The notes below the pieces were generated by a model. It ran no database searches and was not told the DNA's origin. It saw only the letters and a list, made by a program, of their open reading frames with translations. The position numbers were made by a program, and so were the translations under genes. Positions 1 through 62,188 of a DNA stretch of 62,188 nucleotides are shown piece by piece. How positions within the stretch are numbered: the first letter of the stretch is position 1; every line of letters begins with the position of its first letter. This DNA is from Candidatus Brocadia sp. (GTDB taxonomy: Bacteria > Planctomycetota > Brocadiia > Brocadiales > Brocadiaceae). The stretch is taken from the NCBI GenBank assembly GCA_011525665.1, contig WYAU01000055.1, positions 1-62,188 on the forward strand. The letters run 5' to 3'.

Positions 1-7
1 CTAACAT
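1..7 (-). CDS. Start of an unidentified gene running off the left edge
   Basis: On the minus strand an AAAGGAGG Shine-Dalgarno sequence (complement of 16-23) stands 8 nt before an ATG at 7-5. Only two codons (Met-Leu) are inside the window, so nothing can be said about the product. The call rests only on the strong ribosome-binding site and its good spacing. The stretch from 8 to 265 shows no other convincing gene. Confidence 0.35.
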
Positions 8-265
8 AGCGTATTCCTCCTTTCTTGGTTTTTTTTGTTATTTACTCTTTCAACTCCAAGTATAGTGGGGAATGCGCTTTTTTTCTACCTCCGCTTATAA
101 TTTACACAATATATTTTACACTACCCAGAAATCATTTCACGTGCCTGTTCCAAAAGCAAGGCTTAAAAGGATGAACTTTCATAGGCTCAGGCGATGTAAC
201 CAGGTACGACTTGCGCATATACGGACGAGTTATAACACATGCAGACTAATGACTTATAGAAATTC

Positions 266-1354
266 TCATACATTAAACCTGAAATGCATGATATCGCCAT
301 CCTTCACAACGTATTCTTTCCCTTCAAGTCTTAAAAGGCCTTTTTCCTTAACCTTATGCTCTGAACCCACTGTAATGAGGTCATTATAGTTGTATGTCTC
401 GGCGCAGATAAATCCTCGCTCAAAATCAGAATGAATCACCCCGGCGGCTTGTGGCGCTTTCGTCCCCTCTTTGATAGTCCAGGCCTTTACTTCCTTGGGA
501 CCCGCCGTAAAGTATGTAATCAAACCCAATAGACTGTATGTTTCCCGGATCAACTTTTCCAATCCGGATTCCTCTATCCCCATTTCCTTATAATAGTTTT
601 TTCTTTCGGAGGGTTCCATCTGTGCAATCTCTGATTCGATGTCTCCTGAAATGACCACACACCTTGAATTTTCTTGCTTCGCATGATTGGTTACCGTCTC
701 AGCGTACTGTTTGTCTTTTTCCAAATCAAAGACGTTAATGACGTATAAAACCGGTTTTGCTGTCATCAGATGCAGGTCATCGATGAACTTTCTTTCCTCA
801 TCCGTTAAAGACAACAACCTGACAGGTTTGCCGCTATTCAGTCCGTCCCGAACCTTTTTCAGCACACCGATGGCGGCAATGATATTTTTATCTCCTGTCT
901 TCACAAGTTTTTCGTTCCTCGCTAGTCTTTTTTCAACGGTATCCATATCCGCAAGGATCAATTCCGTATTGATGATCTCAATATCACGGATCGGGTGTAT
1001 TCCTCCTTCCACATGGATGATATCGCTCTTGTCAAAACAGCGCACCACATGGAGAATGGCATTAACGTTCTTAATATGTCCCAAAAATTGATTTCCCAAG
1101 CCCTCGCCCTGACTGGCGCCCTTCACGAGGCCTGCGATATCAACGAATTCAACGGTTGTTGGAACAATTTTTTCGGTTGCTATTATTTCTGCTATCTTAT
1201 CCAGTCGGCTGTCCGGCACGGCAACTACACCCACATTGGGATCAATGGTACAAAAGGGATAATTTGCCGAGGCGGCTTTGGCCGACGTCAATGCATTAAA
1301 GATCGTAGATTTCCCGACATTCGGTAACCCAACGATACCACAATTTAAACCCAT
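266..1354 (-). CDS. ychF: Ribosome-binding ATPase YchF
   Basis: This is a universally conserved Obg-family P-loop NTPase of the usual length (362 aa). The N-terminus carries the G1 motif GLPNVGKS at about residues 9-16. Switch and G3 elements follow ([14 protein letters not shown], about 68-81), then a coiled-coil insertion near 130-200. The C-terminal TGS domain (about 278-362) starts near [16 protein letters not shown] and ends in MHFRFNV, as in YchF/EngD. Family members bind ribosomes and hydrolyse ATP rather than GTP. The ATG at 1354 opens directly on the canonical [16 protein letters not shown]. It is transcribed with the same polarity as the VWA gene upstream, 113 nt away. Confidence 0.95.
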
Positions 1355-1467
1355 AAATAAATCTTTCTCCCGTGTTTAAATATACCAAAACAAATGATAA
1401 CGAGATACACCGCACTAGACGATAATTTTCAACAAGGTTTTTTAATAAGGCATAATGATAGCTTTTG

Positions 1468-2115
1468 CTATCCATTTTTCCAGAGCAACATCTTCGCCAT
1501 TGAAACAATGCCCCGTTCAAGCTGGTCCCTTAAGACCTTGAGAGAAAGTCCTTTTCGGGTAGCAAGTTCTTCGAGAAACTCTTTATCAGCATCATCAGTT
1601 CCAATGGTCATTATTTCGACCCCCTGTGTTCTTATTTCATTCGCTGCTTCAAGGGTGGCCTTTTTATCATCCGGCATTCCGTCTGTCACGATACAGATTA
1701 CTTTTTCACCAGCCCTGCCTAAGAGATTGTTTCTGGCTATTTGAATAGCGGCAGCCATGTTCGTTGAGCCGCTGGCTGATAGTTTTTCAACTTTGATATT
1801 AAAACCCGTAAGTTCATTCTGTGGCTCAAGCACGTGTTCTGCATGCGATGCAAATTGAATGAACCCCACAGAATATTCCTTCCTTTGAGCTTCTTCAGCA
1901 AAGCCAATGGCTCCCTTTTTTGCCTGTAATAGTTTGTTCCCTTCCGCCATGCTCCCTGAACAATCAACGAGAAGATACACAGCCTTCCCGGTCTTGCGCG
2001 GCAAGACCGGTTTTCCTGAAACCGCTTCAAGTTTTCTAACCCAATTTTTCTGTTGAAATCTTGTAAGCACACTATCTTTATTCACTGTATCGATTTTAGA
2101 TTTTTCCTTGTCCAC
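1468..2115 (-). CDS. VWA-domain protein with intact MIDAS
   Basis: A 215-residue soluble protein made almost entirely of a von Willebrand factor A domain. The metal-ion-dependent adhesion site is complete: DCSGS at residues 51-55, a Thr in SGSTN near 118, and an Asp in VTDGMPD near 145. About 40 charged residues precede the domain, and there is no signal peptide or membrane segment. It starts 12 nt after the stop of the membrane J-domain gene, so the two are almost certainly cotranscribed. Such VWA proteins often act with chaperones or AAA ATPases as metal-dependent protein-binding modules. The exact role here is unknown. Confidence 0.85.
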   Translation of the reverse strand: MDKEKSKIDTVNKDSVLTRFQQKNWVRKLEAVSGKPVLPRKTGKAVYLLVDCSGSMAEGNKLLQAKKGAIGFAEEAQRKEYSVGFIQFASHAEHVLEPQNELTGFNIKVEKLSASGSTNMAAAIQIARNNLLGRAGEKVICIVTDGMPDDKKATLEAANEIRTQGVEIMTIGTDDADKEFLEELATRKGLSLKVLRDQLERGIVSMAKMLLWKNG

Positions 2116-2127
2116 GTGCGCTACCCC

Positions 2128-3342
2128 TTAACAGAGATTCCGAATTCCTCTCAGGAAATCGTATGCCCAGTTAATCTCCTTAAACCGCTCTTCCGCCAGC
2201 TTTTTGATACCGGTGGTGGTTTGTTCTGCATTGTCAGGGTGATAGTTAAGCGCCAGCACTCTGTATGCTTTCCTGATCTCTTCATCCGAAGCAGCGGGAG
2301 AAATTTCCATAATGCGGTATGCTCTCTCTTCATCCGTCTCTTTTATATAGCCATTTGCTCCCTCTTTATACCCTTCCTCCTGGTATTTTATGGCCAGTTC
2401 TCTCAATCGCTGAAGATCCCTCATGATTTCGTTTACGATATCATGGAAATCATCCCACTTTCTATCCAAGAGAAGTGACTTTAGATTTTCTGAAGTTAAG
2501 CCTTCGTAATCATATTCCATTTCCTTTACAAGCGGTATGCTGCCGGTCCAGTTTACTTCAATAGCAACTACTGTGTAAAGCTTCATTGCAGCACGATAAT
2601 TAGTGCTTGCCTTTTCTAAACGCATTTTGTCTGCTTCAGCTTGTCTGATATTTTCTGCAATCAGATTGTTCAGTTCCGTAGCATCAGAGAGAAGTTCATG
2701 TTTATGGGTATTGACAAATTCTTGAATTTCCGATTTAAAATCTACCGGAAAAGAAATTTTCAACTGATGGGCAATCATTTTGATCGAAACCTCCAATGCA
2801 CACAAGTCTTTGATTCTTTCAAGCCGGGTGTTTATCTGGCTCACTAAATAGCCTGCCCTCTCCCATAGTGCATCTTTGAGGGTTTCTCCCGGCCTTGCCC
2901 TGAAGATTGTCACGGCAAGGACTACTCCTGACATAATATATCCTATTACCAGATTAACCCGGGAAGAAAACCCGGTGAGATCATGAAAGGCGTCTTTTTT
3001 ATCAATTATGCTCAGAATTGACCAGAGAGATAGAGTTCCTAAGGCCATGCTTAAGCACGTTAACAGTTTTGCTTTTGCATAGAAATCAATTTGAGATTCT
3101 TCCAGACCCCAGTTCAATTTCTGCCCGTCAAACTGAACTATCACGATCCTTGCCAAAGTCCCGCGAGAATTCAGGCGATGAATTTTTACGGCACGAAATG
3201 CATAGAGGGTCAAAAGCATTACACATATGGCTACAGCACAGGCAGGCAAGGTTATCAGCGCCACCCTGAGCAACCCGAACGCCAACAACACGAGCAGCAG
3301 AAGAATGACAATTATCAGGATGGAACCGATCAACCCCTTCAT
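2128..3342 (-). CDS. Membrane-anchored J-domain protein
   Basis: A 404-residue protein with two closely spaced N-terminal membrane helices (about residues 4-25 and 30-50) and two more near 90-110 and 130-150. A long, charged, probably helical middle region follows. The C-terminal DnaJ domain (about 337-400) has the diagnostic HPD in LNYHPDN. The HPD tripeptide stimulates Hsp70 ATPase activity, so the protein probably recruits DnaK to the inner membrane. The topology (membrane N-terminus, J-domain at the extreme C-terminus) resembles DjlA/TerB-like co-chaperones, but no TerB domain is recognisable. It is the first gene of a two-gene unit with the VWA gene. Confidence 0.8.
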   Translation of the reverse strand: MKGLIGSILIIVILLLLVLLAFGLLRVALITLPACAVAICVMLLTLYAFRAVKIHRLNSRGTLARIVIVQFDGQKLNWGLEESQIDFYAKAKLLTCLSMALGTLSLWSILSIIDKKDAFHDLTGFSSRVNLVIGYIMSGVVLAVTIFRARPGETLKDALWERAGYLVSQINTRLERIKDLCALEVSIKMIAHQLKISFPVDFKSEIQEFVNTHKHELLSDATELNNLIAENIRQAEADKMRLEKASTNYRAAMKLYTVVAIEVNWTGSIPLVKEMEYDYEGLTSENLKSLLLDRKWDDFHDIVNEIMRDLQRLRELAIKYQEEGYKEGANGYIKETDEERAYRIMEISPAASDEEIRKAYRVLALNYHPDNAEQTTTGIKKLAEERFKEINWAYDFLRGIRNLC

Positions 3343-3606
3343 GTTTATTTGTAAGTGCTCAAAGAAGGTTTTTTAATAAGAATGTAAGAGAGAAGCGATT
3401 GGGAAAAAGAGAATTGCCTTTTTTGTCATCGCGCTGGCATACCAACATGTTCCAGCCCTGTCATTGTATATTCCCTTATCTTCCCTTTCATTTTTAAACA
3501 ATATTTTACCCAATCAGCTTCATCAATTTCTTTTGCACCTTGATTATCGGCCATCTCTTAACAAATTTTATGCCGGTTTCAAAGAGATTATCCTTTTTCT
3601 CCAACC

Positions 3607-4179
3607 TTATTTTTCCACGATTACCTTTTTGATGAGAGCAGGAGAAGCGGGAACATCCTGAAAGCCAAACTGAGTCGTGGTCGGCAAGTTCTCAATGGCA
3701 TGAACAACATCCATCCCCTCCACAACCATACCAAATACGCAATACCCCCAGCCGCCGGCTGTTTTCTCCTTATAGTCAAGAAAAGCATTGTCCGCTGTGT
3801 TAATAAAGAATTGGGAGGTGGCGGAATGCGGCTCCGTCGTACGCGCCATAGCCACTGTACCGCGCCGGTTTTTGAGTCCGTTGTCGGCTTCATTAATAAC
3901 TGGAGCCCGTGGAGGTCTTTGCTTCATATCCGCCGTTAAACCTCCACCCTGAATCATAAATCCTTTAATCACCCGGTGGAAGATAGTACCGTCGTAAAAT
4001 CCATCGTGGATATAACGGAGAAAATTTTCCACGGTTTTCGGGGCAGCCTTTGAATCAAGCTCCAGGATAACAACGCCCTTAGTGGTTTCCAGCCGCACCC
4101 GGGGGCTTAAGGAATCAGCCCCGACAGATTGCATGACGCAAAATAATGTTATGATAAATATCGCTACGGTCTTTTTCAA
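3607..4179 (-). CDS. Cyclophilin-type peptidyl-prolyl cis-trans isomerase, exported
   Basis: A 190-residue cyclophilin with an N-terminal signal peptide (MKKTVAIFIITLFCVMQSVG, cleavage probably near residue 20). The catalytic core is visible: FHRVIKGFMIQGGG (about 67-80, including the catalytic Arg), the SQFFINT segment near 124-130, and the WGYCVFG loop. It should catalyse proline isomerisation of proteins folding outside the cytoplasmic membrane. The gene stands alone: the tRNA lies upstream and 264 bp without a gene lie downstream (3343-3606). Confidence 0.93.
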   Translation of the reverse strand: MKKTVAIFIITLFCVMQSVGADSLSPRVRLETTKGVVILELDSKAAPKTVENFLRYIHDGFYDGTIFHRVIKGFMIQGGGLTADMKQRPPRAPVINEADNGLKNRRGTVAMARTTEPHSATSQFFINTADNAFLDYKEKTAGGWGYCVFGMVVEGMDVVHAIENLPTTTQFGFQDVPASPALIKKVIVEK

Positions 4180-4240
4180 CGTAATCCTCCTTTTTTCTGT
4201 CCGGGAATAGTCTGATGGTATACGGGTAATGGCTATGCGT

Positions 4241-4316
4241 TGGTAGCGGTGGAGGGAATTGAACCCCCGACGCGCGGCTTATGAGTCCGCTGCTCTGCCA
4301 ACTGAGCTACACCGCC
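4241..4316 (-). tRNA. tRNA with CAU anticodon (Met, or Ile2)
   Basis: Read on the minus strand this gives a full cloverleaf. The acceptor arm GGCGGTG pairs with CACCGCT, the D arm is GCTC...GAGC, the anticodon loop CTCATAA has CAT at positions 34-36, and the T arm is GGGGG-TTCAATT-CCCTC. CCA is encoded at the 3' end. The first acceptor pair is a G-U wobble and the last anticodon-stem pair is an A-G mismatch. The loop suits either elongator tRNA-Met or the lysidine-modified tRNA-Ile; the sequence alone does not decide. Confidence 0.93.
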
Positions 4317-4903
4317 ACCCATTTCACATATTTTCGAATTGAATTATCCAAAAATGGAGGCTTGAGACAACTTTCGTTCTTCGAGGCAATACAACAGTCT
4401 TTCTGCATTGACAAAGAATAACACCTCTTGCAAATATTTTCAAGTATTTTCAAAGAATATTCCTGAATTCAGCGCGTACCTGAATCCCGATAGAAACCGG
4501 TTGAAATACTGTTGGGTTTTGTACACAAATATATTATGATAAAATTTATTATTTAGCTTGACAATAATTTTTAACGATGTTACTATTTATAAAAATTATC
4601 CATAAATAATTTTTGGTTAATGATAGGTTATCCAGCCTAAAGTTAGCATAGTGGCAAGCTAATCTTTCCTAAGTTTGTTCTGGTATTTTCCAACATCGTT
4701 TAAAAACAGTTTTAGCATCTTTATTGCAAAGCTATAAATATTTTGATTTTTCTCCGGTTTTAAAAACATAAATTATAAATAAATTTTACGGTATATCTCC
4801 TCAATCTGTCTTGCCTTACAATTGCCTTTCTATCTCTTTTACTGATACTCTTGAGCAAATCATTGATTTGATGGCGCGCAAGGCTTTACATCGCTAACCG
4901 AGA
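4317..4903. other. AT-rich intergenic region without a gene
   Basis: These 587 bp separate the tRNA from polA. No open frame here looks protein-like. The region is AT-rich, particularly from 4530 to 4800, and contains one good sigma70-like promoter pointing toward polA (listed separately). No clear terminator, repeat or RNA motif was recognised. Confidence 0.6.
4558..4586 (+). promoter_or_regulatory. Candidate sigma70-type promoter upstream of polA
   Basis: A perfect -35 hexamer TTGACA (4558-4563) is followed after 17 bp by TACTAT (4581-4586), which matches four of six -10 positions. It points toward polA, whose start is about 318 bp downstream, so it would give a long leader. The call rests on motif matching alone. 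Confidence 0.35.
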
Positions 4904-7570
4904 ATGCCAGAGCGATTCTTTATCATCGATGGTCATTCACACTGTTACCAGGCTTTTTATGCCATCACGGCAAGACTTACAACGCCCGAAGGGAAACCGG
5001 CGAATGCAGTATACGGATTCACAAGGATGCTGCAAAAGCTACTGAGGGAACATCAGCCGGAATACGTAGTTGTGGTCTTTGATACAAAATGGATAACCCA
5101 CAGACATCAGAGTTACCAAGAGTATAAAGCAAACCGTAAACCAACACCCGACGAATTGCAGGTACAGATTCCTTTAATCTACAAAGTCGTCAGGGCGCAC
5201 AATATCCCCGTTTACGCAGCCAAGGGATATGAAGCAGATGATGTAATAAGTACCCTGGTAAAATTACTGTCCGGCAAACCTGTTGAAATCGTTATAGTAA
5301 CCTCAGACAAAGATATGGAACAACTATTAAGTCCACAGGTAAAAATATTGAACGCGAAGAAAGGTTTGATGATTGATCAGGATATCCTTTTCAAAGAAAA
5401 AGGTATACGGCCAGAGCAGGTGGTAGACACCCTGGCCCTCTCCGGAGATGCTTCGGACAACGTGCCAGGAGTGCCTGGCATCGGCAACAAAACAGCGCTG
5501 GAGCTTATCAGAAAATGGGGTTCTCTGGAGTCCGTTCTCGTCAATATCAACAACATCACCGGGAAGAAGAAGCAAGAAAATTTAAGGACATTTGCCGATC
5601 AGGCCAGGCTTTCTCAGAAGCTTCTGCGACTTTACAACGACATCCCTATTGCGTTAGATCTGAATGCCTGCAGGCTCCGTGGCACGGAAAATACCCCATT
5701 AAAAAACCTGTTCAGAAAGTTGGGTTTTCATACCCTGCTTACGGATATGGTTGCAACAGCAAAGACCGAGGAAACCCGATATTATTGTATAGACACGGTC
5801 GAAAAATTTCATGAATTCCTTGAGCAGTTAAAGGAACAAAGGCTTTTTGCCGTGGATTTAGAAACGACCAGCGCCAAACCCCTCAAAGCGCGGGTAGTGG
5901 GTATTTCATTTTCCTGGCGGGAAAAAGAAGCGTATTACATACCTTTGGCGGCTCCGGAGGGAACGGCACATCTTGATGCAGACACAGTGTTTCCAGAGAT
6001 TCGAGTGGTTTTGGAAGATGAAAACAGCAAGAAAATTGGACAAAATATTAAATACGACCTCCTGGTACTCAAAAAGAATAATATCTGCTTGCAGGGTATC
6101 GTATTTGACACGATGATTGCCTCTTATCTCCTGAACCCAACAAAAAGGAATCATAACCTGGATGATATTGCCTTTGAATATCTGTCATATAAAACAATAA
6201 CCACATCGGAATTGATAGGGTCCGGGAAGGAAGAGGTCACGATGGATCAGGTAGCTGTTGATAAGGTCTGTCAATACGCCTGTCAGGATGCAGATATCAC
6301 ATTTCGTTTGGCCCGCGTCATGGAACCCCAACTCAGGGAAGAAGAGTTATTGCCGCTACTTTACACAGTAGAGATACCTTTAATTTACGTTCTGGCTGAA
6401 ATGGAATGGAACGGGATATGTCTGGATACCGGTATTTTAAAAGGGATGTCCCGCAATTTAACCATGAAATTACAACACCTTGAAAAGGAAATTTACGCCT
6501 CGGCCGGGCACGAGTTCAATATCAGTTCACCCAGGCAACTGAGTGATGTCCTTTTTGAAAAGCTTGAATTGCCACAATTAAGGCGTACCAAGACGGGATT
6601 ATCAACGGATGCAAATGTTCTGACGGCACTTGCCTGGCGGCACGCCCTGCCCCGGCTGGTACTCGAATACCGGCAGCTTACAAAATTAAAGAATACATAC
6701 GTCGATGCACTGCCGGATATGATAAACCCGGATACCGGCCGTGTGCATACCTCATTTAATCAGACAGTGACAGCCACGGGACGACTCAGCAGCAGCGAGC
6801 CAAATCTTCAAAATATTCCGATCCGGACGGATGCCGGGAGACAAATCCGACGTGCCTTTGTCCCTTCCCGGAAGGACACGGTATTTCTATCGGCGGATTA
6901 CTCACAGATCGAGTTGCGTATCCTCGCACATTTCTCCGAAGATACGGCCTTGATGACGGCATTTCATCAGGACAAAGACATCCATTCGGCCGTTGCATCA
7001 GCCATTTACGGAGTTCCCATGGAACAGGTAACTCCGGAAATGAGGCGAAATGCCAAGGCAGTCAATTTTGGGATAGTTTACGGACTCAGCGAATTCGGGC
7101 TTTCCCGGGATACCGGACTGTCTCTGGAAGAGGCGCGGGAGTTCATTAGCGCCTATTTCGGCTTATATCAGGGTGTAAAAAGATTTCGGGATAAGGTCAT
7201 TGAAGATGCGAGGATATGTGGTTACGTAAAAACACTTTTAAACAGGAAACGGTCTGTCTCCGATATTCGTTCTGGAGACAAAAAACGCAGAAGCCTTTCG
7301 GAACGTATCGCCGTTAATACGATTATTCAGGGTTCCGCAGCTGATTTAATAAAGGTTGCCATGAACAAGATACACGCACGGCTAAAAAATCCTCTATGCG
7401 GGGCAAAGATGCTCCTTCAGATACACGACGAATTACTTTTTGAGGTAGAGGAAAACAAACTGGAACCGACATGTTCCATGGTACAGACAGAGATGGGGCA
7501 TGCCGTTACCCTGAATGTTCCGATTAAGGTAAACATAAAGACCGGGAAAAACTGGATGGAAGCAGAGTGA
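4904..7570 (+). CDS. polA: DNA polymerase I
   Basis: A full-length, 888-residue family A polymerase. The N-terminal 5'-3' exonuclease domain (about 1-270) includes FDTKWITHRHQSYQEYKANR-type metal-site residues and YEADDVI. The 3'-5' proofreading domain (about 290-470) keeps its acidic residues: DLETT near 317, the QNIKYD segment, and YACQDAD. The polymerase domain has motif A DYSQIELR near 664, motif B RRNAKAVNFGIVYG, and motif C QIHDELLFEV near 840. All three activities therefore look intact, unlike in some lineages whose PolI has lost proofreading. Its TGA overlaps the GTG start of coaE by 4 nt (GTGA), which implies translational coupling. Confidence 0.97.
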   Translation: MPERFFIIDGHSHCYQAFYAITARLTTPEGKPANAVYGFTRMLQKLLREHQPEYVVVVFDTKWITHRHQSYQEYKANRKPTPDELQVQIPLIYKVVRAHNIPVYAAKGYEADDVISTLVKLLSGKPVEIVIVTSDKDMEQLLSPQVKILNAKKGLMIDQDILFKEKGIRPEQVVDTLALSGDASDNVPGVPGIGNKTALELIRKWGSLESVLVNINNITGKKKQENLRTFADQARLSQKLLRLYNDIPIALDLNACRLRGTENTPLKNLFRKLGFHTLLTDMVATAKTEETRYYCIDTVEKFHEFLEQLKEQRLFAVDLETTSAKPLKARVVGISFSWREKEAYYIPLAAPEGTAHLDADTVFPEIRVVLEDENSKKIGQNIKYDLLVLKKNNICLQGIVFDTMIASYLLNPTKRNHNLDDIAFEYLSYKTITTSELIGSGKEEVTMDQVAVDKVCQYACQDADITFRLARVMEPQLREEELLPLLYTVEIPLIYVLAEMEWNGICLDTGILKGMSRNLTMKLQHLEKEIYASAGHEFNISSPRQLSDVLFEKLELPQLRRTKTGLSTDANVLTALAWRHALPRLVLEYRQLTKLKNTYVDALPDMINPDTGRVHTSFNQTVTATGRLSSSEPNLQNIPIRTDAGRQIRRAFVPSRKDTVFLSADYSQIELRILAHFSEDTALMTAFHQDKDIHSAVASAIYGVPMEQVTPEMRRNAKAVNFGIVYGLSEFGLSRDTGLSLEEAREFISAYFGLYQGVKRFRDKVIEDARICGYVKTLLNRKRSVSDIRSGDKKRRSLSERIAVNTIIQGSAADLIKVAMNKIHARLKNPLCGAKMLLQIHDELLFEVEENKLEPTCSMVQTEMGHAVTLNVPIKVNIKTGKNWMEAE

Positions 7571-8184
7571 GCGCAAAACCCAGTATCATTGGCATAACGG
7601 GTGGCATATCGAGCGGGAAAAGCACGGTAGCCCGCATGCTTGCCTCGCTGGGGGCGGAACTTATCGACGCCGACGAAATGTGCCATAGGCTTATTGCCGA
7701 TAAAAGAATCAACGAAAAAATTATAGAAAGGTTCGGGAGTGCCATCCGGGACGACTACGGGAAAATCGATCGATCAAAACTCGCCACGATTGTGTTTCGG
7801 GACAAGACCTGCTTGGACGACCTCTGCAACATCTTGCACCCCCTTGTGATTGAGCAGATACGATCAAGAGTCATTGAGACAGAAAAACGGGGGCGCCGGA
7901 AAGCCATTGTAATTGATGCCGCTTTGTTGGAGGAATCCGATCTCTCACTGATGTGTGATTTTATTCTCTTTGTGAACACGGGAAAAGACCACCGGGTAAG
8001 CCGAAGCAAGATCTGCAGACATTGGGAGGATGGTGAACTGGAAAAAAGAGAACGGTTTCAAATGTCACCGGAAGACAAGAGGAAAAAGGCTGACTACGTC
8101 GTTGACAATAATTATACGGAAGACAATACTTTCAGACAGGTAAAAGAATTCTGGCGGCTTTATATAGAAAAAAATTCATTTTAA
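7567..8184 (+). CDS. coaE: Dephospho-CoA kinase
   Basis: This 205-residue enzyme phosphorylates dephospho-CoA at the 3'-OH of ribose, the last step of coenzyme A synthesis. The P-loop GGISSGKST lies at residues 11-19, followed by the family motif IDADEMCHRLI (about 31-41). VIDAALLEE (about 116-124) and the lid-region Arg residues come further on. The start is a GTG overlapping the polA stop (GTGA), giving MSAKPSIIGITGG. The polA-coaE pairing is common in bacteria. rho follows after 18 bp and completes the transcription unit. Confidence 0.95.
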   Translation: MSAKPSIIGITGGISSGKSTVARMLASLGAELIDADEMCHRLIADKRINEKIIERFGSAIRDDYGKIDRSKLATIVFRDKTCLDDLCNILHPLVIEQIRSRVIETEKRGRRKAIVIDAALLEESDLSLMCDFILFVNTGKDHRVSRSKICRHWEDGELEKRERFQMSPEDKRKKADYVVDNNYTEDNTFRQVKEFWRLYIEKNSF

Positions 8185-8202
8185 ATTTTAGGAGGAAAAT
8201 GT

Positions 8203-9537
8203 ATGGCTGTAACAAACGGCAAGAGAGAGCCTGTGGTTGTGGATCAGGAAACAAATGAAAAATACGAGGAAATCAAACGCGGAGAGATGCATATTACAGA
8301 ACTGCAGAAGATGACCATTAAGGAGTTGCAGGAAACCGCAAAACGGGAAGGCATCAAAGAGTATACCGGGCTGAAGAAACAAGACCTGATCTTTAAAATT
8401 CTGAAAGAGCGGGTCAATCAGAATGGGCTTATGTATGGAGAAGGCGTTGTTGAAGTGCTTCCTGAGGGATTTGGGTTTTTACGTTCACCGGATTATAACT
8501 ATTTGCCGTGTCCGGATGACATCTACATCTCTCCTTCCCAGATCCGCCGGTTTGGCATCCGTACGGGCGCTGTAGTATCCGGACAAATCAGACCCCCAAA
8601 GGATACGGAGAGGTATTTTGCCCTGCTGCGTGTGGAAGCTATCAATTTTGAAAATCCGGAAATTATGGGGGAAAAGATTGTCTTTGATGATCTGACTCCT
8701 TTGCACCCCCATGAAAGGCTTTTTTTGGAAAAAAGCCCGACAGAGCTGGAAACAAGGATAATGGATCTCATTACTCCTATTGGAAAAGGCCAAAGGGGAT
8801 TGATCGTAGCCCCCCCCCGAACGGGGAAAACGGTACTGCTGCAAAAAATTGCCAACAGTATTACCAAGAACCATCCCGAAGTGTATTTGATTATCCTTTT
8901 AATTGACGAAAGGCCTGAAGAGGTAACCGATATGGACCGGTCTGTTGAAGCCGAGGTCATTGGCTCCACATTCGATGAACCTGCAAGTCGTCATATCCAG
9001 GTAGCCGAGATGGTGATTGAAAAGGCAAAGAGGATGGTGGAATACGGCAAAGATGTCGTCGTTTTACTTGATTCCATCACCCGGTTGGCGCGGGCATACA
9101 ACACGGAGGTTCCTCACAGCGGAAAGATCCTTTCCGGCGGTGTGGATGCCAGCGCGCTTCAAAAACCAAAGAGGTTTTTTGGCGCGGCAAGAAATATTGA
9201 AGAAGGCGGAAGCCTTACCATCATCGCAACGGCATTAATTGATACCGGAAGCAGGATGGATGAAGTTATCTTTGAGGAATTTAAAGGCACCGGGAATATG
9301 GAACTCCACCTGGACAGAAAACTGGCAGATCGTCGAATATTCCCGGCCATTGACATTACCCGCTCCGGCACCCGGAAAGAAGAGTTAATTGTGAACCCCG
9401 AGGAAATTAAACGTATGTGGATGCTTCGAAAGGTACTCAACGAAATGAATCCCATAGAGGCTATGGAATTACTCAAAAACAGGCTGGCAAAGACAAAGAC
9501 CAACGCGGAATTCCTTATGACAATGAATATCACATAA
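8203..9537 (+). CDS. rho: Transcription termination factor Rho
   Basis: A 444-residue hexameric RNA helicase. The Rho N-terminal helix-extended-helix domain (about 28-75, [13 protein letters not shown]) is followed by the cold-shock-like primary RNA-binding domain (about 76-155, [14 protein letters not shown]). The ATPase core has the P-loop APPRTGKT near 204, Walker [17 protein letters not shown], and the Q/R-loop segment [20 protein letters not shown]. An AGGAGG ribosome-binding site (8190-8195) precedes the ATG at 8203; the ATG at 8199 is out of frame. Length and motifs are standard, without the long insertions seen in some Actinobacteria and Bacteroidota. Confidence 0.97.
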
Positions 9538-9549
9538 TTCCTTTTCCTT

Positions 9550-10794
9550 ATGTCCAATCTTTTTATCTACGAAATGTCCCGGAAAGTCCTTGTGATGTTG
9601 CTGGCCGGCGGGCAGGGAGAAAGGCTTTATCCCCTGACAAAAGACCGGGCAAAGCCTGCGGTCCCCTTCGGCGGCATTTATCGTATCATCGATTTCCCCT
9701 TAAGCAACTGCCTGAATTCCGGTTTGAAAAAGATTTGCGTATTGACACAATACAAATCCTATTCCCTGGACAGGCACTTAAGAACCGGTTGGAATATAAA
9801 TAATTATGAATTGGGTGAGTTTGTTGAAGGCATACCCCCGCAAAAGAGAACAAGTGATGTGTGGTACCAGGGAACTGCTGACGCCGTATACCAAAATATC
9901 TATGTATTGGAAAGAGAGCGGCCGGAAAAGGTTTTGATTTTGGCAGGCGACCACATTTACAAAATGGATTACCGGGAATTGATAGAGTTTCACGAATCGA
10001 AGAAAGCAGACGTCACGGTGCCCTGCACTGAAGTGCCCTTAAGCGAAGCGAATCGCTTTGGAATCGTAAGCGCAGACAGTGATCACCGAATCGTGGATTT
10101 TGTTGAAAAACCGGCATATCCACAATCAACGCCTTCAAATCCCAATATGGCGCTTGTGTCCATGGGAATTTATCTCTTCAATACGGAGGTTTTGGTAAAA
10201 CGGGTAATCGAAGACGCGAAAAAAGACACCAATCATGATTTCGGGAGGAACGTTATTCCATCAATGATCCCTGAAGGCCGTTTGTTTGCGTATATATTCA
10301 ACGATAAAAACAATAAGGCCATTAAATACTGGCGGGATATAGGAACGCTTGACGCATACTGGGATGCGAATATGGATCTTATTCAGATAGAACCTATCTT
10401 TAATTTGTACGACAAGTCATGGCCAATCCGTACGTATCAGGAACAATTACCACCTGCCAAAACCGTGTTTTCGGAATTATTTTTTGGTGGAAGATGCGGT
10501 ATGGTTTTGAATTCTCTCGTTTCTCATGGTTGTATCATTAGCGGAGCCCGCGTGGAGAGGTCGGTTATTTCGCCAAATGTGAGGATAGAAAATTATTCCG
10601 AAATCTACGACTCCATTATCATGGAGGGTGTAAGGATCGGTAAAAACGTCAAAATCCGAAACACCATCATTGATAAATTTGTAATAGTCCCCGATGGAAA
10701 ACAAATCGGATATAATACGGAAGAAGACGCCGGACAATTTACTATTACTGAAAAAGGCATCGTTGTAGTTCCCAAGATGCTGCCCTTACTTTAG
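9550..10794 (+). CDS. glgC: Glucose-1-phosphate adenylyltransferase
   Basis: This 414-residue enzyme makes ADP-glucose for glycogen synthesis. The nucleotidyltransferase domain carries the LAGGQGERLYPLTKDRAKPA signature near residues 18-37. YQGTADAVYQN (about 107-117), FVEKP and YWRDIGTLDAYW follow. The C-terminal left-handed beta-helix has hexapeptide-like repeats (about 300-390). The first ATG (9550) gives eight extra residues; the ATG at 9574 (MSRKVLVMLLAGG) is an equally plausible start because neither has a clear ribosome-binding site. No other glycogen genes are adjacent. A frameshifted antisense gene overlaps its last codons. Confidence 0.95.
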   Translation: MSNLFIYEMSRKVLVMLLAGGQGERLYPLTKDRAKPAVPFGGIYRIIDFPLSNCLNSGLKKICVLTQYKSYSLDRHLRTGWNINNYELGEFVEGIPPQKRTSDVWYQGTADAVYQNIYVLERERPEKVLILAGDHIYKMDYRELIEFHESKKADVTVPCTEVPLSEANRFGIVSADSDHRIVDFVEKPAYPQSTPSNPNMALVSMGIYLFNTEVLVKRVIEDAKKDTNHDFGRNVIPSMIPEGRLFAYIFNDKNNKAIKYWRDIGTLDAYWDANMDLIQIEPIFNLYDKSWPIRTYQEQLPPAKTVFSELFFGGRCGMVLNSLVSHGCIISGARVERSVISPNVRIENYSEIYDSIIMEGVRIGKNVKIRNTIIDKFVIVPDGKQIGYNTEEDAGQFTITEKGIVVVPKMLPLL

Positions 10795-11056
10795 TATGGC
10801 CAGGGGGCAAACATGATCGTGCAATACCTCGGGAAAATCAGGCAGCCCGTTGATTTTTATGGCCTTCTTCATTGCATGTGAACGCTCAGCCGAATAACTA
10901 CGCGGGAGCGAGTCCACCTTTTCCGGAAAATCGTATTGGCGGAACCAGTGGACAAGCCGATTCCTTAGTCCACCTGCTCATAATGCGACAATCCATTTTC
11001 ATTCCTGACGGCCTCAAAAACAGCGCCATAATCTGTTTCCTGGATTTGTCTCTCCA
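10786..11056 (-). pseudogene. Small unidentified gene split by a frameshift
   Basis: Between glgC and the MATE gene the minus strand encodes two protein-like pieces in different frames. The upstream piece runs from an ATG at 11056 (MERQIQETDYGAVFEAVRNE) to a stop near 10968. The downstream piece reads about 60 more residues in the other frame (LRNRLVHWFRQYDFPEKVDS and onward) to a stop at 10786-10788, inside the glgC 3' end. Joined by a one-base shift near 10968-10972 they give a charged protein of about 93 residues. The family was not recognised. It may be a true pseudogene, a sequencing error, or rarely a programmed shift. Confidence 0.5.
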
Positions 11057-11130
11057 TTTTGCATTTTGATTTTTTATTTTTGCATTTATAATAAAGTCGC
11101 TTATTTTTTACAGAAGAACCGATTATTTCC

Positions 11131-12480
11131 ATGCATCTGCTCGATCTCACAGAACAGAATCTTAATAAAAACATTTTCAAACTGTGCATCCCGGTAGTTA
11201 TTGAAAATGTCCTCCATATGAGCGTCTTTATTTCAGATACGGTTATGATAGGACGCCTGGGGACGGATGCTATCGCTGCGGTAGGTCTGGCGGGCACTCT
11301 TTTTTTTGTAATCTCCATGGTCTTTTCCTCCCTCAATGCCGGATCCTCCAGCATTGTCGCAAGACACATGGGGGCGAAGGAAAATGATCGCGCCCAGACA
11401 ATCGGTGCACAGGCAATCCTTCTGTCGGTCATAATAGGGCTGATAATCACGCCATTTTTGATGTTTTTTGCAAAAAAAATGTTACTCCTGATGAGCGCTG
11501 AACCCCATGTCGCAGATCTTGGCACGAATTATCTCCGGATTGTTGGGGGGGTTCTGACATGCCGTCTCATTATCCTTACCTGCAGTGGTATCCTGCGTGG
11601 AGCAGGTGATACAAGGACACCGATGAAGGTAACCATCATCATCAATTGTATTAACATCCTGTTTAACTGGTTGTTAATCTTTGGCATAGGGCCATTCCCG
11701 GAATTGGGCGTTTCCGGGGTAGCGTGGGCCACCGTCATCGCTTATACCAGCGGAACATGCTTGCTTTTGGCAAAATTCTTTGGGGGGGCATGTATTTTAC
11801 CTGTCCGTACAAAACACCTAGCCAGGATACATATCGACTCCTTACAGAGGATATTTCGCATCTCTGTCCCGGCAGCCATTGATGCCCTTTTAACGCAGAT
11901 GGGGTTTCTGTTCTTCACCAAAATTGTTGCTATCCTTGGCACTCTATCACTGGCCGCACATCAGATTGCCATCCGGATTGAATCCATTTCCTTTATGCCC
12001 GGATTCGCGCTTGCAGTATCAACTGCTACTTTGGTAGGCCAGAGCCTTGGCGCAAAGAACGTAAACCTGGCACACCTCAGCATGAAACGAAGTTGTTATT
12101 TTGCCCTTTTCCTGATGGGATTTTTTGCTGTAATCTTCCTGGTATTTCCGGAACAAATGGCCATGATTTTTAAACCGGATTCCGGTGTGCTTTCGCTGGC
12201 TGTGGCCTGCGTAATGATCGCCGCCCTGGAGCAACCCGCTTTAGCTATATATATGGTTTACGCCGGCGGACTTCGTGGCGCCGGCGATACCCTCAGTCCT
12301 ATGATTGTTACCATTGCGGGCACTTTATGCCTCCACGTCCCCCTGGCCTACCTCTTTGGCATTACCTTTAAATGGGGACTTGCAGGGGTATGGTTTGGAG
12401 CTGCCATAGACTGGATTGTCCGCGCTTTTGCTATCTACATCCTCTATAAAAAGGGAAGATGGAAGCGTATTACCGTATAA
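11131..12480 (+). CDS. MATE family multidrug/sodium efflux protein
   Basis: A 449-residue polytopic membrane protein with the two-fold repeat of six helices typical of MATE exporters. It contains DTVMIGRLGTDAIAAVGLAG (about 36-55) and the equivalent second-half segment LSLAAHQIAIRIESISFMPG near 274-293. GAGDTRTPMK near 162 and its repeat GAGDTLSPM near 388 mark the symmetric halves. The family exports cationic compounds in exchange for Na+ or H+, but the substrate cannot be read from the sequence. It shows no cotranscription with glgC; a 336-bp interval holding a broken antisense gene separates them. Confidence 0.92.
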   Translation: MHLLDLTEQNLNKNIFKLCIPVVIENVLHMSVFISDTVMIGRLGTDAIAAVGLAGTLFFVISMVFSSLNAGSSSIVARHMGAKENDRAQTIGAQAILLSVIIGLIITPFLMFFAKKMLLLMSAEPHVADLGTNYLRIVGGVLTCRLIILTCSGILRGAGDTRTPMKVTIIINCINILFNWLLIFGIGPFPELGVSGVAWATVIAYTSGTCLLLAKFFGGACILPVRTKHLARIHIDSLQRIFRISVPAAIDALLTQMGFLFFTKIVAILGTLSLAAHQIAIRIESISFMPGFALAVSTATLVGQSLGAKNVNLAHLSMKRSCYFALFLMGFFAVIFLVFPEQMAMIFKPDSGVLSLAVACVMIAALEQPALAIYMVYAGGLRGAGDTLSPMIVTIAGTLCLHVPLAYLFGITFKWGLAGVWFGAAIDWIVRAFAIYILYKKGRWKRITV

Positions 12481-12508
12481 GCGGATAAATCCGTACCTCT
12501 TCAACATC

Positions 12509-14494
12509 ATGGTTACGAAATATACCATACTGTATCTTTCCCTCTTGATCATTCTGGCGACAACAACAAGGTTTATCTTTCTCGAAAAGAGCCCCCCTGG
12601 ATTTTATGCCGATGAGGTCTCTTTTGGTTATAATGCCCTATCTGTCATGGAATCAGGCCGTGATGAACATGGCATATTATTCCCTGTTTATTTTAAGGCA
12701 TTTGGCGAATACAAAAATCCTATCTTTTGCTATTCAATCATCCCTTTTCTGAAGATTTTCGGAGTTTCTGTATTTGCCGTTCGGGTAACTTCTGCTTTTT
12801 GGGGATTAGCTACGATAATTCTCATGTTCTTGGTAGTTAAAAATTATCAGAAAAACGTCCATGTAGCTTTTTTTTCCTCTCTCATATTAACCCTTATGCC
12901 CTGGCATCTTATTATAAGCAGAATTGCCTTTGAAGTCGTTACCCTCCCATTTTTTCTCTTATTATTCCTCTATTTTTGGGAAAAATATCTCCGCACTTCC
13001 AAGATAAAATTTACATTCATTGCCAGCTTTTGCATGGGAATTTGTTTTTACACGTATTCCACGGCCAGGCTTCTCGTACCTCTCTATTGTGCAGGTGTCT
13101 TCATAATCTGGTTTAAGGAAATTAATAAACATAAAATTATATACGCGACAACGACCGGGGGACTTTTCATACCTTTAATTCCGTTATTTTTTTGGCTTCA
13201 AAAATATCCCGACACGCTTACTGGCAGGTTTTCATCGCTTTCGATCTGGAACCACAGAATTCATCATTATGAAAACATGTTAAAGATTTTTTTAAACTAC
13301 ATTAATGATTTTTCAATACGATATTTGTTTATTTCAGGCGACACGAACCTGCGTCATGGCACTGGCAGGTCAGGTACTTTATTAATTTCCTGTTCTGTGT
13401 TTTTCGTGTTTGGCGTTTTATATCTCTGGCATAAACGAAACGATAAATTTTTACGTTTTGTTGCCTTTGGTTTAATAACCTTTCCTTTATCCTCAAGCTT
13501 TACAATAGACAACTTCCATGCGCTGCGTTCTGCCAATGCGATTCCATTTATTTCGATCTTGTTGGGTACGGGATTTTATTTTTTATTGGAATGTATTCGT
13601 AAATATGAAAATATGTATCGAGTAGGGATTATAAGTATTACCCTGTTAATCTTCATTGAATTTTCCCAATTTTATTGGGACTATTTAGTAGTATATCCTA
13701 AGCGTGCAGAGTCGAGCTTTGGGTGTTCTATTACCGGGACGATGCAATTTATGATGTCACAAAAAGCAGATAATTTCTATTTTACACCTTCAGTAGGACA
13801 ACCCCTCATCATGGCAAAATTTTTCTCCAGAAATAAAAATTCATTGTATAAAAACTCTGATTTTCATAATTTTCATGTTGTTAAAAATTTTGCAGAAACT
13901 TTTGCTCCCCATAGCTATCTTCTCACTGCCGGGAACGAAAAAGTACCGGAAAATTTTGGAAAAATTAAAGAATTTACGAAGATCTATTCTCCGGACATAG
14001 CTTATGCCCTCTATTATATAGAAACAGACAACACCATTGCCCCGGTTGAAATAACAAGTCAGGAACTTGAGACGGGATTAATAGCCAGTTATTTTTATGG
14101 TACTGAATGCAAGGGTAAACCATTTTTAACAAAGGTAGAACCTGATCATATCTCTTTCAATTTCAACAAAGAATCAAAACCTTATAAAGCGCCTTTTAGT
14201 ATAGAATGGACGGGTTACATCCAGATATCAAAGAAAGGCATTTATAAGTTTGCTACGCGGTCCGATGATGGTTCGCAAGTCTATCTTAACGGGAGAATTA
14301 TCGTAGACAATAGGGGCCACCATCCATTAAGATACGTGTCTGGAAAAATTTTTTTAGATAAAGGACTGTATCGTATAAAAATTACCTATTTCGACAGTGG
14401 TGGTGAATCTGCCATGAAGTTGTTATGGTCGTCACCGGAAGATAACGGTAAGGAACATTTGATTCCGACAGGGGTTCTATTCCGTAAAAAATAA
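12509..14494 (+). CDS. GT39/ArnT-like membrane glycosyltransferase with C-terminal PA14 domain
   Basis: A 661-residue protein. The first ~400 residues form a GT-C fold with about ten membrane helices. The acidic catalytic-type motif YADE (about residues 33-36) sits in the first extracytoplasmic loop, as in ArnT and PMT-like enzymes. The last ~140 residues (about 520-660) form a PA14 domain with EWTGYIQI, SDDGSQVYLNG and VDNRG. A polyprenyl-phosphate-sugar donor is likely, with the PA14 module binding carbohydrate outside the membrane. The ATG at 12509 was chosen because the in-frame codons before it lie inside the MATE gene and lack membrane-protein character. It is the first of three similar genes in a row. 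Confidence 0.8.
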   Translation: MVTKYTILYLSLLIILATTTRFIFLEKSPPGFYADEVSFGYNALSVMESGRDEHGILFPVYFKAFGEYKNPIFCYSIIPFLKIFGVSVFAVRVTSAFWGLATIILMFLVVKNYQKNVHVAFFSSLILTLMPWHLIISRIAFEVVTLPFFLLLFLYFWEKYLRTSKIKFTFIASFCMGICFYTYSTARLLVPLYCAGVFIIWFKEINKHKIIYATTTGGLFIPLIPLFFWLQKYPDTLTGRFSSLSIWNHRIHHYENMLKIFLNYINDFSIRYLFISGDTNLRHGTGRSGTLLISCSVFFVFGVLYLWHKRNDKFLRFVAFGLITFPLSSSFTIDNFHALRSANAIPFISILLGTGFYFLLECIRKYENMYRVGIISITLLIFIEFSQFYWDYLVVYPKRAESSFGCSITGTMQFMMSQKADNFYFTPSVGQPLIMAKFFSRNKNSLYKNSDFHNFHVVKNFAETFAPHSYLLTAGNEKVPENFGKIKEFTKIYSPDIAYALYYIETDNTIAPVEITSQELETGLIASYFYGTECKGKPFLTKVEPDHISFNFNKESKPYKAPFSIEWTGYIQISKKGIYKFATRSDDGSQVYLNGRIIVDNRGHHPLRYVSGKIFLDKGLYRIKITYFDSGGESAMKLLWSSPEDNGKEHLIPTGVLFRKK

Positions 14495-14533
14495 ATGCCC
14501 ACACAAATTTTAAGAAATGGGGCTATATTCAAA

Positions 14534-14730
14534 ATGTCAGATTTACCTATTTATGAAAAACTAAAACAGTTTATGCGAAAAGGGTATTTGCATTATCCCT
14601 TTGGTTTGCTGGCGGTATTGTTGAGTTGGGGGCATATTTCATTTACCTCTGGCCTAAGATGCTGTTTTGGACGTGCGATGGTAAAAGAGTAAAGATAAAA
14701 GATTAAAAAGAAGAAGGAGTTTAGGACAAC
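14534..14730 (+). pseudogene. Possible degraded small membrane-protein gene
   Basis: The interval between the first two PA14 genes holds a short frame from the ATG at 14534 (MSDLPIYEKLKQFMRKGYLH, then PFGLLAVLL). About 35 codons in, a second frame continues hydrophobically (ELGAYFIYLWPKMLFWTCDG) to a stop near 14704. One base shift near 14620-14630 would join them into one small protein with a membrane helix. The resemblance is by eye only and the family was not recognised. Confidence 0.25.
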
Positions 14731-14776
14731 AAGTGAAATTCGCTAAAAGAAAGGCTGCTTTTTAAAAAAATATTTT

Positions 14777-17215
14777 ATGATATACGTTATACTATTTATC
14801 ATTGTTTCCGTTATTACCGGCTTTTTGCTTACGTATTTTCTGTCAGCAAGCTACTCCATCTTTGAAAGAGTGACTTACGGAGTGGTCATAGGATTAGGGC
14901 TGCATACCTGGTTTGTTTACCTCTTTTCCTTGCCCTGGGGACTTTCCGGCAAAAGCGTTTATCTTTCAACCGGCCTGCTTATCGTATTTTGTTCAATCTT
15001 TCTGTGGATCAAAGGGACTTCTCTTAAACAAGACATCCTGAATGATACAAGAGAAATAAAAGACGATTTTCTCCTCAACAAGTGGTCATATTTTGTACAT
15101 ATTGCGGTATTTTCCCTCTTCACGACAATATTCTGGTGTTTGTTTTCCAGGACAATCCTTTTGAAAAAGGATGGGCTGTATGTCGGTTTAACAAATAATT
15201 ATGGTGATCTGCCGCTGCATATGGCCTATATCACCTCTTTTGCATGGGGGAATAATATCCCTCCTCAAGACCCGTCTTTTGCCGGTGAGAAACTGGTTTA
15301 TCCGTTCCTGGCCGATTTCTTATCTGCTATTTTTCTTAAACTAGGGTTAAGTTTTAAAGACATGTTGTTCATCCCCGGCCTATTATTGACCGCTGCCTTT
15401 TACGGTGTCCTTTACTACTTTACTTACCGTCTCACGAAAAAAAGGCTGGCGGCAATTATTTCTCTGTTCATCTTTTTTTTCGCAGGAGGATTCGGTTTCT
15501 ACTATTTCTTCCAGGACATTGCAAATACACCGAAAAATTTCTGGTCGTTTCTTATGCACCTGCCGCGGGATTACACGAAAATAGAACGGCTAAACTACCA
15601 CTGGATTACGCCGCTGACATGCCTTAATGTACCGCAACGGGCCTTTCTCTTCGGTTTTCCGATCACCCTGTTAATCTTTTCCCTTCTCTATACCGGCATC
15701 GAACATAAGAAGTGGCGGGAATTCCTCTTTGCCGGCATCCTCGCCGGGGCATTGCCATTCTTTCACTCGCATAGTTTTCTGGCTATGCTGATGGTCACCA
15801 TACCATTGGGTCTCATATTCTGGAACTGGCGAAAGTGGTTTCTGTTCTTCGTGCCCGCCTTTCTCCTGTCACTACCGCAGGTGCTTTATCTTTCCGGACA
15901 CGTGGGTGGAGGAAGTTTTTTCAAACCGAATTTTGGCTGGATGGCGGGGAAGGAAAATTTCCTCTGGTTCTGGTTAAAAAACACCGGTCTTTTCTGGCCT
16001 TTGATGATAGCAGGATTCACAATAATTTTCATTTTCCGTAAGGGCACGGAGCACCGTGCCCCTACACATACCGGGCTATATTCTTTGCCCTTTTTAATAC
16101 TCTTCCTCGTGCCAAACCTGGTACTCTTCGCACCCTGGAATTGGGACAATATAAAAATATTCATTTACTGGTTTTTAGGAACTACCCCTATTGCAGCCTT
16201 TGCAATGGCCCGTTTATATGAAAATACACATTACAAAGTTCTTTCACGAGTAGGCTTTTTCATTATCATGTTTTTTCTCACCGTTGCAGGAAGTATCGAC
16301 GTTTTCAGGTATGCCATAGCCCCTGTTACCGGATGGAAGGAATTTAGCACGGAAGAAATGGAACTTGCCGGACGTATTTCCAATGAAACCCCTGCTGATG
16401 CAATCTTTCTCAATGCACCCATACACAACCACCTCGTATTCCTTTCCGGCAGGAAGTCACTGATGGGGTTTCCTGGTCATGTATGGAGTCATGGTTATAG
16501 TGATGCATTTAAGCGCGAGCAGGACATTCGGAAGATGCTAAAAGGCCATCCTGAAGCAGCATCGCTCATAGATCAATATAAAATCCTTTATGTAACTATA
16601 GGACCTCACGAGAAACATATTGGAGCAAACAAAGAATTTTTCGATACCCACTACGCACAAATAATAACGACGAAAAGCTACACCGTTTACGATCTCACGG
16701 AAAAACAGGAGCCCCGTGTTTTATCAGCCAGAGATTCTCAGCAGGCCGATAATAAACAGAAGTGGGCCACCCCGGAATATGGATTACATGCCCGTTACTT
16801 CGGCAACGCGGACTGGAACGGTGAAACTGTACTGGAAAAAATCGATTCAGATTTTGATTTCCATTGGGATTATGAAGAAGAAAAACCCATATCGAGTCCT
16901 TTTAGCATTATTTGGAACGGTTATATCGATATTCAAACACCCGGTACCTACACATTCAGACTGACGTCAGATGACGGTTCCTGGCTTTACATAGACGATG
17001 TATTGACAGTAGACAACGGTGGTCTGCATGCAATAAAATCTATGATTGGCAAACATGCATTGCAAAAAGGTAATCACAAGATAACGATCAGATATTTTGA
17101 TGGTGGCGGCGGGGCTATCTTTAAACTAACGTGGACACCGCCGGGAGGTGTGGAAGGAAAGATACCGGGGGAAAGATTAAAGATGAAGGAGAAAGGAGAA
17201 AAAGATGAAGGATAA
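14777..17215 (+). CDS. Large polytopic membrane protein with C-terminal PA14 domain (GT-C-like)
   Basis: This 812-residue protein has about 12-14 membrane helices over residues 1-500. A long extracytoplasmic region follows, then a PA14 domain (about 668-805) with SSPFSIIWNGYIDI, SDDGSWLYIDD and RYFDGGGGAIFKLTWTPPGG. The N-terminal half contains NNYGDLPLHMAYITSFAWGN, an aromatic/acidic loop like those of GT-C glycosyltransferases, but no exact family was recognised. The PA14 end closely resembles those of the genes on either side, so these modules were probably copied within the locus. A sugar transferase or sugar-polymer assembly protein is inferred; the catalytic assignment is uncertain. Confidence 0.7.
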   Translation: MIYVILFIIVSVITGFLLTYFLSASYSIFERVTYGVVIGLGLHTWFVYLFSLPWGLSGKSVYLSTGLLIVFCSIFLWIKGTSLKQDILNDTREIKDDFLLNKWSYFVHIAVFSLFTTIFWCLFSRTILLKKDGLYVGLTNNYGDLPLHMAYITSFAWGNNIPPQDPSFAGEKLVYPFLADFLSAIFLKLGLSFKDMLFIPGLLLTAAFYGVLYYFTYRLTKKRLAAIISLFIFFFAGGFGFYYFFQDIANTPKNFWSFLMHLPRDYTKIERLNYHWITPLTCLNVPQRAFLFGFPITLLIFSLLYTGIEHKKWREFLFAGILAGALPFFHSHSFLAMLMVTIPLGLIFWNWRKWFLFFVPAFLLSLPQVLYLSGHVGGGSFFKPNFGWMAGKENFLWFWLKNTGLFWPLMIAGFTIIFIFRKGTEHRAPTHTGLYSLPFLILFLVPNLVLFAPWNWDNIKIFIYWFLGTTPIAAFAMARLYENTHYKVLSRVGFFIIMFFLTVAGSIDVFRYAIAPVTGWKEFSTEEMELAGRISNETPADAIFLNAPIHNHLVFLSGRKSLMGFPGHVWSHGYSDAFKREQDIRKMLKGHPEAASLIDQYKILYVTIGPHEKHIGANKEFFDTHYAQIITTKSYTVYDLTEKQEPRVLSARDSQQADNKQKWATPEYGLHARYFGNADWNGETVLEKIDSDFDFHWDYEEEKPISSPFSIIWNGYIDIQTPGTYTFRLTSDDGSWLYIDDVLTVDNGGLHAIKSMIGKHALQKGNHKITIRYFDGGGGAIFKLTWTPPGGVEGKIPGERLKMKEKGEKDEG

Positions 17216-17429
17216 AAGGGGAAATGGGAGAATGCCACTAAAATATACTGCTGAATTTACAAAGGAAAAATTAATCGTATCAGAGAAAACCGATAACTAT
17301 AAAATCCATTTCAGTGAAGGGCTTTAATTATGGAATCAAAAAAGATATCTCTAATTATGGGTTCACTTGCATCAAATACCAGGTAATTTTATCATCCATC
17401 TTTAATCTTTTGTCTTTACTCTTCAAACC
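17216..17429. other. Intergenic interval with a 31-codon open frame of doubtful status
   Basis: These 214 bp separate the second and third PA14 genes. A short frame at 17232-17327 would encode 31 residues starting MPLKYTAEFTKEK. It has no clear ribosome-binding site and no recognisable family, so it may be a remnant. Purine-rich low-complexity sequence (17178-17230) spans the end of the preceding gene. Confidence 0.3.
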
Positions 17430-19424
17430 ATGAAAGAAGAACGGAGTCAAAGAATTACACTACTTATCGCTTTTTTTGTGCCAGTTTTCATTGCATCTTT
17501 AATCCGTTTCTGGGACCTTGACATCAGGCCTTTTCATTCGGACGAAGGGGTGAATAGTTTTTTCCTGTTAAACCTGTTTAACAGGAACTACTACCATTAC
17601 GACCCCGCCAATTATCACGGCCCTTTTCTCTACTACATTGGTTTAATTCCGCTCTATATTTTCGGCCTTACCGATTTTGCGTTCCGGTTCATGCCTGCCT
17701 TGTTTGGCATTATGGTTGTTGCCTTATTATATCCGCTCCGGAAAAGATTGGGGACAATGGGCCTCCTGACGGCAGGACTGCTTATTGCCCTCTCTCCAGC
17801 CACATCATTTTTCTCAAGGGACACCATCCACGAAATTTATTTAGTCTTCTTTTCACTGGCGGTCGTGGTCTCTTTTTTTTTCTACTCAGAGACAAGGAAA
17901 TCGAAATATATATATTTTGCAACAGCAAGCATTGCCTTCGTCATTACCATAAAAGAGACCTATATACTGACCTTTGCCGTGTACGCGTTGTCTCTCGCTA
18001 TAGCATATTGTTATGAAATGGTTTTTCTGTCGAAGGGCTCCAGATTTCAATACCTTAAAGACGTCTTTACCACATGTGCAGTTGATTGCAGAAAGAACAA
18101 ATATGCCATAGGAATCAGCATCGGCATATTTTTCCTCATCAACTTCTTGTTTTATTCATCTTTTTTGACGTATTATGCCGGTATTAAGGGCATTTTAACG
18201 ACTCTCAAGATATGGACAAAGACGGGTACGCATAGCGGAGGACATGCCAAGCCATTCTTTTATTATTTTAAATTGCTTTACAAATTTGAACTCCCCCTCC
18301 TGGTCATGGGAGTGGCCGGGTTCTATTATTCATTTCGGCGCACGAGTAAATTTGCTGTTTTTGTAGCGGCATGGGCTGTTATCGTCTATCTAGTCTACTC
18401 CTTTATACCTTATAAAACCCCCTGGTTGGTTTTAAACATCTTACTCCCGCTTGCTCTCATGGGGGGAATTTTTATTAACACTGTATACATCAGAGTAAAA
18501 AAGAGATGGCATTATGCAGTTTTTTATCCCCTGTACGTTTGTATCTTCGGTTTTTTTTGCTACCAGTCCATTCTGCTGAATTTTAAGAACTACGATGACG
18601 AACGGTATGAACTTGTCTATGTTCAGACCAAGCGGGACATTTATAATCTCTTGGACAGATTAGAATCACTCTCGAACACGTGCGGGAAAAATATGTCCAT
18701 CAATATCGTCTCGAGAGAATACTGGCCGCTGCCATGGTACCTCAGGGAATACAAAAATGCAAAATTCTGGGGAAACGTTATCAACAATCCAGACGCCCCC
18801 GTTATCATCGTTGATAAGAATGGAGAAAAGGAACTACAAAAGAAACTAAAAGGAGATTATAAAAAGGAACGCTTTGTACTGCGACCGGGTGTTTGGCTCT
18901 CAGTATATATACAGCAGGGCCTGTATGAGAGTGCTTTTGATAAAGAAGCAACGGCAAAGACAATTACCCCGCCGGTTACAAAAATTTCAAAGGAGGAATT
19001 GGAACAGGGGTTAGTTGCAAAATACTATTATAATATAGAATGCATTGGAACACCTTTTTTATCAAGGGTTGAAAAAGAGACCATTTCTTTTACCTATAAC
19101 GACGAGACAAAAAAACCTTACAGATCGCCTTTTGGCATTGAATGGGAGGGTTATCTCTGCATTCCGCAAAAAGGGATTTATCAATTTGCGACAAAGTCGG
19201 ATGACGGTTCTGTAGTTTACATCAACGGGAAGAGAGTCGTCGACAACGATGATATTCATGCTGTAAGATACATTTCCGGCCTTATACCCCTTGACGAGGG
19301 GTTGCATCACGTGCGGATAAAATATTTTGACGGCGGAGGCGGCGCCATCATGGAATTCCTGTGGACGCCACCGGGAGGAAACGAATCTCCCGTTCCCGCG
19401 CATGTTTTATTTCATAAAAAGTAA
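17430..19424 (+). CDS. TIGR03663/Agl23-like membrane protein with C-terminal PA14 domain
   Basis: A 664-residue GT-C-like protein. The N-terminal part matches the TIGR03663 (flippase-activity-associated Agl23-like) pattern: RPFHSDEGVNSFF near residues 34-46, NYHGPFLYYIG, LSPATSFFSRDTIHEIYLVF, and VITIKETYILTF. About ten membrane helices end near 390. The PA14 domain at about 525-660 carries FGIEWEGYLCIPQKGIYQF, SDDGSVVYINGKRVVDN and YFDGGGGAIMEFLWTPPGG. The acidic SDE in the first loop is the likely catalytic or sugar-phosphate-binding site by analogy with GT39 enzymes. It ends 2 bp from the convergent GT2 gene. Confidence 0.82.
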   Translation: MKEERSQRITLLIAFFVPVFIASLIRFWDLDIRPFHSDEGVNSFFLLNLFNRNYYHYDPANYHGPFLYYIGLIPLYIFGLTDFAFRFMPALFGIMVVALLYPLRKRLGTMGLLTAGLLIALSPATSFFSRDTIHEIYLVFFSLAVVVSFFFYSETRKSKYIYFATASIAFVITIKETYILTFAVYALSLAIAYCYEMVFLSKGSRFQYLKDVFTTCAVDCRKNKYAIGISIGIFFLINFLFYSSFLTYYAGIKGILTTLKIWTKTGTHSGGHAKPFFYYFKLLYKFELPLLVMGVAGFYYSFRRTSKFAVFVAAWAVIVYLVYSFIPYKTPWLVLNILLPLALMGGIFINTVYIRVKKRWHYAVFYPLYVCIFGFFCYQSILLNFKNYDDERYELVYVQTKRDIYNLLDRLESLSNTCGKNMSINIVSREYWPLPWYLREYKNAKFWGNVINNPDAPVIIVDKNGEKELQKKLKGDYKKERFVLRPGVWLSVYIQQGLYESAFDKEATAKTITPPVTKISKEELEQGLVAKYYYNIECIGTPFLSRVEKETISFTYNDETKKPYRSPFGIEWEGYLCIPQKGIYQFATKSDDGSVVYINGKRVVDNDDIHAVRYISGLIPLDEGLHHVRIKYFDGGGGAIMEFLWTPPGGNESPVPAHVLFHKK

Positions 19425-19426
19425 CG

Positions 19427-20155
19427 TCACCGGTAGCACCCTTTCAAATCTTTCATTTTTATCCTGAACAGGTCACGGAACATCTGTAAGGAATGTCTGA
19501 CCGGATTTACCTTGCTCAATGCAGAATTTTCCCATCGAATCGGGACTTCCTTTATCTTAAGATTGAATTTTCGCGACAAATAAAGGGCTTCCACATCAAA
19601 GGAAAAACCATCGATGCTGCATCTGCTGAAGACTGTTTTAACCGCCTTCTTTTTAAACCCTTTGAATCCGCATTGGGTATCAATAATCCCTTTTACCAGC
19701 ACCAGACTGACCATAAAATTAAAGATCTTTCCCATTTTCTCCCTGTACCAGGGTTGATGGACGGTAATATCAGACCCCGGTATGCTTCGTGATCCAATAA
19801 CCACGTCGTAACCATTGTTAAGGTATGGCAAGCATTTTTCGATTTCCTCAATGGGAGTAGAAAGGTCTGCATCGGTAAAAAAGACATATTCACCTTTTGC
19901 AGATAACATGCCCTTTTTCACCGAATAACCTTTCCCACTATTCTTTTCATTTGCCAGTACAATGACACGCCGGTCCGAACACGCAAAATTTTTTACCATT
20001 TGCAGGGTGGCATCCGTAGAACCATCATCCACAACAATTATTTCATAAGGAAAGCTTTGATTGGAGAGATACGCACAAATTTTGCTCAGGGTAGGCAATA
20101 CCCTCTTTTCCTCGTTATAAGCAGGGATTACTATGGATAGGAAACATTCTTTCAT
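19427..20155 (-). CDS. GT2 polyprenyl-phosphate glycosyltransferase (Alg5-like)
   Basis: A 242-residue family 2 glycosyltransferase. The GT-A fold shows VIPAYNEEKR at the N-terminus, the UDP-sugar-binding VVDDGSTD (about 41-48), and the DxD-type FFTDADLSTP near 91-100. VIGSRSIPGS follows near 120, and DTQCGFKGFKK near 159-169 is typical of dolichyl-phosphate beta-glucosyltransferases. It should load a sugar onto a lipid phosphate carrier at the cytoplasmic face. That is the donor type GT-C enzymes use, so it may feed the three PA14-tailed proteins, although it lies on the opposite strand. No C-terminal membrane helices are present. Confidence 0.88.
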   Translation of the reverse strand: MKECFLSIVIPAYNEEKRVLPTLSKICAYLSNQSFPYEIIVVDDGSTDATLQMVKNFACSDRRVIVLANEKNSGKGYSVKKGMLSAKGEYVFFTDADLSTPIEEIEKCLPYLNNGYDVVIGSRSIPGSDITVHQPWYREKMGKIFNFMVSLVLVKGIIDTQCGFKGFKKKAVKTVFSRCSIDGFSFDVEALYLSRKFNLKIKEVPIRWENSALSKVNPVRHSLQMFRDLFRIKMKDLKGCYR

Positions 20156-20300
20156 CTATGAGTTTGTTGTTTTTGAACGCAAACAATGCGGATTATCATG
20201 ATTTTAGAAATGAAACAAAAACTTATTATCGCTCGACTGAGCGCTCACGACAAAATCTGTAGTCTCTGTAAAAATCTGCGTCCTCATGAATCAAAGCAAA

Positions 20301-21503
20301 TTAAAACCTTAAATCATTCACGCTGAGGATTGCCGTGAGCATGGAAATTACAATTACACCGATAACCGCTCCCATGAGTAATATAAGTACGGGTTCAATC
20401 ATTGTCACAAGCCTCTTCATCCGCTGCTCCACATCAGCGTCAAAATTATCCGCTACTTTCAGAAGCATTTTATCCAAATTCCCGGTTTCTTCACCCACTT
20501 TCAGCAAATGGACAGCAATTTCCGGGAGAAAACCCCTTTTTGCAAGCGACACCGTAAGCCCAGCGCCTTCTTTTACATTAACTTTTACGCTTCCCAAAAT
20601 ATCCGCAAGATATTGATTGGATAGCACGTCTTTCACAATATCCATTGATTTCAGCAGCGGCACTCCATTTTCCAGCAAAGTGCCAAGCGTTCGGGCAAAT
20701 CTGGCTATCTGCATTTTCCATAAAAGATTACCCATGAGAGGTAATTTCAACTTTTTTTGATCTACTTTTATGGACGTCTTTTTGTCTTTCATCGCCCTTT
20801 TATAAAAAAAGAGCGCAACCATAGTGAAAATAATGAAGACCCAACCATACCGGATAGAATATTGACTCATGCCCATGAGTACCATCGTTGAAAAAGGGAG
20901 AGAAATCCCCATTCCCTCAAATATCTGAGAAAATTTGGGAATGACATAAATGATAAGCGCCCCCACACATACAAGCCCGGTTCCGCTCAACAAAAGGGGA
21001 TAAATCATTGCGGAAATAATCTCGTTCCTGACTTTCTGCAGCCTTTCCTGAAACGCCCCCAGTCTCTTCAGTACCTGGGGCAACACCCCTCCCTCTTCGC
21101 CTGCGCGTATCATGTTTATGTAGATGCTGGAAAATAATTTGACGTGATTCATGAGCGCTTCAGCAAAGGATTTTCCCGATTTTATGCCATTCAGTAAATC
21201 CTCAATAACGTCTTTAATGGCATTATTATCCTGTCCGGACAACAAAATAGACAGGCTCTTGTCGATTGGAATGCCTCCTTCAAGCAATGTCGCAAGTTCC
21301 TGGGTAAAAGGCAACACGGCCTTCTTATTTGCGCGGCCAAGAAAAAAGCCGAACTTTTTATTCTTATCCGCCTGGTGAATGTGTAAAATGATGTGGCCTG
21401 ATTTGCGGAGATCATTAATCAGATCCGCCTTGCTCAGCGCATCTTTTTCCCCTTCAATAATACCACTTGAGGTCGTTAATAATTTGTATTTAAACGTACT
21501 CAT
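20301..21503 (-). CDS. gspF: Type II secretion inner-membrane platform protein GspF
   Basis: A 400-residue GspF/PilC protein with the duplicated T2SSF domain. The first copy (about 65-190) holds FTQELATLLEGGIPIDKSLS and the second (about 270-390) holds FARTLGTLLENGVPLLKSMD. Three membrane helices lie near 165-190, 215-235 and 370-395. GspF forms the inner-membrane platform that couples the secretion ATPase to pseudopilus assembly. It is the last gene of the minus-strand cluster and starts 6 nt after the GspC-like stop. The ATPase gene gspE, which usually sits beside gspF, is absent from the window. Confidence 0.93.
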   Translation of the reverse strand: MSTFKYKLLTTSSGIIEGEKDALSKADLINDLRKSGHIILHIHQADKNKKFGFFLGRANKKAVLPFTQELATLLEGGIPIDKSLSILLSGQDNNAIKDVIEDLLNGIKSGKSFAEALMNHVKLFSSIYINMIRAGEEGGVLPQVLKRLGAFQERLQKVRNEIISAMIYPLLLSGTGLVCVGALIIYVIPKFSQIFEGMGISLPFSTMVLMGMSQYSIRYGWVFIIFTMVALFFYKRAMKDKKTSIKVDQKKLKLPLMGNLLWKMQIARFARTLGTLLENGVPLLKSMDIVKDVLSNQYLADILGSVKVNVKEGAGLTVSLAKRGFLPEIAVHLLKVGEETGNLDKMLLKVADNFDADVEQRMKRLVTMIEPVLILLMGAVIGVIVISMLTAILSVNDLRF

Positions 21504-21509
21504 GAATAT

Positions 21510-22142
21510 CTATTTTTTAATGTTTGATCTCATTACAATAATTTGTTCCTCGCCATACCAATCCAGTTTAATTTTGTCCTGTTCTATATTTTTTACCTTA
21601 TACTCTGCAATCACTTCGCCTTCTTCGATGAAGATAAAAGGTTTTTTGTTTTTCGTCTGATCCGGATTCTCTATTAATGCTTTCCTCGTGTTTCCCAGAA
21701 TCAGGATTCCTCGCAAGGTGATCTTTTTCGGCGTCCCTCTCGGTTTTTGCTGGTTTTCTGCCGGCTGTACCTGCGCTACTTCTGCTTCGCGTTTGACATC
21801 TTTCTTTGCCTCCGGGGGGTTCCAGGCAGTCCTGTTCGGTGAAAACGGGTTATTTGACAGGATAAGTTCATAGTAATCTATCGGTTTTACACCCGCATCC
21901 AGGGGAGGCAAAGGATTATGCCTCACCGGACTTTCTTCCCGATACTTTTCTAACTTCAAGGTATTTTCCGGCGGGTGATAAACCAGGAGCACACAAACAA
22001 AAGCAAGGCTGATAACCCCTGTAAGCAGAACAAGATTAATGACAGGCAGATAATGTTTCCACAGTCTTGCCTTTTTGACGAAGGTTTCCAAAACAAGCAC
22101 TATTGATTTTGTACTGCCGTAAAAAGACTTCATAGACATCAC
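21510..22142 (-). CDS. GspC-like type II secretion protein
   Basis: A 210-residue protein with one N-terminal membrane helix (about 34-56), a proline-rich linker, and a beta-rich C-terminal domain (about 140-205). That domain reads KKITLRGILILGNTRKALIE, resembling the homology region of GspC and of PilP. It contains the NPFSP motif near residue 97 that GspC-type proteins place before this domain. It probably links the inner-membrane platform to the secretin. Its ATG overlaps the stop of the GspM-like gene by 4 nt. No PDZ domain follows, so it is a short GspC. Confidence 0.75.
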   Translation of the reverse strand: MMSMKSFYGSTKSIVLVLETFVKKARLWKHYLPVINLVLLTGVISLAFVCVLLVYHPPENTLKLEKYREESPVRHNPLPPLDAGVKPIDYYELILSNNPFSPNRTAWNPPEAKKDVKREAEVAQVQPAENQQKPRGTPKKITLRGILILGNTRKALIENPDQTKNKKPFIFIEEGEVIAEYKVKNIEQDKIKLDWYGEEQIIVMRSNIKK

Positions 22143-22741
22143 GACTTCTTCCCTATGGAGGCAATGGCCATCAAGGTGGAAGATACCGATGCACCTTTTA
22201 CAACGTTTAAACCGATGGTTCTTATTCTTAAATTATCCACAAAAAGCAGTTTCTCATTATTATACTCTATGTCGTATAAAAACTGCTGCAATTTCTGAGA
22301 ATTATCCAAATCGGTTATTTCAAAATTGATCGACAGCACAATGAGATACGGGTTTTTATTAATAACCTCTTTTTTTAAAGCCGTGCTCCTAGATACGACA
22401 AGCCCATTCCTGGTGGCCAGATTATTTATTATTTCCTGTAATTTGGCGGAGGCGAGCTCTTCCGTTTCTTCTAACAAAAATTTCTCCTGGAACTTCGTAT
22501 AATATTGTTCGAGTTCGTTTAACCTGCTTTCATAGTGCTTTCTATCGCCGGCAAACGAATAGTATTTTTTCAGAAGCCGCTCCTGAGTTTCCAGCCTCTC
22601 TTTTGTTTCATTAATTGATTGAAAAAAGGGAGTAACGACCATCCTGTCAATACTGAAATAAAAGAGAATAAGGAAGGCAACAATCAGGAACACCCTTTCT
22701 CTAACCTTGAATTTTCTAAATAGTTCCAGGAGCTTTTCCAT
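22139..22741 (-). CDS. GspM/PilO-like type II secretion protein
   Basis: A 200-residue bitopic protein. A short cytoplasmic N-terminus is followed by one membrane helix (about 16-38), a coiled coil (about 40-85), and a ferredoxin-like periplasmic domain (about 110-190). This is the architecture of GspM and PilO. It lies between the GspL-like gene (11 nt upstream) and the GspC-like gene (4-nt overlap), the position expected for GspM, which partners GspL. Sequence similarity in this family is low, so the call depends on fold pattern and context. Confidence 0.75.
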   Translation of the reverse strand: MEKLLELFRKFKVRERVFLIVAFLILFYFSIDRMVVTPFFQSINETKERLETQERLLKKYYSFAGDRKHYESRLNELEQYYTKFQEKFLLEETEELASAKLQEIINNLATRNGLVVSRSTALKKEVINKNPYLIVLSINFEITDLDNSQKLQQFLYDIEYNNEKLLFVDNLRIRTIGLNVVKGASVSSTLMAIASIGKKS

Positions 22742-22752
22742 ATTCTCTTCTT

Positions 22753-24018
22753 CTACTTTTCAATATTCCCCTTTATGCGGAATTTTTCCCTGCCACTCTG
22801 TGTCTTTGTGACCGGAGAAGCCAAGCCTACACCTGAAAAAAGCGGTGAATTTTCCAGGATGGGGATCAAGTTTGTCGAAGACACCGCGTCGCCTTCCAGC
22901 TCAAAAGAATTGTCCACAATGGTAACAGCCTTTGCCCATGCGTCAGTGGGCAGTATCTTAGCCAGTTCCAGGATAACATCGATCCGTGGAATGTAGTTTC
23001 CTTTTATTTCATTAACCGTGCTAACAGCCTTGTCCAGAATTGCGATACGCTCTTGCAGTTTCTCAACGGCAGAAACATCTTTTTTAATCGATTTCATTTG
23101 CATATTTACCGTTTTCAGTACGGCCAGATTATTGATCTTTTGAATGTAAGGAATGAGGAACGCAAAACATATCAGGAGACCTGCCAAAAAACACATGAAC
23201 ACCGTCTGGGAATTTAACCGTTTCCTTGCCGAACGAATAAGACTCAGATTGCAGGGGTAGTCAGACAAGCCGTACAGCGCTGCGCCATATGATTCTGTAC
23301 ATTCATCCAAGAATTGAAAAGGAATCTTGCATTCATTTGGCAAAAATCCGCCACCCACATTTGTCAATAATATTTCATCCGGAAGATTCGTTCTGATCTG
23401 GTTGGTTAATTCACTCTCTGTTTTTACGAGTGAAGACAAAACCAGATGGTTATTCTCAAACAGATTGTAATTATAATTTTTTGCATTTTTACTGATTAAA
23501 ACGACAGAACCTTTTCTCTCTCCCAGGATGGGAAGGAAGGCAAACGAAGAAATAATCACCCGCGAAGGAGTGATCTCAATGGCCTGCAATCTGGATAATA
23601 TATCATCCAGTTCCCTTTTTTTCACCGCAACAATGAGGACCTTTGTATCGTGTCTGTTCTGAGATAATGAATGAATATCAAAGTAAACGTCCTCATTGTT
23701 AAAAGGAATAAAACTATCCATCTGGTACACCAGCGCTTCCTTCAACTCCCTGAGATTTGCATGCGGATAGTCTATTTCTCTGATAATGGTTATCTCCCTT
23801 GGCAAGGAAAGGATAATTTCTCCCGCATCATTTCTTTTCTGGAGCACTGCATGTTTTAACTGCGGGATATCCCTGATCATAAAATCCTTGATCTTGAATG
23901 TTTCATGCGAATATTTAACCAGTTTTTTACAAATGGTCGTCACAATCAGATCATTCCCACAAATGGATATGCCGGTCGCACTCTGGGAAAACATAGTGAT
24001 GAAAGGTATTTTCTTCAT
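22753..24018 (-). CDS. GspL/PilM-PilN-like type II secretion protein
   Basis: A 421-residue protein joining an actin-like PilM/GspL cytoplasmic domain (about 1-240, with KHAVLQKRNDAGEIILSLPR early on) to a membrane helix near 268-290. A PilN-like coiled coil (about 295-345) and a small periplasmic ferredoxin-like domain (about 345-418) follow. In type IV pili these are two proteins, PilM and PilN; one polypeptide is the GspL arrangement. GspL recruits the ATPase GspE to the membrane platform. It begins 20 nt after the GspK stop. Confidence 0.8.
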   Translation of the reverse strand: MKKIPFITMFSQSATGISICGNDLIVTTICKKLVKYSHETFKIKDFMIRDIPQLKHAVLQKRNDAGEIILSLPREITIIREIDYPHANLRELKEALVYQMDSFIPFNNEDVYFDIHSLSQNRHDTKVLIVAVKKRELDDILSRLQAIEITPSRVIISSFAFLPILGERKGSVVLISKNAKNYNYNLFENNHLVLSSLVKTESELTNQIRTNLPDEILLTNVGGGFLPNECKIPFQFLDECTESYGAALYGLSDYPCNLSLIRSARKRLNSQTVFMCFLAGLLICFAFLIPYIQKINNLAVLKTVNMQMKSIKKDVSAVEKLQERIAILDKAVSTVNEIKGNYIPRIDVILELAKILPTDAWAKAVTIVDNSFELEGDAVSSTNLIPILENSPLFSGVGLASPVTKTQSGREKFRIKGNIEK

Positions 24019-24038
24019 AACACGAAAATCTTCGAATA

Positions 24039-25100
24039 CTATTCCGGATATGCCGCAATAATTTTACAATTTCCCACACCCTTGTGAACAAGCAAGTTAT
24101 ATGAATTTTTTACTTTTCCTGAAGAAGCAACGGAATTGATGGTTATATAATTTGAATCGTCGATCGTTAAATATTCCATGATCTTCAGATAATCTTTGCC
24201 AACAATACCAAAATGCCTGAATACTTCCTTTACCGTGCTGAGTTTTTTAATTCTTCCCTTTTTTTTTCTCAATTGTACTATTGCCCCGGCTATTTCCCCG
24301 GTCATTAGAGGTACAGCAAGCAGGACTTCCTTAGATGCAAAATTGATGTTGATCTTTCCCGACCCGTAAATCGTCAGGTGCTCCCGTAACAATTCAAATA
24401 TCTCTGGAGTAATTCCCTTAACAAGGGCCAGTTCCTCAAGAGATTCAAAGGGTCCATTTTTCGGTTCGTACGGTTCCGGCAGCGTTGCATAAAATTCTTT
24501 TTCCGCGCCATTGATGTGATGTAAATCATCTTCGTCAAGCCAATCCAGTATCGAATCCGTTATGGTTTCTGCAACAAGCTCTTCCAGCTTATAGGCGATA
24601 AGGAATTTAATAAAGCTTGCCCTCGTATCGTCCGTTATCTTATTTACATTTATTTTTCCGCTTTCATCGCTTATCAACACTTCACAATTCCTGTCGCCTA
24701 TCCGTGTCGAATACGGGCTATTGCTTGGCGCCCAGGAACCGCTGCTTTTATTTATTTTGCGGCTATCCGTCCCTCTGCTCTTTTTGAATTTCTCAACCTT
24801 GCCACCCGTCCTGGTTTTTTCTTTTTTTCCTGATGATAACAGCTTCTGTGTCGCATAAATACAGGCACCCCGCGCCGCATAGATATTTTTTGTACGCTCC
24901 GTAAAAGCAATTTCTGTTTTAACAGCAATGCTCGTATTGCGCGTAAAACTCACCGCTATAAAGCCAAAAACGACTATTGCCCAGAGGCTGAAAATGAGTA
25001 CATAGCCATGATCGGCGATATAAGCTCCTGCTCTTTTCCCCGTCGTGACACGAACAATTTTATTGATCGGGGAACTTTTTCCTTCGTTTTTTCTTTCCAT
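24039..25100 (-). CDS. gspK: GspK-like minor pseudopilin
   Basis: A 353-residue large minor pseudopilin. The N-terminal hydrophobic helix (GYVLIFSLWAIVVFGFIAVS, about 33-52) follows a short basic leader. The body (about 90-330) contains the GspK-type segments DESGKINVNKI, SILDWLDEDD and KININFASKEVLL (helix-hairpin-helix). GspK caps the pseudopilus tip together with GspI and GspJ. The ATG at 25100 overlaps the end of gspJ by 127 nt, an unusually long overlap. No better in-frame start lies before the hydrophobic segment, so the overlap may be real. Confidence 0.85.
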   Translation of the reverse strand: MERKNEGKSSPINKIVRVTTGKRAGAYIADHGYVLIFSLWAIVVFGFIAVSFTRNTSIAVKTEIAFTERTKNIYAARGACIYATQKLLSSGKKEKTRTGGKVEKFKKSRGTDSRKINKSSGSWAPSNSPYSTRIGDRNCEVLISDESGKINVNKITDDTRASFIKFLIAYKLEELVAETITDSILDWLDEDDLHHINGAEKEFYATLPEPYEPKNGPFESLEELALVKGITPEIFELLREHLTIYGSGKININFASKEVLLAVPLMTGEIAGAIVQLRKKKGRIKKLSTVKEVFRHFGIVGKDYLKIMEYLTIDDSNYITINSVASSGKVKNSYNLLVHKGVGNCKIIAAYPE

Positions 25101-25768
25101 TTCAAATCGGTTCCTTCGATAACATCCGCATCCAGAACCTTTCTCTGCGCGCCCGCTGTTTCATTTGTCCTTTCGCCTCCGCCAGCATCGCCTTCATTTC
25201 CGGCATCCTCATCCGCTGTATCAAGATAAGCAAACGAAATCATATCACAATCCCTGAGAAACACCGTATAGCCTTTATCCACATTCAGCCTGCCTTCCGA
25301 TTCTTCCGATAATTTAACCAACGCCGTTGGACTAACCCGTGCCTCCGAGTAAACGAGGTCCCATAAACCATTATCGTTTAATTTGACTTTATACTGGGCT
25401 ATTACCAGCCCCTGACCGTAATGCCTTGCAAGAGAGAGGGGCGACACAAAAGCAAGGAAATCTTTTTCTCCTATAAAGTAAATGTTTTTCTTTTCCCCTA
25501 AATTTTTGCCGCCTTTGGATTGCACAGCATCTTTATTTGGATTTGGGACCTTCTGGATACGCAGTGACGAGGTCTGTTGCCAGAAGAAGTCATAAGCGGC
25601 CTTTTCCCGGGTTGAATCATTAAACCACACCTCCTCTTTTTCCAGAGAAAATAAGCCTACCCTGATTGCATACGCACCTGCCATTATCAGTATTGTTCCA
25701 ATAAAAATAGCGATGAGCAGTTCAAATAATGTGAAACCCCCTTGTCGCTTCACCGATTGTTCCGTCAT
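24974..25768 (-). CDS. gspJ: GspJ-like minor pseudopilin
   Basis: A 264-residue prepilin. The class III signal sequence is clear: a short basic leader, then the prepilin-peptidase site G|FTLFELLIAIFIGTILIMA at about residues 11-30, with Glu at +5. The globular part carries the WQQTSSLRIQ and FLRDCDMISFAYLD segments usual for GspJ. An acidic, glycine-rich loop near 200-215 is unusual. GspJ is one of the tip pseudopilins. It sits between the GspI-like gene (14 nt upstream) and gspK. Confidence 0.87.
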   Translation of the reverse strand: MTEQSVKRQGGFTLFELLIAIFIGTILIMAGAYAIRVGLFSLEKEEVWFNDSTREKAAYDFFWQQTSSLRIQKVPNPNKDAVQSKGGKNLGEKKNIYFIGEKDFLAFVSPLSLARHYGQGLVIAQYKVKLNDNGLWDLVYSEARVSPTALVKLSEESEGRLNVDKGYTVFLRDCDMISFAYLDTADEDAGNEGDAGGGERTNETAGAQRKVLDADVIEGTDLKWKEKTKEKVPRSIKLFVSRRGKEQELISPIMAMYSFSASGQ

Positions 25769-25782
25769 AAAAAAATCAACTC

Positions 25783-26385
25783 TTAATCCTCTCCCAATTC
25801 TATCTCCTCTTCCCCGCCATACTCCTCTTCGTGTTCCCCCCCGGATTCTTCTGCAAAAAAAATTGTCTCTATACTTATTCCTCCCACGTGCGAACTGAGC
25901 AATGTAGTCCCTTTTGGCGGGACTTCCGCCAGAGAATCTTCCGCAATATCCGCAATATTTAGAGCAATTTTCTCCATTGCCTCCTGATATTTATTCACTG
26001 CCGATACCTCCCAGTGAATGCCATCCTTTGTGACACCGTCAAAAGTTTTTTTCTCATGCACCCTGGTATGTTTTTTACCAAGGATACCAAGGAAAGCCTC
26101 TTCCGTTTTATTCCTCGCAAGAAGCAGTAATTTTGTATGTTCATCAAGCTTTCCTCTTAACCTCGAAGAATTGCCAATCAAACCGAAAAAAATCCCGAGG
26201 GAAATACCCATAATCGCTAATGCGACCATAACTTCAAGGATGGTGAACCCCGCTGGAAAACCCTCAAAAAGAGTCAAAACCTCTTCACCCTTTCTCTTTT
26301 TTTCACCGCGCCGCAAAGGGGACGGCTTTCCTTCCCGCAAGGGATAGCCAATTTCATTCATGAAATTAGTACGTTTCACTTTCAT
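25783..26385 (-). CDS. GspI-like minor pseudopilin with a long leader
   Basis: A 200-residue prepilin-like protein. The processing site is AG|FTILEVMVALAIMGISLG at about residues 46-63, with Glu at +5. The 45-residue leader before it is far longer than usual (6-20) and is repetitive and basic (PLREGKPSPLRRGEKKRKGE). Either translation starts internally or a repeat has been inserted into the leader. The ATG used (26385) lies inside the gspD end; the ATG at 26361 is an alternative. The C-terminus is a Glu-rich tail (EEYGGEEEIELGED). Position between gspD and gspJ suits GspI. Confidence 0.75.
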   Translation of the reverse strand: MKVKRTNFMNEIGYPLREGKPSPLRRGEKKRKGEEVLTLFEGFPAGFTILEVMVALAIMGISLGIFFGLIGNSSRLRGKLDEHTKLLLLARNKTEEAFLGILGKKHTRVHEKKTFDGVTKDGIHWEVSAVNKYQEAMEKIALNIADIAEDSLAEVPPKGTTLLSSHVGGISIETIFFAEESGGEHEEEYGGEEEIELGED

Positions 26386-28402
26386 CTACTCTTCGGGACA
26401 ATAACGGCTCTATTTCTTTTAATTTCTTTTGAAAGGCATTGGTTAACGAATCTGCTTCTTCAGCATCATTCGCAATATAAGGGGTTATTAAAATTATCAA
26501 CTCTGTCCTTGTATTGGTAATGGAGGTGGTTTTAAATAAATTGCCCAAATAAGGAATATCGCCCAAAAGGGGTATTTTAGTAATACTTTTTTCGTCTCTG
26601 TGCTGTATTATGCCGCCAAGACTTATGGAATGCCCGCTCTTTATCACAAGGGAGGTTTCCGCCTGACGGGTGGAAAATGTTGGCGAATCGCTCACCCCTG
26701 TAGTTGTTGTTTGCGCGTCACTTACTTCCTGTTTTACGTCCAATGTAATAAAATCATTTTCTGCAATGTGAGGGATCACGGTAAGGATGATGCCGGTATC
26801 ACGATACTGCACCTGCTGAAATACAACATCAGTACCTGTAGTTGCAGAAGTGCTCGTAAGAATAGGCACTTCACTACCAACTTGTATCGTTGCAGGCTGT
26901 TCGTCCCGTACAAGGATATGGGGGGCCGATAATATATTGGTACGTGTATTTGTCGCAAGGATCTCCAGCAGGATTTGAAAATTATTTTTAGCACTAGTAA
27001 ATGTCAGCGTCGGATTACCAGCCGTTCTTACGAGGTCGCCTAGACCGAATAATTGTAAAGGCCCTCCATCTATCGCAGCATCTAATCTCCACTCTGTCCC
27101 ATAGTTCAACCTATTATCGAGATCGACTTCCAAAATCAGGACTTCAATAAATACCTGCTGGGGGGTGGCGTCTATAGCTTCTATGATCGATTTTATCGCT
27201 TTATAATCAGTAGACACCGCCTTAATAACAATTGCATTTGTTTTTGGGTCGGCTACGATCTTCATTGCCTCAAGTTGCTTCTTTCCTACCACCTTAGGCT
27301 GTGCAGCCATTTTTTCGCTGTAAATCTGTGTCAGAACCGGCACAATCGTTTCGGCTTTTTGATGCTGTATTTTATACACATACACATTGGGCTCTTCCTC
27401 CAATTCTGATGGGGGAACATCGATATTTTTTATCCAAAGGTCGATTTTAGGCAAGAGTTCCGGTATCCTGGTAACCACTAACATTTTGTTTGTGTCAGAA
27501 AATGGCACAAAACTAACTTCGCCCTCAGCACCCGCTTTTGCACCCAACGATTGTGCAAGTGTAGTAAGGTCTTTAGCCACATTCTTCCCGTCGACATGTT
27601 TAAAATCATAAATTTTTACGGCCTTACCGGCAAAAAAGGGGGTATCAAACGTTTTTATTAATGTTAGTAGTTTTTCCATATTTGAGGCGGTTTCAACAAT
27701 TATGATGAATGGAGAGTCACCATGGGTAACTATGTTCCCAACGCTCGTCATAAATGGCCGTAAAGTCGCATTTAAGTTTTTCGGGTTTTCATATTGGAGG
27801 GGACATATCTGAATCATGATATTTTTATCCCACGGGGGGATTTTATCTCCATAAACAACAATATTCGTCTCCGGGCGGGTTTCTGCCTTGGGGAGTACTC
27901 TATATAAATCACCATCTTTCATTATTGCAAAATCATACACGTAAAGCAGGGTATTGAGCATGGAAAGGAGTTCTTCTTTATAAACTTGACCAGTAGCATG
28001 GAGATTAATCGTGCCGGCGATTCTTTTATCTAAAATATAATTCACATTAAGAATCTCACCTAATATAATCTGTAAAACGTCTTTTATTTCTGCATTATCA
28101 AAGTTAAATGCAATATCGATTTTTTCTCCCGTATATTCCGGTTTTCGGAGCGAAGGTTCAGGTTTTTTGCGTTCCTCTTTGTAAACAAATTCATCTAATA
28201 TCTTCTCCTTTTTCTCTTCCACAACCTCTTTTTTCTGTGAAATTTCGTATTCCCAGGACTTCCTTTCTACTTCTTCTGTAGTCGTAGAAAGAGTGATTGG
28301 CTTTTTAAACGGTACATAATCATACTTTTTTTGCATTCCTTTACAACCAACTGTAAACAACACAAGAACTGCTACGCACCGGAATATGCCTTTGCTCATC
28401 AA
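26366..28402 (-). CDS. gspD: Type II secretion outer-membrane secretin GspD
   Basis: A 678-residue secretin. The signal peptide ends in LFTVGC, a plausible though imperfect lipobox (about residues 15-20). A charged linker follows, then the N0 domain (about 95-170, IAFNFDNAEIKDVLQIILGE) and N1-N3 repeats. The secretin barrel domain (about 430-640) contains VPILTSTSAT, FQQVQYRDTGIILTVIPHI and SLGGIIQHRDEKSITKIPLLGDIPYLG. It forms the outer-membrane channel. It is the first gene of the minus-strand gsp cluster and overlaps gspI by 20 nt. Confidence 0.94.
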   Translation of the reverse strand: MMSKGIFRCVAVLVLFTVGCKGMQKKYDYVPFKKPITLSTTTEEVERKSWEYEISQKKEVVEEKKEKILDEFVYKEERKKPEPSLRKPEYTGEKIDIAFNFDNAEIKDVLQIILGEILNVNYILDKRIAGTINLHATGQVYKEELLSMLNTLLYVYDFAIMKDGDLYRVLPKAETRPETNIVVYGDKIPPWDKNIMIQICPLQYENPKNLNATLRPFMTSVGNIVTHGDSPFIIIVETASNMEKLLTLIKTFDTPFFAGKAVKIYDFKHVDGKNVAKDLTTLAQSLGAKAGAEGEVSFVPFSDTNKMLVVTRIPELLPKIDLWIKNIDVPPSELEEEPNVYVYKIQHQKAETIVPVLTQIYSEKMAAQPKVVGKKQLEAMKIVADPKTNAIVIKAVSTDYKAIKSIIEAIDATPQQVFIEVLILEVDLDNRLNYGTEWRLDAAIDGGPLQLFGLGDLVRTAGNPTLTFTSAKNNFQILLEILATNTRTNILSAPHILVRDEQPATIQVGSEVPILTSTSATTGTDVVFQQVQYRDTGIILTVIPHIAENDFITLDVKQEVSDAQTTTTGVSDSPTFSTRQAETSLVIKSGHSISLGGIIQHRDEKSITKIPLLGDIPYLGNLFKTTSITNTRTELIILITPYIANDAEEADSLTNAFQKKLKEIEPLLSRRVDESETY

Positions 28403-28549
28403 TAAATCTCCAGCAATTGGGTGAACTTTTCACTTGTTAACACGTCTCACTTTTATTTATGCCATGCATTATAAGGAAGTGCAACTAAACTCAATTTCAA
28501 GTATACGTATCTGTTTGATCTTTATTACTTCTGGCAGGCAAACACAGAG

Positions 28550-28638
28550 TGGTGCGGAAGGGGGGACTCGAACCCCCATGTCGTTTTATTGACACTAGCC
28601 CCTCAAACTAGCGCGTCTGCCAATTCCGCCACTTCCGC
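28550..28638 (-). tRNA. tRNA-Leu (GAG anticodon)
   Basis: The minus strand folds as a long-variable-arm tRNA. The acceptor GCGGAAG pairs with CTTCCGC, the anticodon stem CTAGT/GCTAG encloses the loop TTGAGGG with GAG at 34-36, and the T arm is GGGGG-TTCGAGT-CCCCC. A variable arm of about 14 nt (class II tRNA) is present. CCA is encoded at the 3' end. The total is 89 nt. Confidence 0.95.
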
Positions 28639-28956
28639 ATTTCAGAGAATTGATCGTATCTGATTAAAACAAAACTACTTGCTAATTTTAACATTACACC
28701 ACAAAAAGTCAAATATTTTTAAAAATACGTTATCATTTTATTATGATCCTAAAGCTTTTCACATATTCCCTTACATTTCTGTACGGTAAAATACATCTTT
28801 TGCAATTCTCAACCTCTCCTGGGCTTTTTGCCGCCGTATCCGCTATTATCCGTAAGCATCCGGTATAATTAAATTTACTATTTTTAAAAATTACTATTTC
28901 ACATTTGGCATACCATATGTGAATATTTTGTGACCCTTTTGCTTCTAAAAAAAATT

Positions 28957-29691
28957 ATGTACATGGCTGAAAAAAATCAAGCTTTCACGATTATTGAGTT
29001 GTTCATTGGCATCAGTATTCTTGCCATCATGATGGGCATTATTATCCCGGCGCTTTACTCTATTAAAAACAAAGCACAGCAAATTGTTTGTGCGAACAAC
29101 ATGCGACAGTTATTTCTTGCCTTTGAACAATACACAAACGATAACAACGGCTTACTGCCTCGTCCTAATAACAGCGATACAAGCAAAGACGGTTCAAGGA
29201 GTTGTAGTGCCGAAGTCTGGTTTAAGGCCATTGATAGTTATCTGACAACATTACAACTTCCCGGCAAAAGGGATGAGATTTCTCCGGAAGAACGCCTTTT
29301 ACGAGTAAAACAAGACCCGATCTTCAAAACTGTACCTCTTTCTGAACAAGTTAATACACGTACAATAAAGATGAATCAAAATCTTGTGCCAGCCTCTGAT
29401 TGTCAGCGATACATTGAAACCATTGAAAATCCTACAAAGACAGTATTGCTATTTGACGGCAATATTTACAATAGCAGTGGTAACTACAGTTCTGCGGTAG
29501 CGAATAAATTTGAGGGGTCTTATGGAAGCGTGGCACAAAGGCATTCAAAGGCAGCAAATATTCTTTTTATAGATGGCCACATAGAAAGCATACGAAATGG
29601 TGATTCGGATGGTACTACAAATGAAGGTTGGCCAAACAGGCAGGCAGGAAAAGAGTTGATTTGGGACCCGGAAAATCCCAATTTACCATAA
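28957..29691 (+). CDS. Pseudopilin-like protein with H-X9-DG C-terminal motif
   Basis: A 244-residue prepilin-type protein of the class abundant in Planctomycetes and Verrucomicrobia. The N-terminal processing site is A|FTIIELFIGISILAIMMGI (about residues 9-28) with Glu at +5. The C-terminal half has RHSKAANILFIDGHIE, which fits the H-X9-DG signature of the family. It may be a major or accessory pseudopilin for the neighbouring secretion system, which has no gspG of its own here. The ATG at 28957 (MYMAEKNQ) was chosen over an upstream GTG at 28930; the ATG at 28963 is equally possible. It converges on ftsQ, 6 bp away. Confidence 0.85.
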   Translation: MYMAEKNQAFTIIELFIGISILAIMMGIIIPALYSIKNKAQQIVCANNMRQLFLAFEQYTNDNNGLLPRPNNSDTSKDGSRSCSAEVWFKAIDSYLTTLQLPGKRDEISPEERLLRVKQDPIFKTVPLSEQVNTRTIKMNQNLVPASDCQRYIETIENPTKTVLLFDGNIYNSSGNYSSAVANKFEGSYGSVAQRHSKAANILFIDGHIESIRNGDSDGTTNEGWPNRQAGKELIWDPENPNLP

Positions 29692-29697
29692 TAGTTT

Positions 29698-30642
29698 TTA
29701 ATGTTCTTCCGTCGCGTCGTCAATCTTCGCCCATCGTTTACCTAACGGCTTTTTCCAACGAACATCGACATATTCCATCTGCTTGAGATTTGTTCCTTCC
29801 GTCTTTGCTATGCTAAGAAGGTTTTGCAATTTCTCTTCATCGGAAAGCTCATTGGGTTCTTTACATAAAGGCGAGCATCCCCAGCGTATTTGCGTATTAT
29901 TTTCCGTCCACAATACAATATCACTCTTGCCCGTAAACCGCCTTTTGCAGACATTTGATACATCAACTGCCACAACCTTAAAAAGATTATGGATGGTATT
30001 TGCCCTGAGAAATTTCACCAGCTCTACCCCCGCTTCAACGCCTTTATCATTCCATTTACTTCCATGGAGAGGCAATCGGGCGAGTTTATTGCTCTGGATA
30101 CAGGGGCTCGCGTACTCTACATTTTGTAACTTATAATATTCTTTTGGCAGCAAGACACACTCATCATCGACAAGATACGCATTACTCCCGCTCTTGACGA
30201 GGGCAACAGGCTTGCGCAGGACAAGTTTGATATTGAGTTTATTGGGGAAAACCCTCTTGATCGAGTCGACTTTCTTAACGACAACAATTCCCCCGTAAAC
30301 GTCTGCAATTCTTTGGGTCAAATTGTTTTCGTACATGCCATAGCGGTCGTTTAAAGTTCCTACCTGTTTTATATCATCAGAAAAATGATCATTTACCCAG
30401 GAAGGCGTATAAAAAGAGAACGTCGAGGGACTAACCTTAAAAATATTTAAGTCTGTCAGAGAACACCATATCCTTTTTATTCCCCATATCATAAAAACCA
30501 TGATACAGACAAATACCCCCAACCGCAAAAAAAGCGGATAGATTATCCTTTTCGCTCCCCCTAATTTGGCGGAAAGGATATCCGCAACGGCCTTAAGGGG
30601 AAATATATGACCACGGTTAATTTTGAATTGTTTCATCGGCAC
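29698..30642 (-). CDS. ftsQ: FtsQ/DivIB-like cell division protein
   Basis: A 314-residue bitopic protein with a membrane helix at about 38-58. A periplasmic region follows with a POTRA-like segment (about 70-150) and a beta-rich FtsQ-type domain (about 150-300), including RVFPNKLNIKLVLRKPVALV and DVSN. FtsQ links FtsB/FtsL to the divisome. Similarity is weak, as is usual for FtsQ, but the position after ddl is the classical one. The start overlaps the ddl end by 26 nt; Met3 (30636) would reduce this. It is the last gene of the cluster: no ftsA or ftsZ follows, and the next gene is convergent. Confidence 0.75.
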   Translation of the reverse strand: MPMKQFKINRGHIFPLKAVADILSAKLGGAKRIIYPLFLRLGVFVCIMVFMIWGIKRIWCSLTDLNIFKVSPSTFSFYTPSWVNDHFSDDIKQVGTLNDRYGMYENNLTQRIADVYGGIVVVKKVDSIKRVFPNKLNIKLVLRKPVALVKSGSNAYLVDDECVLLPKEYYKLQNVEYASPCIQSNKLARLPLHGSKWNDKGVEAGVELVKFLRANTIHNLFKVVAVDVSNVCKRRFTGKSDIVLWTENNTQIRWGCSPLCKEPNELSDEEKLQNLLSIAKTEGTNLKQMEYVDVRWKKPLGKRWAKIDDATEEH

Positions 30643-31618
30643 TTACCAGTGTCCCCTGAAATGCGAGATCAACAATTTTTTCACATAAAGAAGGGAAGGA
30701 TATACCCGCTGCTCTTGCAGCTTTCGGCAGCAAGCTTTTTTCCGTAAAACCAGGGATCGTATTTACTTCCAATAAATAAAAATTATTCTCATTCAGCAGC
30801 ATATCGACTCGTGAAAATCCCCGACAACCAAGCACCTTATGCGCACGGAGAGCCAGTTCCTGCGCAGCATCATAGAGGGAGGACGACAGAAATCCACCAT
30901 CTCGTCTGGGATTGCCGGCGGTATCTCCCTTTTCTCTTTGGGCTGTCTGCACGATGAGGTATTCCGTTCTGTCATCCTTATATTTCGCATCGTAATTAAA
31001 AAACTCCATTGCCGGTCTAATCTCAATGAGGGGCAACGCCCTGTCATCTAATACACCAACAGTGAATTCCCTCCCCTTTATATATTTTTCTATAATCACT
31101 TCATATCCAAACTCAAATGCCCTTTCCAAGCCTGGCTGAAGATCTTTCATGTCTTTCACGATTGATATGCCTATGCTGGAGCCATTCCGGGTAGGTTTCA
31201 AAACTACCGGCAACGCAAGCCTCATAAGCTCATGCCGTATCTCCCGCAATTCCTGGAATTCTGTCACGGCAACATAATCCGGTGTTTTCAGGCCCGCATC
31301 GATAAAACATTTTTTCGTTGCCAATTTATCCATTGCAAGCCTGCTGGCATTGACACCGGAACCCGTGTAGGGAATCCCCTTTGATTCTAAAAGTTGCTGC
31401 ACACCCCCGTCTTCACCAAAATATCCGTGTAAAGCAACAAAGGCAACATCTGTTTCCTTATGATCCAGATCTTCAATCTTCTCGTCTTTCACATCGATGC
31501 AGGAAACATTGTATCCGCTGTTCATCAATGCCTTTGCCACAGCATTACCGGAGCGCTGTGAAATTTCACGTTCAGGAGACACCCCCCCCATCAGCACTAC
31601 AACATTTTTTGGCTTCAT
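30617..31618 (-). CDS. ddl: D-alanine--D-alanine ligase
   Basis: A 333-residue ATP-grasp enzyme that makes the D-Ala-D-Ala dipeptide of peptidoglycan. The N-terminal GGVSPEREISQRSG (about 11-24) and ALHGYFGEDGGVQQLLE (about 62-78) are family signatures. The central ATP-grasp region has KPTRNGSSIGI and IIEKYIKGREFTVGVL. The C-terminal metal-binding segment is LEVNTIPGFTEKSLLPKAA. It is adjacent to murC (15 nt) with no murB between them, unlike the layout in many other bacteria. Confidence 0.96.
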   Translation of the reverse strand: MKPKNVVVLMGGVSPEREISQRSGNAVAKALMNSGYNVSCIDVKDEKIEDLDHKETDVAFVALHGYFGEDGGVQQLLESKGIPYTGSGVNASRLAMDKLATKKCFIDAGLKTPDYVAVTEFQELREIRHELMRLALPVVLKPTRNGSSIGISIVKDMKDLQPGLERAFEFGYEVIIEKYIKGREFTVGVLDDRALPLIEIRPAMEFFNYDAKYKDDRTEYLIVQTAQREKGDTAGNPRRDGGFLSSSLYDAAQELALRAHKVLGCRGFSRVDMLLNENNFYLLEVNTIPGFTEKSLLPKAARAAGISFPSLCEKIVDLAFQGTLVSADETIQN

Positions 31619-31633
31619 CCCACATTCTCCTTT

Positions 31634-33076
31634 TCAGAATCCTGAAACGAAATCATAAGCAACTTTCCACACGTCACCCGCACCCATTGTCACAACAACA
31701 TCGCCGGGTTTAACACTCGACGAAAGGACATGCACAATATCGGTTAATTGCGGTATATACTGGACATCCACACCCGCATTACGGGTTTCTTCATAGAGCT
31801 TCACAGAATTCATTACAGTTCTTTCATAATCATTGTCACGCGCTGCGTAGATATCCGCAAGAATTACCCGGTCGGCATGTTGAAAAGATTTTGTGAATCC
31901 CTTCAATAAATGGCGTGTCCTGCTATATTGATGAGGTTGAAACACACACCATATTCTCTTTTCGGGATAGAGTTCCCGCGCCGCCGTCAATGTAACACGT
32001 ATCTCTGTCGGATGGTGTGCATAATCATCGATTACCGTAATGCCATTTCTCACGCCAATGATCTGAAAACGTCTGTTCGCTCCCGTGAAAGATGCCAACG
32101 CTGCCTTAATAGAATCTCTATCCACTCCTATAAATGTACATACCGCGGTAGCAGCCAGCGCATTTAACACATTATGAGCCCCCGGTATTTTTAACAAAAA
32201 TTCACCAAAAAAGGTGTTTTTTTTAAAGACCTTAAATCTGTTGATACCACTCCCCCCGGAAATGATCTCTCCACACCAATCAGAGGAGACGTCAAGAGAA
32301 TATGTTTCTACCTTACAATGCGCTCTTTTTACGGCAACAGATATGTTATCGTCATGATTATTGACAACCAGCAGGCCGTCTCTTGAGATTGATGATGCAA
32401 AATCACCAAAGGCATTTATTATTTTTTCAATATTTTCGTAATAATCCAGATGATCTTCTTCTATATTGGTAATCACACCCACTTGCGGAGTAAGATTTAA
32501 AAACGACCGGTCATATTCACAGGCCTCTGCCACAAATAAATTTCCCTTTCCCAGATGCGCATTGCCGCCGATACCCGGCACCTCTCCGCCTATAACAAAT
32601 GTCGGATCCAGCCCCGCCGCTTTTAATACCGTCGAGATCATGGCGCTTGTAGTCGTCTTCCCGTGGGTACCACTGATTGCAATACCACGTTTTTCTTGCA
32701 TTAATGAGCCGAGTATTTGAGAATATTTCACTACCTTTATCCCCATCTTACGGGCAGTTTTCAAATCGGGATTATCTTCAGAAATCGACGCTGACACTAC
32801 CACCATGTCTGTTTCAGCCGGCATCAGACTTCCATCTTGTTTCGTATTAATTTTGGCGCCCATTTCTTCCAGCGTTGAAGTCAGGGAAGATGTCCGCACA
32901 TCTGAACCGGCGACAACGCAGCCCTCATGAATAAGAATGCGCGCAACGGCGCTCATTCCAATACCACCGATACCGATAAAGTATACGCAATGCCCGCGTA
33001 AAGGTCGACAATTAAATTGTTTTTCCAAAGACACCTTGGATGCCTTGATATTGTCCATACCTTCTGAAAAATTCAT
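31634..33076 (-). CDS. murC: UDP-N-acetylmuramate--L-alanine ligase
   Basis: This 480-residue Mur ligase adds L-Ala to UDP-MurNAc. The N-terminal Rossmann domain carries VYFIGIGGIGMSAVARIL (about 32-49). The central ATPase domain has the P-loop SGTHGKTTTSAMIS near 134-147 and NIEEDHLDYY. The C-terminal domain includes VIDDYAHHPTEI near 349-360 and VFQPHQYSRT. Length is standard. There are two Met codons near the start (33076 and 33058), and both leave the Rossmann domain intact. Confidence 0.97.
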   Translation of the reverse strand: MNFSEGMDNIKASKVSLEKQFNCRPLRGHCVYFIGIGGIGMSAVARILIHEGCVVAGSDVRTSSLTSTLEEMGAKINTKQDGSLMPAETDMVVVSASISEDNPDLKTARKMGIKVVKYSQILGSLMQEKRGIAISGTHGKTTTSAMISTVLKAAGLDPTFVIGGEVPGIGGNAHLGKGNLFVAEACEYDRSFLNLTPQVGVITNIEEDHLDYYENIEKIINAFGDFASSISRDGLLVVNNHDDNISVAVKRAHCKVETYSLDVSSDWCGEIISGGSGINRFKVFKKNTFFGEFLLKIPGAHNVLNALAATAVCTFIGVDRDSIKAALASFTGANRRFQIIGVRNGITVIDDYAHHPTEIRVTLTAARELYPEKRIWCVFQPHQYSRTRHLLKGFTKSFQHADRVILADIYAARDNDYERTVMNSVKLYEETRNAGVDVQYIPQLTDIVHVLSSSVKPGDVVVTMGAGDVWKVAYDFVSGF

Positions 33077-33189
33077 AGATTGTTTCCTCTTTTACCTGAC
33101 AATCTGTTAAAATTCCTCTCATTTCCTGAGAATGCCTTTGGCAACGTCTTTTTCGATACACGGCAAATGAGAATCCCCCTCCTATTACG

Positions 33190-34314
33190 TCAACCGACAA
33201 TCAGCGCAAATTGGGCACTTTTAAGACCAATCACCCTGCAGATATTATCAACTACATTCACCGACGCATTCGGGATCCCCATTCCCTTGCTAAACATCTT
33301 CATCCTGTCATACTTCTCTTTATTATGAAAAAGATCGGTAATAAGTTCGACGATTTTTTCAGGCGTCAAATCAATCTGTTGCAACAAATATCCTCCCCCA
33401 TTGCTAGCCAATTCCATTGCATTCCAGTACTGGTGGTTATCGGCTGCGTGGGGGTATGGTATTAGTATGGCGGGAATACCGATTGCCGTAATCTCTGCAA
33501 TCGTCGTTGCGCCCGCCCTGCAAACGATCACGTCTGCCATACTAAAAGCAGCGCCCATATCATCCAGAAAACTACAAACGAACGCATCGATCTTCGCTCG
33601 TGCATATGCAGCCTTTGCCTCTTCGTGCCCGTATGCACCCGTGCAATGGATTATTTGCACGTTGTTCGCCAGCATCTCTAATTTAGGCAAACATTTTACT
33701 ATAACCTCATTGATTGCCCGCGCGCCCTGGCTCCCTCCCATAATCAAAAGCGTTTTTTTAGAAGGGCTTAACCCGAATTTCTCAGCGGAACGGCCTCTTT
33801 TGCTCAACAGGATATCCTTCCGTACGGGCGTCCCTGTCACCCGGACAATTTTTGCTTTGTTAAACCACTTAATCGGGCCACGCCAATGACAATACACCTC
33901 ATCAACCCATCGGGCTAGAAAACGATTCGCCTTCCCGGGAACAACATTTTGTTCAAGCAGCACGGATGGAATTCCAAGCAATTTTGCAGCGATAATTGCC
34001 GCAACCGAGGAGTATCCACCCAAACCAATCACGATGTCAGGGTTAAATCTTCTCAGTACAAAAAGGGACTCAACGAAACTGGCAAGCATTGTACCAAAAA
34101 AAGTAAATATCTGTTTGCATGATCTCCCCAATTTTTTCACATGCAACTGCCGATATTGAAATCCTTTCTGTTCCACGCATCGCTTTTCAAACTCTTTATC
34201 CGTCCCAAAAAAGATAATCTCCGCCTCATGAAACCTCGAACGAATTTCTTCTGCCGCACTCAGCCCCGCCATCAAATGTCCGCCGGTGCCACCCCCCGCA
34301 AAAATCGCTTTCAT
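33190..34314 (-). CDS. murG: UDP-N-acetylglucosamine--N-acetylmuramyl-(pentapeptide) pyrophosphoryl-undecaprenol N-acetylglucosamine transferase
   Basis: A 374-residue GT28 enzyme that converts lipid I to lipid II at the inner face of the membrane. It has the glycine-rich FAGGGTGGHLMAGL (about 4-17), GLGGYSS near 97-103, and the second glycine loop MGGSQGARAINE near 194-205. The donor-binding segment is CRAGATTIAEITAIGIPAILIPYP. It lies between ftsW and murC as in most dcw clusters. Confidence 0.97.
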   Translation of the reverse strand: MKAIFAGGGTGGHLMAGLSAAEEIRSRFHEAEIIFFGTDKEFEKRCVEQKGFQYRQLHVKKLGRSCKQIFTFFGTMLASFVESLFVLRRFNPDIVIGLGGYSSVAAIIAAKLLGIPSVLLEQNVVPGKANRFLARWVDEVYCHWRGPIKWFNKAKIVRVTGTPVRKDILLSKRGRSAEKFGLSPSKKTLLIMGGSQGARAINEVIVKCLPKLEMLANNVQIIHCTGAYGHEEAKAAYARAKIDAFVCSFLDDMGAAFSMADVIVCRAGATTIAEITAIGIPAILIPYPHAADNHQYWNAMELASNGGGYLLQQIDLTPEKIVELITDLFHNKEKYDRMKMFSKGMGIPNASVNVVDNICRVIGLKSAQFALIVG

Positions 34315-34436
34315 TTTTATACCCCTTTTTCCTCAAATAACGCTAGTTCAAAAATTAAACACATGACACATTACGGGTCATCTCGTGTTTAAGATTTACA
34401 CACGCTATGGATTACACAAGCAGTTACTTTTCCCTC

Positions 34437-35636
34437 CTATCGCCAGGAAAAACCGGCCACACTCGTTGTAATCTTTTGCCAAATTCTCACAAGCAATAGT
34501 CTACCCATCGTATCTTCCACAGTCTCTCCTGCAACTGGCAGGCCGGAAGGATCCCCGGCTGCAGACTGTCTTGAGACGTTAACCAGTATGCCAATCCCCA
34601 TAAGCGAGAATAGCAACGAAGATCCCCCCGAACTAAGAAAAGGCAAGGGAATACCCTTTGTCGGCACAATGCCGGACACAACCGCAATGTTTATAACTGC
34701 CTGTAAGCCGAACATTACTGTAATCCCAAGCCCTACAAAAAACCCGAACACATCTTTTGCCCTGTGGACAATCCTCAGTCCCTGCCACAGTAACAGCAAG
34801 AAGAGGGTAATAATTGCTATTACTCCAAGAAAACCAAACTCTTCTCCCAAAATGGTAAATATAAAATCACTATTACTTTCCGGCAAAAAAAACAATTTTT
34901 GTTTACTGCCTCCAATACCTAACCCCGTCAATCCCCCGGAACCAAGGGCAATCCATGACTGAATTATATGATATCCCGTTCCGGAGGGGTCCTTCCACGG
35001 GTCGAGAAAAGCCATCAATCTGTCCTTTCTATAGGAGACCTCAAATATCATTTTGTGTATAAAGGGCACAAAAGCGATGGCAGTAAAGCAGACAAAAATA
35101 ATTCTTGTTCCCCCCACAATCAGCATGATCAAAGACAGAATTGCAATAAATGCAGCGGTCCCGAAATCCGGTTCCATCAGTACAAGGGCGCTTATTACCC
35201 CAATAACGCCAAGGGGTATTAAGAAACCACGCTTGAATTCGGACATACGACTCTGATTTTTAGCGATGTAACTCGAAATAAATATGATAACAGCCAATTT
35301 CATAAGTTCAGACGGTTGGATTCCAAAAACATGATTGAATCGAATCCATCTGCGGGCGCCGTTGGCAACCGTGCCTATACCGGGCACCAATACCAGGGAA
35401 AGAAGGACAAAAGAAATAACCAGAATGGGAACACTCAGTTTCTGCAAGTAATGATAGTCTACTATTGACATTGTCACCAGTAACAGGGAACCTATGAGTA
35501 TCCACAGAAGATGCTTCATGGACTGATAGCCATTCCCCCCGGAGACTGCGGTTGTCATATCTGTGCTATACACAGTAACGATACTAAATCCCAACAAGAT
35601 AACGACAATATAGATAACAAAATGCCATGGTTTCAC
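34437..35636 (-). CDS. ftsW: Peptidoglycan glycosyltransferase FtsW
   Basis: A SEDS-family polymerase of 399 residues with about ten membrane helices. Signatures include GARRWIRFNHVFGIQPSELM, PDFGTA near 160, and the C-terminal GIPLPFLSSGGSSLL. The start is taken as the GTG at 35636 (MKPWHFVIYI), 14 nt after the mraY stop and preceded by AAAGGAGAGG. An upstream ATG at 35699 would overlap mraY by 49 nt and add a non-membrane leader. In most bacteria murD lies between mraY and ftsW; here they are directly adjacent. Confidence 0.93.
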   Translation of the reverse strand: MKPWHFVIYIVVILLGFSIVTVYSTDMTTAVSGGNGYQSMKHLLWILIGSLLLVTMSIVDYHYLQKLSVPILVISFVLLSLVLVPGIGTVANGARRWIRFNHVFGIQPSELMKLAVIIFISSYIAKNQSRMSEFKRGFLIPLGVIGVISALVLMEPDFGTAAFIAILSLIMLIVGGTRIIFVCFTAIAFVPFIHKMIFEVSYRKDRLMAFLDPWKDPSGTGYHIIQSWIALGSGGLTGLGIGGSKQKLFFLPESNSDFIFTILGEEFGFLGVIAIITLFLLLLWQGLRIVHRAKDVFGFFVGLGITVMFGLQAVINIAVVSGIVPTKGIPLPFLSSGGSSLLFSLMGIGILVNVSRQSAAGDPSGLPVAGETVEDTMGRLLLVRIWQKITTSVAGFSWR

Positions 35637-35650
35637 GAATACCTCTCCTT

Positions 35651-36727
35651 TTATAGCAGGGCAAAACCGAACACAGCCAACAGGGCTGCAACTATCCAAA
35701 ATCTGAGTGTGATCTTCGCCTCAGGCCATCCCTTAAACTGGAAGTGGTGGTGCAGGGGTGCACAGCGGAAAATCCTTTTCTTTGTCATTTTATAGAAAGA
35801 AACTTGTATAAGGACAGAAACCGCCTCTGCGATAAAGACACCCCCCAGAATAACCATCAATACCTCTTGCTTTACGATAACAGCAATGAGCCCCAGTATA
35901 CCTCCCAGGGTTAATGATCCAGTATCTCCCATGAAAATCTGTGCGGGAAAACAATTGTACCATAAGAATCCCAATCCCCCCCCTGCAACTGCTGCGCAAA
36001 AAACACTCAGTTCCCCGCTTCCCGGTATATAGGGGATCCTCAAATAATTACTGAAATCAACCCTCCCTGAGATATAGGCAACAACCGCAAAAGCAATTCC
36101 TGCAATCACGCTGCACCCTATCGCAAGACCATCCAGGCCATCCGTGAGATTGACGGCGTTTGACATCCCCACGACAAAAAAGGCAACAATAACTATATAG
36201 AAAGGACCTACATCGGGTTTGAAATCTTTAAAAAAAGGAATGGCCAGCTGCGTACCCCATGTGAATTTGCTAAAATGGAAATACACTATCAACCCCAAAA
36301 TAAGCCCCAACGCTGATTGAAACAGCAGCTTCGACACATCCGTCAAACCCGGTACATTTTTTTGCGTAAGTTTGATATAATCATCGATAAATCCCAGCAC
36401 GCCTAACCATATCAACGTAAACAGCGACAAGAGAATATATTCATTGTAAATATTGCACCAAAGGAGGGTTGAAATTAAAACAGAGGCGATCACGATAATC
36501 CCTCCCATTGTTGGCGTGTTCTTTTTGTCACAATGCATACGTTTGAGTTCTTCGGAGTCTTTTTTTGTTGTATCCTCACCGACGTTCAAAGCCCGAAGTT
36601 TTTTGATAAACCAACGACCAAAAAAAATGCTGATAAAAAATGCCGTAAAAGCAGCCAAACATGAACGGGAGGATATGTATTTCAATACTTCCGCCGAATA
36701 GAGCGAAGAAAACAAATTATAGAGCAA
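35651..36727 (-). CDS. mraY: Phospho-N-acetylmuramoyl-pentapeptide-transferase
   Basis: A 358-residue integral membrane enzyme that makes lipid I from UDP-MurNAc-pentapeptide and undecaprenyl phosphate. It contains KKNTPTMGGIIV (about 69-80), the catalytic DDYIKLT near 117-123, and NAVNLTDGLDGLAIG near 192-206. GDTGSLTLGGILG and HHHFQFKGWPE follow near the C-terminus. About ten membrane helices are visible. It lies 29 nt downstream of the sensor kinase gene, which separates it from murF. Confidence 0.96.
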   Translation of the reverse strand: MLYNLFSSLYSAEVLKYISSRSCLAAFTAFFISIFFGRWFIKKLRALNVGEDTTKKDSEELKRMHCDKKNTPTMGGIIVIASVLISTLLWCNIYNEYILLSLFTLIWLGVLGFIDDYIKLTQKNVPGLTDVSKLLFQSALGLILGLIVYFHFSKFTWGTQLAIPFFKDFKPDVGPFYIVIVAFFVVGMSNAVNLTDGLDGLAIGCSVIAGIAFAVVAYISGRVDFSNYLRIPYIPGSGELSVFCAAVAGGGLGFLWYNCFPAQIFMGDTGSLTLGGILGLIAVIVKQEVLMVILGGVFIAEAVSVLIQVSFYKMTKKRIFRCAPLHHHFQFKGWPEAKITLRFWIVAALLAVFGFALL

Positions 36728-36756
36728 AACTTTTTAAACCTTTCTTTGACAATCTT

Positions 36757-38478
36757 TTAATTTATGAAATTCTCCACCAGGGCATCCGGAACAATCTCAT
36801 CATCGCCGCTAAAAAGCGCCTTTGTTTTTTTACTTTTTTTAAGAACGGACGGGACCTCCATTTTCTTCGTAAGTTTTCCAGGCAGAGGAAGCCGCACAGT
36901 AACGACAGTACCAACACCACGTTCGCTATCGATGACAATCCGGCCATGGTGTCGTTTAATTATTTCCTGAGCAACACTCATCCCCAATCCCATACCCCTG
37001 GATCCTTTTGTCGTAAAAAATGGCTCAAATACCCTCCTTTTGGTCTCTTTAGACATCCCTTCGCCCGTATCAAAGAATCGAACAGAAACATACCTCCCAT
37101 TCGTTCTTGTTTGAATCGTAAGTTTCCCTCCCTTAGGCATGGCATCAACCGCATTGAACAAGATATTGGTAAAAACCTCTCGTAATTCCGAGGCGTTTCC
37201 TTCCACCACCGGAGTTGCCGTAGAATCAACGTCAACCCGCACGGTTATTTCTGCATGCTCCGGGTCTCCAGACCATTTTGGTTCCGTCATTCGCACAACA
37301 TCGTTTACCATATCATTAATATTGATTGTGGCAAATTCTTTTGAAGCGCAAATTCCCGTAAATTCCCGGACCCTTCTCACAACATCGCTTCCGTCCAATA
37401 CGAGCTTTTCAATAGTCTGCAATCGTTCGCACGTTGCGGCATCGACATTCCGGGAAAGTAACATGTGGATGTGACCGAGAATGCCGCTCAGCACATTATT
37501 AAAATCGTGTATTACACCGGTAGCCAATTCACCCAAAACCCTTAATCTTTCTGATTGTGTCAGCTGTGACCTTGCAGACTCCAAGCTTTCATGAAGAAAG
37601 ACGTTATCCAAGACACTCGCAACAATACATGCCACCATTTTCAAAACTTTCAGTGTGCTTTCCGTGAAGGATTCCTTTTCCTGACTACTTCTTAAGAAAA
37701 GAACCCCGACTGCATCCCCTTTCAACAGAATAGGAAGAACAACAATGATATGACCTTTCAGAAACTTTCTCTTGTCTCTTACGTCTTTCATTAACGGATC
37801 AGGACAAACAGAGTGGGCAACGACAGCATCTTTCGTCTCTAATGCCTTCTTTATCTCTGGATAATTATCGAGCGTTATCCCGGAATGTATGTCCGGGCCA
37901 TCATAAGAAGCAATTATCCGGGCAAATTTCCTTCCACAAGTCGCACGAATAATAGAGCAACGGGTTGCATTCATGCGGATGGCGACTTTTCTGACAATGG
38001 TATGCAGAATTTCCCTGTTCGTTTGAGCGGAGGACGAGTTCTTCATTATCTCCAGAAACGTCTCCGAATCGGATTGGTGTGCATCCGGTACGCCCGCGCT
38101 ACACCTCCGCACAAGTATGCGATGTATACGGCATTGTAACTCAACCGAATTCAAAGGTTTGGTGATTACATCATCTACTGCAAGGAGGGTATAATCAGAA
38201 CCGCAACCGCCATCCGCACAATTTATCATTGCCAAAATACCGGGTTTGTTACGGGCAGAGGCGCTGATGAAAGAGATGAATTCGGGTATATTTATCCCTG
38301 AAGAATCGCAATCAAGCAAAACCAAGTCTGTTCGAGCATTTTGAATTTTTGTAAACGCCTCTCCGGCATTATAAGTAAAATCGACATGGTAAACCTCTTT
38401 TTTCAGCATATTCCGTATGCCAGAGCAAAGGGTATTGTCTCTCCCGATCAACAACACCTTTTTTCGTTTATCCATCAT
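36757..38478 (-). CDS. Response-receiver/GAF/histidine kinase protein inside the dcw cluster
   Basis: A 573-residue soluble signalling protein. The N-terminal receiver domain (about 1-120) keeps the phosphoacceptor Asp in VLLDCD near 55-57 and the Thr-Lys pair in DVITKPL. A GAF domain (about 145-310) follows. The HisKA region (about 325-390) has the phospho-His in GVIHDFNNVLSGILGHIH. The HATPase domain (about 420-540) has the N box TNILFNAVDAMP, FDTGEGMS and RGMGLGMS. No membrane helix is present. It is codirectional with murF (41 nt) and mraY (29 nt), so it should be cotranscribed with cell-wall synthesis genes. Its partner and signal are unknown. Confidence 0.88.
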   Translation of the reverse strand: MMDKRKKVLLIGRDNTLCSGIRNMLKKEVYHVDFTYNAGEAFTKIQNARTDLVLLDCDSSGINIPEFISFISASARNKPGILAMINCADGGCGSDYTLLAVDDVITKPLNSVELQCRIHRILVRRCSAGVPDAHQSDSETFLEIMKNSSSAQTNREILHTIVRKVAIRMNATRCSIIRATCGRKFARIIASYDGPDIHSGITLDNYPEIKKALETKDAVVAHSVCPDPLMKDVRDKRKFLKGHIIVVLPILLKGDAVGVLFLRSSQEKESFTESTLKVLKMVACIVASVLDNVFLHESLESARSQLTQSERLRVLGELATGVIHDFNNVLSGILGHIHMLLSRNVDAATCERLQTIEKLVLDGSDVVRRVREFTGICASKEFATININDMVNDVVRMTEPKWSGDPEHAEITVRVDVDSTATPVVEGNASELREVFTNILFNAVDAMPKGGKLTIQTRTNGRYVSVRFFDTGEGMSKETKRRVFEPFFTTKGSRGMGLGMSVAQEIIKRHHGRIVIDSERGVGTVVTVRLPLPGKLTKKMEVPSVLKKSKKTKALFSGDDEIVPDALVENFIN

Positions 38479-38519
38479 ATTGTTTCCCCATCAAAAACAA
38501 TCATGGATTCATAACCGCT

Positions 38520-39896
38520 TTATAATAATTCCCTGCATTTCTCGATAAGATTTTCCATATGCATACTTCGGGAACCCTTGATTAACACCACGTCATTTTC
38601 TCGGAGCTCCTGGATATCTGACACCGTGATATCAGCAACGTCCTTGAAACTGCTGATCCGTTCTTCATGCATACCGGACAATTTTGCGGCCTTTGCAATT
38701 TCAGACGCGCGTTCTCCCACCGTCCATAGCAAATCAATATCGAGATGGGCCACTATTTCCCCGATTTCTCTATGCAACTGCAAAGATTCTTCTCCTAGCT
38801 CGAGCATGTCTCCGCAAATAAATACCTTTCTCCTCGCTGTATCCGTTTCATTGAGATATTCCAAAGCTGCACGCACCGACGCAGGATTTGCATTGTAGGC
38901 GTCGTTAATGAGTGTTATATTCCCCATGCGCTGTTGTTCAATCCTCATGTGAGGTAGCGCAAAGGAAGAAAAAGCATCCTTCAGATCGCTGATCCGATGC
39001 CCCAGTGCACGGCATACCGCAAAAGACGCCAAACAGTTATAAATATTATGATAACCCGGAATGGGAAAATATATTTCACAGTTTCCGTCAATTATCAAAA
39101 CATAACCCCGGTCTCTTTTCTTCACGCCAGTACAGCGTACCCGTGCGTGAGGATTAAAACCAAAACTTACTGCGTCTCCCCCGAATCCTCCGGAAATCTT
39201 AACACACCAGGGATTATCAGCGTTATACACAAATACACCGTCTTTGCCGAGATTTTCCAGTATTTCCCCCTTGGCCAGTGCAACCCCCTCGATACTGCCG
39301 AGACCCTCGAGATGGGTCTTTGAAACATTCACAATCACGGCAACGTCAGGGGCGCCGATGTCAGATAAACGTCGAATTTCCCCCGGGGCATTTGTGCCCA
39401 TTTCCAGCACACCGTACCGATGCCTATTCTCAATTTCAAATATCGTTAACGGTACGCCGATAAAATTATTAAAACTTTTTTGTGATTTTACCGCCGGACC
39501 GAAATAAGACAATAAGTGGTGCGTCATCTCTTTCGTGGTTGTCTTCCCATTGCTCCCGGTGATCCCGATAATTTTCGTTTCCAATTTTCGGCGATAATAC
39601 TTTGCCAGATCACCTAACGCCTTTACAACGTCCCTTACCCGAATCAGGGGAAAATCCATGCATCCGAACTCCCGTTGCATTTCATGTGAAACAACCGCGC
39701 CCCTTGCGCCGGCATTCATCGCCTGCCGAATAAACTGATGACCATCGTACCGCTCCCCTCTAAGCGCAAAAAACAAATCTCCTTTTCGGATATTTCGGCT
39801 GTCCGTGGATACACCCCGTACCTGTATACTTTTGTCGCCAGGCGCCATACTCCCGCGGACAGCATTTGCCACATCATCAAGAGATAAAACTTCCAT
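38520..39896 (-). CDS. murF: UDP-N-acetylmuramoyl-tripeptide--D-alanyl-D-alanine ligase
   Basis: This 458-residue Mur ligase attaches D-Ala-D-Ala to the tripeptide precursor. The N-terminal domain recognises the uracil-containing substrate (GVSTDSRNIRKGDLFFALRG near 28-47). The P-loop GITGSNGKTTTKEMTHHLL lies near 110-128. MGTNAPGEI, NVSKTHLEGLGS and NDAYNANPASVRAAL are family motifs. It follows murE by 17 nt. Confidence 0.97.
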   Translation of the reverse strand: MEVLSLDDVANAVRGSMAPGDKSIQVRGVSTDSRNIRKGDLFFALRGERYDGHQFIRQAMNAGARGAVVSHEMQREFGCMDFPLIRVRDVVKALGDLAKYYRRKLETKIIGITGSNGKTTTKEMTHHLLSYFGPAVKSQKSFNNFIGVPLTIFEIENRHRYGVLEMGTNAPGEIRRLSDIGAPDVAVIVNVSKTHLEGLGSIEGVALAKGEILENLGKDGVFVYNADNPWCVKISGGFGGDAVSFGFNPHARVRCTGVKKRDRGYVLIIDGNCEIYFPIPGYHNIYNCLASFAVCRALGHRISDLKDAFSSFALPHMRIEQQRMGNITLINDAYNANPASVRAALEYLNETDTARRKVFICGDMLELGEESLQLHREIGEIVAHLDIDLLWTVGERASEIAKAAKLSGMHEERISSFKDVADITVSDIQELRENDVVLIKGSRSMHMENLIEKCRELL

Positions 39897-39913
39897 TTCG
39901 TTGTTTCACCTGC

Positions 39914-41383
39914 TTAAATACGCGCTACCCCAGCGCCCTCCAGGATTTGCCTTACGATCTCGCGATCGTCAAAAGGGATTGTGGCACCTTTTGTTATCTG
40001 ATAGTGTTCATGACCCTTTCCTGCAATAATTACAGCATCACCCTTTTTTGCCTCCGAGAGTGCTTCTGCAATAGCAGTTTTTCTATCGGAGTGCACCCGG
40101 AAAGAACCGCGCTTTCTTACGCCTTTTTGAATTTCGGATATAATATCATAAGGGTCTTCGGAGCGGGGATTATCGCTTGTTATCCAGAAAAGGTCTGAGT
40201 ATTTTTCTGCAACATGCCCCATTTTGGGCCTTTTCTTTCTGTCCCTATCTCCGCCGCATCCAAAAACCAAAATAACGCGTCCTGCCGTTATTGCCCGCAG
40301 GGTACTCAGGACAACCTGCAACGCCTGATGCGTGTGGGCGAAGTCAATATAGACATCGAAATCCTGTCCACAATCAACTTTTTCCAGACGACCCGCTACG
40401 ACGCTTAAAGATTCAATACCCGCTTTTATTATATCAATCTTAAAACCCAGCGCCAATGCATTGGCAGCTGCGGCCAATGCGTTATAAATATTATGTTTAC
40501 CGGTCAATTTTCCGTTAACAAGCGCTTTCCCCCACGGGGAATTCAGTAAAAATTTTGTTCCCTCTGCGCCCATGTGTATTATTTCGGCGGTTACATCCGC
40601 ATTCTTTTTCTTTATACCATACCAGACGACCGGTGATTTTGCGCACTCCGCAAAATGTTTACTCGCATTATGATCGGCATTCAGGATGGCAAACCCTTTA
40701 GCGCCTAATCCTTTTACCAGTTTAAGCTTTTCCGCTCTGTAATTCCTTATATTTGCATGGTAATCAAGATGCTCAATGGATAAATTCGTAAAGATTGCGG
40801 AACTGAAACGAACCCCATCTAACCGGTGCTGAGAGAGGGCATGCGAGGATGCTTCTATTACCGCGTATTTTATACCTGATGTAAGCATTTCGGACAGATA
40901 ACTCTGGATTTCAACTGATTCGGGAGTAGTCTCCTGTGCGGGTATCACCCTGTTTCCTATCTGGTAGTTAATCGTGCCTATCAGGCCGGCCTTCTCTCCG
41001 GAAGCTTCAATGATTGATTTTGTAAGATATGATGTGGTTGTTTTACCGTTCGTTCCCGTAATGCCGACAACAGTCATGCGGGAAGAAGGTTCTCCATAAA
41101 AACAGCAGCTCAGCGTCGCAAGGGCAGAGCGTGTATTTGAAACGATGATCCGCGGTATTTGTGGAGTAACATCGACCTTTTTTTCCACAACAAGCGCAAT
41201 GGCCCCTTTCTCACGCGCATCGGCAACAAAATCGTGTCCATCCACCTTATGCCCTTTGATGGCAACAAACGCATAACCTCCTTGGACCCTTCGTGAGTCA
41301 TGGGTTATCCCGCACACTTCCTTTTCCACAAAATCGGAATATTCGTGGTCTTTCAGACAAGAACAAAGCTCACTTAATTTCAT
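39914..41383 (-). CDS. murE: UDP-N-acetylmuramoyl-L-alanyl-D-glutamate--2,6-diaminopimelate ligase
   Basis: This 489-residue Mur ligase adds the third amino acid of the stem peptide. The P-loop VVGITGTNGKTTTSYLTK lies near 104-121. ASSHALSQHRLDGVRF and NLSIEHLDYHANIRNYRAEK (carrying the carbamoylated Lys) follow. The C-terminal specificity motif reads SDNPRSEDP; DNPR is the form found in meso-diaminopimelate-adding enzymes, so a DAP-type stem peptide is predicted. Confidence 0.96.
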   Translation of the reverse strand: MKLSELCSCLKDHEYSDFVEKEVCGITHDSRRVQGGYAFVAIKGHKVDGHDFVADAREKGAIALVVEKKVDVTPQIPRIIVSNTRSALATLSCCFYGEPSSRMTVVGITGTNGKTTTSYLTKSIIEASGEKAGLIGTINYQIGNRVIPAQETTPESVEIQSYLSEMLTSGIKYAVIEASSHALSQHRLDGVRFSSAIFTNLSIEHLDYHANIRNYRAEKLKLVKGLGAKGFAILNADHNASKHFAECAKSPVVWYGIKKKNADVTAEIIHMGAEGTKFLLNSPWGKALVNGKLTGKHNIYNALAAAANALALGFKIDIIKAGIESLSVVAGRLEKVDCGQDFDVYIDFAHTHQALQVVLSTLRAITAGRVILVFGCGGDRDRKKRPKMGHVAEKYSDLFWITSDNPRSEDPYDIISEIQKGVRKRGSFRVHSDRKTAIAEALSEAKKGDAVIIAGKGHEHYQITKGATIPFDDREIVRQILEGAGVARI

Positions 41384-41421
41384 AGACCCTTACTTGGCTT
41401 TCCGTAGAAATCCCCTGCTTT

Positions 41422-41667
41422 TTAACGGGAAAAACAATTTATTTTCAATGTTGCATCAAAGCCCTGTGTTTTTTTACTCTTTGATTGAATAATCCGCTCG
41501 TACAAGTGCCTTGTCCTGTTAACCTTATCAACTTCCTCGGCATATTCCTTTAAAAGTCTGTCCAGGATTTCCCTGTTGTTCGTCCGGGCAATTTCAAGCT
41601 CTTTTTCCGTGGCATACAAACTGTACCATAAGATAAAATTTTGTTTTTCAATTTCTTTTTGCGTCAT
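41422..41667 (-). CDS. Small coiled-coil protein between ftsI and murE, unknown function
   Basis: An 81-residue acidic/basic protein (starting MTQKEIEKQNFILWYSLYAT) predicted to be almost wholly helical, with a probable coiled coil over residues 15-60. It has no signal peptide or membrane segment. It is codirectional with ftsI and murE and fills the space between them, so it probably belongs to the operon. The family was not recognised. The low-complexity region around it makes coding status probable, not certain. Confidence 0.5.
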   Translation of the reverse strand: MTQKEIEKQNFILWYSLYATEKELEIARTNNREILDRLLKEYAEEVDKVNRTRHLYERIIQSKSKKTQGFDATLKINCFSR

Positions 41668-41782
41668 CTTTTCGCCCCTTTCCTTTGCCCATATCTCTCG
41701 TAAAAACTAAAAATATATTATCATAGATTTCTTGTCTTTTCACGCCATCAAAATCACGTCTACGGGAATACGCAGAAAAGAA

Positions 41783-43522
41783 CTATTGCATTGCCATTTT
41801 GAATCCCGAGGGTTCCACTCCCAGATAAACAAGAGATCGTCTTATGATCTCCCCTACAACGGGGGCTGCAACGATACCGCCATAATATTCACCTTTCTGA
41901 GGTTCATTAATCATAACCAGGACACAAAGACGGGGTCGCTCCGCGGGAGCATAGGCGATAAAAGAGCCCACATATTTTTCATGAGAATATCGCCCTCCTT
42001 CACCCTCGATCTTTTGTGACGTACCCGTTTTTCCCGCGACATCGTATTCCAGCAGGTTTGCATTCTTCCCTGTGCCTTCGGCAACAACCCTCATCAGTAT
42101 AGGATTCATGACATTCCGTGCAACGTTTGCATTCATTACCCGCCTCACGGGTTGCGGACACGGGAAATCATCCCGTGCCTGGTTATTGTTTTTTATTATT
42201 GATTTTACAATCTTCGGGCTGAGCAACAGTCCGCCATTGGGAATGCTGCAGAAAGCCGTAATAAACTGGAGCGGCGTGACTGCTATTTCGTGTCCTATGG
42301 AAACGGATATCAGGGAGTATTTTTTTGACCACTGCTTCACAGGACGGAAGATGCCGCCAATTTCTCCCGGCAGCTCTATCCCCGTTCTTTCTCCAAAATT
42401 GAATTGCTTAAGATATCGGTACATCTTTTCATTTCCCATGAGCATACCTATTTTAGCCATTCCTATATTACTCGAATGAATGATAATCTCAGAAACGGTA
42501 AGATTGCCATATCTATGTGTATCACGCAGCTTCCTCCCCTCTATATTGCCGCTGCCATTTTCGCAAAAAAAAACGTCGTCAGGCCTTGCCACACCCTGCT
42601 CAAACACACCCGAAATCACGAGGGGTTTCATCAATGAACCCGGCTCATAACAATCGGTGATAGCCAGATTTCTCCTGGCTCCCGGAGGATATTTTTTGAA
42701 ATGATTGGGATTAAACGCAGGATAGTTGGCCATGGCCAATACTTCCCCCGTCATCGGATCCATAACAAGTGCCGTTGCGGAGGAGGGTTTCCATTTTTCC
42801 CAGGCAATTTCCAGCTCTTCCTCGGTGATACGCTGAATATTCGCATCAATCGTCAATACAACGTCATTCCCGTGTCTGGGCAATTGTACTTCTGCATCCG
42901 GCGTTATAATCTGACGTTGCAGCGCGTCCCGAACGATCAATTTATACCCGGTTTCCCCGGACAGTACCTCATCAAATGACAGTTCGATTCCTTCGAGTCC
43001 CTTTTCGTCAATATTGGCAAATCCGAGGATATGACTGCCCAAGTGGTCATGGGGATAAAAACGGTGATACTCGTGTTTTATATACACCCCTTTGAGAGAC
43101 GATTTTGCTACCAAACCGAGTTCTTCATCACCGATCTTTCGCTTAATCCAAACAAATCGATTGCCTTTATTCAGGAGTTTGCCTATCCTTGATGGACTAA
43201 GTTTTAGTATCTTTCCGAGTTGATTCGCCACATGAGAGGGATCTTCAATTTCGGCAGGGTCGGCATACACGGAACCGACTTGTAAAGATTCTGCAAGCGT
43301 GATTCCGTTTCTGTCCAGGATGGAGCCTCTTCTTGCAGGCAACTCAATCTTTTTGCACTGCTGCATTCTCGCCAGTTCCAGATATTTATCATGTTCACCG
43401 AGTTGGAGCCGCCCTAAATGAACCGCCAGCGCAATAAAAATCCCGATGAGAAAAATACCCGTTATGTTGGCCCAAAATTTGTGTTTTTTTAAAGGCGTCA
43501 TATTGACAATTCCCAAAGGCAT
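41783..43522 (-). CDS. ftsI: Division-type transpeptidase FtsI (PBP3/PBP2B class)
   Basis: A 579-residue class B penicillin-binding protein. It has one N-terminal membrane helix (about 17-37) and a PBP dimerisation domain (about 55-200, with RRGSILDRNGITLAES). The transpeptidase domain contains all three motifs: SLMK near 293 (catalytic Ser), SSN near 348, and KTGTS near 498. No PASTA repeats follow. It should crosslink septal peptidoglycan with FtsW. Met8 (43501) is an alternative start. It is separated from the ftsL-like gene by 241 bp carrying an inverted repeat. Confidence 0.94.
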   Translation of the reverse strand: MPLGIVNMTPLKKHKFWANITGIFLIGIFIALAVHLGRLQLGEHDKYLELARMQQCKKIELPARRGSILDRNGITLAESLQVGSVYADPAEIEDPSHVANQLGKILKLSPSRIGKLLNKGNRFVWIKRKIGDEELGLVAKSSLKGVYIKHEYHRFYPHDHLGSHILGFANIDEKGLEGIELSFDEVLSGETGYKLIVRDALQRQIITPDAEVQLPRHGNDVVLTIDANIQRITEEELEIAWEKWKPSSATALVMDPMTGEVLAMANYPAFNPNHFKKYPPGARRNLAITDCYEPGSLMKPLVISGVFEQGVARPDDVFFCENGSGNIEGRKLRDTHRYGNLTVSEIIIHSSNIGMAKIGMLMGNEKMYRYLKQFNFGERTGIELPGEIGGIFRPVKQWSKKYSLISVSIGHEIAVTPLQFITAFCSIPNGGLLLSPKIVKSIIKNNNQARDDFPCPQPVRRVMNANVARNVMNPILMRVVAEGTGKNANLLEYDVAGKTGTSQKIEGEGGRYSHEKYVGSFIAYAPAERPRLCVLVMINEPQKGEYYGGIVAAPVVGEIIRRSLVYLGVEPSGFKMAMQ

Positions 43523-43562
43523 TTATGAAGCTATCATAATCATTATCATTGAAAAATATTTA

Positions 43563-43607
43563 CGGACGCTTTCAAGACAAAAAACATCTTTGCCCCGAAA
43601 GCGTCCG
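43563..43607. repeat. Perfect 11-bp inverted repeat between ftsL and ftsI
   Basis: CGGACGCTTTC (43563-43573) and GAAAGCGTCCG (43597-43607) are perfect inverted copies separated by 23 nt. In the dcw transcript this forms a stable stem-loop 41 nt before the ftsI start. It is not followed by a T-run on the minus strand, so it is not an ordinary intrinsic terminator. It could be an mRNA processing or attenuation element. The rest of the 241-bp interval shows no gene. Confidence 0.6.
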
Positions 43608-43763
43608 GGAGGAGGGCTCAACAGATACGAAAACACACCAATTGCTTTGCCATGCATGCACAACAACCTCTTCGTAATAATTGTGACGCAGTTAGGGGCG
43701 GAGCCTTTTTGCCAACTGCCATCAGGGGAAAAACGACTCTACTTCTCTGGATGCCCAAAAATT

Positions 43764-44144
43764 TTAATAATGCAAAGAACAACAATCCACAGCCATTCCC
43801 TTTTGGGTATATAAATCCTTCTTCAGGTTCGTCTTCATCGTTTTCATCGTTTTCGTCACGCTTTTTTTCACTTTTATCCGTCCGGCTACCATTATTCCCG
43901 ATGAATCTTCCTGCAGAACAAGAGGCAGCTTCAGTGACTGTACCTTATAGGCCACATTTTCAGGTGTTTTTAACCGGCCGACATGATAGTTCAGCTTTCT
44001 ATTTGTTTCCGATAACTCATCACAATGCCTTTGCAATTTAGCCACCTGATACCCTACTTCTATAATTTTGTTTCTTTCCCACACCACGAACACCGCCATT
44101 GCAATTGCTATGACAAATATTACCAATATCCTCGATACATTCAT
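43764..44144 (-). CDS. ftsL: FtsL-like bitopic division protein
   Basis: A 126-residue protein with an N-terminal membrane helix (VSRILVIFVIAIAMAVFVVW, residues 3-22). A periplasmic leucine-zipper-like coiled coil (about 28-62) with KLQRHCDELSETNRKLNYHV follows. This is the FtsL/DivIC architecture, and the place between rsmH and ftsI is the standard ftsL locus. A low-complexity basic tail (KTMKTMKT) ends the protein. It starts 1 nt after the rsmH stop. FtsL sequences are poorly conserved, so the call relies on topology and position. Confidence 0.75.
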   Translation of the reverse strand: MNVSRILVIFVIAIAMAVFVVWERNKIIEVGYQVAKLQRHCDELSETNRKLNYHVGRLKTPENVAYKVQSLKLPLVLQEDSSGIMVAGRIKVKKSVTKTMKTMKTNLKKDLYTQKGMAVDCCSLHY

Positions 44145-44145
44145 A

Positions 44146-45042
44146 TCAAATCCTTTCTGCAGACCTCAGTTTTGCGCTCCTGCACCGAATATTTCTTTGT
44201 CTCTCAACCTCGCCCGGAGTTACCGGCTTCTTTGTAAGTATCGTGAATATCTTCTGGTTGGCCCTTTCTGCAAATACATTCTTTACAATCCGATCCTCAA
44301 GAGAATGGAAACTTATAACTACAACGCGGGCACCCGTTTCCATGTAAGTATGAATCCTATCCAAAAAACCCTCTAAACTTTCCAACTCCCTGTTTACCGC
44401 AATTCTCAACGCCTGAAAGACCCTTGTAGCCGGATGAATTTTACTTTTCCCTTTCGGTATAACCCGTTCAATTAAGTCGGCCAGTTGCCTCGTTGAAGCA
44501 ATACCTCCCGCATCTGCTTCCCTTCGTATCGCCCTTGCAATCCGCGCTGACCATCGCTCTTCCCCGTATCTTCTGAATAATTCTTCCAATTCCTTTACGG
44601 AAAACCTCCGGATTAGCTCCTGAGCAGTACCCCCTTGTGAACGGTCCATTCTCATATCCAGCGGTCCCTCTTTCGAGAAACTAAAGCCGCGGTCCGCCCG
44701 ATCAAACTGCAATGAGGACGCCCCTAAATCAAGCAACACGCCATGAACCTTTCTGACTCCTGCCTGCCTCAATACCTCGTCAACATCGGAATAGTCGGCA
44801 TGGTAAAGTTTAAAAGGGCACCCTATTTTTGAGAGATAGTGTTTTGCCATCTGCAAAATTTCCATGTCCCTATCAATGCCAATCAAAAAACCGTCCGGGC
44901 CTATTTTTGTCATAATTCTGCCTGCATGCCCCCCGTTTCCCACGGTGCCGTCTAATATGATGTGGCCCGCTTTCGGACGGAGGTAATCTAGCACTTCTTC
45001 GACCATCACAGGCTGGTGAAGAAGGTTGTTTGTATCATCCAT
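44146..45042 (-). CDS. rsmH: 16S rRNA (cytosine-1402-N4)-methyltransferase RsmH
   Basis: This 298-residue SAM-dependent methyltransferase (formerly MraW) modifies the ribosomal P-site. It shows HQPVMVEEVLDYLRP at the N-terminus, the SAM motif ILDGTVGNGGHAGRIM near 29-44, and VLLDLGASSLQFD near 100-112. RGFSFSKEGPLDMRMD, ATRVFQALRIAVNREL and VISFHSLEDRIVK follow. It is the second gene of the dcw cluster, 12 nt after mraZ. Confidence 0.97.
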   Translation of the reverse strand: MDDTNNLLHQPVMVEEVLDYLRPKAGHIILDGTVGNGGHAGRIMTKIGPDGFLIGIDRDMEILQMAKHYLSKIGCPFKLYHADYSDVDEVLRQAGVRKVHGVLLDLGASSLQFDRADRGFSFSKEGPLDMRMDRSQGGTAQELIRRFSVKELEELFRRYGEERWSARIARAIRREADAGGIASTRQLADLIERVIPKGKSKIHPATRVFQALRIAVNRELESLEGFLDRIHTYMETGARVVVISFHSLEDRIVKNVFAERANQKIFTILTKKPVTPGEVERQRNIRCRSAKLRSAERI

Positions 45043-45054
45043 TTCGCCTGACTT

Positions 45055-45543
45055 CTATAACGAGGGGGGTTGTATCTGCCCTGCTTCTGCGGAAGGAAAA
45101 CCCAATTGGAACAAATCTTCAGCAATCTCTTCGAATCCCTTGTTATGTTCGGACTCGAAATCCTTCCAGGCCTTTTCATCCCAAACCTCAATACGGCTGC
45201 TTACCCCTACAATCACGACATTTTTTTGAATCCTGGCAATATCTTTTAAATACTGTGGGATCAGGATACGTCCTTGTTGATCACAATCGGGAATTTTCTG
45301 TGCTTTGGAAAAAAAAAGGCGCTGGAACTGGCGCGCCTTTTTATTCGTAAAAGAGAGTTGTTCTATCCGAAAAACGACACTCTGCCATACCCTGGGTGTG
45401 TACATGAATAAACATGTATCGAGTCCTCGAGTTATAAAAAATCCCTTTCCATCCTTCTCCACATCGATACTCTCACGAAGAGGGGCTGGTATGGCCAGTC
45501 TATTTTTGTCATCAATCGTATGATGGTACTCACCGGTGAACAT
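45055..45543 (-). CDS. mraZ: Transcriptional regulator MraZ
   Basis: A 162-residue member of the AbrB-like MraZ family with two tandem swapped-hairpin motifs. The first is near residues 1-50 (MFTGEYHHTIDDKNRLAIPA). The second is near 75-125 and includes DQQGRILIPQYLKDIARI. The ATG at 45543 gives the canonical MFTGEYHHTID start. An upstream in-frame GTG at 45561 would add six residues but lies inside the putative operator. A short tail after 140 (SEHNKGFEEIAEDLFQLG) extends past the usual length. MraZ represses or tunes its own dcw operon in studied bacteria. Confidence 0.94.
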   Translation of the reverse strand: MFTGEYHHTIDDKNRLAIPAPLRESIDVEKDGKGFFITRGLDTCLFMYTPRVWQSVVFRIEQLSFTNKKARQFQRLFFSKAQKIPDCDQQGRILIPQYLKDIARIQKNVVIVGVSSRIEVWDEKAWKDFESEHNKGFEEIAEDLFQLGFPSAEAGQIQPPSL

Positions 45544-45555
45544 TTTGGTTTTATT

Positions 45556-45581
45556 CCCCACTTTTCACCACTCGATACCAC
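45556..45581 (-). promoter_or_regulatory. Putative MraZ operator: three GTGG boxes at 10-bp spacing
   Basis: On the minus strand GTGGTA (45581-45576), GTGGTG (45571-45566) and GTGGGG (45561-45556) recur exactly every 10 bp just before the mraZ ATG. MraZ of studied bacteria binds tandem TGGG/GTGG repeats at one helical-turn spacing upstream of its own gene. The match in sequence, spacing and position is strong; binding is inferred. Confidence 0.7.
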
Positions 45582-45592
45582 TAACGGCTATG

Positions 45593-45620
45593 ACAATAAA
45601 CTTTTTTATTAAATTGTCAA
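45593..45620 (-). promoter_or_regulatory. Probable dcw operon promoter
   Basis: On the minus strand TTGACA (45620-45615) is followed after 16 bp by TATTGT (45598-45593), a 4/6 match to the -10 consensus. Transcription would start near 45586, immediately before the GTGG boxes, so a bound MraZ would block promoter clearance. This arrangement supports both sites. Confidence 0.55.
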
Positions 45621-45786
45621 GAAATATTTTTACTGCCCTTTCGGGCATCGAGAAATTGGATATCTTTCATATCCAAACTGTTGTAATACGTATTAAAGTG
45701 AATACCATATATGATGCTATCCTTCCCGACAAACCCCCCTCAAAATATTTCTCTGTTTTAGAATATTATTTTTCAATTTATACAAC

Positions 45787-45815
45787 TTGATTATTCTTCT
45801 TTAACATGATAAGAT
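45787..45815 (+). promoter_or_regulatory. Candidate queA promoter
   Basis: TTGATT (45787-45792) and TAAGAT (45810-45815), with 17-bp spacing, lie 16 bp upstream of the queA ATG. Both hexamers are moderate matches to the sigma70 consensus. The short distance leaves little room for a leader, so the site is only a candidate. Confidence 0.3.
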
Positions 45816-45830
45816 ATCCCAAAGAATCAA

Positions 45831-46910
45831 ATGAATGTCGCCGCGCCTAATCCTGTTACAATTTATACCAAATTATCCGACTACGATTATGACCTCCCGA
45901 AAGAGCTAATTGCTCAGCGTCCGCCGAAAAACCGTGATGATGCAAGAATGCTGATTTTGCATCGAACCAGCGGCAAAATAGAGCACCGTAAATTTCACGA
46001 AATCACCGAATATCTCCACCCCGGAGATTTATTGGTTCTGAACAACACCAGGGTAATACCTGCATTGATACCGGGAAAAAGAATCAGTGGTGCATTTCTT
46101 GAATTATTACTTACAGAAGAGAGAGGGGGAAACCGGTGGAAGGCGCTTATTAAATCGAATGCCACCTTAAAAATCGGTGAGGAAATTTATACTGAAGGCA
46201 ACATAATCTCCGCCACACTACTTGATAAAGCGGAAGACGGCTCATGGCTTATCGAATTTAACGGAAAATTTGATGTAAAAGAGATGCTGGGCAGAATCGG
46301 AAAAATGCCCTTACCACCTTATATAAAACGCGGTAAACATGAAGTAGCCTCATCATCAGATGCTGACAGAGAACGATACCAGACGGTATTTGCTCAAAAA
46401 GAAGGGGCAATCGCCGCACCTACGGCCGGCCTGCACTTCAGCCAAAACACCCTGGAAAAGATAAAGCAAAACGGCGCAGAAATAGCATTTGTTACCTTGC
46501 ACGTGGGAATAGGCACATTTTTGCCTGTCAAAACAGACGATATTCGGGACCACACCATGCACAAGGAATATTACGAATGTTCCCCGGAAATTATTCAAAA
46601 AATACAAAAGACCCGGGAGCAAAACAGACGTGTGGTCGCCGTTGGAAGCACTTCCTGCCGCGTCCTGGAGACAATCGCCATGAGTGATAAAACACCCCAA
46701 TTCTCCGGTTGGACGAATTTATTTATCTACCCTCCTTACAGTTTTAAATATGTTGATGTCCTGCTCACGAATTTTCACCTTCCCAAGACCACGCTGCTCA
46801 TGCTGGTCTCCGCCTTTGCGGGAAGGGAAAATATCATGAATGCTTACGAAATAGCCAAAGATAAAGGCTACCGTTTTTTTAGTTACGGTGATTGCATGAT
46901 GATTGTTTAA
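45831..46910 (+). CDS. queA: tRNA preQ1(34) S-adenosylmethionine ribosyltransferase-isomerase
   Basis: This 359-residue enzyme forms epoxyqueuosine in tRNA from preQ1 and SAM. It shows YDLPKELIAQRPPKNRDDARML near the start and the family motif GDLLVLNNTRVIPA near 66-79. PTAGLHFS, FVTLHVGIGTFLPVK, VGSTSCRVLE and TNFHLPKTTLLMLVSAFAG are further signatures. It begins at the ATG at 45831, adding a ten-residue leader before the first conserved segment. It diverges from the dcw cluster and converges with res. Confidence 0.96.
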   Translation: MNVAAPNPVTIYTKLSDYDYDLPKELIAQRPPKNRDDARMLILHRTSGKIEHRKFHEITEYLHPGDLLVLNNTRVIPALIPGKRISGAFLELLLTEERGGNRWKALIKSNATLKIGEEIYTEGNIISATLLDKAEDGSWLIEFNGKFDVKEMLGRIGKMPLPPYIKRGKHEVASSSDADRERYQTVFAQKEGAIAAPTAGLHFSQNTLEKIKQNGAEIAFVTLHVGIGTFLPVKTDDIRDHTMHKEYYECSPEIIQKIQKTREQNRRVVAVGSTSCRVLETIAMSDKTPQFSGWTNLFIYPPYSFKYVDVLLTNFHLPKTTLLMLVSAFAGRENIMNAYEIAKDKGYRFFSYGDCMMIV

Positions 46911-47016
46911 CTTAAAGGCTTATTTTATGACTTCATGAGTACCATTTCTTAAAAGGGTATTTTTTGCATATTTTATAACATGCTGGGCTATAATACCTTT
47001 TCCATTTCGCCTTTGT

Positions 47017-49866
47017 TCATTTACTTACAGCGTCTCTTATAATCTTATGAAGGTCATTTGGGTCAAATGATACTGCCCCAATCCATTTGCCAAAACCACC
47101 ATGATGATTCACTGCTCTGCACCACCCCTCTAAAAATGCCCTCTTGGTTTTATTCTGTTCGCTATCTTGGCCTTTGGTTTCAAGAATGACATGTTCTCCA
47201 TTCTTCAATTTGATAATAAAGTCTGGAAAATATCTCCTGATAATTCCCTGGTAGTTGTACAGAATGGCGAAACCTAAATGGTCGTTCTTCACGAATGATT
47301 CTACAAACTCGCAATCGTTGATGGTTCTTGCCTCAAGAAATTCCATTTTGCTGTCAACAACGGTAAAGTTGATATGTGTTTTTTCAAAGTTCTCACACGG
47401 TTTGCTTGTCCACCATGTGCGCACATCAGCAGTCGAACGGATGGGATGTTCCTTGTCAAAAACCGGGGTGAGTTGTGTCGTATTCTCTGCTCGTATTTCA
47501 TTCCAGATATGTTGAATGACTTTGTTCATATTAAGCATAATCAGGATTCTCTTTCTTACTTCATCCTCATTGAATAATGGATTTTTTATCCTGATCTTAT
47601 CCGAATAAATGAATTGTTCAATAATGCCAATAAGTTGAATCAAAAACGTTTCCTTACTTCCTTTCCAGTCGGGTTTCTTTTCTGAATTGTAAATCGTGGA
47701 AGCAATTCTAAAAATAATAGACTGCAAACGGAATTTTTCACCAATTTCTTTTAAATCGATCTCAGTAAGCGCCGCAGGATTTGGCTTCCCCGCGATAATT
47801 GCTGCCAACTCTGCCTCTGTGATTGATTCATATGGATCAAGTTCAAGCGGTTTGACCTTTTCCAGGTTAATAGATAGTTGCGGTTTGTAAACATGGTCAA
47901 TCCTCAGAATGTTAGGGAATGAAATTTTGTGTTCTGCTTTTTCTTTAACTGGTTCAATTCTTGTTTTAGGGGGTGGAGGCGGTGGGGGCGGCCCGTCGGT
48001 TCCCTCATGTGGAATGAATGTGAAAGGCACACCAAAGATGTTCACATACTCTGGCTCAAATAAACCGTCTTTTCCCACATCGTAAGAAGTTCTCCGCAAA
48101 CCACGACCAACAACCTGTTCACACAATAACTGGCTGCTAAACGCCCGTAAGCCCATGATGTGAGTAACTGTTTTTGCGTCCCAACCTTCGCTGAGCATAC
48201 CTACGGAAATCACATTTTGTTTTTGTTCGCCTGGTTCACCAATCTTGCCAACGGTATCAACAGTCCTTCTTAATAATTCCGCCTGTTGTTTTTTGGTTAT
48301 CTTGGTTTTTAGTTGTTGGTTTTTCGTTTTTTGTTCTGCGTCTGATGTATCAACGTCACCTTCATCTCCATTCGCTGAAAACTCATCACTAAAAACCAAA
48401 AACTCCGAAGTTTCCGCCTCTGCTCTTTCAAGAATCCTGCTGTCAATCTGCAATGTCTTCTCTTGGTCACATAAATCACCCAAACCTGAAACGGATAGTA
48501 AAAATGCATCGTGGTCAAAGGCATATTTGATGCGTGCTGATGTGTATGTCGTGTTTGCTACGGTTATCATCACCGGTGGAATTTTATGCCCAGCCTTTTC
48601 CCAGTCGTCTTTAGCGGCCTTCCAGTCCTTCCCTAAAAGCAGATAGGCATTTTTGATGAGGTCAGGAAGCGGTTCGCCTTCTTCTGCCTTGCGATTGATG
48701 TCATCCTTCACGGTGGCATCCATGTAAATGTGATAGAGCCGTGAACGCAGATTCGCATCTACATTGGCATCATCACGGACTACAACCCTCGGCGTTTTTA
48801 CCAATCCAGATTCAATCGCATCATTCAACCCGAAATCACTGACAATCCACGGAAACAATGCCTCTTCAGTTGCTTTTTTGCCTGACGGGGCAAATGGCGT
48901 GGCCGATAAGTCAAAACACCGGATGATACCCCTTGCCCGGTGAATCCTGTCCAGTCCACCTACCCAAACGGTGCTTTCTTCAATATCTTCTTTCTTCACT
49001 CCTTTAATTTTGCTTTCTGCCGGAATGCGCCAGGCATGGTGTGCCTCATCATTGATAACGACAAGATGTGTTGCATTTGCCATATCGCCCAGCACTTCCC
49101 GCACATAGGCCTCATCACTTTTGGCGCCCCGTTTATCAACGGTCTTCTTCTTTGCCAGTCTTTCTTCACTGTCCCAGGCGAGGGCATGCCAGTTAATGAT
49201 CTTTCCCTTCCCCTGCCGAAGTGATTCCATCAAACCCGATGGAACGATATTAAATGCTTCGTAGTAGTTCTCTTTGTCGAAAGGATTCAACACCGATAGA
49301 CGATTACGCACCGTCAAACCCGGCGCAACAACCAGAATATTTTTTGAGAAACGTGCATCTTTACTATTGGTTACTTTATTCAGGACTTGCCATGCAATAA
49401 GCATACTCATAACAATTGTCTTGCCCGAACCCGTTGCCATCTTGCTGCACCAGCGCGAAAAATCTCCACCATCACCGGGTATTTCAATGCCTGTGCGGTC
49501 GGCTTCCGGCGCTTCGGTAAGCCACATCAGGGTTTCAATGGCCTCTAACTGACAGAAGAAAAACCTGCGGTCTTTGCGTTCTTCTGGGTCTTGCCAGTGT
49601 TGCAGTAATCTCTTGGTAATGCCGGTAACACCCGGATAGCATTGTTCTCTCCATTTTTTTATTCGCGGGCGAATGGTGTTTACCAACTCAATCTCAATAA
49701 AAGTTCCGGGGTCATCAAATGATTTTGAGCTTTCTGAAGCCACAATATACCCGGCAGGTCTGCGTCCTTCCTGTAAGACAAATTCCCGTGTATCACGTAG
49801 GTATTCCCAATACTGCCTGGGTTCTTCGTAAGGGGAATTAATGATGAGTTTATCTATTTTCTTCAT
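47017..49866 (-). CDS. Type III-like restriction endonuclease subunit (Res), SF2 helicase-nuclease
   Basis: A 949-residue restriction subunit. The SF2 motor domain has the Walker A CSKMATGSGKT near 140-150, the DEAH box NDEAHHAWR near 272-280, and motif VI VGRGLRRTSYD. A C-terminal nuclease domain carries PDFIIKLKNGEHVILETKG near 885-903, a PD-(D/E)XK pattern. It should cut unmodified DNA after ATP-dependent translocation, in partnership with the Mod enzyme encoded at the other end of the island. Its ATG overlaps the subtilase stop (TAATG), so the two are translationally coupled. Residues about 480-525 are a repetitive Lys/Gln- and Asp-rich insert (see separate repeat). It may belong to the BPTD_3080-type restriction family; that name is from memory. 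Confidence 0.87.
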   Translation of the reverse strand: MKKIDKLIINSPYEEPRQYWEYLRDTREFVLQEGRRPAGYIVASESSKSFDDPGTFIEIELVNTIRPRIKKWREQCYPGVTGITKRLLQHWQDPEERKDRRFFFCQLEAIETLMWLTEAPEADRTGIEIPGDGGDFSRWCSKMATGSGKTIVMSMLIAWQVLNKVTNSKDARFSKNILVVAPGLTVRNRLSVLNPFDKENYYEAFNIVPSGLMESLRQGKGKIINWHALAWDSEERLAKKKTVDKRGAKSDEAYVREVLGDMANATHLVVINDEAHHAWRIPAESKIKGVKKEDIEESTVWVGGLDRIHRARGIIRCFDLSATPFAPSGKKATEEALFPWIVSDFGLNDAIESGLVKTPRVVVRDDANVDANLRSRLYHIYMDATVKDDINRKAEEGEPLPDLIKNAYLLLGKDWKAAKDDWEKAGHKIPPVMITVANTTYTSARIKYAFDHDAFLLSVSGLGDLCDQEKTLQIDSRILERAEAETSEFLVFSDEFSANGDEGDVDTSDAEQKTKNQQLKTKITKKQQAELLRRTVDTVGKIGEPGEQKQNVISVGMLSEGWDAKTVTHIMGLRAFSSQLLCEQVVGRGLRRTSYDVGKDGLFEPEYVNIFGVPFTFIPHEGTDGPPPPPPPPKTRIEPVKEKAEHKISFPNILRIDHVYKPQLSINLEKVKPLELDPYESITEAELAAIIAGKPNPAALTEIDLKEIGEKFRLQSIIFRIASTIYNSEKKPDWKGSKETFLIQLIGIIEQFIYSDKIRIKNPLFNEDEVRKRILIMLNMNKVIQHIWNEIRAENTTQLTPVFDKEHPIRSTADVRTWWTSKPCENFEKTHINFTVVDSKMEFLEARTINDCEFVESFVKNDHLGFAILYNYQGIIRRYFPDFIIKLKNGEHVILETKGQDSEQNKTKRAFLEGWCRAVNHHGGFGKWIGAVSFDPNDLHKIIRDAVSK
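48304..48410. repeat. Palindromic low-complexity insert inside res
   Basis: The left part (48304-48333) consists of GGTTTTTAGTTGTTGG-like sequence. The right part (48378-48410) has the opposite orientation (CACTAAAAACCAAAAACT), so the two arms could pair through GGTTTTTAGT. Both arms are translated in the res frame, giving FLVFSDEFS on one side and KTKNQQLKTKITKK on the other. This resembles the in-frame hairpin inserts of mod but with a different arm sequence. Confidence 0.45.
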
Positions 49867-52421
49867 TATGTTTTATCTACAGAGATTTCTTGTTCAACTT
49901 CCACTGGAAGCGGTATTTCATTTTCAACCCTTATCATTTCATAAACGTTAATATTCGCATTTAACGCTTCAAAGCTGGCAGCGATTGAATAAGGAATTTT
50001 TTCATTCAAATCACATTCCCAGCCTTTATGACCAATTACTGCAAGACTTAATATTTCAGGTAATTGATATGACTTGATGATACACCAAGATTTCTGAACT
50101 GTGCTATCCTGCCTTCTTAAATCTTTTATTTTGCTCCAATCTTTTCGTTCACGTATAAACCACTTAATTGAATTCTGATCTTCAGCTATTTCTTCGGGTT
50201 CTTCCATACCCTTTAGGACACGATTTACAAACTGATCGTAATTTTCATTAAGTTTTGAGGACTCCCAATCAAGCCAAGTGGAAAGATAGGATTGCGTTCT
50301 TCTCCTCGTTCTTCTCGGCCTTGCCATAAAGGAAAGAGTAACTTCAATAAGGATATCAAAATCCTCGCCGGGTCTACGTAATTGTTGTGGAACTTTAAGG
50401 GCATAAACATGTGCCTGTTTTGCTGATAAATCACCGGAGGCAATTAAGGTTATGCGCTTTTCTGAGTTTTCGGTTGCTCTCTGCAAATCTGGAATACCAT
50501 ATCCATAATGACGGACATGCTTTATTTCAGGATTAGAGAAAACACTGCCGGGTAACCTTGCAGACTGAACAATTAAAGCCCTGTACAAGTTTGCAGATTC
50601 CTCCGGATAGAGTCTTTGTAAACTCGCTGCAATGTGTGCAACCTTTGGTGCGGCATAGGAAGTTCCAACAGAATCCCTTCCCACACCATTTCCACCCCCA
50701 TAAGTAGACTTTACAAGTTCAGGAGAAATCACTGTCTCGTTTGAAAGATTTGGATTAACATTTTTTTCTTTTGCAAAATCACCGGCATATTCAACAACAT
50801 CAGGCTTTATCATCCCCCACAATCCTAACCCAGTTCTTGAAAACGAAGAAGGATCGTCTTTGGCTCCGAATGATTCTTTTAGGTCATTATCAAATTTGGT
50901 AAAACAAACTGAACCTACGGTTAAGGCAAAACTACTTTGCGCAGGATTAGCAATCCGGCTGGAATTTTCGAGAAGGTATTCAGGATAATTTCTGCCTGCA
51001 TTTAAATGCTCCTTTATTCCGGGTTTTAAAGAATCCCTTGACATCCTTCCAAGATTTCCAGCCGAAAGAACAAACAGGATATCGTTTTTAAACATCAGCT
51101 TATCAATGGCTGAAGCCCACTGAGACATGTGAATAACTTTACAGGGACTAAATGAATTGATGGACATATTGAATATTCTTGTCCCATTAAATCTATCAAC
51201 TATATTTTCCATAAGTTTAGGAGGATATAGGTTCTCTGGCAATCTCGCTTCTTCGCTAATTGACGTTAATACTTTTGCGTTTTGGATAAAACAAGGAAGT
51301 GTATACTTACCTGATCTTGGAATTTGTGAAGGATATAAAACCGCCCCCGCTACTCTTGTTCCATGTCCACCATTGCCTGCTACATCGGCTGTACTTGTAT
51401 CGTTTGGAACAAATGAAACCGATGAAGATGCATCTATGGCAGGTGCAAGTAGTCTGTGATCTTCCTGAATTCCACTGTCAACCACACATACTTTAGGGGA
51501 ACTGGCTTCTGGAGGAATTAACGTTGGGTCTATATTATCAATTTCACCTGTTGAAATATCTGTAATAGTAAAAGGGTCGTGTTCAACTACTTCAAAAAGA
51601 TATTGATAGTTGAGTACAATATCTTTTAGTCCTTTCCCCGATATCCTGATTCGGCAGGAGAAACTGTCATCAAAGTCAATGTATCCATCTAATAATTCTC
51701 CTCCGTATGCGCTAACAAATTCTTCAAATTCAGTTTGTCGCTTTCTGGCTATATTATCTCTTTCTATGTCCAGTTTGCCCTTTTTTTGTTTCCAACTGTC
51801 TATCTTTTGTTGGTATTTTTCATCGGTATCATCATCTTCTCTTTCAGGTTGCTTGGGAATTTTCACATAACATGCAATCCCTACATCTACAACCAATTGA
51901 TCGGCATCCTGGATTTGCCCCCATTTTGCTCTTAATTCGTCCGAAAGTATTTGCTCAATTCTCCATTGTGTGCCATCATTAATTTGCCATAGCTGAGAGG
52001 CTTTGTTTTTATACTTACCCTCTTGTTTAATAAATTTATTGATCTTCTCACGAAGAGATTTAAAATCATCGGCTGAAGCCCCTATAATAAAACCTTCTTC
52101 TTCCTCTGCAATAATTTCTATTCCAAAACTCTTTAATGATTCAACATCGAAGTCCTGAGTATCAATCTGCAAGAAAACAGGAATTACTTCAGAATCGGGT
52201 AATTCGGGAAGATTTTGATTTATACGAGCTCTGAGATTGCCCGCCCAATAATCTGATAGACGGTCTACATTAGTTAAAAGTCCGCTACCGTGCCCTTGTC
52301 TGTCATCAAGGTTTGCTTTAGTGGTTGAGTTTAATGCTTTCTTACCACCACCCTTTTTCGATCTATACAAACCATCAATTTTTCTTTTAAGTTGTAAATG
52401 CGGAAATTTTGCCATTGCCAT
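49866..52421 (-). CDS. ietS: S8 subtilisin-like serine protease, IetS-like
   Basis: An 851-residue protein with a subtilase domain near 300-640. The catalytic triad is complete: Asp in VCVVDSGIQEDH near 315, His in GGHGTRVAGAVL near 355, and Ser in GTSYAAPKVA near 586. The oxyanion Asn is in LSAGNLGRM. There is no signal peptide or pro-domain, so it is cytoplasmic. An N-terminal 300-residue region and a C-terminal beta-rich region flank the protease. The gene overlaps its AAA+ partner and res by TAATG junctions. A cytoplasmic subtilase paired with an AAA ATPase is the composition of the IetAS antiphage system; family assignment rests on this pairing. Confidence 0.8.
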   Translation of the reverse strand: MAMAKFPHLQLKRKIDGLYRSKKGGGKKALNSTTKANLDDRQGHGSGLLTNVDRLSDYWAGNLRARINQNLPELPDSEVIPVFLQIDTQDFDVESLKSFGIEIIAEEEEGFIIGASADDFKSLREKINKFIKQEGKYKNKASQLWQINDGTQWRIEQILSDELRAKWGQIQDADQLVVDVGIACYVKIPKQPEREDDDTDEKYQQKIDSWKQKKGKLDIERDNIARKRQTEFEEFVSAYGGELLDGYIDFDDSFSCRIRISGKGLKDIVLNYQYLFEVVEHDPFTITDISTGEIDNIDPTLIPPEASSPKVCVVDSGIQEDHRLLAPAIDASSSVSFVPNDTSTADVAGNGGHGTRVAGAVLYPSQIPRSGKYTLPCFIQNAKVLTSISEEARLPENLYPPKLMENIVDRFNGTRIFNMSINSFSPCKVIHMSQWASAIDKLMFKNDILFVLSAGNLGRMSRDSLKPGIKEHLNAGRNYPEYLLENSSRIANPAQSSFALTVGSVCFTKFDNDLKESFGAKDDPSSFSRTGLGLWGMIKPDVVEYAGDFAKEKNVNPNLSNETVISPELVKSTYGGGNGVGRDSVGTSYAAPKVAHIAASLQRLYPEESANLYRALIVQSARLPGSVFSNPEIKHVRHYGYGIPDLQRATENSEKRITLIASGDLSAKQAHVYALKVPQQLRRPGEDFDILIEVTLSFMARPRRTRRRTQSYLSTWLDWESSKLNENYDQFVNRVLKGMEEPEEIAEDQNSIKWFIRERKDWSKIKDLRRQDSTVQKSWCIIKSYQLPEILSLAVIGHKGWECDLNEKIPYSIAASFEALNANINVYEMIRVENEIPLPVEVEQEISVDKT

Positions 52422-53416
52422 TACTTGTTATACTTAACGTTTTCACTAAAAGCTTTTAATATGTGCTCTTTCTCAACAGTCTTTTGGTTTTGAATTACCG
52501 CAGTTTTTGCAGCGTCATTCGCCACTTTAACTACAAGGGCAGCAGAAAAGCCTTTCATTTTTGTGGCAATCTCGTCCCACTTAATGCTCTTGGAAACTTT
52601 AATAGATGATAATGTGGTTCTTAAAAGCCTAACAATTTCTTCTTTTCCCGGCTTTGGAATTTCAATAATATCATCAAACCTGCGGAATGATGCTTTATCA
52701 AGCGTACCCTCAAGGTTTGTAGTTGCTATAAGAAGGCCGGGCGCTTCGTAATCTTCAAGAAGATTTAGCAAGATATTCACTACACGATGCATTTCTCCTA
52801 CATCCTGTCCACTTGAACGTGCTTTAGCAATGAAATCAAACTCATCAAGAAGCAAAACGCATGGATAGGATTTTAAAGATTCAAATAGTTTCTTTAGGTT
52901 TGTAGCGGATTCCCCAAGATAGGAAGAGATTATTGCCTCAAACCTAACTTTCAGAAAAGGCAAACCTATATTCCACGCTATTCTTTCTGCACTCATACTT
53001 TTTCCACAACCCGGTGAACCATAAAATAAAATCTTCTGGCGTGGTTTTAACCCAAAATGAGCAAGGCGTTCTCTTGCCACATATTCCTTTTCAATTCTCT
53101 GAATTTTTGTCTCTACCAATTTAGGCAGAACCATTTCATGTCGAAGATTATCCCGTTCAATAAGCAATGCAAGAGGAACACCATTCCTCTTGTCAGTTGG
53201 AATTACGGTGACTTCAGGTAATAGTGGTTTAAGTTTATTTTGGAAACTTTTATGGGTTGCCACGTTTCTTTCCAATATTCCTTTAAGCCTGTCAGCTAAT
53301 TTGATGTGTCCTTTTTTCTTTTCGTCCTCAATGATTTTATCAGCAATTTTTATGATATCATCATCAAGGTTACCTTCAATAGAGCGAAAAAGCCTGATCA
53401 TTAATTCTTGATTCAT
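52421..53416 (-). CDS. ietA: AAA+ ATPase partner of the subtilase, IetA-like
   Basis: A 331-residue AAA+ protein. An N-terminal helical region (about 1-100) precedes the ATPase core with Walker A FYGSPGCGKS near 132-141 and Walker B VLLLDEFDF near 190-198. The sensor segment LLIATTNLE near 230 and the arginine-finger region FRRFDDII follow. It resembles the single-domain AAA+ ATPases paired with S8 proteases in IetAS-type defence. Its stop overlaps the protease ATG (TAATG), implying fixed stoichiometry. It starts just after a remnant of the mod 3' end, so it was probably once directly downstream of mod. Confidence 0.82.
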   Translation of the reverse strand: MNQELMIRLFRSIEGNLDDDIIKIADKIIEDEKKKGHIKLADRLKGILERNVATHKSFQNKLKPLLPEVTVIPTDKRNGVPLALLIERDNLRHEMVLPKLVETKIQRIEKEYVARERLAHFGLKPRQKILFYGSPGCGKSMSAERIAWNIGLPFLKVRFEAIISSYLGESATNLKKLFESLKSYPCVLLLDEFDFIAKARSSGQDVGEMHRVVNILLNLLEDYEAPGLLIATTNLEGTLDKASFRRFDDIIEIPKPGKEEIVRLLRTTLSSIKVSKSIKWDEIATKMKGFSAALVVKVANDAAKTAVIQNQKTVEKEHILKAFSENVKYNK

Positions 53417-53438
53417 ATCACTAACTTTTTATAGCCTT

Positions 53439-53609
53439 ATAATTTTCAAACTCTCAATCCCCCTTGCATCAATGATCTTTACTGCCACTGCTTTGCCCGG
53501 GGTAAAAGGTAAAGATACGGTTCCTCTGAATGCTTCTATTTTTCTTCATCAATTTCGGCCTTTAGGTTTTTGGCCAGGTAATTGATAATGCGTTTGTCAA
53601 GAGTAGTCA
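53439..53609 (-). pseudogene. Remnant duplicate of the mod 3' end
   Basis: The minus strand from about 53577 to 53442 matches the last ~139 bp of mod (54441-54303) at about nine bases in ten by eye. It encodes FRGTVSLPFTPGKAVAVKII and on to LKIIRL before a stop. One T is missing from a T-run (53538-53542, five versus six in mod), which shifts the frame. A short frame overlapping the hepT stop (ATG at 53609, TAATG) reads MTTLDKRIINYLAKNLKAEI and stops within this segment. The duplicate lies directly before ietA. Confidence 0.8.
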
Positions 53610-53951
53610 TTATTTATCTTCCGGCGGCACTGTTTTCTCAAGGGCAACAATCAAATTGGGAATATCGTTTTGGACTGTATCCCAAATTTCATCAAGATCA
53701 ACTCTATCATAGGCGTGAATCAGTAAATCCCGCATTTTCGCCATACTTGACCATGGAATATCAGGATGTCTTTCCCTTATCTCATCAGAAACCCGTTTGA
53801 CAGCCTCCCCCATGACCTCGAAACACCGAATAACGGCATATTGCGTCTTACGATCAAGCATGAAGGTATCTCTATCAATTCCAACCATAAAGGCTCTTAT
53901 TTCTCTTGCGTACAATAAAATATCGAGAAGATATGATATGTCACGAGACAT
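53610..53951 (-). CDS. hepT: HEPN-domain toxin HepT (DUF86)
   Basis: A 113-residue all-helical HEPN protein. The RNase motif R-X4-H-X-Y is intact as MRDLLIHAY near 73-81. Flanking features typical of DUF86 (YLLDILLYAREIRAF early on, IPWSSMAKMRDLLIHAYDRV) are present. HepT proteins cleave RNA and are silenced when the partner MntA adds AMP groups to the motif Tyr. The gene overlaps mntA by 11 nt, the usual arrangement. It lies inside the restriction-modification/IetAS operon. Confidence 0.9.
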   Translation of the reverse strand: MSRDISYLLDILLYAREIRAFMVGIDRDTFMLDRKTQYAVIRCFEVMGEAVKRVSDEIRERHPDIPWSSMAKMRDLLIHAYDRVDLDEIWDTVQNDIPNLIVALEKTVPPEDK

Positions 53952-54258
53952 ATACCACCTCGGCAGAAGACAAGATTTCCTTGCGTCTGATGTAGTTACG
54001 GCTTCGTTCCACAGCCTTTCTGGTCAGGAGGTCAACATCACGTCCAAAAATATTTTTTAATTCATCAATCATGTCTACAAGGTCGAATAGGGTACGGCCT
54101 GAATCCTGTTCGAAGTCCACCATGACGTCAACATCGCTGTCCGGCTTAAAGTCATCCCGCAGTACAGAGCCGAAAAGGGCAAATTCTTTAACTTTCCATT
54201 TCTTGCAGAATTCGGATATTTTTTCTTTTGATACTTTTACCGGCAATTCTTTTAGCAT
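53941..54258 (-). CDS. mntA: MNT-domain nucleotidyltransferase antitoxin MntA
   Basis: A minimal nucleotidyltransferase of 105 residues. The catalytic motif GSVLRDDFKPDSDVDVMVDF (about 31-50) shows GSX10DXD with a third Asp pattern as in active MNT enzymes. The ATG at 54258 follows GAGGTG by 8 nt; an ATG at 54279 upstream is less likely. It overlaps hepT, its toxin partner, by 11 nt. Together they form a HepT/MntA toxin-antitoxin module inserted after mod. Confidence 0.9.
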   Translation of the reverse strand: MLKELPVKVSKEKISEFCKKWKVKEFALFGSVLRDDFKPDSDVDVMVDFEQDSGRTLFDLVDMIDELKNIFGRDVDLLTRKAVERSRNYIRRKEILSSAEVVYVS

Positions 54259-54293
54259 GGCTGTGCACCTCAAAAACATTTCTTGAATTTATT

Positions 54294-57293
54294 CTACCTA
54301 ATTATCTTTAAACTCTCTATCCCCCTTGCATCAATAATCTTTACTGCCACTGCCTTGCCTGGGGTAAAAGGCAAAGATACGGTTCCTCTGAATGCTTCTA
54401 TTTTTTCTTCGTCAATCTCGGCCTTCAGATTTTTGGCTAAGGTTGCCCAGCCTTCTTTGTCTCCTGCCATAGGGAAGAATACCTGAGAAGGGAATAAACT
54501 GCGGCCATCGTAATCGGTATCGAGCATCCACATGGCGATGTCGCCCTTGCCGCCGCTTTCCACGGTTCCGGTTTTGGGGTTGTAGTAGTCGAAGCCATGA
54601 ACCTCTACCTGTGTTAAGTGCTTAGTGGTTAGTGACGAGTGGATAGTGATTTGATTAATGCATTCAGTAATTTGCCTATCTCTTCGCAATCTGCCGATAA
54701 AATTTGATAATTTTCCTCCCTGAGGAAATTCATCTCTTTTGATAGCAGCAACAAGGTCTCCAATTCGGCTAATGAGCCTTTGGAAATGCCCAGAAACTGA
54801 ATGAATTCCCCCGTGCTGTTCCTCGCCTGCCCCTCCGCTATGTTGCACGGCATAGATACGGCTGCCCTGCGCATCTGTGAGGTTAGTCCATATATCTCTT
54901 CTCTGGGAAATGGCTGCGTAAATGCATAAATCTTTTTTGTCAATGCGATTGATTTCTGCCAGACTATCAAGTCCCGATAACTTTTTACCGTTGTCATATA
55001 ATAGTATTTGCCTCCCTTCACTATCCACTAACCACTCTTCACTAACCACTTTCACATCCGGTTGGCCAATGAGCCAGAAGCTTTCGTTGCTGCTGCGTTT
55101 CTTTTTTAGGTCGTCGGTAAGAAGGTCGGCGTTCATTTGGGCTTTGAGGAGTGTTACACCCGGCCAGTTTGTTTCGTCAATGTCTTTGGCTGCTTCTTCG
55201 TCAAACTGGAAGGCACAGAATAAAACGATCTGTGGTTTGGGTTTCAGGTGCATGGCTTCTTCCAATGCCAGTTCCACCATGCGTTGCTCCAACGGTGCAT
55301 GTTCAGGGCCAAAGCAGATAACGACTTTTTTAGTGGTTAGTGACGAGTGGTTAGTGGTTGGTTTTTTCTTGTCACTGTCCACTATCCACTCATCACTTTT
55401 AGTCTCTGCCTCTGCCTGTAAATACCGTGTGCCGCCTAACGGCTCTACCCTTGTAAATTCAATCAGCTTGCCGCCTTTTGCCCGCACGCCTGCGCGCAGC
55501 AATTCATCGCGCCAGTTGCTTTGGCGAAGGGTTTCTCCGGAACGAACGATGCTCGTAGTGGTTAGTGGCGAGTGATGAGTGGTTAGTTTATCACTGTCCC
55601 CTAACCACTGTTCACTATCCACTGATTTTGCCACTGGCGCCGGAACGGCTTCAACCGTGAATGGGCCGGTCACCCGTAATCGTTTACTGTCAATAAACGG
55701 CTGGTCATACAAGGTTTCCTGGGCAGGTGGTTCGTTGTTGGCAATGCTTTTTAAGGTGATATGCGGAACGGTCTTGTATTTGAAACCACTTCCAACGCCT
55801 TCGTTGTGGTGAGCCAGTTCATAATAATCAAACACCGCCGTCATCAGGCGCTGTTTGGCAAGGGTTATTGCAACACGGGAGGTATCGCACGTGATCCACC
55901 TTCTGCCCCAGTTCTCTGCTACGTAAGCCGTGGTGCCGCTGCCGCAGGTAACGTCCAGAACAAGGTCGCCGGGATCGGTGGTCATGAGAAGACAACGTTG
56001 GATAACCGTTTCGTTTGTCTCAACAACATACTTACGATCCATAACACCTTGAACATCGATCCAGTTATTAGTAATTTCTGATACGGGGAAATCTTTAAGA
56101 AAGCGTCTGTATCTGAGCGTATCTCCTGCGATTTCCAACCATTGGTTCTTTTCTAAGCGTTTAAGACCCTCTATGGATGTTTTCCAGTGCTTACCGAGAG
56201 GAGGGGTAAATCGTCTTCCTTTGTAAACAAACTCGAATGAGCCTGATTCCGTAGCCCCTTGATGAAATATATCTGCTAAAGTATATAATTCGCCTAATGG
56301 GAGATATGTTTCCCCAGATTTCTCCTCTTGCGTTAATGCGCGTGATAAACCATCCTGAAGCAAAATACGATTATAAACCTGCGTTACACTTGCTTTCGGT
56401 TTATTTATAAAAAGTTGCCGATATTTTAATTTTGTATTGTCCTTAGCATACCAAATGATGTAATCACTTATTGGCATCAAGCCTGTTGTTGGACGACCAG
56501 CGGTTTTCTTGAAAGTAATAGTACTAACAAAATTTCCTACACCAAACACCTCATCCATCAGATTTCTTACCAAATGCACATTCTCATCACTGATCTGCAC
56601 AAAGATACTTCCGCTTTCGCTCAGTAATTCTCTTGCTAATAGCAAACGATCACGCAAATAGGTAAGATAGCTGTGTATGCCCAGTTCCCAGGTATCACGA
56701 AATGCCTTTATCATCTCCGGCTCGGCGGTCAGGTCTTCGTCCTTGCCGTCTTTTACATCACGCTTGTTTACAAAGGGCTGGAAGTTGCTGCCGTATTTAA
56801 TGCCATAAGGCGGGTCAAAATACACCATCTGCACCTTGCCGCCCATGCCTTCTTTTTCCAGCAAAGAGTTCATCACGAGCAGGCTGTCGCCCGCTACGAG
56901 ACGATTGCTCCAGTCTTCTTTGTGTTTGTAAAATTCAATGGCTTCGCGCAGGGGTTTCTTGTGTGTATCAAATAAACTCAGTTGCCGTCCACCCCCTGCA
57001 CCCCCGCCAGCGGGGGACATTTTTACGGTTTCAATTATTCGCCTCGGGTCTATGCGTTCGTGCACATGGAGGCTTACGGTAGGCACTTCAAAGCTGGTAT
57101 GCTCGGCCTTGCCGGCCCATATGAGTTGTGGATCAAGATGTGGATCGTATTGGTATTTTTTCTTCTTTTGCCCGCCATTATCGGTGTGTGCATCCACCAG
57201 GCCCACGGGCGGGTTGTTGAGCCGCTTTTTATCTTTGTGTTCATACTGTTCGATGGGTTTCGAATTTGATCCTGTATTCTTTTTTCGCGCCAT
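54294..57293 (-). CDS. Type III-like DNA adenine methyltransferase (Mod) with in-frame repeat insertions
   Basis: A 999-residue methyltransferase. The catalytic motif IV DPPYGIKYGSNF lies near 159-170 and the SAM motif I DVTCGSGTTAYVAENWG near 444-460. This IV-before-I order is the beta class used by type III and related N6-adenine enzymes. The C-terminal half contains GFDYYNPKTG and TDYDGRSLFPSQVFFP. Three insertions of one palindromic repeat family interrupt the C-terminal half without breaking the frame, adding about 22, 22 and 145 residues. The largest (about residues 745-895) contains a nested gene. Without them the protein would be about 810 residues. It should protect host DNA from the Res subunit. 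Confidence 0.88.
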   Translation of the reverse strand: MARKKNTGSNSKPIEQYEHKDKKRLNNPPVGLVDAHTDNGGQKKKKYQYDPHLDPQLIWAGKAEHTSFEVPTVSLHVHERIDPRRIIETVKMSPAGGGAGGGRQLSLFDTHKKPLREAIEFYKHKEDWSNRLVAGDSLLVMNSLLEKEGMGGKVQMVYFDPPYGIKYGSNFQPFVNKRDVKDGKDEDLTAEPEMIKAFRDTWELGIHSYLTYLRDRLLLARELLSESGSIFVQISDENVHLVRNLMDEVFGVGNFVSTITFKKTAGRPTTGLMPISDYIIWYAKDNTKLKYRQLFINKPKASVTQVYNRILLQDGLSRALTQEEKSGETYLPLGELYTLADIFHQGATESGSFEFVYKGRRFTPPLGKHWKTSIEGLKRLEKNQWLEIAGDTLRYRRFLKDFPVSEITNNWIDVQGVMDRKYVVETNETVIQRCLLMTTDPGDLVLDVTCGSGTTAYVAENWGRRWITCDTSRVAITLAKQRLMTAVFDYYELAHHNEGVGSGFKYKTVPHITLKSIANNEPPAQETLYDQPFIDSKRLRVTGPFTVEAVPAPVAKSVDSEQWLGDSDKLTTHHSPLTTTSIVRSGETLRQSNWRDELLRAGVRAKGGKLIEFTRVEPLGGTRYLQAEAETKSDEWIVDSDKKKPTTNHSSLTTKKVVICFGPEHAPLEQRMVELALEEAMHLKPKPQIVLFCAFQFDEEAAKDIDETNWPGVTLLKAQMNADLLTDDLKKKRSSNESFWLIGQPDVKVVSEEWLVDSEGRQILLYDNGKKLSGLDSLAEINRIDKKDLCIYAAISQRRDIWTNLTDAQGSRIYAVQHSGGAGEEQHGGIHSVSGHFQRLISRIGDLVAAIKRDEFPQGGKLSNFIGRLRRDRQITECINQITIHSSLTTKHLTQVEVHGFDYYNPKTGTVESGGKGDIAMWMLDTDYDGRSLFPSQVFFPMAGDKEGWATLAKNLKAEIDEEKIEAFRGTVSLPFTPGKAVAVKIIDARGIESLKIIR
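54612..55053. mobile_element. IVS-type mobile element with four-helix-bundle gene, inserted in mod
   Basis: Inverted arms of AGTGGTTAGTG type at 54624-54649 and 55018-55050 bracket a gene for an S23/IVS-type protein. On the minus strand the arms could pair, as in the stem of rRNA intervening sequences. The whole element keeps the mod frame open. Ends are approximate, because no target-site duplication was found. Confidence 0.7.
54629..54997 (-). CDS. Four-helix-bundle protein of the S23/rRNA intervening-sequence family
   Basis: A 122-residue protein matching the TIGR02436 (S23, IVS-encoded) family throughout. It includes SYRDLIVWQKSIALTKKIYA near the start, GLTSQMRRAAVSMPCNIAEG in the middle, and GSLAELETLLLLSKEMNFL with LLNALIKSLS at the end. 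The gene lies wholly within mod, on the same strand but in another frame. Its last codons run into the right-hand arm of the element. The ATG at 54997 is preferred over an in-frame GTG at 55021 inside the arm. Function of the family is unknown; related proteins (Avd) bind nucleic acid in diversity-generating retroelements. Confidence 0.85.
   Translation of the reverse strand: MTTVKSYRDLIVWQKSIALTKKIYAFTQPFPREEIYGLTSQMRRAAVSMPCNIAEGQARNSTGEFIQFLGISKGSLAELETLLLLSKEMNFLREENYQILSADCEEIGKLLNALIKSLSTRH
55332..55397. repeat. Short hairpin insert in mod, AGTGGTTAGTG family (copy 2)
   Basis: Inverted arms (55332-55359 and 55372-55397) of the same sequence family as the IVS element flank a short T-rich loop, with no gene inside. 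It is translated in mod as SDEWIVDSDKKKPTTNHSSL and on. It looks like a miniature, non-autonomous copy of the four-helix-bundle element. Confidence 0.75.
55557..55623. repeat. Short hairpin insert in mod, AGTGGTTAGTG family (copy 3)
   Basis: Inverted arms (55557-55586 and 55592-55623) again carry AGTGGTTAGTG- and CACTATCCACT-type repeats. Mod translates it as SEQWLGDSDKLTTHHSPLTT. The peptide closely parallels copy 2 and the arms of the full-length element, so all three derive from one family. Confidence 0.75.
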
Positions 57294-57356
57294 AGATTTC
57301 CCGCTTTGTTATTTTTAACAAAATAATGCTGTTGCTGTGTAGAGCGAGAAACACCA

Positions 57357-58664
57357 TCAACTTACGAGCGCGAGTATTTCTTTTGCTGCAATCGGCTCTA
57401 CGAAAAAACTGTCAGCACCGCTTACCAAAAAATCACACCGCTGCTGAAGATTTTTTGAAGCCACAACTGTCATAATATTAGGGAATTTCTTCTTTACGGC
57501 CGAAAGGAACCGGCATCCATCTAACCCCGCAACTTCCGTGTCCACAAGGATAAAATCAATCTTATATCTCTTTAAAGCATTCGTTGCATGTTCTTCGGCA
57601 TTGACAAAAAACAATTTTAAGCCCTTTTCCCTGGATACATTACAGAGGAGTTTTTTAAAAATCTCACTTCCGCTTAGTACCAGCACATTCTGGCTGGCCT
57701 GCTGTTTTTTTCGGAAAGAACCGCCGAACATACTTTTGTATAATAATTTTCTCTGTACCGATTCAATGATAATAGTAAATTCTCGGTCACTGAAATTTTT
57801 TGTCAAATAATCACTTACCCCAAAAGGCAAAATATGTATCCAATCTTCAATAGCCCCTATTTCAACAATTGACGCTATATCAGGAAACTCATCCCGAATG
57901 TCTTTTAACAACTCAAATTCATTTATCCTGACGGTATCCAGGTCTGAAACAACAATGTCGCATTTATTCCTTCGCAACAATGCAATGGCCTGTTGCTTCT
58001 TATTTGCCTCATAAACAATATATCCCTGTTTTAGCAATAAGCCTTCCAGATATTTGGATCGTGCCTCTTTCATGGACACGATTAATATCTTTACGTCACC
58101 CTTCTCCGCCAACTGTTTGTTTATGAGGGTATGCTTCTCTCTCTCTTTTATCAACCCGATAACTCTCTCACTTTCAACAGACCGGGCACCAATCTCATAT
58201 TTAACACCCGCAGACGTCAGGGACTCCAAGACCCTCCTTACTTCAACATAAATTTTCTTCTGAGGGTTTTTATACAACTGACCTGCAGTCTTTATCGATG
58301 ACAGATAAAATTTTATTATTAAAATGTCGGAAGGCGTTAAGGGCTGATCGATAACAAACCGTATTCCGTGCTGAGAAATATCTTTTATACGAATCGGTAT
58401 CTCCGGCAAAATTTCGGAGACGCCTCTTTCCATAATGGAACAAAAGCCTTCAATCTCGACATTAAACCTTTTATCGGCGCGACGCTCATCAATATTGATA
58501 GTCTTCTCCGGAGGAAAGATTACAATCGGCTCTGCCTTTGACTCCTGGAACACCTCCAATGCCTGAATCAGTTCCGAAATAAAATTCTGCGCTGTTTTTA
58601 GTTCCTCAACCGATAATTCTAAAAGGGGTTCCTTCCACGGTTCTCTGTACATAGTGTCCAACAT
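57357..58664 (-). CDS. PilZ domain protein with two receiver-like domains
   Basis: A 435-residue soluble regulator. A PilZ domain (about 60-175) carries the c-di-GMP motif pair: RRADKRF (RxxxR type) near 60-66 and DISQHG (D/NxSxxG) near 92-97. Two CheY-like domains follow. One is at about 190-310, with VVSDLDTV as the Asp loop. The other is at about 325-435, with ILVDTEVAG and a partial helix pattern. There is no output domain, so it probably acts through protein contacts in response to c-di-GMP. It lies beside the defence island but has its own frame and start. Confidence 0.82.
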   Translation of the reverse strand: MLDTMYREPWKEPLLELSVEELKTAQNFISELIQALEVFQESKAEPIVIFPPEKTINIDERRADKRFNVEIEGFCSIMERGVSEILPEIPIRIKDISQHGIRFVIDQPLTPSDILIIKFYLSSIKTAGQLYKNPQKKIYVEVRRVLESLTSAGVKYEIGARSVESERVIGLIKEREKHTLINKQLAEKGDVKILIVSMKEARSKYLEGLLLKQGYIVYEANKKQQAIALLRRNKCDIVVSDLDTVRINEFELLKDIRDEFPDIASIVEIGAIEDWIHILPFGVSDYLTKNFSDREFTIIIESVQRKLLYKSMFGGSFRKKQQASQNVLVLSGSEIFKKLLCNVSREKGLKLFFVNAEEHATNALKRYKIDFILVDTEVAGLDGCRFLSAVKKKFPNIMTVVASKNLQQRCDFLVSGADSFFVEPIAAKEILALVS

Positions 58665-58730
58665 TTATCAAAAACAGGTATCGTTGTTAAACCAACGCTA
58701 TCACACGTGTGCGGATCGTGGTTTCATCAA

Positions 58731-59168
58731 TTATTTCAAGTTTTCCTTTAAACACATCTGAACCTTTTTCCCATCCACCGAGCCGCCATATTTGTTCATG
58801 ATCAGCTTCATTGCCGTGCCCGTCTCTTTAGCGGTAAATTTATTTGTTTCGATGACTTCTTTAACGATTTTTTTAATTTCGTCATCCGATAACTGTTTCG
58901 GCAGGTATTCTTCGACAATTGCAATCTCACCCTCCAGTTCCTTTACCTTTTCCGGCAGTTGCAGTTTTTCATATTCCTCACGGGTCTTCCTGAGTTTCTT
59001 ATAATACCCGCGAACAACCTCAACGTAATCAATCTGGTCTTTTGGTTTACCGGATGTATCTGCAATTTTGATATCGGCAAGCATCATGCGCAGGACAGAT
59101 GTCCGCAATTTATCCTGTGCCTTCATGGCACATTTCAGATCTTCTGTTATCCGTTCTTTTAAATTCAT
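58731..59168 (-). CDS. GatB/YqeY family protein
   Basis: A 145-residue helical protein matching the YqeY family, which shares its fold with the GatB C-terminal domain. Recognisable segments are LKERITEDLKCAMKAQDKLR at the N-terminus and EEYLPKQLSDDEIKKIVKE near 86-104. It may modulate tRNA-dependent amidation or other tRNA functions; family function is not firmly established. It is 3 nt after the zinc-ribbon gene stop, so the two probably form a transcription unit. Confidence 0.9.
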   Translation of the reverse strand: MNLKERITEDLKCAMKAQDKLRTSVLRMMLADIKIADTSGKPKDQIDYVEVVRGYYKKLRKTREEYEKLQLPEKVKELEGEIAIVEEYLPKQLSDDEIKKIVKEVIETNKFTAKETGTAMKLIMNKYGGSVDGKKVQMCLKENLK

Positions 59169-59171
59169 CGC

Positions 59172-59459
59172 TTATTCCTCTTTAAATGAATATCCCCCTA
59201 CCTTATGCCCGCAATTAGGACAGTATAAAGGCGTACCCTCGTAATATTTCCCACAATACTTGCACGGCGTTAAGATTTCAACGTCCCTGGCCCTCCTCGT
59301 CCTTACAATCAAATAAATCGGCAAAAAAACAATCATCAGCAAAAACACACCCAGCATCCAGCCGGTAGCCGCAAGGGTCTTAAAGCCTCTTTTCTTTGCA
59401 TCCGTATATACCCAAACAGCCACCCCCGCTGCAATAAGGAGTCCGATAAATCTCATCAT
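59172..59459 (-). CDS. Small membrane protein with C-terminal zinc ribbon
   Basis: A 95-residue protein with two membrane helices (about 3-18 and 33-51) and a C-terminal zinc ribbon. The ribbon ligands are CKYC and CPNC near 65-85. The ATG at 59459 (MMRFIGLLIAAGV) follows AAGGAT by 7 nt, so it is preferred over an in-frame ATG at 59498. The function is unknown. It precedes YqeY by 3 nt. Confidence 0.75.
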   Translation of the reverse strand: MMRFIGLLIAAGVAVWVYTDAKKRGFKTLAATGWMLGVFLLMIVFLPIYLIVRTRRARDVEILTPCKYCGKYYEGTPLYCPNCGHKVGGYSFKEE

Positions 59460-59674
59460 AATATTTATCCTTTCGAAATTTTTTGTGAAATATAACACAT
59501 AAGATTTACCCAGTCAAATAATTATCCCGCAAAATCATCCGTCCCGAAATGACATATAACCCTGAGAAAATCACCAGGGAAAATTACCCTTGAAAGAATC
59601 TCTCCTTTTAGTAGAATAACAAAGTTTGTCTTTCCGCTTTTCACAACAATTTTTGTGCGTTAAGGAGAAATTGA

Positions 59675-59872
59675 ATGAAATACCTGTATACAGCGCCGGA
59701 CTGTCCAAAATGCGAAACCTTGAAAAAGAAGTACAGGGCCGAAGGGGTGCGGTTTGTCGAAAGGAATGCAGACCGGATAAAGCAGCCGGAAGATGAAATC
59801 GACCAGGAGGCTTTAATACAGGCCTCCATGCAAAATATGGAATTGCCTGTTGAGGTTAATATTTCAAATTAG
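59675..59872 (+). CDS. Small glutaredoxin-like protein with CPKC motif
   Basis: A 65-residue protein starting MKYLYTAPDCPKCETLKKKY, in which CPKC sits after the first beta strand as in glutaredoxins and NrdH. It has the beginning of the thioredoxin fold but is shorter than glutaredoxin (about 80 residues). It lacks a visible cis-Pro beyond the ELPVEVNI segment near 57-64. An AAGGAG ribosome-binding site precedes the ATG by 7 nt. A redox or metal-handling role is likely. It stands alone, divergent from the zinc-ribbon gene. Confidence 0.7.
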   Translation: MKYLYTAPDCPKCETLKKKYRAEGVRFVERNADRIKQPEDEIDQEALIQASMQNMELPVEVNISN

Positions 59873-60266
59873 GTCTCCGGTGTTTTTTGGACCACACAGG
59901 CAGGCACCATCTCCTGACAGCGATGGGCAATTCGCAAGGGCTTGCAAGCCCCACAGGTCGTCAGCAGGAGATGGCGCCTGCCTGCATAATTTCTGAGATT
60001 AGCATCACGTATCACCACCCCTCTTCCCTCCCCTTCGCAAGGCGGGGCTTTGTCGCGAGTCTTTGGCGTGAGGATCAGACGAACGATGAACGGGATGTCT
60101 TCCGCCAATTATGCAAGGAAATACATAATCGGTTACCACATCACCCAGAAATACGGGCCGCAGGCGACTTAAATATCAATTTTCGCAATGCCAGTTTCGC
60201 ACAGAATGTAAACGAACTGAAGTTCGCGCTCCAGCCGCAAGTAGATTTTCCTGTCATAAATGCGCT
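59873..60266. other. Non-coding interval with palindromic repeats
   Basis: These 394 bp lie between the redox gene and the convergent ABC permease gene. They contain the 88-bp inverted repeat listed separately. A second, smaller palindrome (CCCCTTCGCAAGGCGGGG) lies near 60030-60047. A loose open frame crosses both, but it reads through the repeats and shows no family character, so it is not called. Confidence 0.6.
59897..59984. repeat. Long imperfect inverted repeat, MITE- or REP-like
   Basis: The left arm CAGGCAGGCACCATCTCCTG (59897-59916) pairs with CAGGAGATGGCGCCTGCCTG (59965-59984) with one mismatch. The loop contains its own perfect palindrome GGGCTTGCAAGCCC (59938-59951). The nested structure is too GC-rich and long for an ordinary terminator. 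It may still serve as one for the upstream gene. Whether copies exist elsewhere in the genome cannot be seen. Confidence 0.7.
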
Positions 60267-61025
60267 TTATGACCTGACTAATCCCCATCGTTCGCGTATG
60301 TGTCTTTCTACTCTCATGAAAAACAGCCGGTCGACCAGGATACCGATCATAATGATTACCAGCATTACGGCAATAACCTGACTCATGTCATTAAGTTCGC
60401 GTCCAATCATCATAAGATGCCCCAATCCTAGGCATACAATTAATAACTCACCCGCCATTAACGAACGCCAGGCAAAAGACCATCCTTGCTTCATCCCAAT
60501 AATAATGTGCGGCAGGGCGGCAGGGATAATCACCTCAAGATACAATTTCCATCTTCTTGCCCCCATAGTCTTTGCAGCACGTATATAAAGCGGAGGCACA
60601 TTTTTAACCCCGGAATCCGTTCCCGTAGTAATAGAAAGTACAGCGCCCATAAAAACCAAAAATATAATCGCCTTATCGTTCAACCCAAACCAAAGCAGGG
60701 AAAGGGGTAGCCAGCAAATAGTCGGCAATGTTTGCAAACCGGAAATCAAAGAACCGATTGTCTCCTCAAAAATTCGGAATCTGCCAATAAGTAAACCTAA
60801 AAAGACACCTACGCCAATGGAAATTCCATAACCAATGGCAATTCTTTTCATACTTATTGCCACGCCAATCAGAAGGCTCTGATCCCGGAATCCGCGAGCC
60901 AATGTCTTACATACGGAAACAGGAGAAGGGAGGATATATTCCGGCCATATCCCCCATCGAAACAACAATTCCCAGGAACCTATAAGGAGAGCGAAAAATA
61001 TCACCTTTTTCAGGATACTATACAT
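60267..61025 (-). CDS. ABC transporter permease, NrtB/SsuC/TauC type
   Basis: A 252-residue inner-membrane permease with about six helices. The EAA-type loop that contacts the ATPase reads RAAKTMGARRWKLYLEVIIP near 148-167, a typical NitT/TauT-family pattern. GVFLGLLIGRF and LQTLPTICWLPLSLLWFG near 95-115 are also typical. The family imports nitrate, sulfonates, taurine, bicarbonate or pyrimidine precursors; the substrate is unknown because no binding protein is in the window. It is 3 nt after the ATPase gene stop. Confidence 0.92.
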   Translation of the reverse strand: MYSILKKVIFFALLIGSWELLFRWGIWPEYILPSPVSVCKTLARGFRDQSLLIGVAISMKRIAIGYGISIGVGVFLGLLIGRFRIFEETIGSLISGLQTLPTICWLPLSLLWFGLNDKAIIFLVFMGAVLSITTGTDSGVKNVPPLYIRAAKTMGARRWKLYLEVIIPAALPHIIIGMKQGWSFAWRSLMAGELLIVCLGLGHLMMIGRELNDMSQVIAVMLVIIMIGILVDRLFFMRVERHIRERWGLVRS

Positions 61026-61028
61026 TTC

Positions 61029-61973
61029 TCAAATCCCTCCTCCAATATCTGTCTTTGCCGGCGCCTCCGATGTGCATTTTATATCACACTCGACGCACGA
61101 ATCCGCATCCATTTCATATTTTACAACCTTATCGATCTCGGCCTTGAGTTCTTTCATGATCCTTGTCGAATATTCTGCCACATGCACGTCATTGTCATCA
61201 CGGGGCCGTGGTAAATCCACAAAAAACTCCTTCTTGATCCTGCCAGGTGAGGTGGAAAGGATAAAGATACGATCTGCCAAACATACCGCCTCGCGAATGT
61301 TGTGGGTAACAAACAGTATCGTCTTCTTTGTCTTCATCCATATATTCTGCAACTCAAAGTGTAGTATCCACCTTGTCTGTGCATCCAGCGCAGAAAAGGG
61401 TTCATCCATTAAGAGCATATCCGGATTCATCGCCAGCGCCCGCGCTATTGCCACCCGCTGTTTCATCCCGCCGGATAGCTCATGTACATGGGCATTCTGA
61501 AATTTTGTCAAGTGCACCATCTTGAGATACTCAAGGGCAATATTTCTGCGCTCCTTACCGTTTATACCTTTTAGTTTTAAACCTAATTCAACATTTTTTA
61601 CCACATTGAGCCAGGGAAAAAGGGCCGCTTCCTGAAATATCACAACCCGATCCGGCCCGGCACAATCAACTCTACGACCATTAGCCCATATTTCCCCGGA
61701 ATCTGCCTTTTCAAGCCCTGCAACGATATTCATAAGGGTAGTTTTTCCACATCCGGAAGGTCCAACAAGACAGACAAATTCTCCTTGTTTTATTTCCAGG
61801 TTTATATCTTCCAATACATATACACTTCCATTTTTTGACTGGAACGATTTCGACACGTGCTGAATGCGTAAATTTGACTTTCCTGCATCAACCCCGGATA
61901 TTTCCCGTTTGGCATCAACATTTTCGTGATCCAGTTCCAGAAGCCCCCCAATGCCTGCGCTTTCTGACATCAT
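61029..61973 (-). CDS. ABC transporter ATP-binding protein, NrtD/SsuB type
   Basis: A 314-residue ATPase. The Walker A GPSGCGKTT lies near 73-81, the Q-loop near 114 (FQEAALFPW), the signature LSGGMKQRVAIARAL near 165-179, and Walker B MLLMDEPFSALD near 186-197. The core matches nitrate/sulfonate/taurine importers. There is an N-terminal extension of about 30 residues. The C-terminal extension holds a Cys cluster (SCVECDIKC, near 293-301), which is not a usual part of the family. It starts just inside the right end of the window, downstream of a group II intron. Confidence 0.92.
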   Translation of the reverse strand: MMSESAGIGGLLELDHENVDAKREISGVDAGKSNLRIQHVSKSFQSKNGSVYVLEDINLEIKQGEFVCLVGPSGCGKTTLMNIVAGLEKADSGEIWANGRRVDCAGPDRVVIFQEAALFPWLNVVKNVELGLKLKGINGKERRNIALEYLKMVHLTKFQNAHVHELSGGMKQRVAIARALAMNPDMLLMDEPFSALDAQTRWILHFELQNIWMKTKKTILFVTHNIREAVCLADRIFILSTSPGRIKKEFFVDLPRPRDDNDVHVAEYSTRIMKELKAEIDKVVKYEMDADSCVECDIKCTSEAPAKTDIGGGI

Positions 61974-62043
61974 TTATCACCTCCCAAAACCCTTTAATTA
62001 GTTGTTTGAAAAATTCATATAACGAGACGATTTTTTTACCCTG

Positions 62044-62188
62044 ATAGGGGTAGGAAAGGCCTTCGCCTCTCCCCCCTCCGAACCGTACAGGCGGATCTCC
62101 CGCATACGGCTCTCCAGTCAGTGGCTACCCCTTCGGGATTGACAGATTAGAGTATGAGTTGCGGTATATGTGAACAACTCATACCTAA
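62044..62188 (-). ncRNA. 3' end of a group II intron (domains V and VI), partial
   Basis: On the minus strand AGCCGTATGCGG...TGTACGGTTC (62112-62080) matches the 34-nt catalytic domain V, with its AGC triad and paired arms. A domain VI-like hairpin follows (62079-62051), and the intron would end near 62044 (CCCCTAT). An inverted repeat TATGAGTTG/CAACTCATA (62150-62185) lies upstream. The remainder, including any maturase gene, is outside the window. It sits 71 bp upstream of the ABC ATPase start. Confidence 0.75.

Follow-up and report, generated by a model that had tools for sequence, protein, structure and literature searches.

Two-component systems have been tied to envelope, division or wall genes in several cases: CenKR, NtrYX and MtrAB are reported to act on envelope or division, and in Burkholderia glumae the two-component regulator GluS/GluR acts on the dcw genes, with normal division unaffected by mutation of gluS (PMC8281045, in the sections available). 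GluS/GluR has a regulator of the OmpR type, and those sections of PMC8281045 give no dcw location for it. For planctomycetes, the accessible sections on dcw clusters describe loss and degradation and no inserted kinases (PMC5147048, PMC4432640). Among open-access PMC titles and abstract openings, we found no description of a histidine kinase between murF and mraY. Such a kinase is present in the window, by which we mean the whole stretch of 62,188 nucleotides that was analyzed, from assembly G000 (genus g1); we refer to it as the window copy. The features of the locus are as follows:

29698..45561, minus strand: dcw cluster with mraZ, mraW (rsmH), an ftsL-like gene, an ftsI-like gene, a small ORF, murE, murF, the kinase, mraY, ftsW, murG, murC, ddl and an ftsQ-like gene (NCBIfam, with the ftsL-like and ftsQ-like names tentative)
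38520..39896, minus strand: murF, upstream of the kinase across a 41-nt gap (TIGR01143, 422.1 bits against a cut-off of 288.6)
36757..38478, minus strand: C-terminally truncated histidine kinase, 573 residues, ATG start (ORF, Pfam and alignment)
38113..38478, minus strand: N-terminal receiver, residues 1-122, with Asp56 and Lys107 kept, Gly12-Arg13 and Ile85 (Pfam and alignment)
37600..38112, minus strand: GAF region, residues 123-293 (Pfam; dN/dS 0.39 in g1 against 0.05-0.09 in three pairs from genus g11)
36871..37599, minus strand: kinase core, residues 294-536, HisKA with His324 (GVIHDFNN) and HATPase_c (Pfam and motifs; dN/dS 0.18)
36760..36828, minus strand: stub of a lost C-terminal receiver, residues 551-573 (aligns with the receiver start in the g11 form and in a hybrid kinase of G013)
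35651..36727, minus strand: mraY, downstream of the kinase across a 29-nt gap, TTG start in the longest reading (TIGR00445, 374.3 bits against 192.05)

A reading frame of 573 codons without internal stop fills exactly 36757-38478 on the minus strand; the plus strand across it carries many stops in the frame read. An earlier reading of this DNA, made from the sequence only, had placed a soluble protein between murF and mraY at 41 and 29 nt from its neighbors, and that placement is exact, with all three genes on one strand and both neighbors named by NCBIfam; the description as soluble fits a Pfam scan of the protein, which gave no membrane domain. Nine dcw genes score above their NCBIfam cut-offs (mraZ, mraW/rsmH, murE, murF, mraY, ftsW, murG, murC and ddl), the ftsI-like transpeptidase falls under every cut-off (best match spoVD, 470.9 against 688 bits), and the ftsL-like and ftsQ-like names are tentative. 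Neither the murF-kinase nor the kinase-mraY gap contains a terminator-like or promoter-like site, and the region as a whole shows no excess of either (9 terminator-like sites against 8.5 in shuffles, and 10 promoter-like sites against 14.8). The shared strand and close spacing suggest that murF, the kinase and mraY are cotranscribed.

Other details of the cluster can be recorded here. Between ftsI and murE lies an ORF of 81 residues (41422-41667, minus strand), which by eye resembles a 100-residue ORF in the same place in G060 (L080:3276-3578); the ftsI-murE gap measures 394-430 nt in most of the family genomes where it is visible, with exceptions in G006, G009 and G013. The stretch 30617-36727 is packed too tightly to contain murB between murC and ddl or murD between mraY and ftsW. 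In G003 (L054), mraY, murG and mraZ are each matched in two pieces, a frameshift-like pattern that may reflect assembly errors.

The domains of the window protein are unequally preserved. Pfam places Response_reg at residues 8-118 (31.1 bits, cut-off 30.2), GAF at 155-287 and HATPase_c at 428-533 (85.9 bits, cut-off 26.4), whereas HisKA at 316-373 scores 20.5 bits, below its cut-off of 26.9; in the G030 ortholog the same domain reaches 28.6 bits. The earlier description of an intact HisKA/HATPase stands for the ATPase domain and for the phospho-acceptor histidine, which is kept in all eight copies in an alignment of orthologs; for HisKA as a domain it is not fully confirmed. His324 lies in GVIHDFNN, and the protein has the usual kinase boxes. 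The N-terminal receiver does keep its Asp, as had been claimed, but of the sites by which we judged it (Asp, Lys, acidic pair and Thr/Ser) only Asp56 and Lys107 remain. The acidic pair is Gly12-Arg13 in the window copy, Glu-Arg in G010 and Glu-Lys in the five g11 copies that cover the site, and the Thr position is Ile in both the window copy (Ile85) and G010, and Thr in the g11 copies covering it. Since Gly12-Arg13 replaces the acidic pair and Ile85 the Thr, ordinary phosphorylation of this receiver is unlikely. The AlphaFold2 model of the protein, built on a six-sequence alignment, is too poor for use (mean pLDDT 49.0, pTM 0.34).

The earlier domain account, otherwise borne out for REC, GAF and HATPase_c, had overlooked the C-terminal end of the window protein, residues 551-573. 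The five complete g11 proteins are 670-677 residues long from ATG, and by alignment a C-terminal receiver is found in all six g11 copies, one of them partial; its sites look canonical by eye. In G030, the g11 copy tested with Pfam, Response_reg covers residues 550-659. The window and G010 proteins break off early in this receiver: where a hybrid kinase has its fused C-terminal receiver, they have only a 23-residue stub. The window stub matches the beginning of the g11 receiver in the alignment and, by BLASTP, the beginning of the C-terminal receiver of the G013 hybrid kinase.

It is instructive to compare both forms with characterized kinases, for which we used four NCBIfam models (NF008468, NF010411, NF046020 and NF046026, for AtoS, VirA-like and CckA-type kinases, with cut-offs of 646, 647 and 1000 bits). 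The window protein matches AtoS with 163.2 bits over residues 301-533 and the VirA-like model with 150.2 bits (251-536), both far under the cut-offs; the G030 form matches the VirA-like model best (186.5 bits). Its scores against the two CckA models, NF046020 (109.9 bits, 304-541) and NF046026 (83.7 bits), are well short of the cut-off of 1000; the G030 form reaches 169.7 bits, its match running through the C-terminal receiver (profile 469-867 of 868). The window kinase has a REC-GAF input in place of the PAS input of CckA, and the window copy lacks the C-terminal receiver. In the PDB, a sequence search led to typical kinase cores: Sporulation kinase B and ZraS scored highest, and FixL chimeras came lower. 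The domain set of the g11 form, REC-GAF-HisKA-HATPase-REC, recurs in the G013 hybrid kinase (L091 12613-14718), and the architecture as such is therefore not new. That protein is 29% identical to the g11 form and to the window protein over about 420 residues, lies off the dcw contig (C219 versus C174) and has receivers that are canonical by eye; its N-terminal receiver fails to align with that of the g11 form in BLASTP. It belongs to a group of three genes in G013 (L091:8485-14721, off the dcw contig), together with a REC-GAF-PAS protein (8485-9954) and a further kinase-like ORF. This REC-GAF-PAS protein is the one non-orthologous match to the REC-GAF half at E≤1e-15 among 392 genomes of the phylum (with at most six candidates scored per genome in the rows listed). 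A search of genome contigs gave six distant kinase relatives.

We consider it probable that the window gene descends from an ancestral hybrid kinase that was captured by the dcw cluster, truncated in g1 and repeatedly lost, a dispensable guest of the cluster and not a required controller of murein synthesis. On this account, the common ancestor of g1 and g11 would already have had a REC-GAF-HisKA/HATPase-REC kinase between murF and mraY. The g11 protein, kept whole, may take its input through GAF and the altered N-terminal receiver, phosphorylate its own His and pass the phosphate on to its own C-terminal receiver, as the chemistry of such proteins would predict. The g1 line would then have lost the C-terminal receiver, with the stub remaining and the start of mraY unharmed. 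Kinase activity probably persists in the window copy, which may still phosphorylate itself and is likely expressed together with murF and mraY; but it lacks an output domain of its own, its N-terminal receiver is unlikely to be phosphorylated, and it evolves under relaxed selection.

To evaluate the selection on the kinase quantitatively, we calculated dN/dS (NG86, with 95% bootstrap intervals) for the pair G000 and G010. The value for the whole kinase is 0.299 (0.237-0.379), an estimate from two copies only, in which the branch that changed is indistinguishable, while nine neighboring genes of the same pair give 0.062-0.148, pooled 0.107 (0.095-0.121). Within g11, three pairs give 0.087-0.109 for the whole kinase and 0.051-0.120 for single domains, and a separate run on four pairs, two of them the same, gives 0.084-0.112 for the whole kinase. 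Selection on the whole g1 kinase is thus about three-fold weaker than on its neighbors and on the g11 kinase. The relaxation is uneven along the g1 protein: dN/dS is 0.310 (0.178-0.517) for the N-terminal receiver, 0.392 (0.248-0.608) for GAF, 0.176 (0.114-0.258) for the kinase core and 0.909 (0.425-2.123) for the tail, residues 537-573. The interval for the core overlaps those of murF and mraW, so that the core by itself is not distinguishable from these genes; the core clearly remains under purifying selection. It would be wrong to call the window kinase dead, because its frame is open, its catalytic boxes are present and its core is constrained.

These same features (core dN/dS of 0.18, catalytic boxes kept, frame open in both g1 copies) could also be expected if loss of the receiver had freed a functional kinase to act in trans on an unlinked response regulator, with GAF as the sensor and the altered N-terminal receiver used for docking; altered receivers can act as docking domains. 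We regard such rewiring as unlikely: a working sensor should be conserved, yet GAF too is relaxed in g1, at 0.39 compared with 0.05-0.09 in g11; the gene has been deleted in near relatives; and a Pfam scan of ten dcw proteins found no separate response regulator among them.

A search in which up to 41 first-look candidates were scored per genome found orthologs in 8 of 33 family genomes, all in genera g1 (G000 and G010, two of 11 genomes) and g11 (G027-G032, six of seven), and at the murF-mraY locus only. The kinase adjoins mraY in all eight loci, one of which (G028) has its kinase copy cut by the contig end, and adjoins murF on all six contigs that reach that far, those of G028 and G031 ending first. 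Conservation of the insertion in relatives had been proposed as a check, and the gene is indeed shared beyond the window rather than absent from all relatives. Nevertheless, murF and mraY meet without the kinase in 23 of the 31 family genomes that are informative (the junctions of G012 and G014 cannot be judged), which is not the distribution of a standard dcw member present across the lineage. In other genomes of the order, murF and mraY lie on one contig in 23 of 29, with 50-249 nt between match ends.

We take the family to be anammox bacteria because the hydrazine synthase alpha model (PF18582) matches 19 of its 33 genomes, in seven of 11 genera and twice in eight genomes, and none of 14 controls; the model has no match in the 111 contigs of G000 itself, perhaps, as a guess, through loss in assembly. 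The sequence-only reading had supposed a bacterium without FtsZ, and this is upheld by the ftsZ model TIGR00065, which matches none of the 33 family genomes and 13 of the 14 controls. That reading went further, proposing an active phosphorelay node that reports on or controls wall synthesis or division in such a bacterium. In its favor are the missing ftsZ, the position conserved in two genera, the strong purifying selection in g11, including that on the C-terminal receiver (0.08-0.11, three pairs), and a separate two-component cassette in the dcw cluster of another family of the same order, described below. For the window copy the proposal is quite improbable, and control of wall synthesis by this route is not sustained: the C-terminal receiver is gone and the N-terminal one altered, selection is relaxed, most informative junctions have no kinase, and the gene was repeatedly lost, leaving scars in near relatives. 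A position inside an essential operon is no proof of a role in that pathway, and the window copy is more probably a passenger that the cell can spare than the master switch for wall synthesis.

The scars were found by comparing murF-mraY spacers with kinase DNA, using 200 dinucleotide shuffles for each spacer. Four of the nine kinase-less spacers in g1 and g11 contain significant relics (scores of 79 in G006, 51 in G008, 41 in G011 and 353 in G026, each with 0/200 shuffles as high), and the other five, in G003, G004, G005, G007 and G009, contain no significant relic at 200 shuffles; for these five, the tree would imply loss. None of 15 other spacers reached 0/200; five were too short for the test. 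The relic test is not sharp at low counts, because low values also occur among these other spacers (G017 1, G025 2, G036 6, G016 7 and G024 7 of 200 shuffles). Aligned to G010, the G006 spacer shows a deletion of 1639 nt of the kinase (kinase nt 2 to 1642) and the G008 spacer a deletion of 1622 nt (nt 26 to 1649) with a different left end, and both deletions spare the murF end and the mraY start. Against G000, the alignment of the G008 spacer breaks into scattered blocks with no single clean deletion, and one additional block of 8 nt appears in G006.

The losses were placed on a FastTree phylogeny of concatenated dcw genes, with local support values, in which the rows of G012, G014 and G031 cover 27-31% of columns. 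The tree pairs G006 with G010 (1.00); G000 (1.00), which has a long branch, and then G008 (0.99) join this pair. The deletions in G006 and G008 most plausibly represent two separate losses, because G006 is sister to the kinase-bearing G010 and G008 lies further out. A Dollo count gives six losses, three within g1 and one in g11 (G012 and G014 left out), of which those outside g1 and g11 are uncertain because the node uniting g11 with g2 and g8 is weak (0.57). A recent horizontal transfer between g11 and g1, with recombination in the flanking mur genes placing the gene at the identical junction, would suit the patchy distribution (8/33) but is rejected as highly improbable, since silent sites of the kinase have diverged between the two genera (pS 0.58 and 0.63, two pairs) within the range of seven neighboring genes (0.56-0.72), pointing to vertical descent in both genera, and the relics in G006, G008 and G011 indicate that the gene was once wider in g1.

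The captured hybrid kinase thus appears in several conditions at one locus: whole and constrained in g11, truncated and loosened in g1, and removed from near relatives in which murF and mraY lie side by side. The deletions in near relatives suggest that the window kinase is on its way out of the dcw operon. The better test of a link between signaling and the wall in bacteria without FtsZ is offered not by the window copy but by the g11 copy or the cassette described next.

In family f4 of the same order, the dcw cluster carries a different two-component insertion. Between murB and ddl lie a HisKA/HATPase kinase, a REC-HK and a REC-GAF-HD regulator (domains tested in G041, L100:1545-5245), and the cassette is also found in L092, L096, L097, L099, L102 and L103, with a further receiver-like match before ddl in L092, L096 and L097. 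The HD regulator of G041 matches Pfam HD_5, and its best NCBIfam match is a cyclic di-GMP phosphodiesterase family, at 244.8 bits under a cut-off of 400. Of 12 f4 regions fetched, 11 are informative: seven have all three genes, two the regulator alone (G050 and G046) and two neither (G051 and G035). The regulator occurs in 13 of 17 f4 genomes (on two contigs in G053) and in none of 45 other genomes of the order, at E≤1e-90 with up to 23 candidates scored per genome. Like the window, this cassette places histidine kinases inside the dcw cluster, and one of its receivers by eye has Arg at the second acidic position; however, its position and domain set differ from those of the window kinase. The G041 dcw kinases are 32-33% identical to the window core, while another kinase of G041 is closer, at 39%, and for G041, the genome tested, we therefore reject a close common origin of the window and f4 dcw kinases. 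The two cases look independent on this evidence. A broader idea, that dcw clusters of the anammox order repeatedly capture two-component genes and thereby couple the supply of wall precursors to some signal inside the cell (cyclic di-GMP is one possibility), the window being a stage at which such control is being dismantled, is one that we hold doubtful and offer tentatively.

Two further observations concern gene order. In f4 genomes murB follows murC, unlike in the window. In G060, an ORF of 171 residues with HATPase_c only (L080:901-1416) lies between the ftsL-like ORF and ftsI; over 115 residues it shares 44% identity with the core of the window kinase, and it is a possible kinase remnant.
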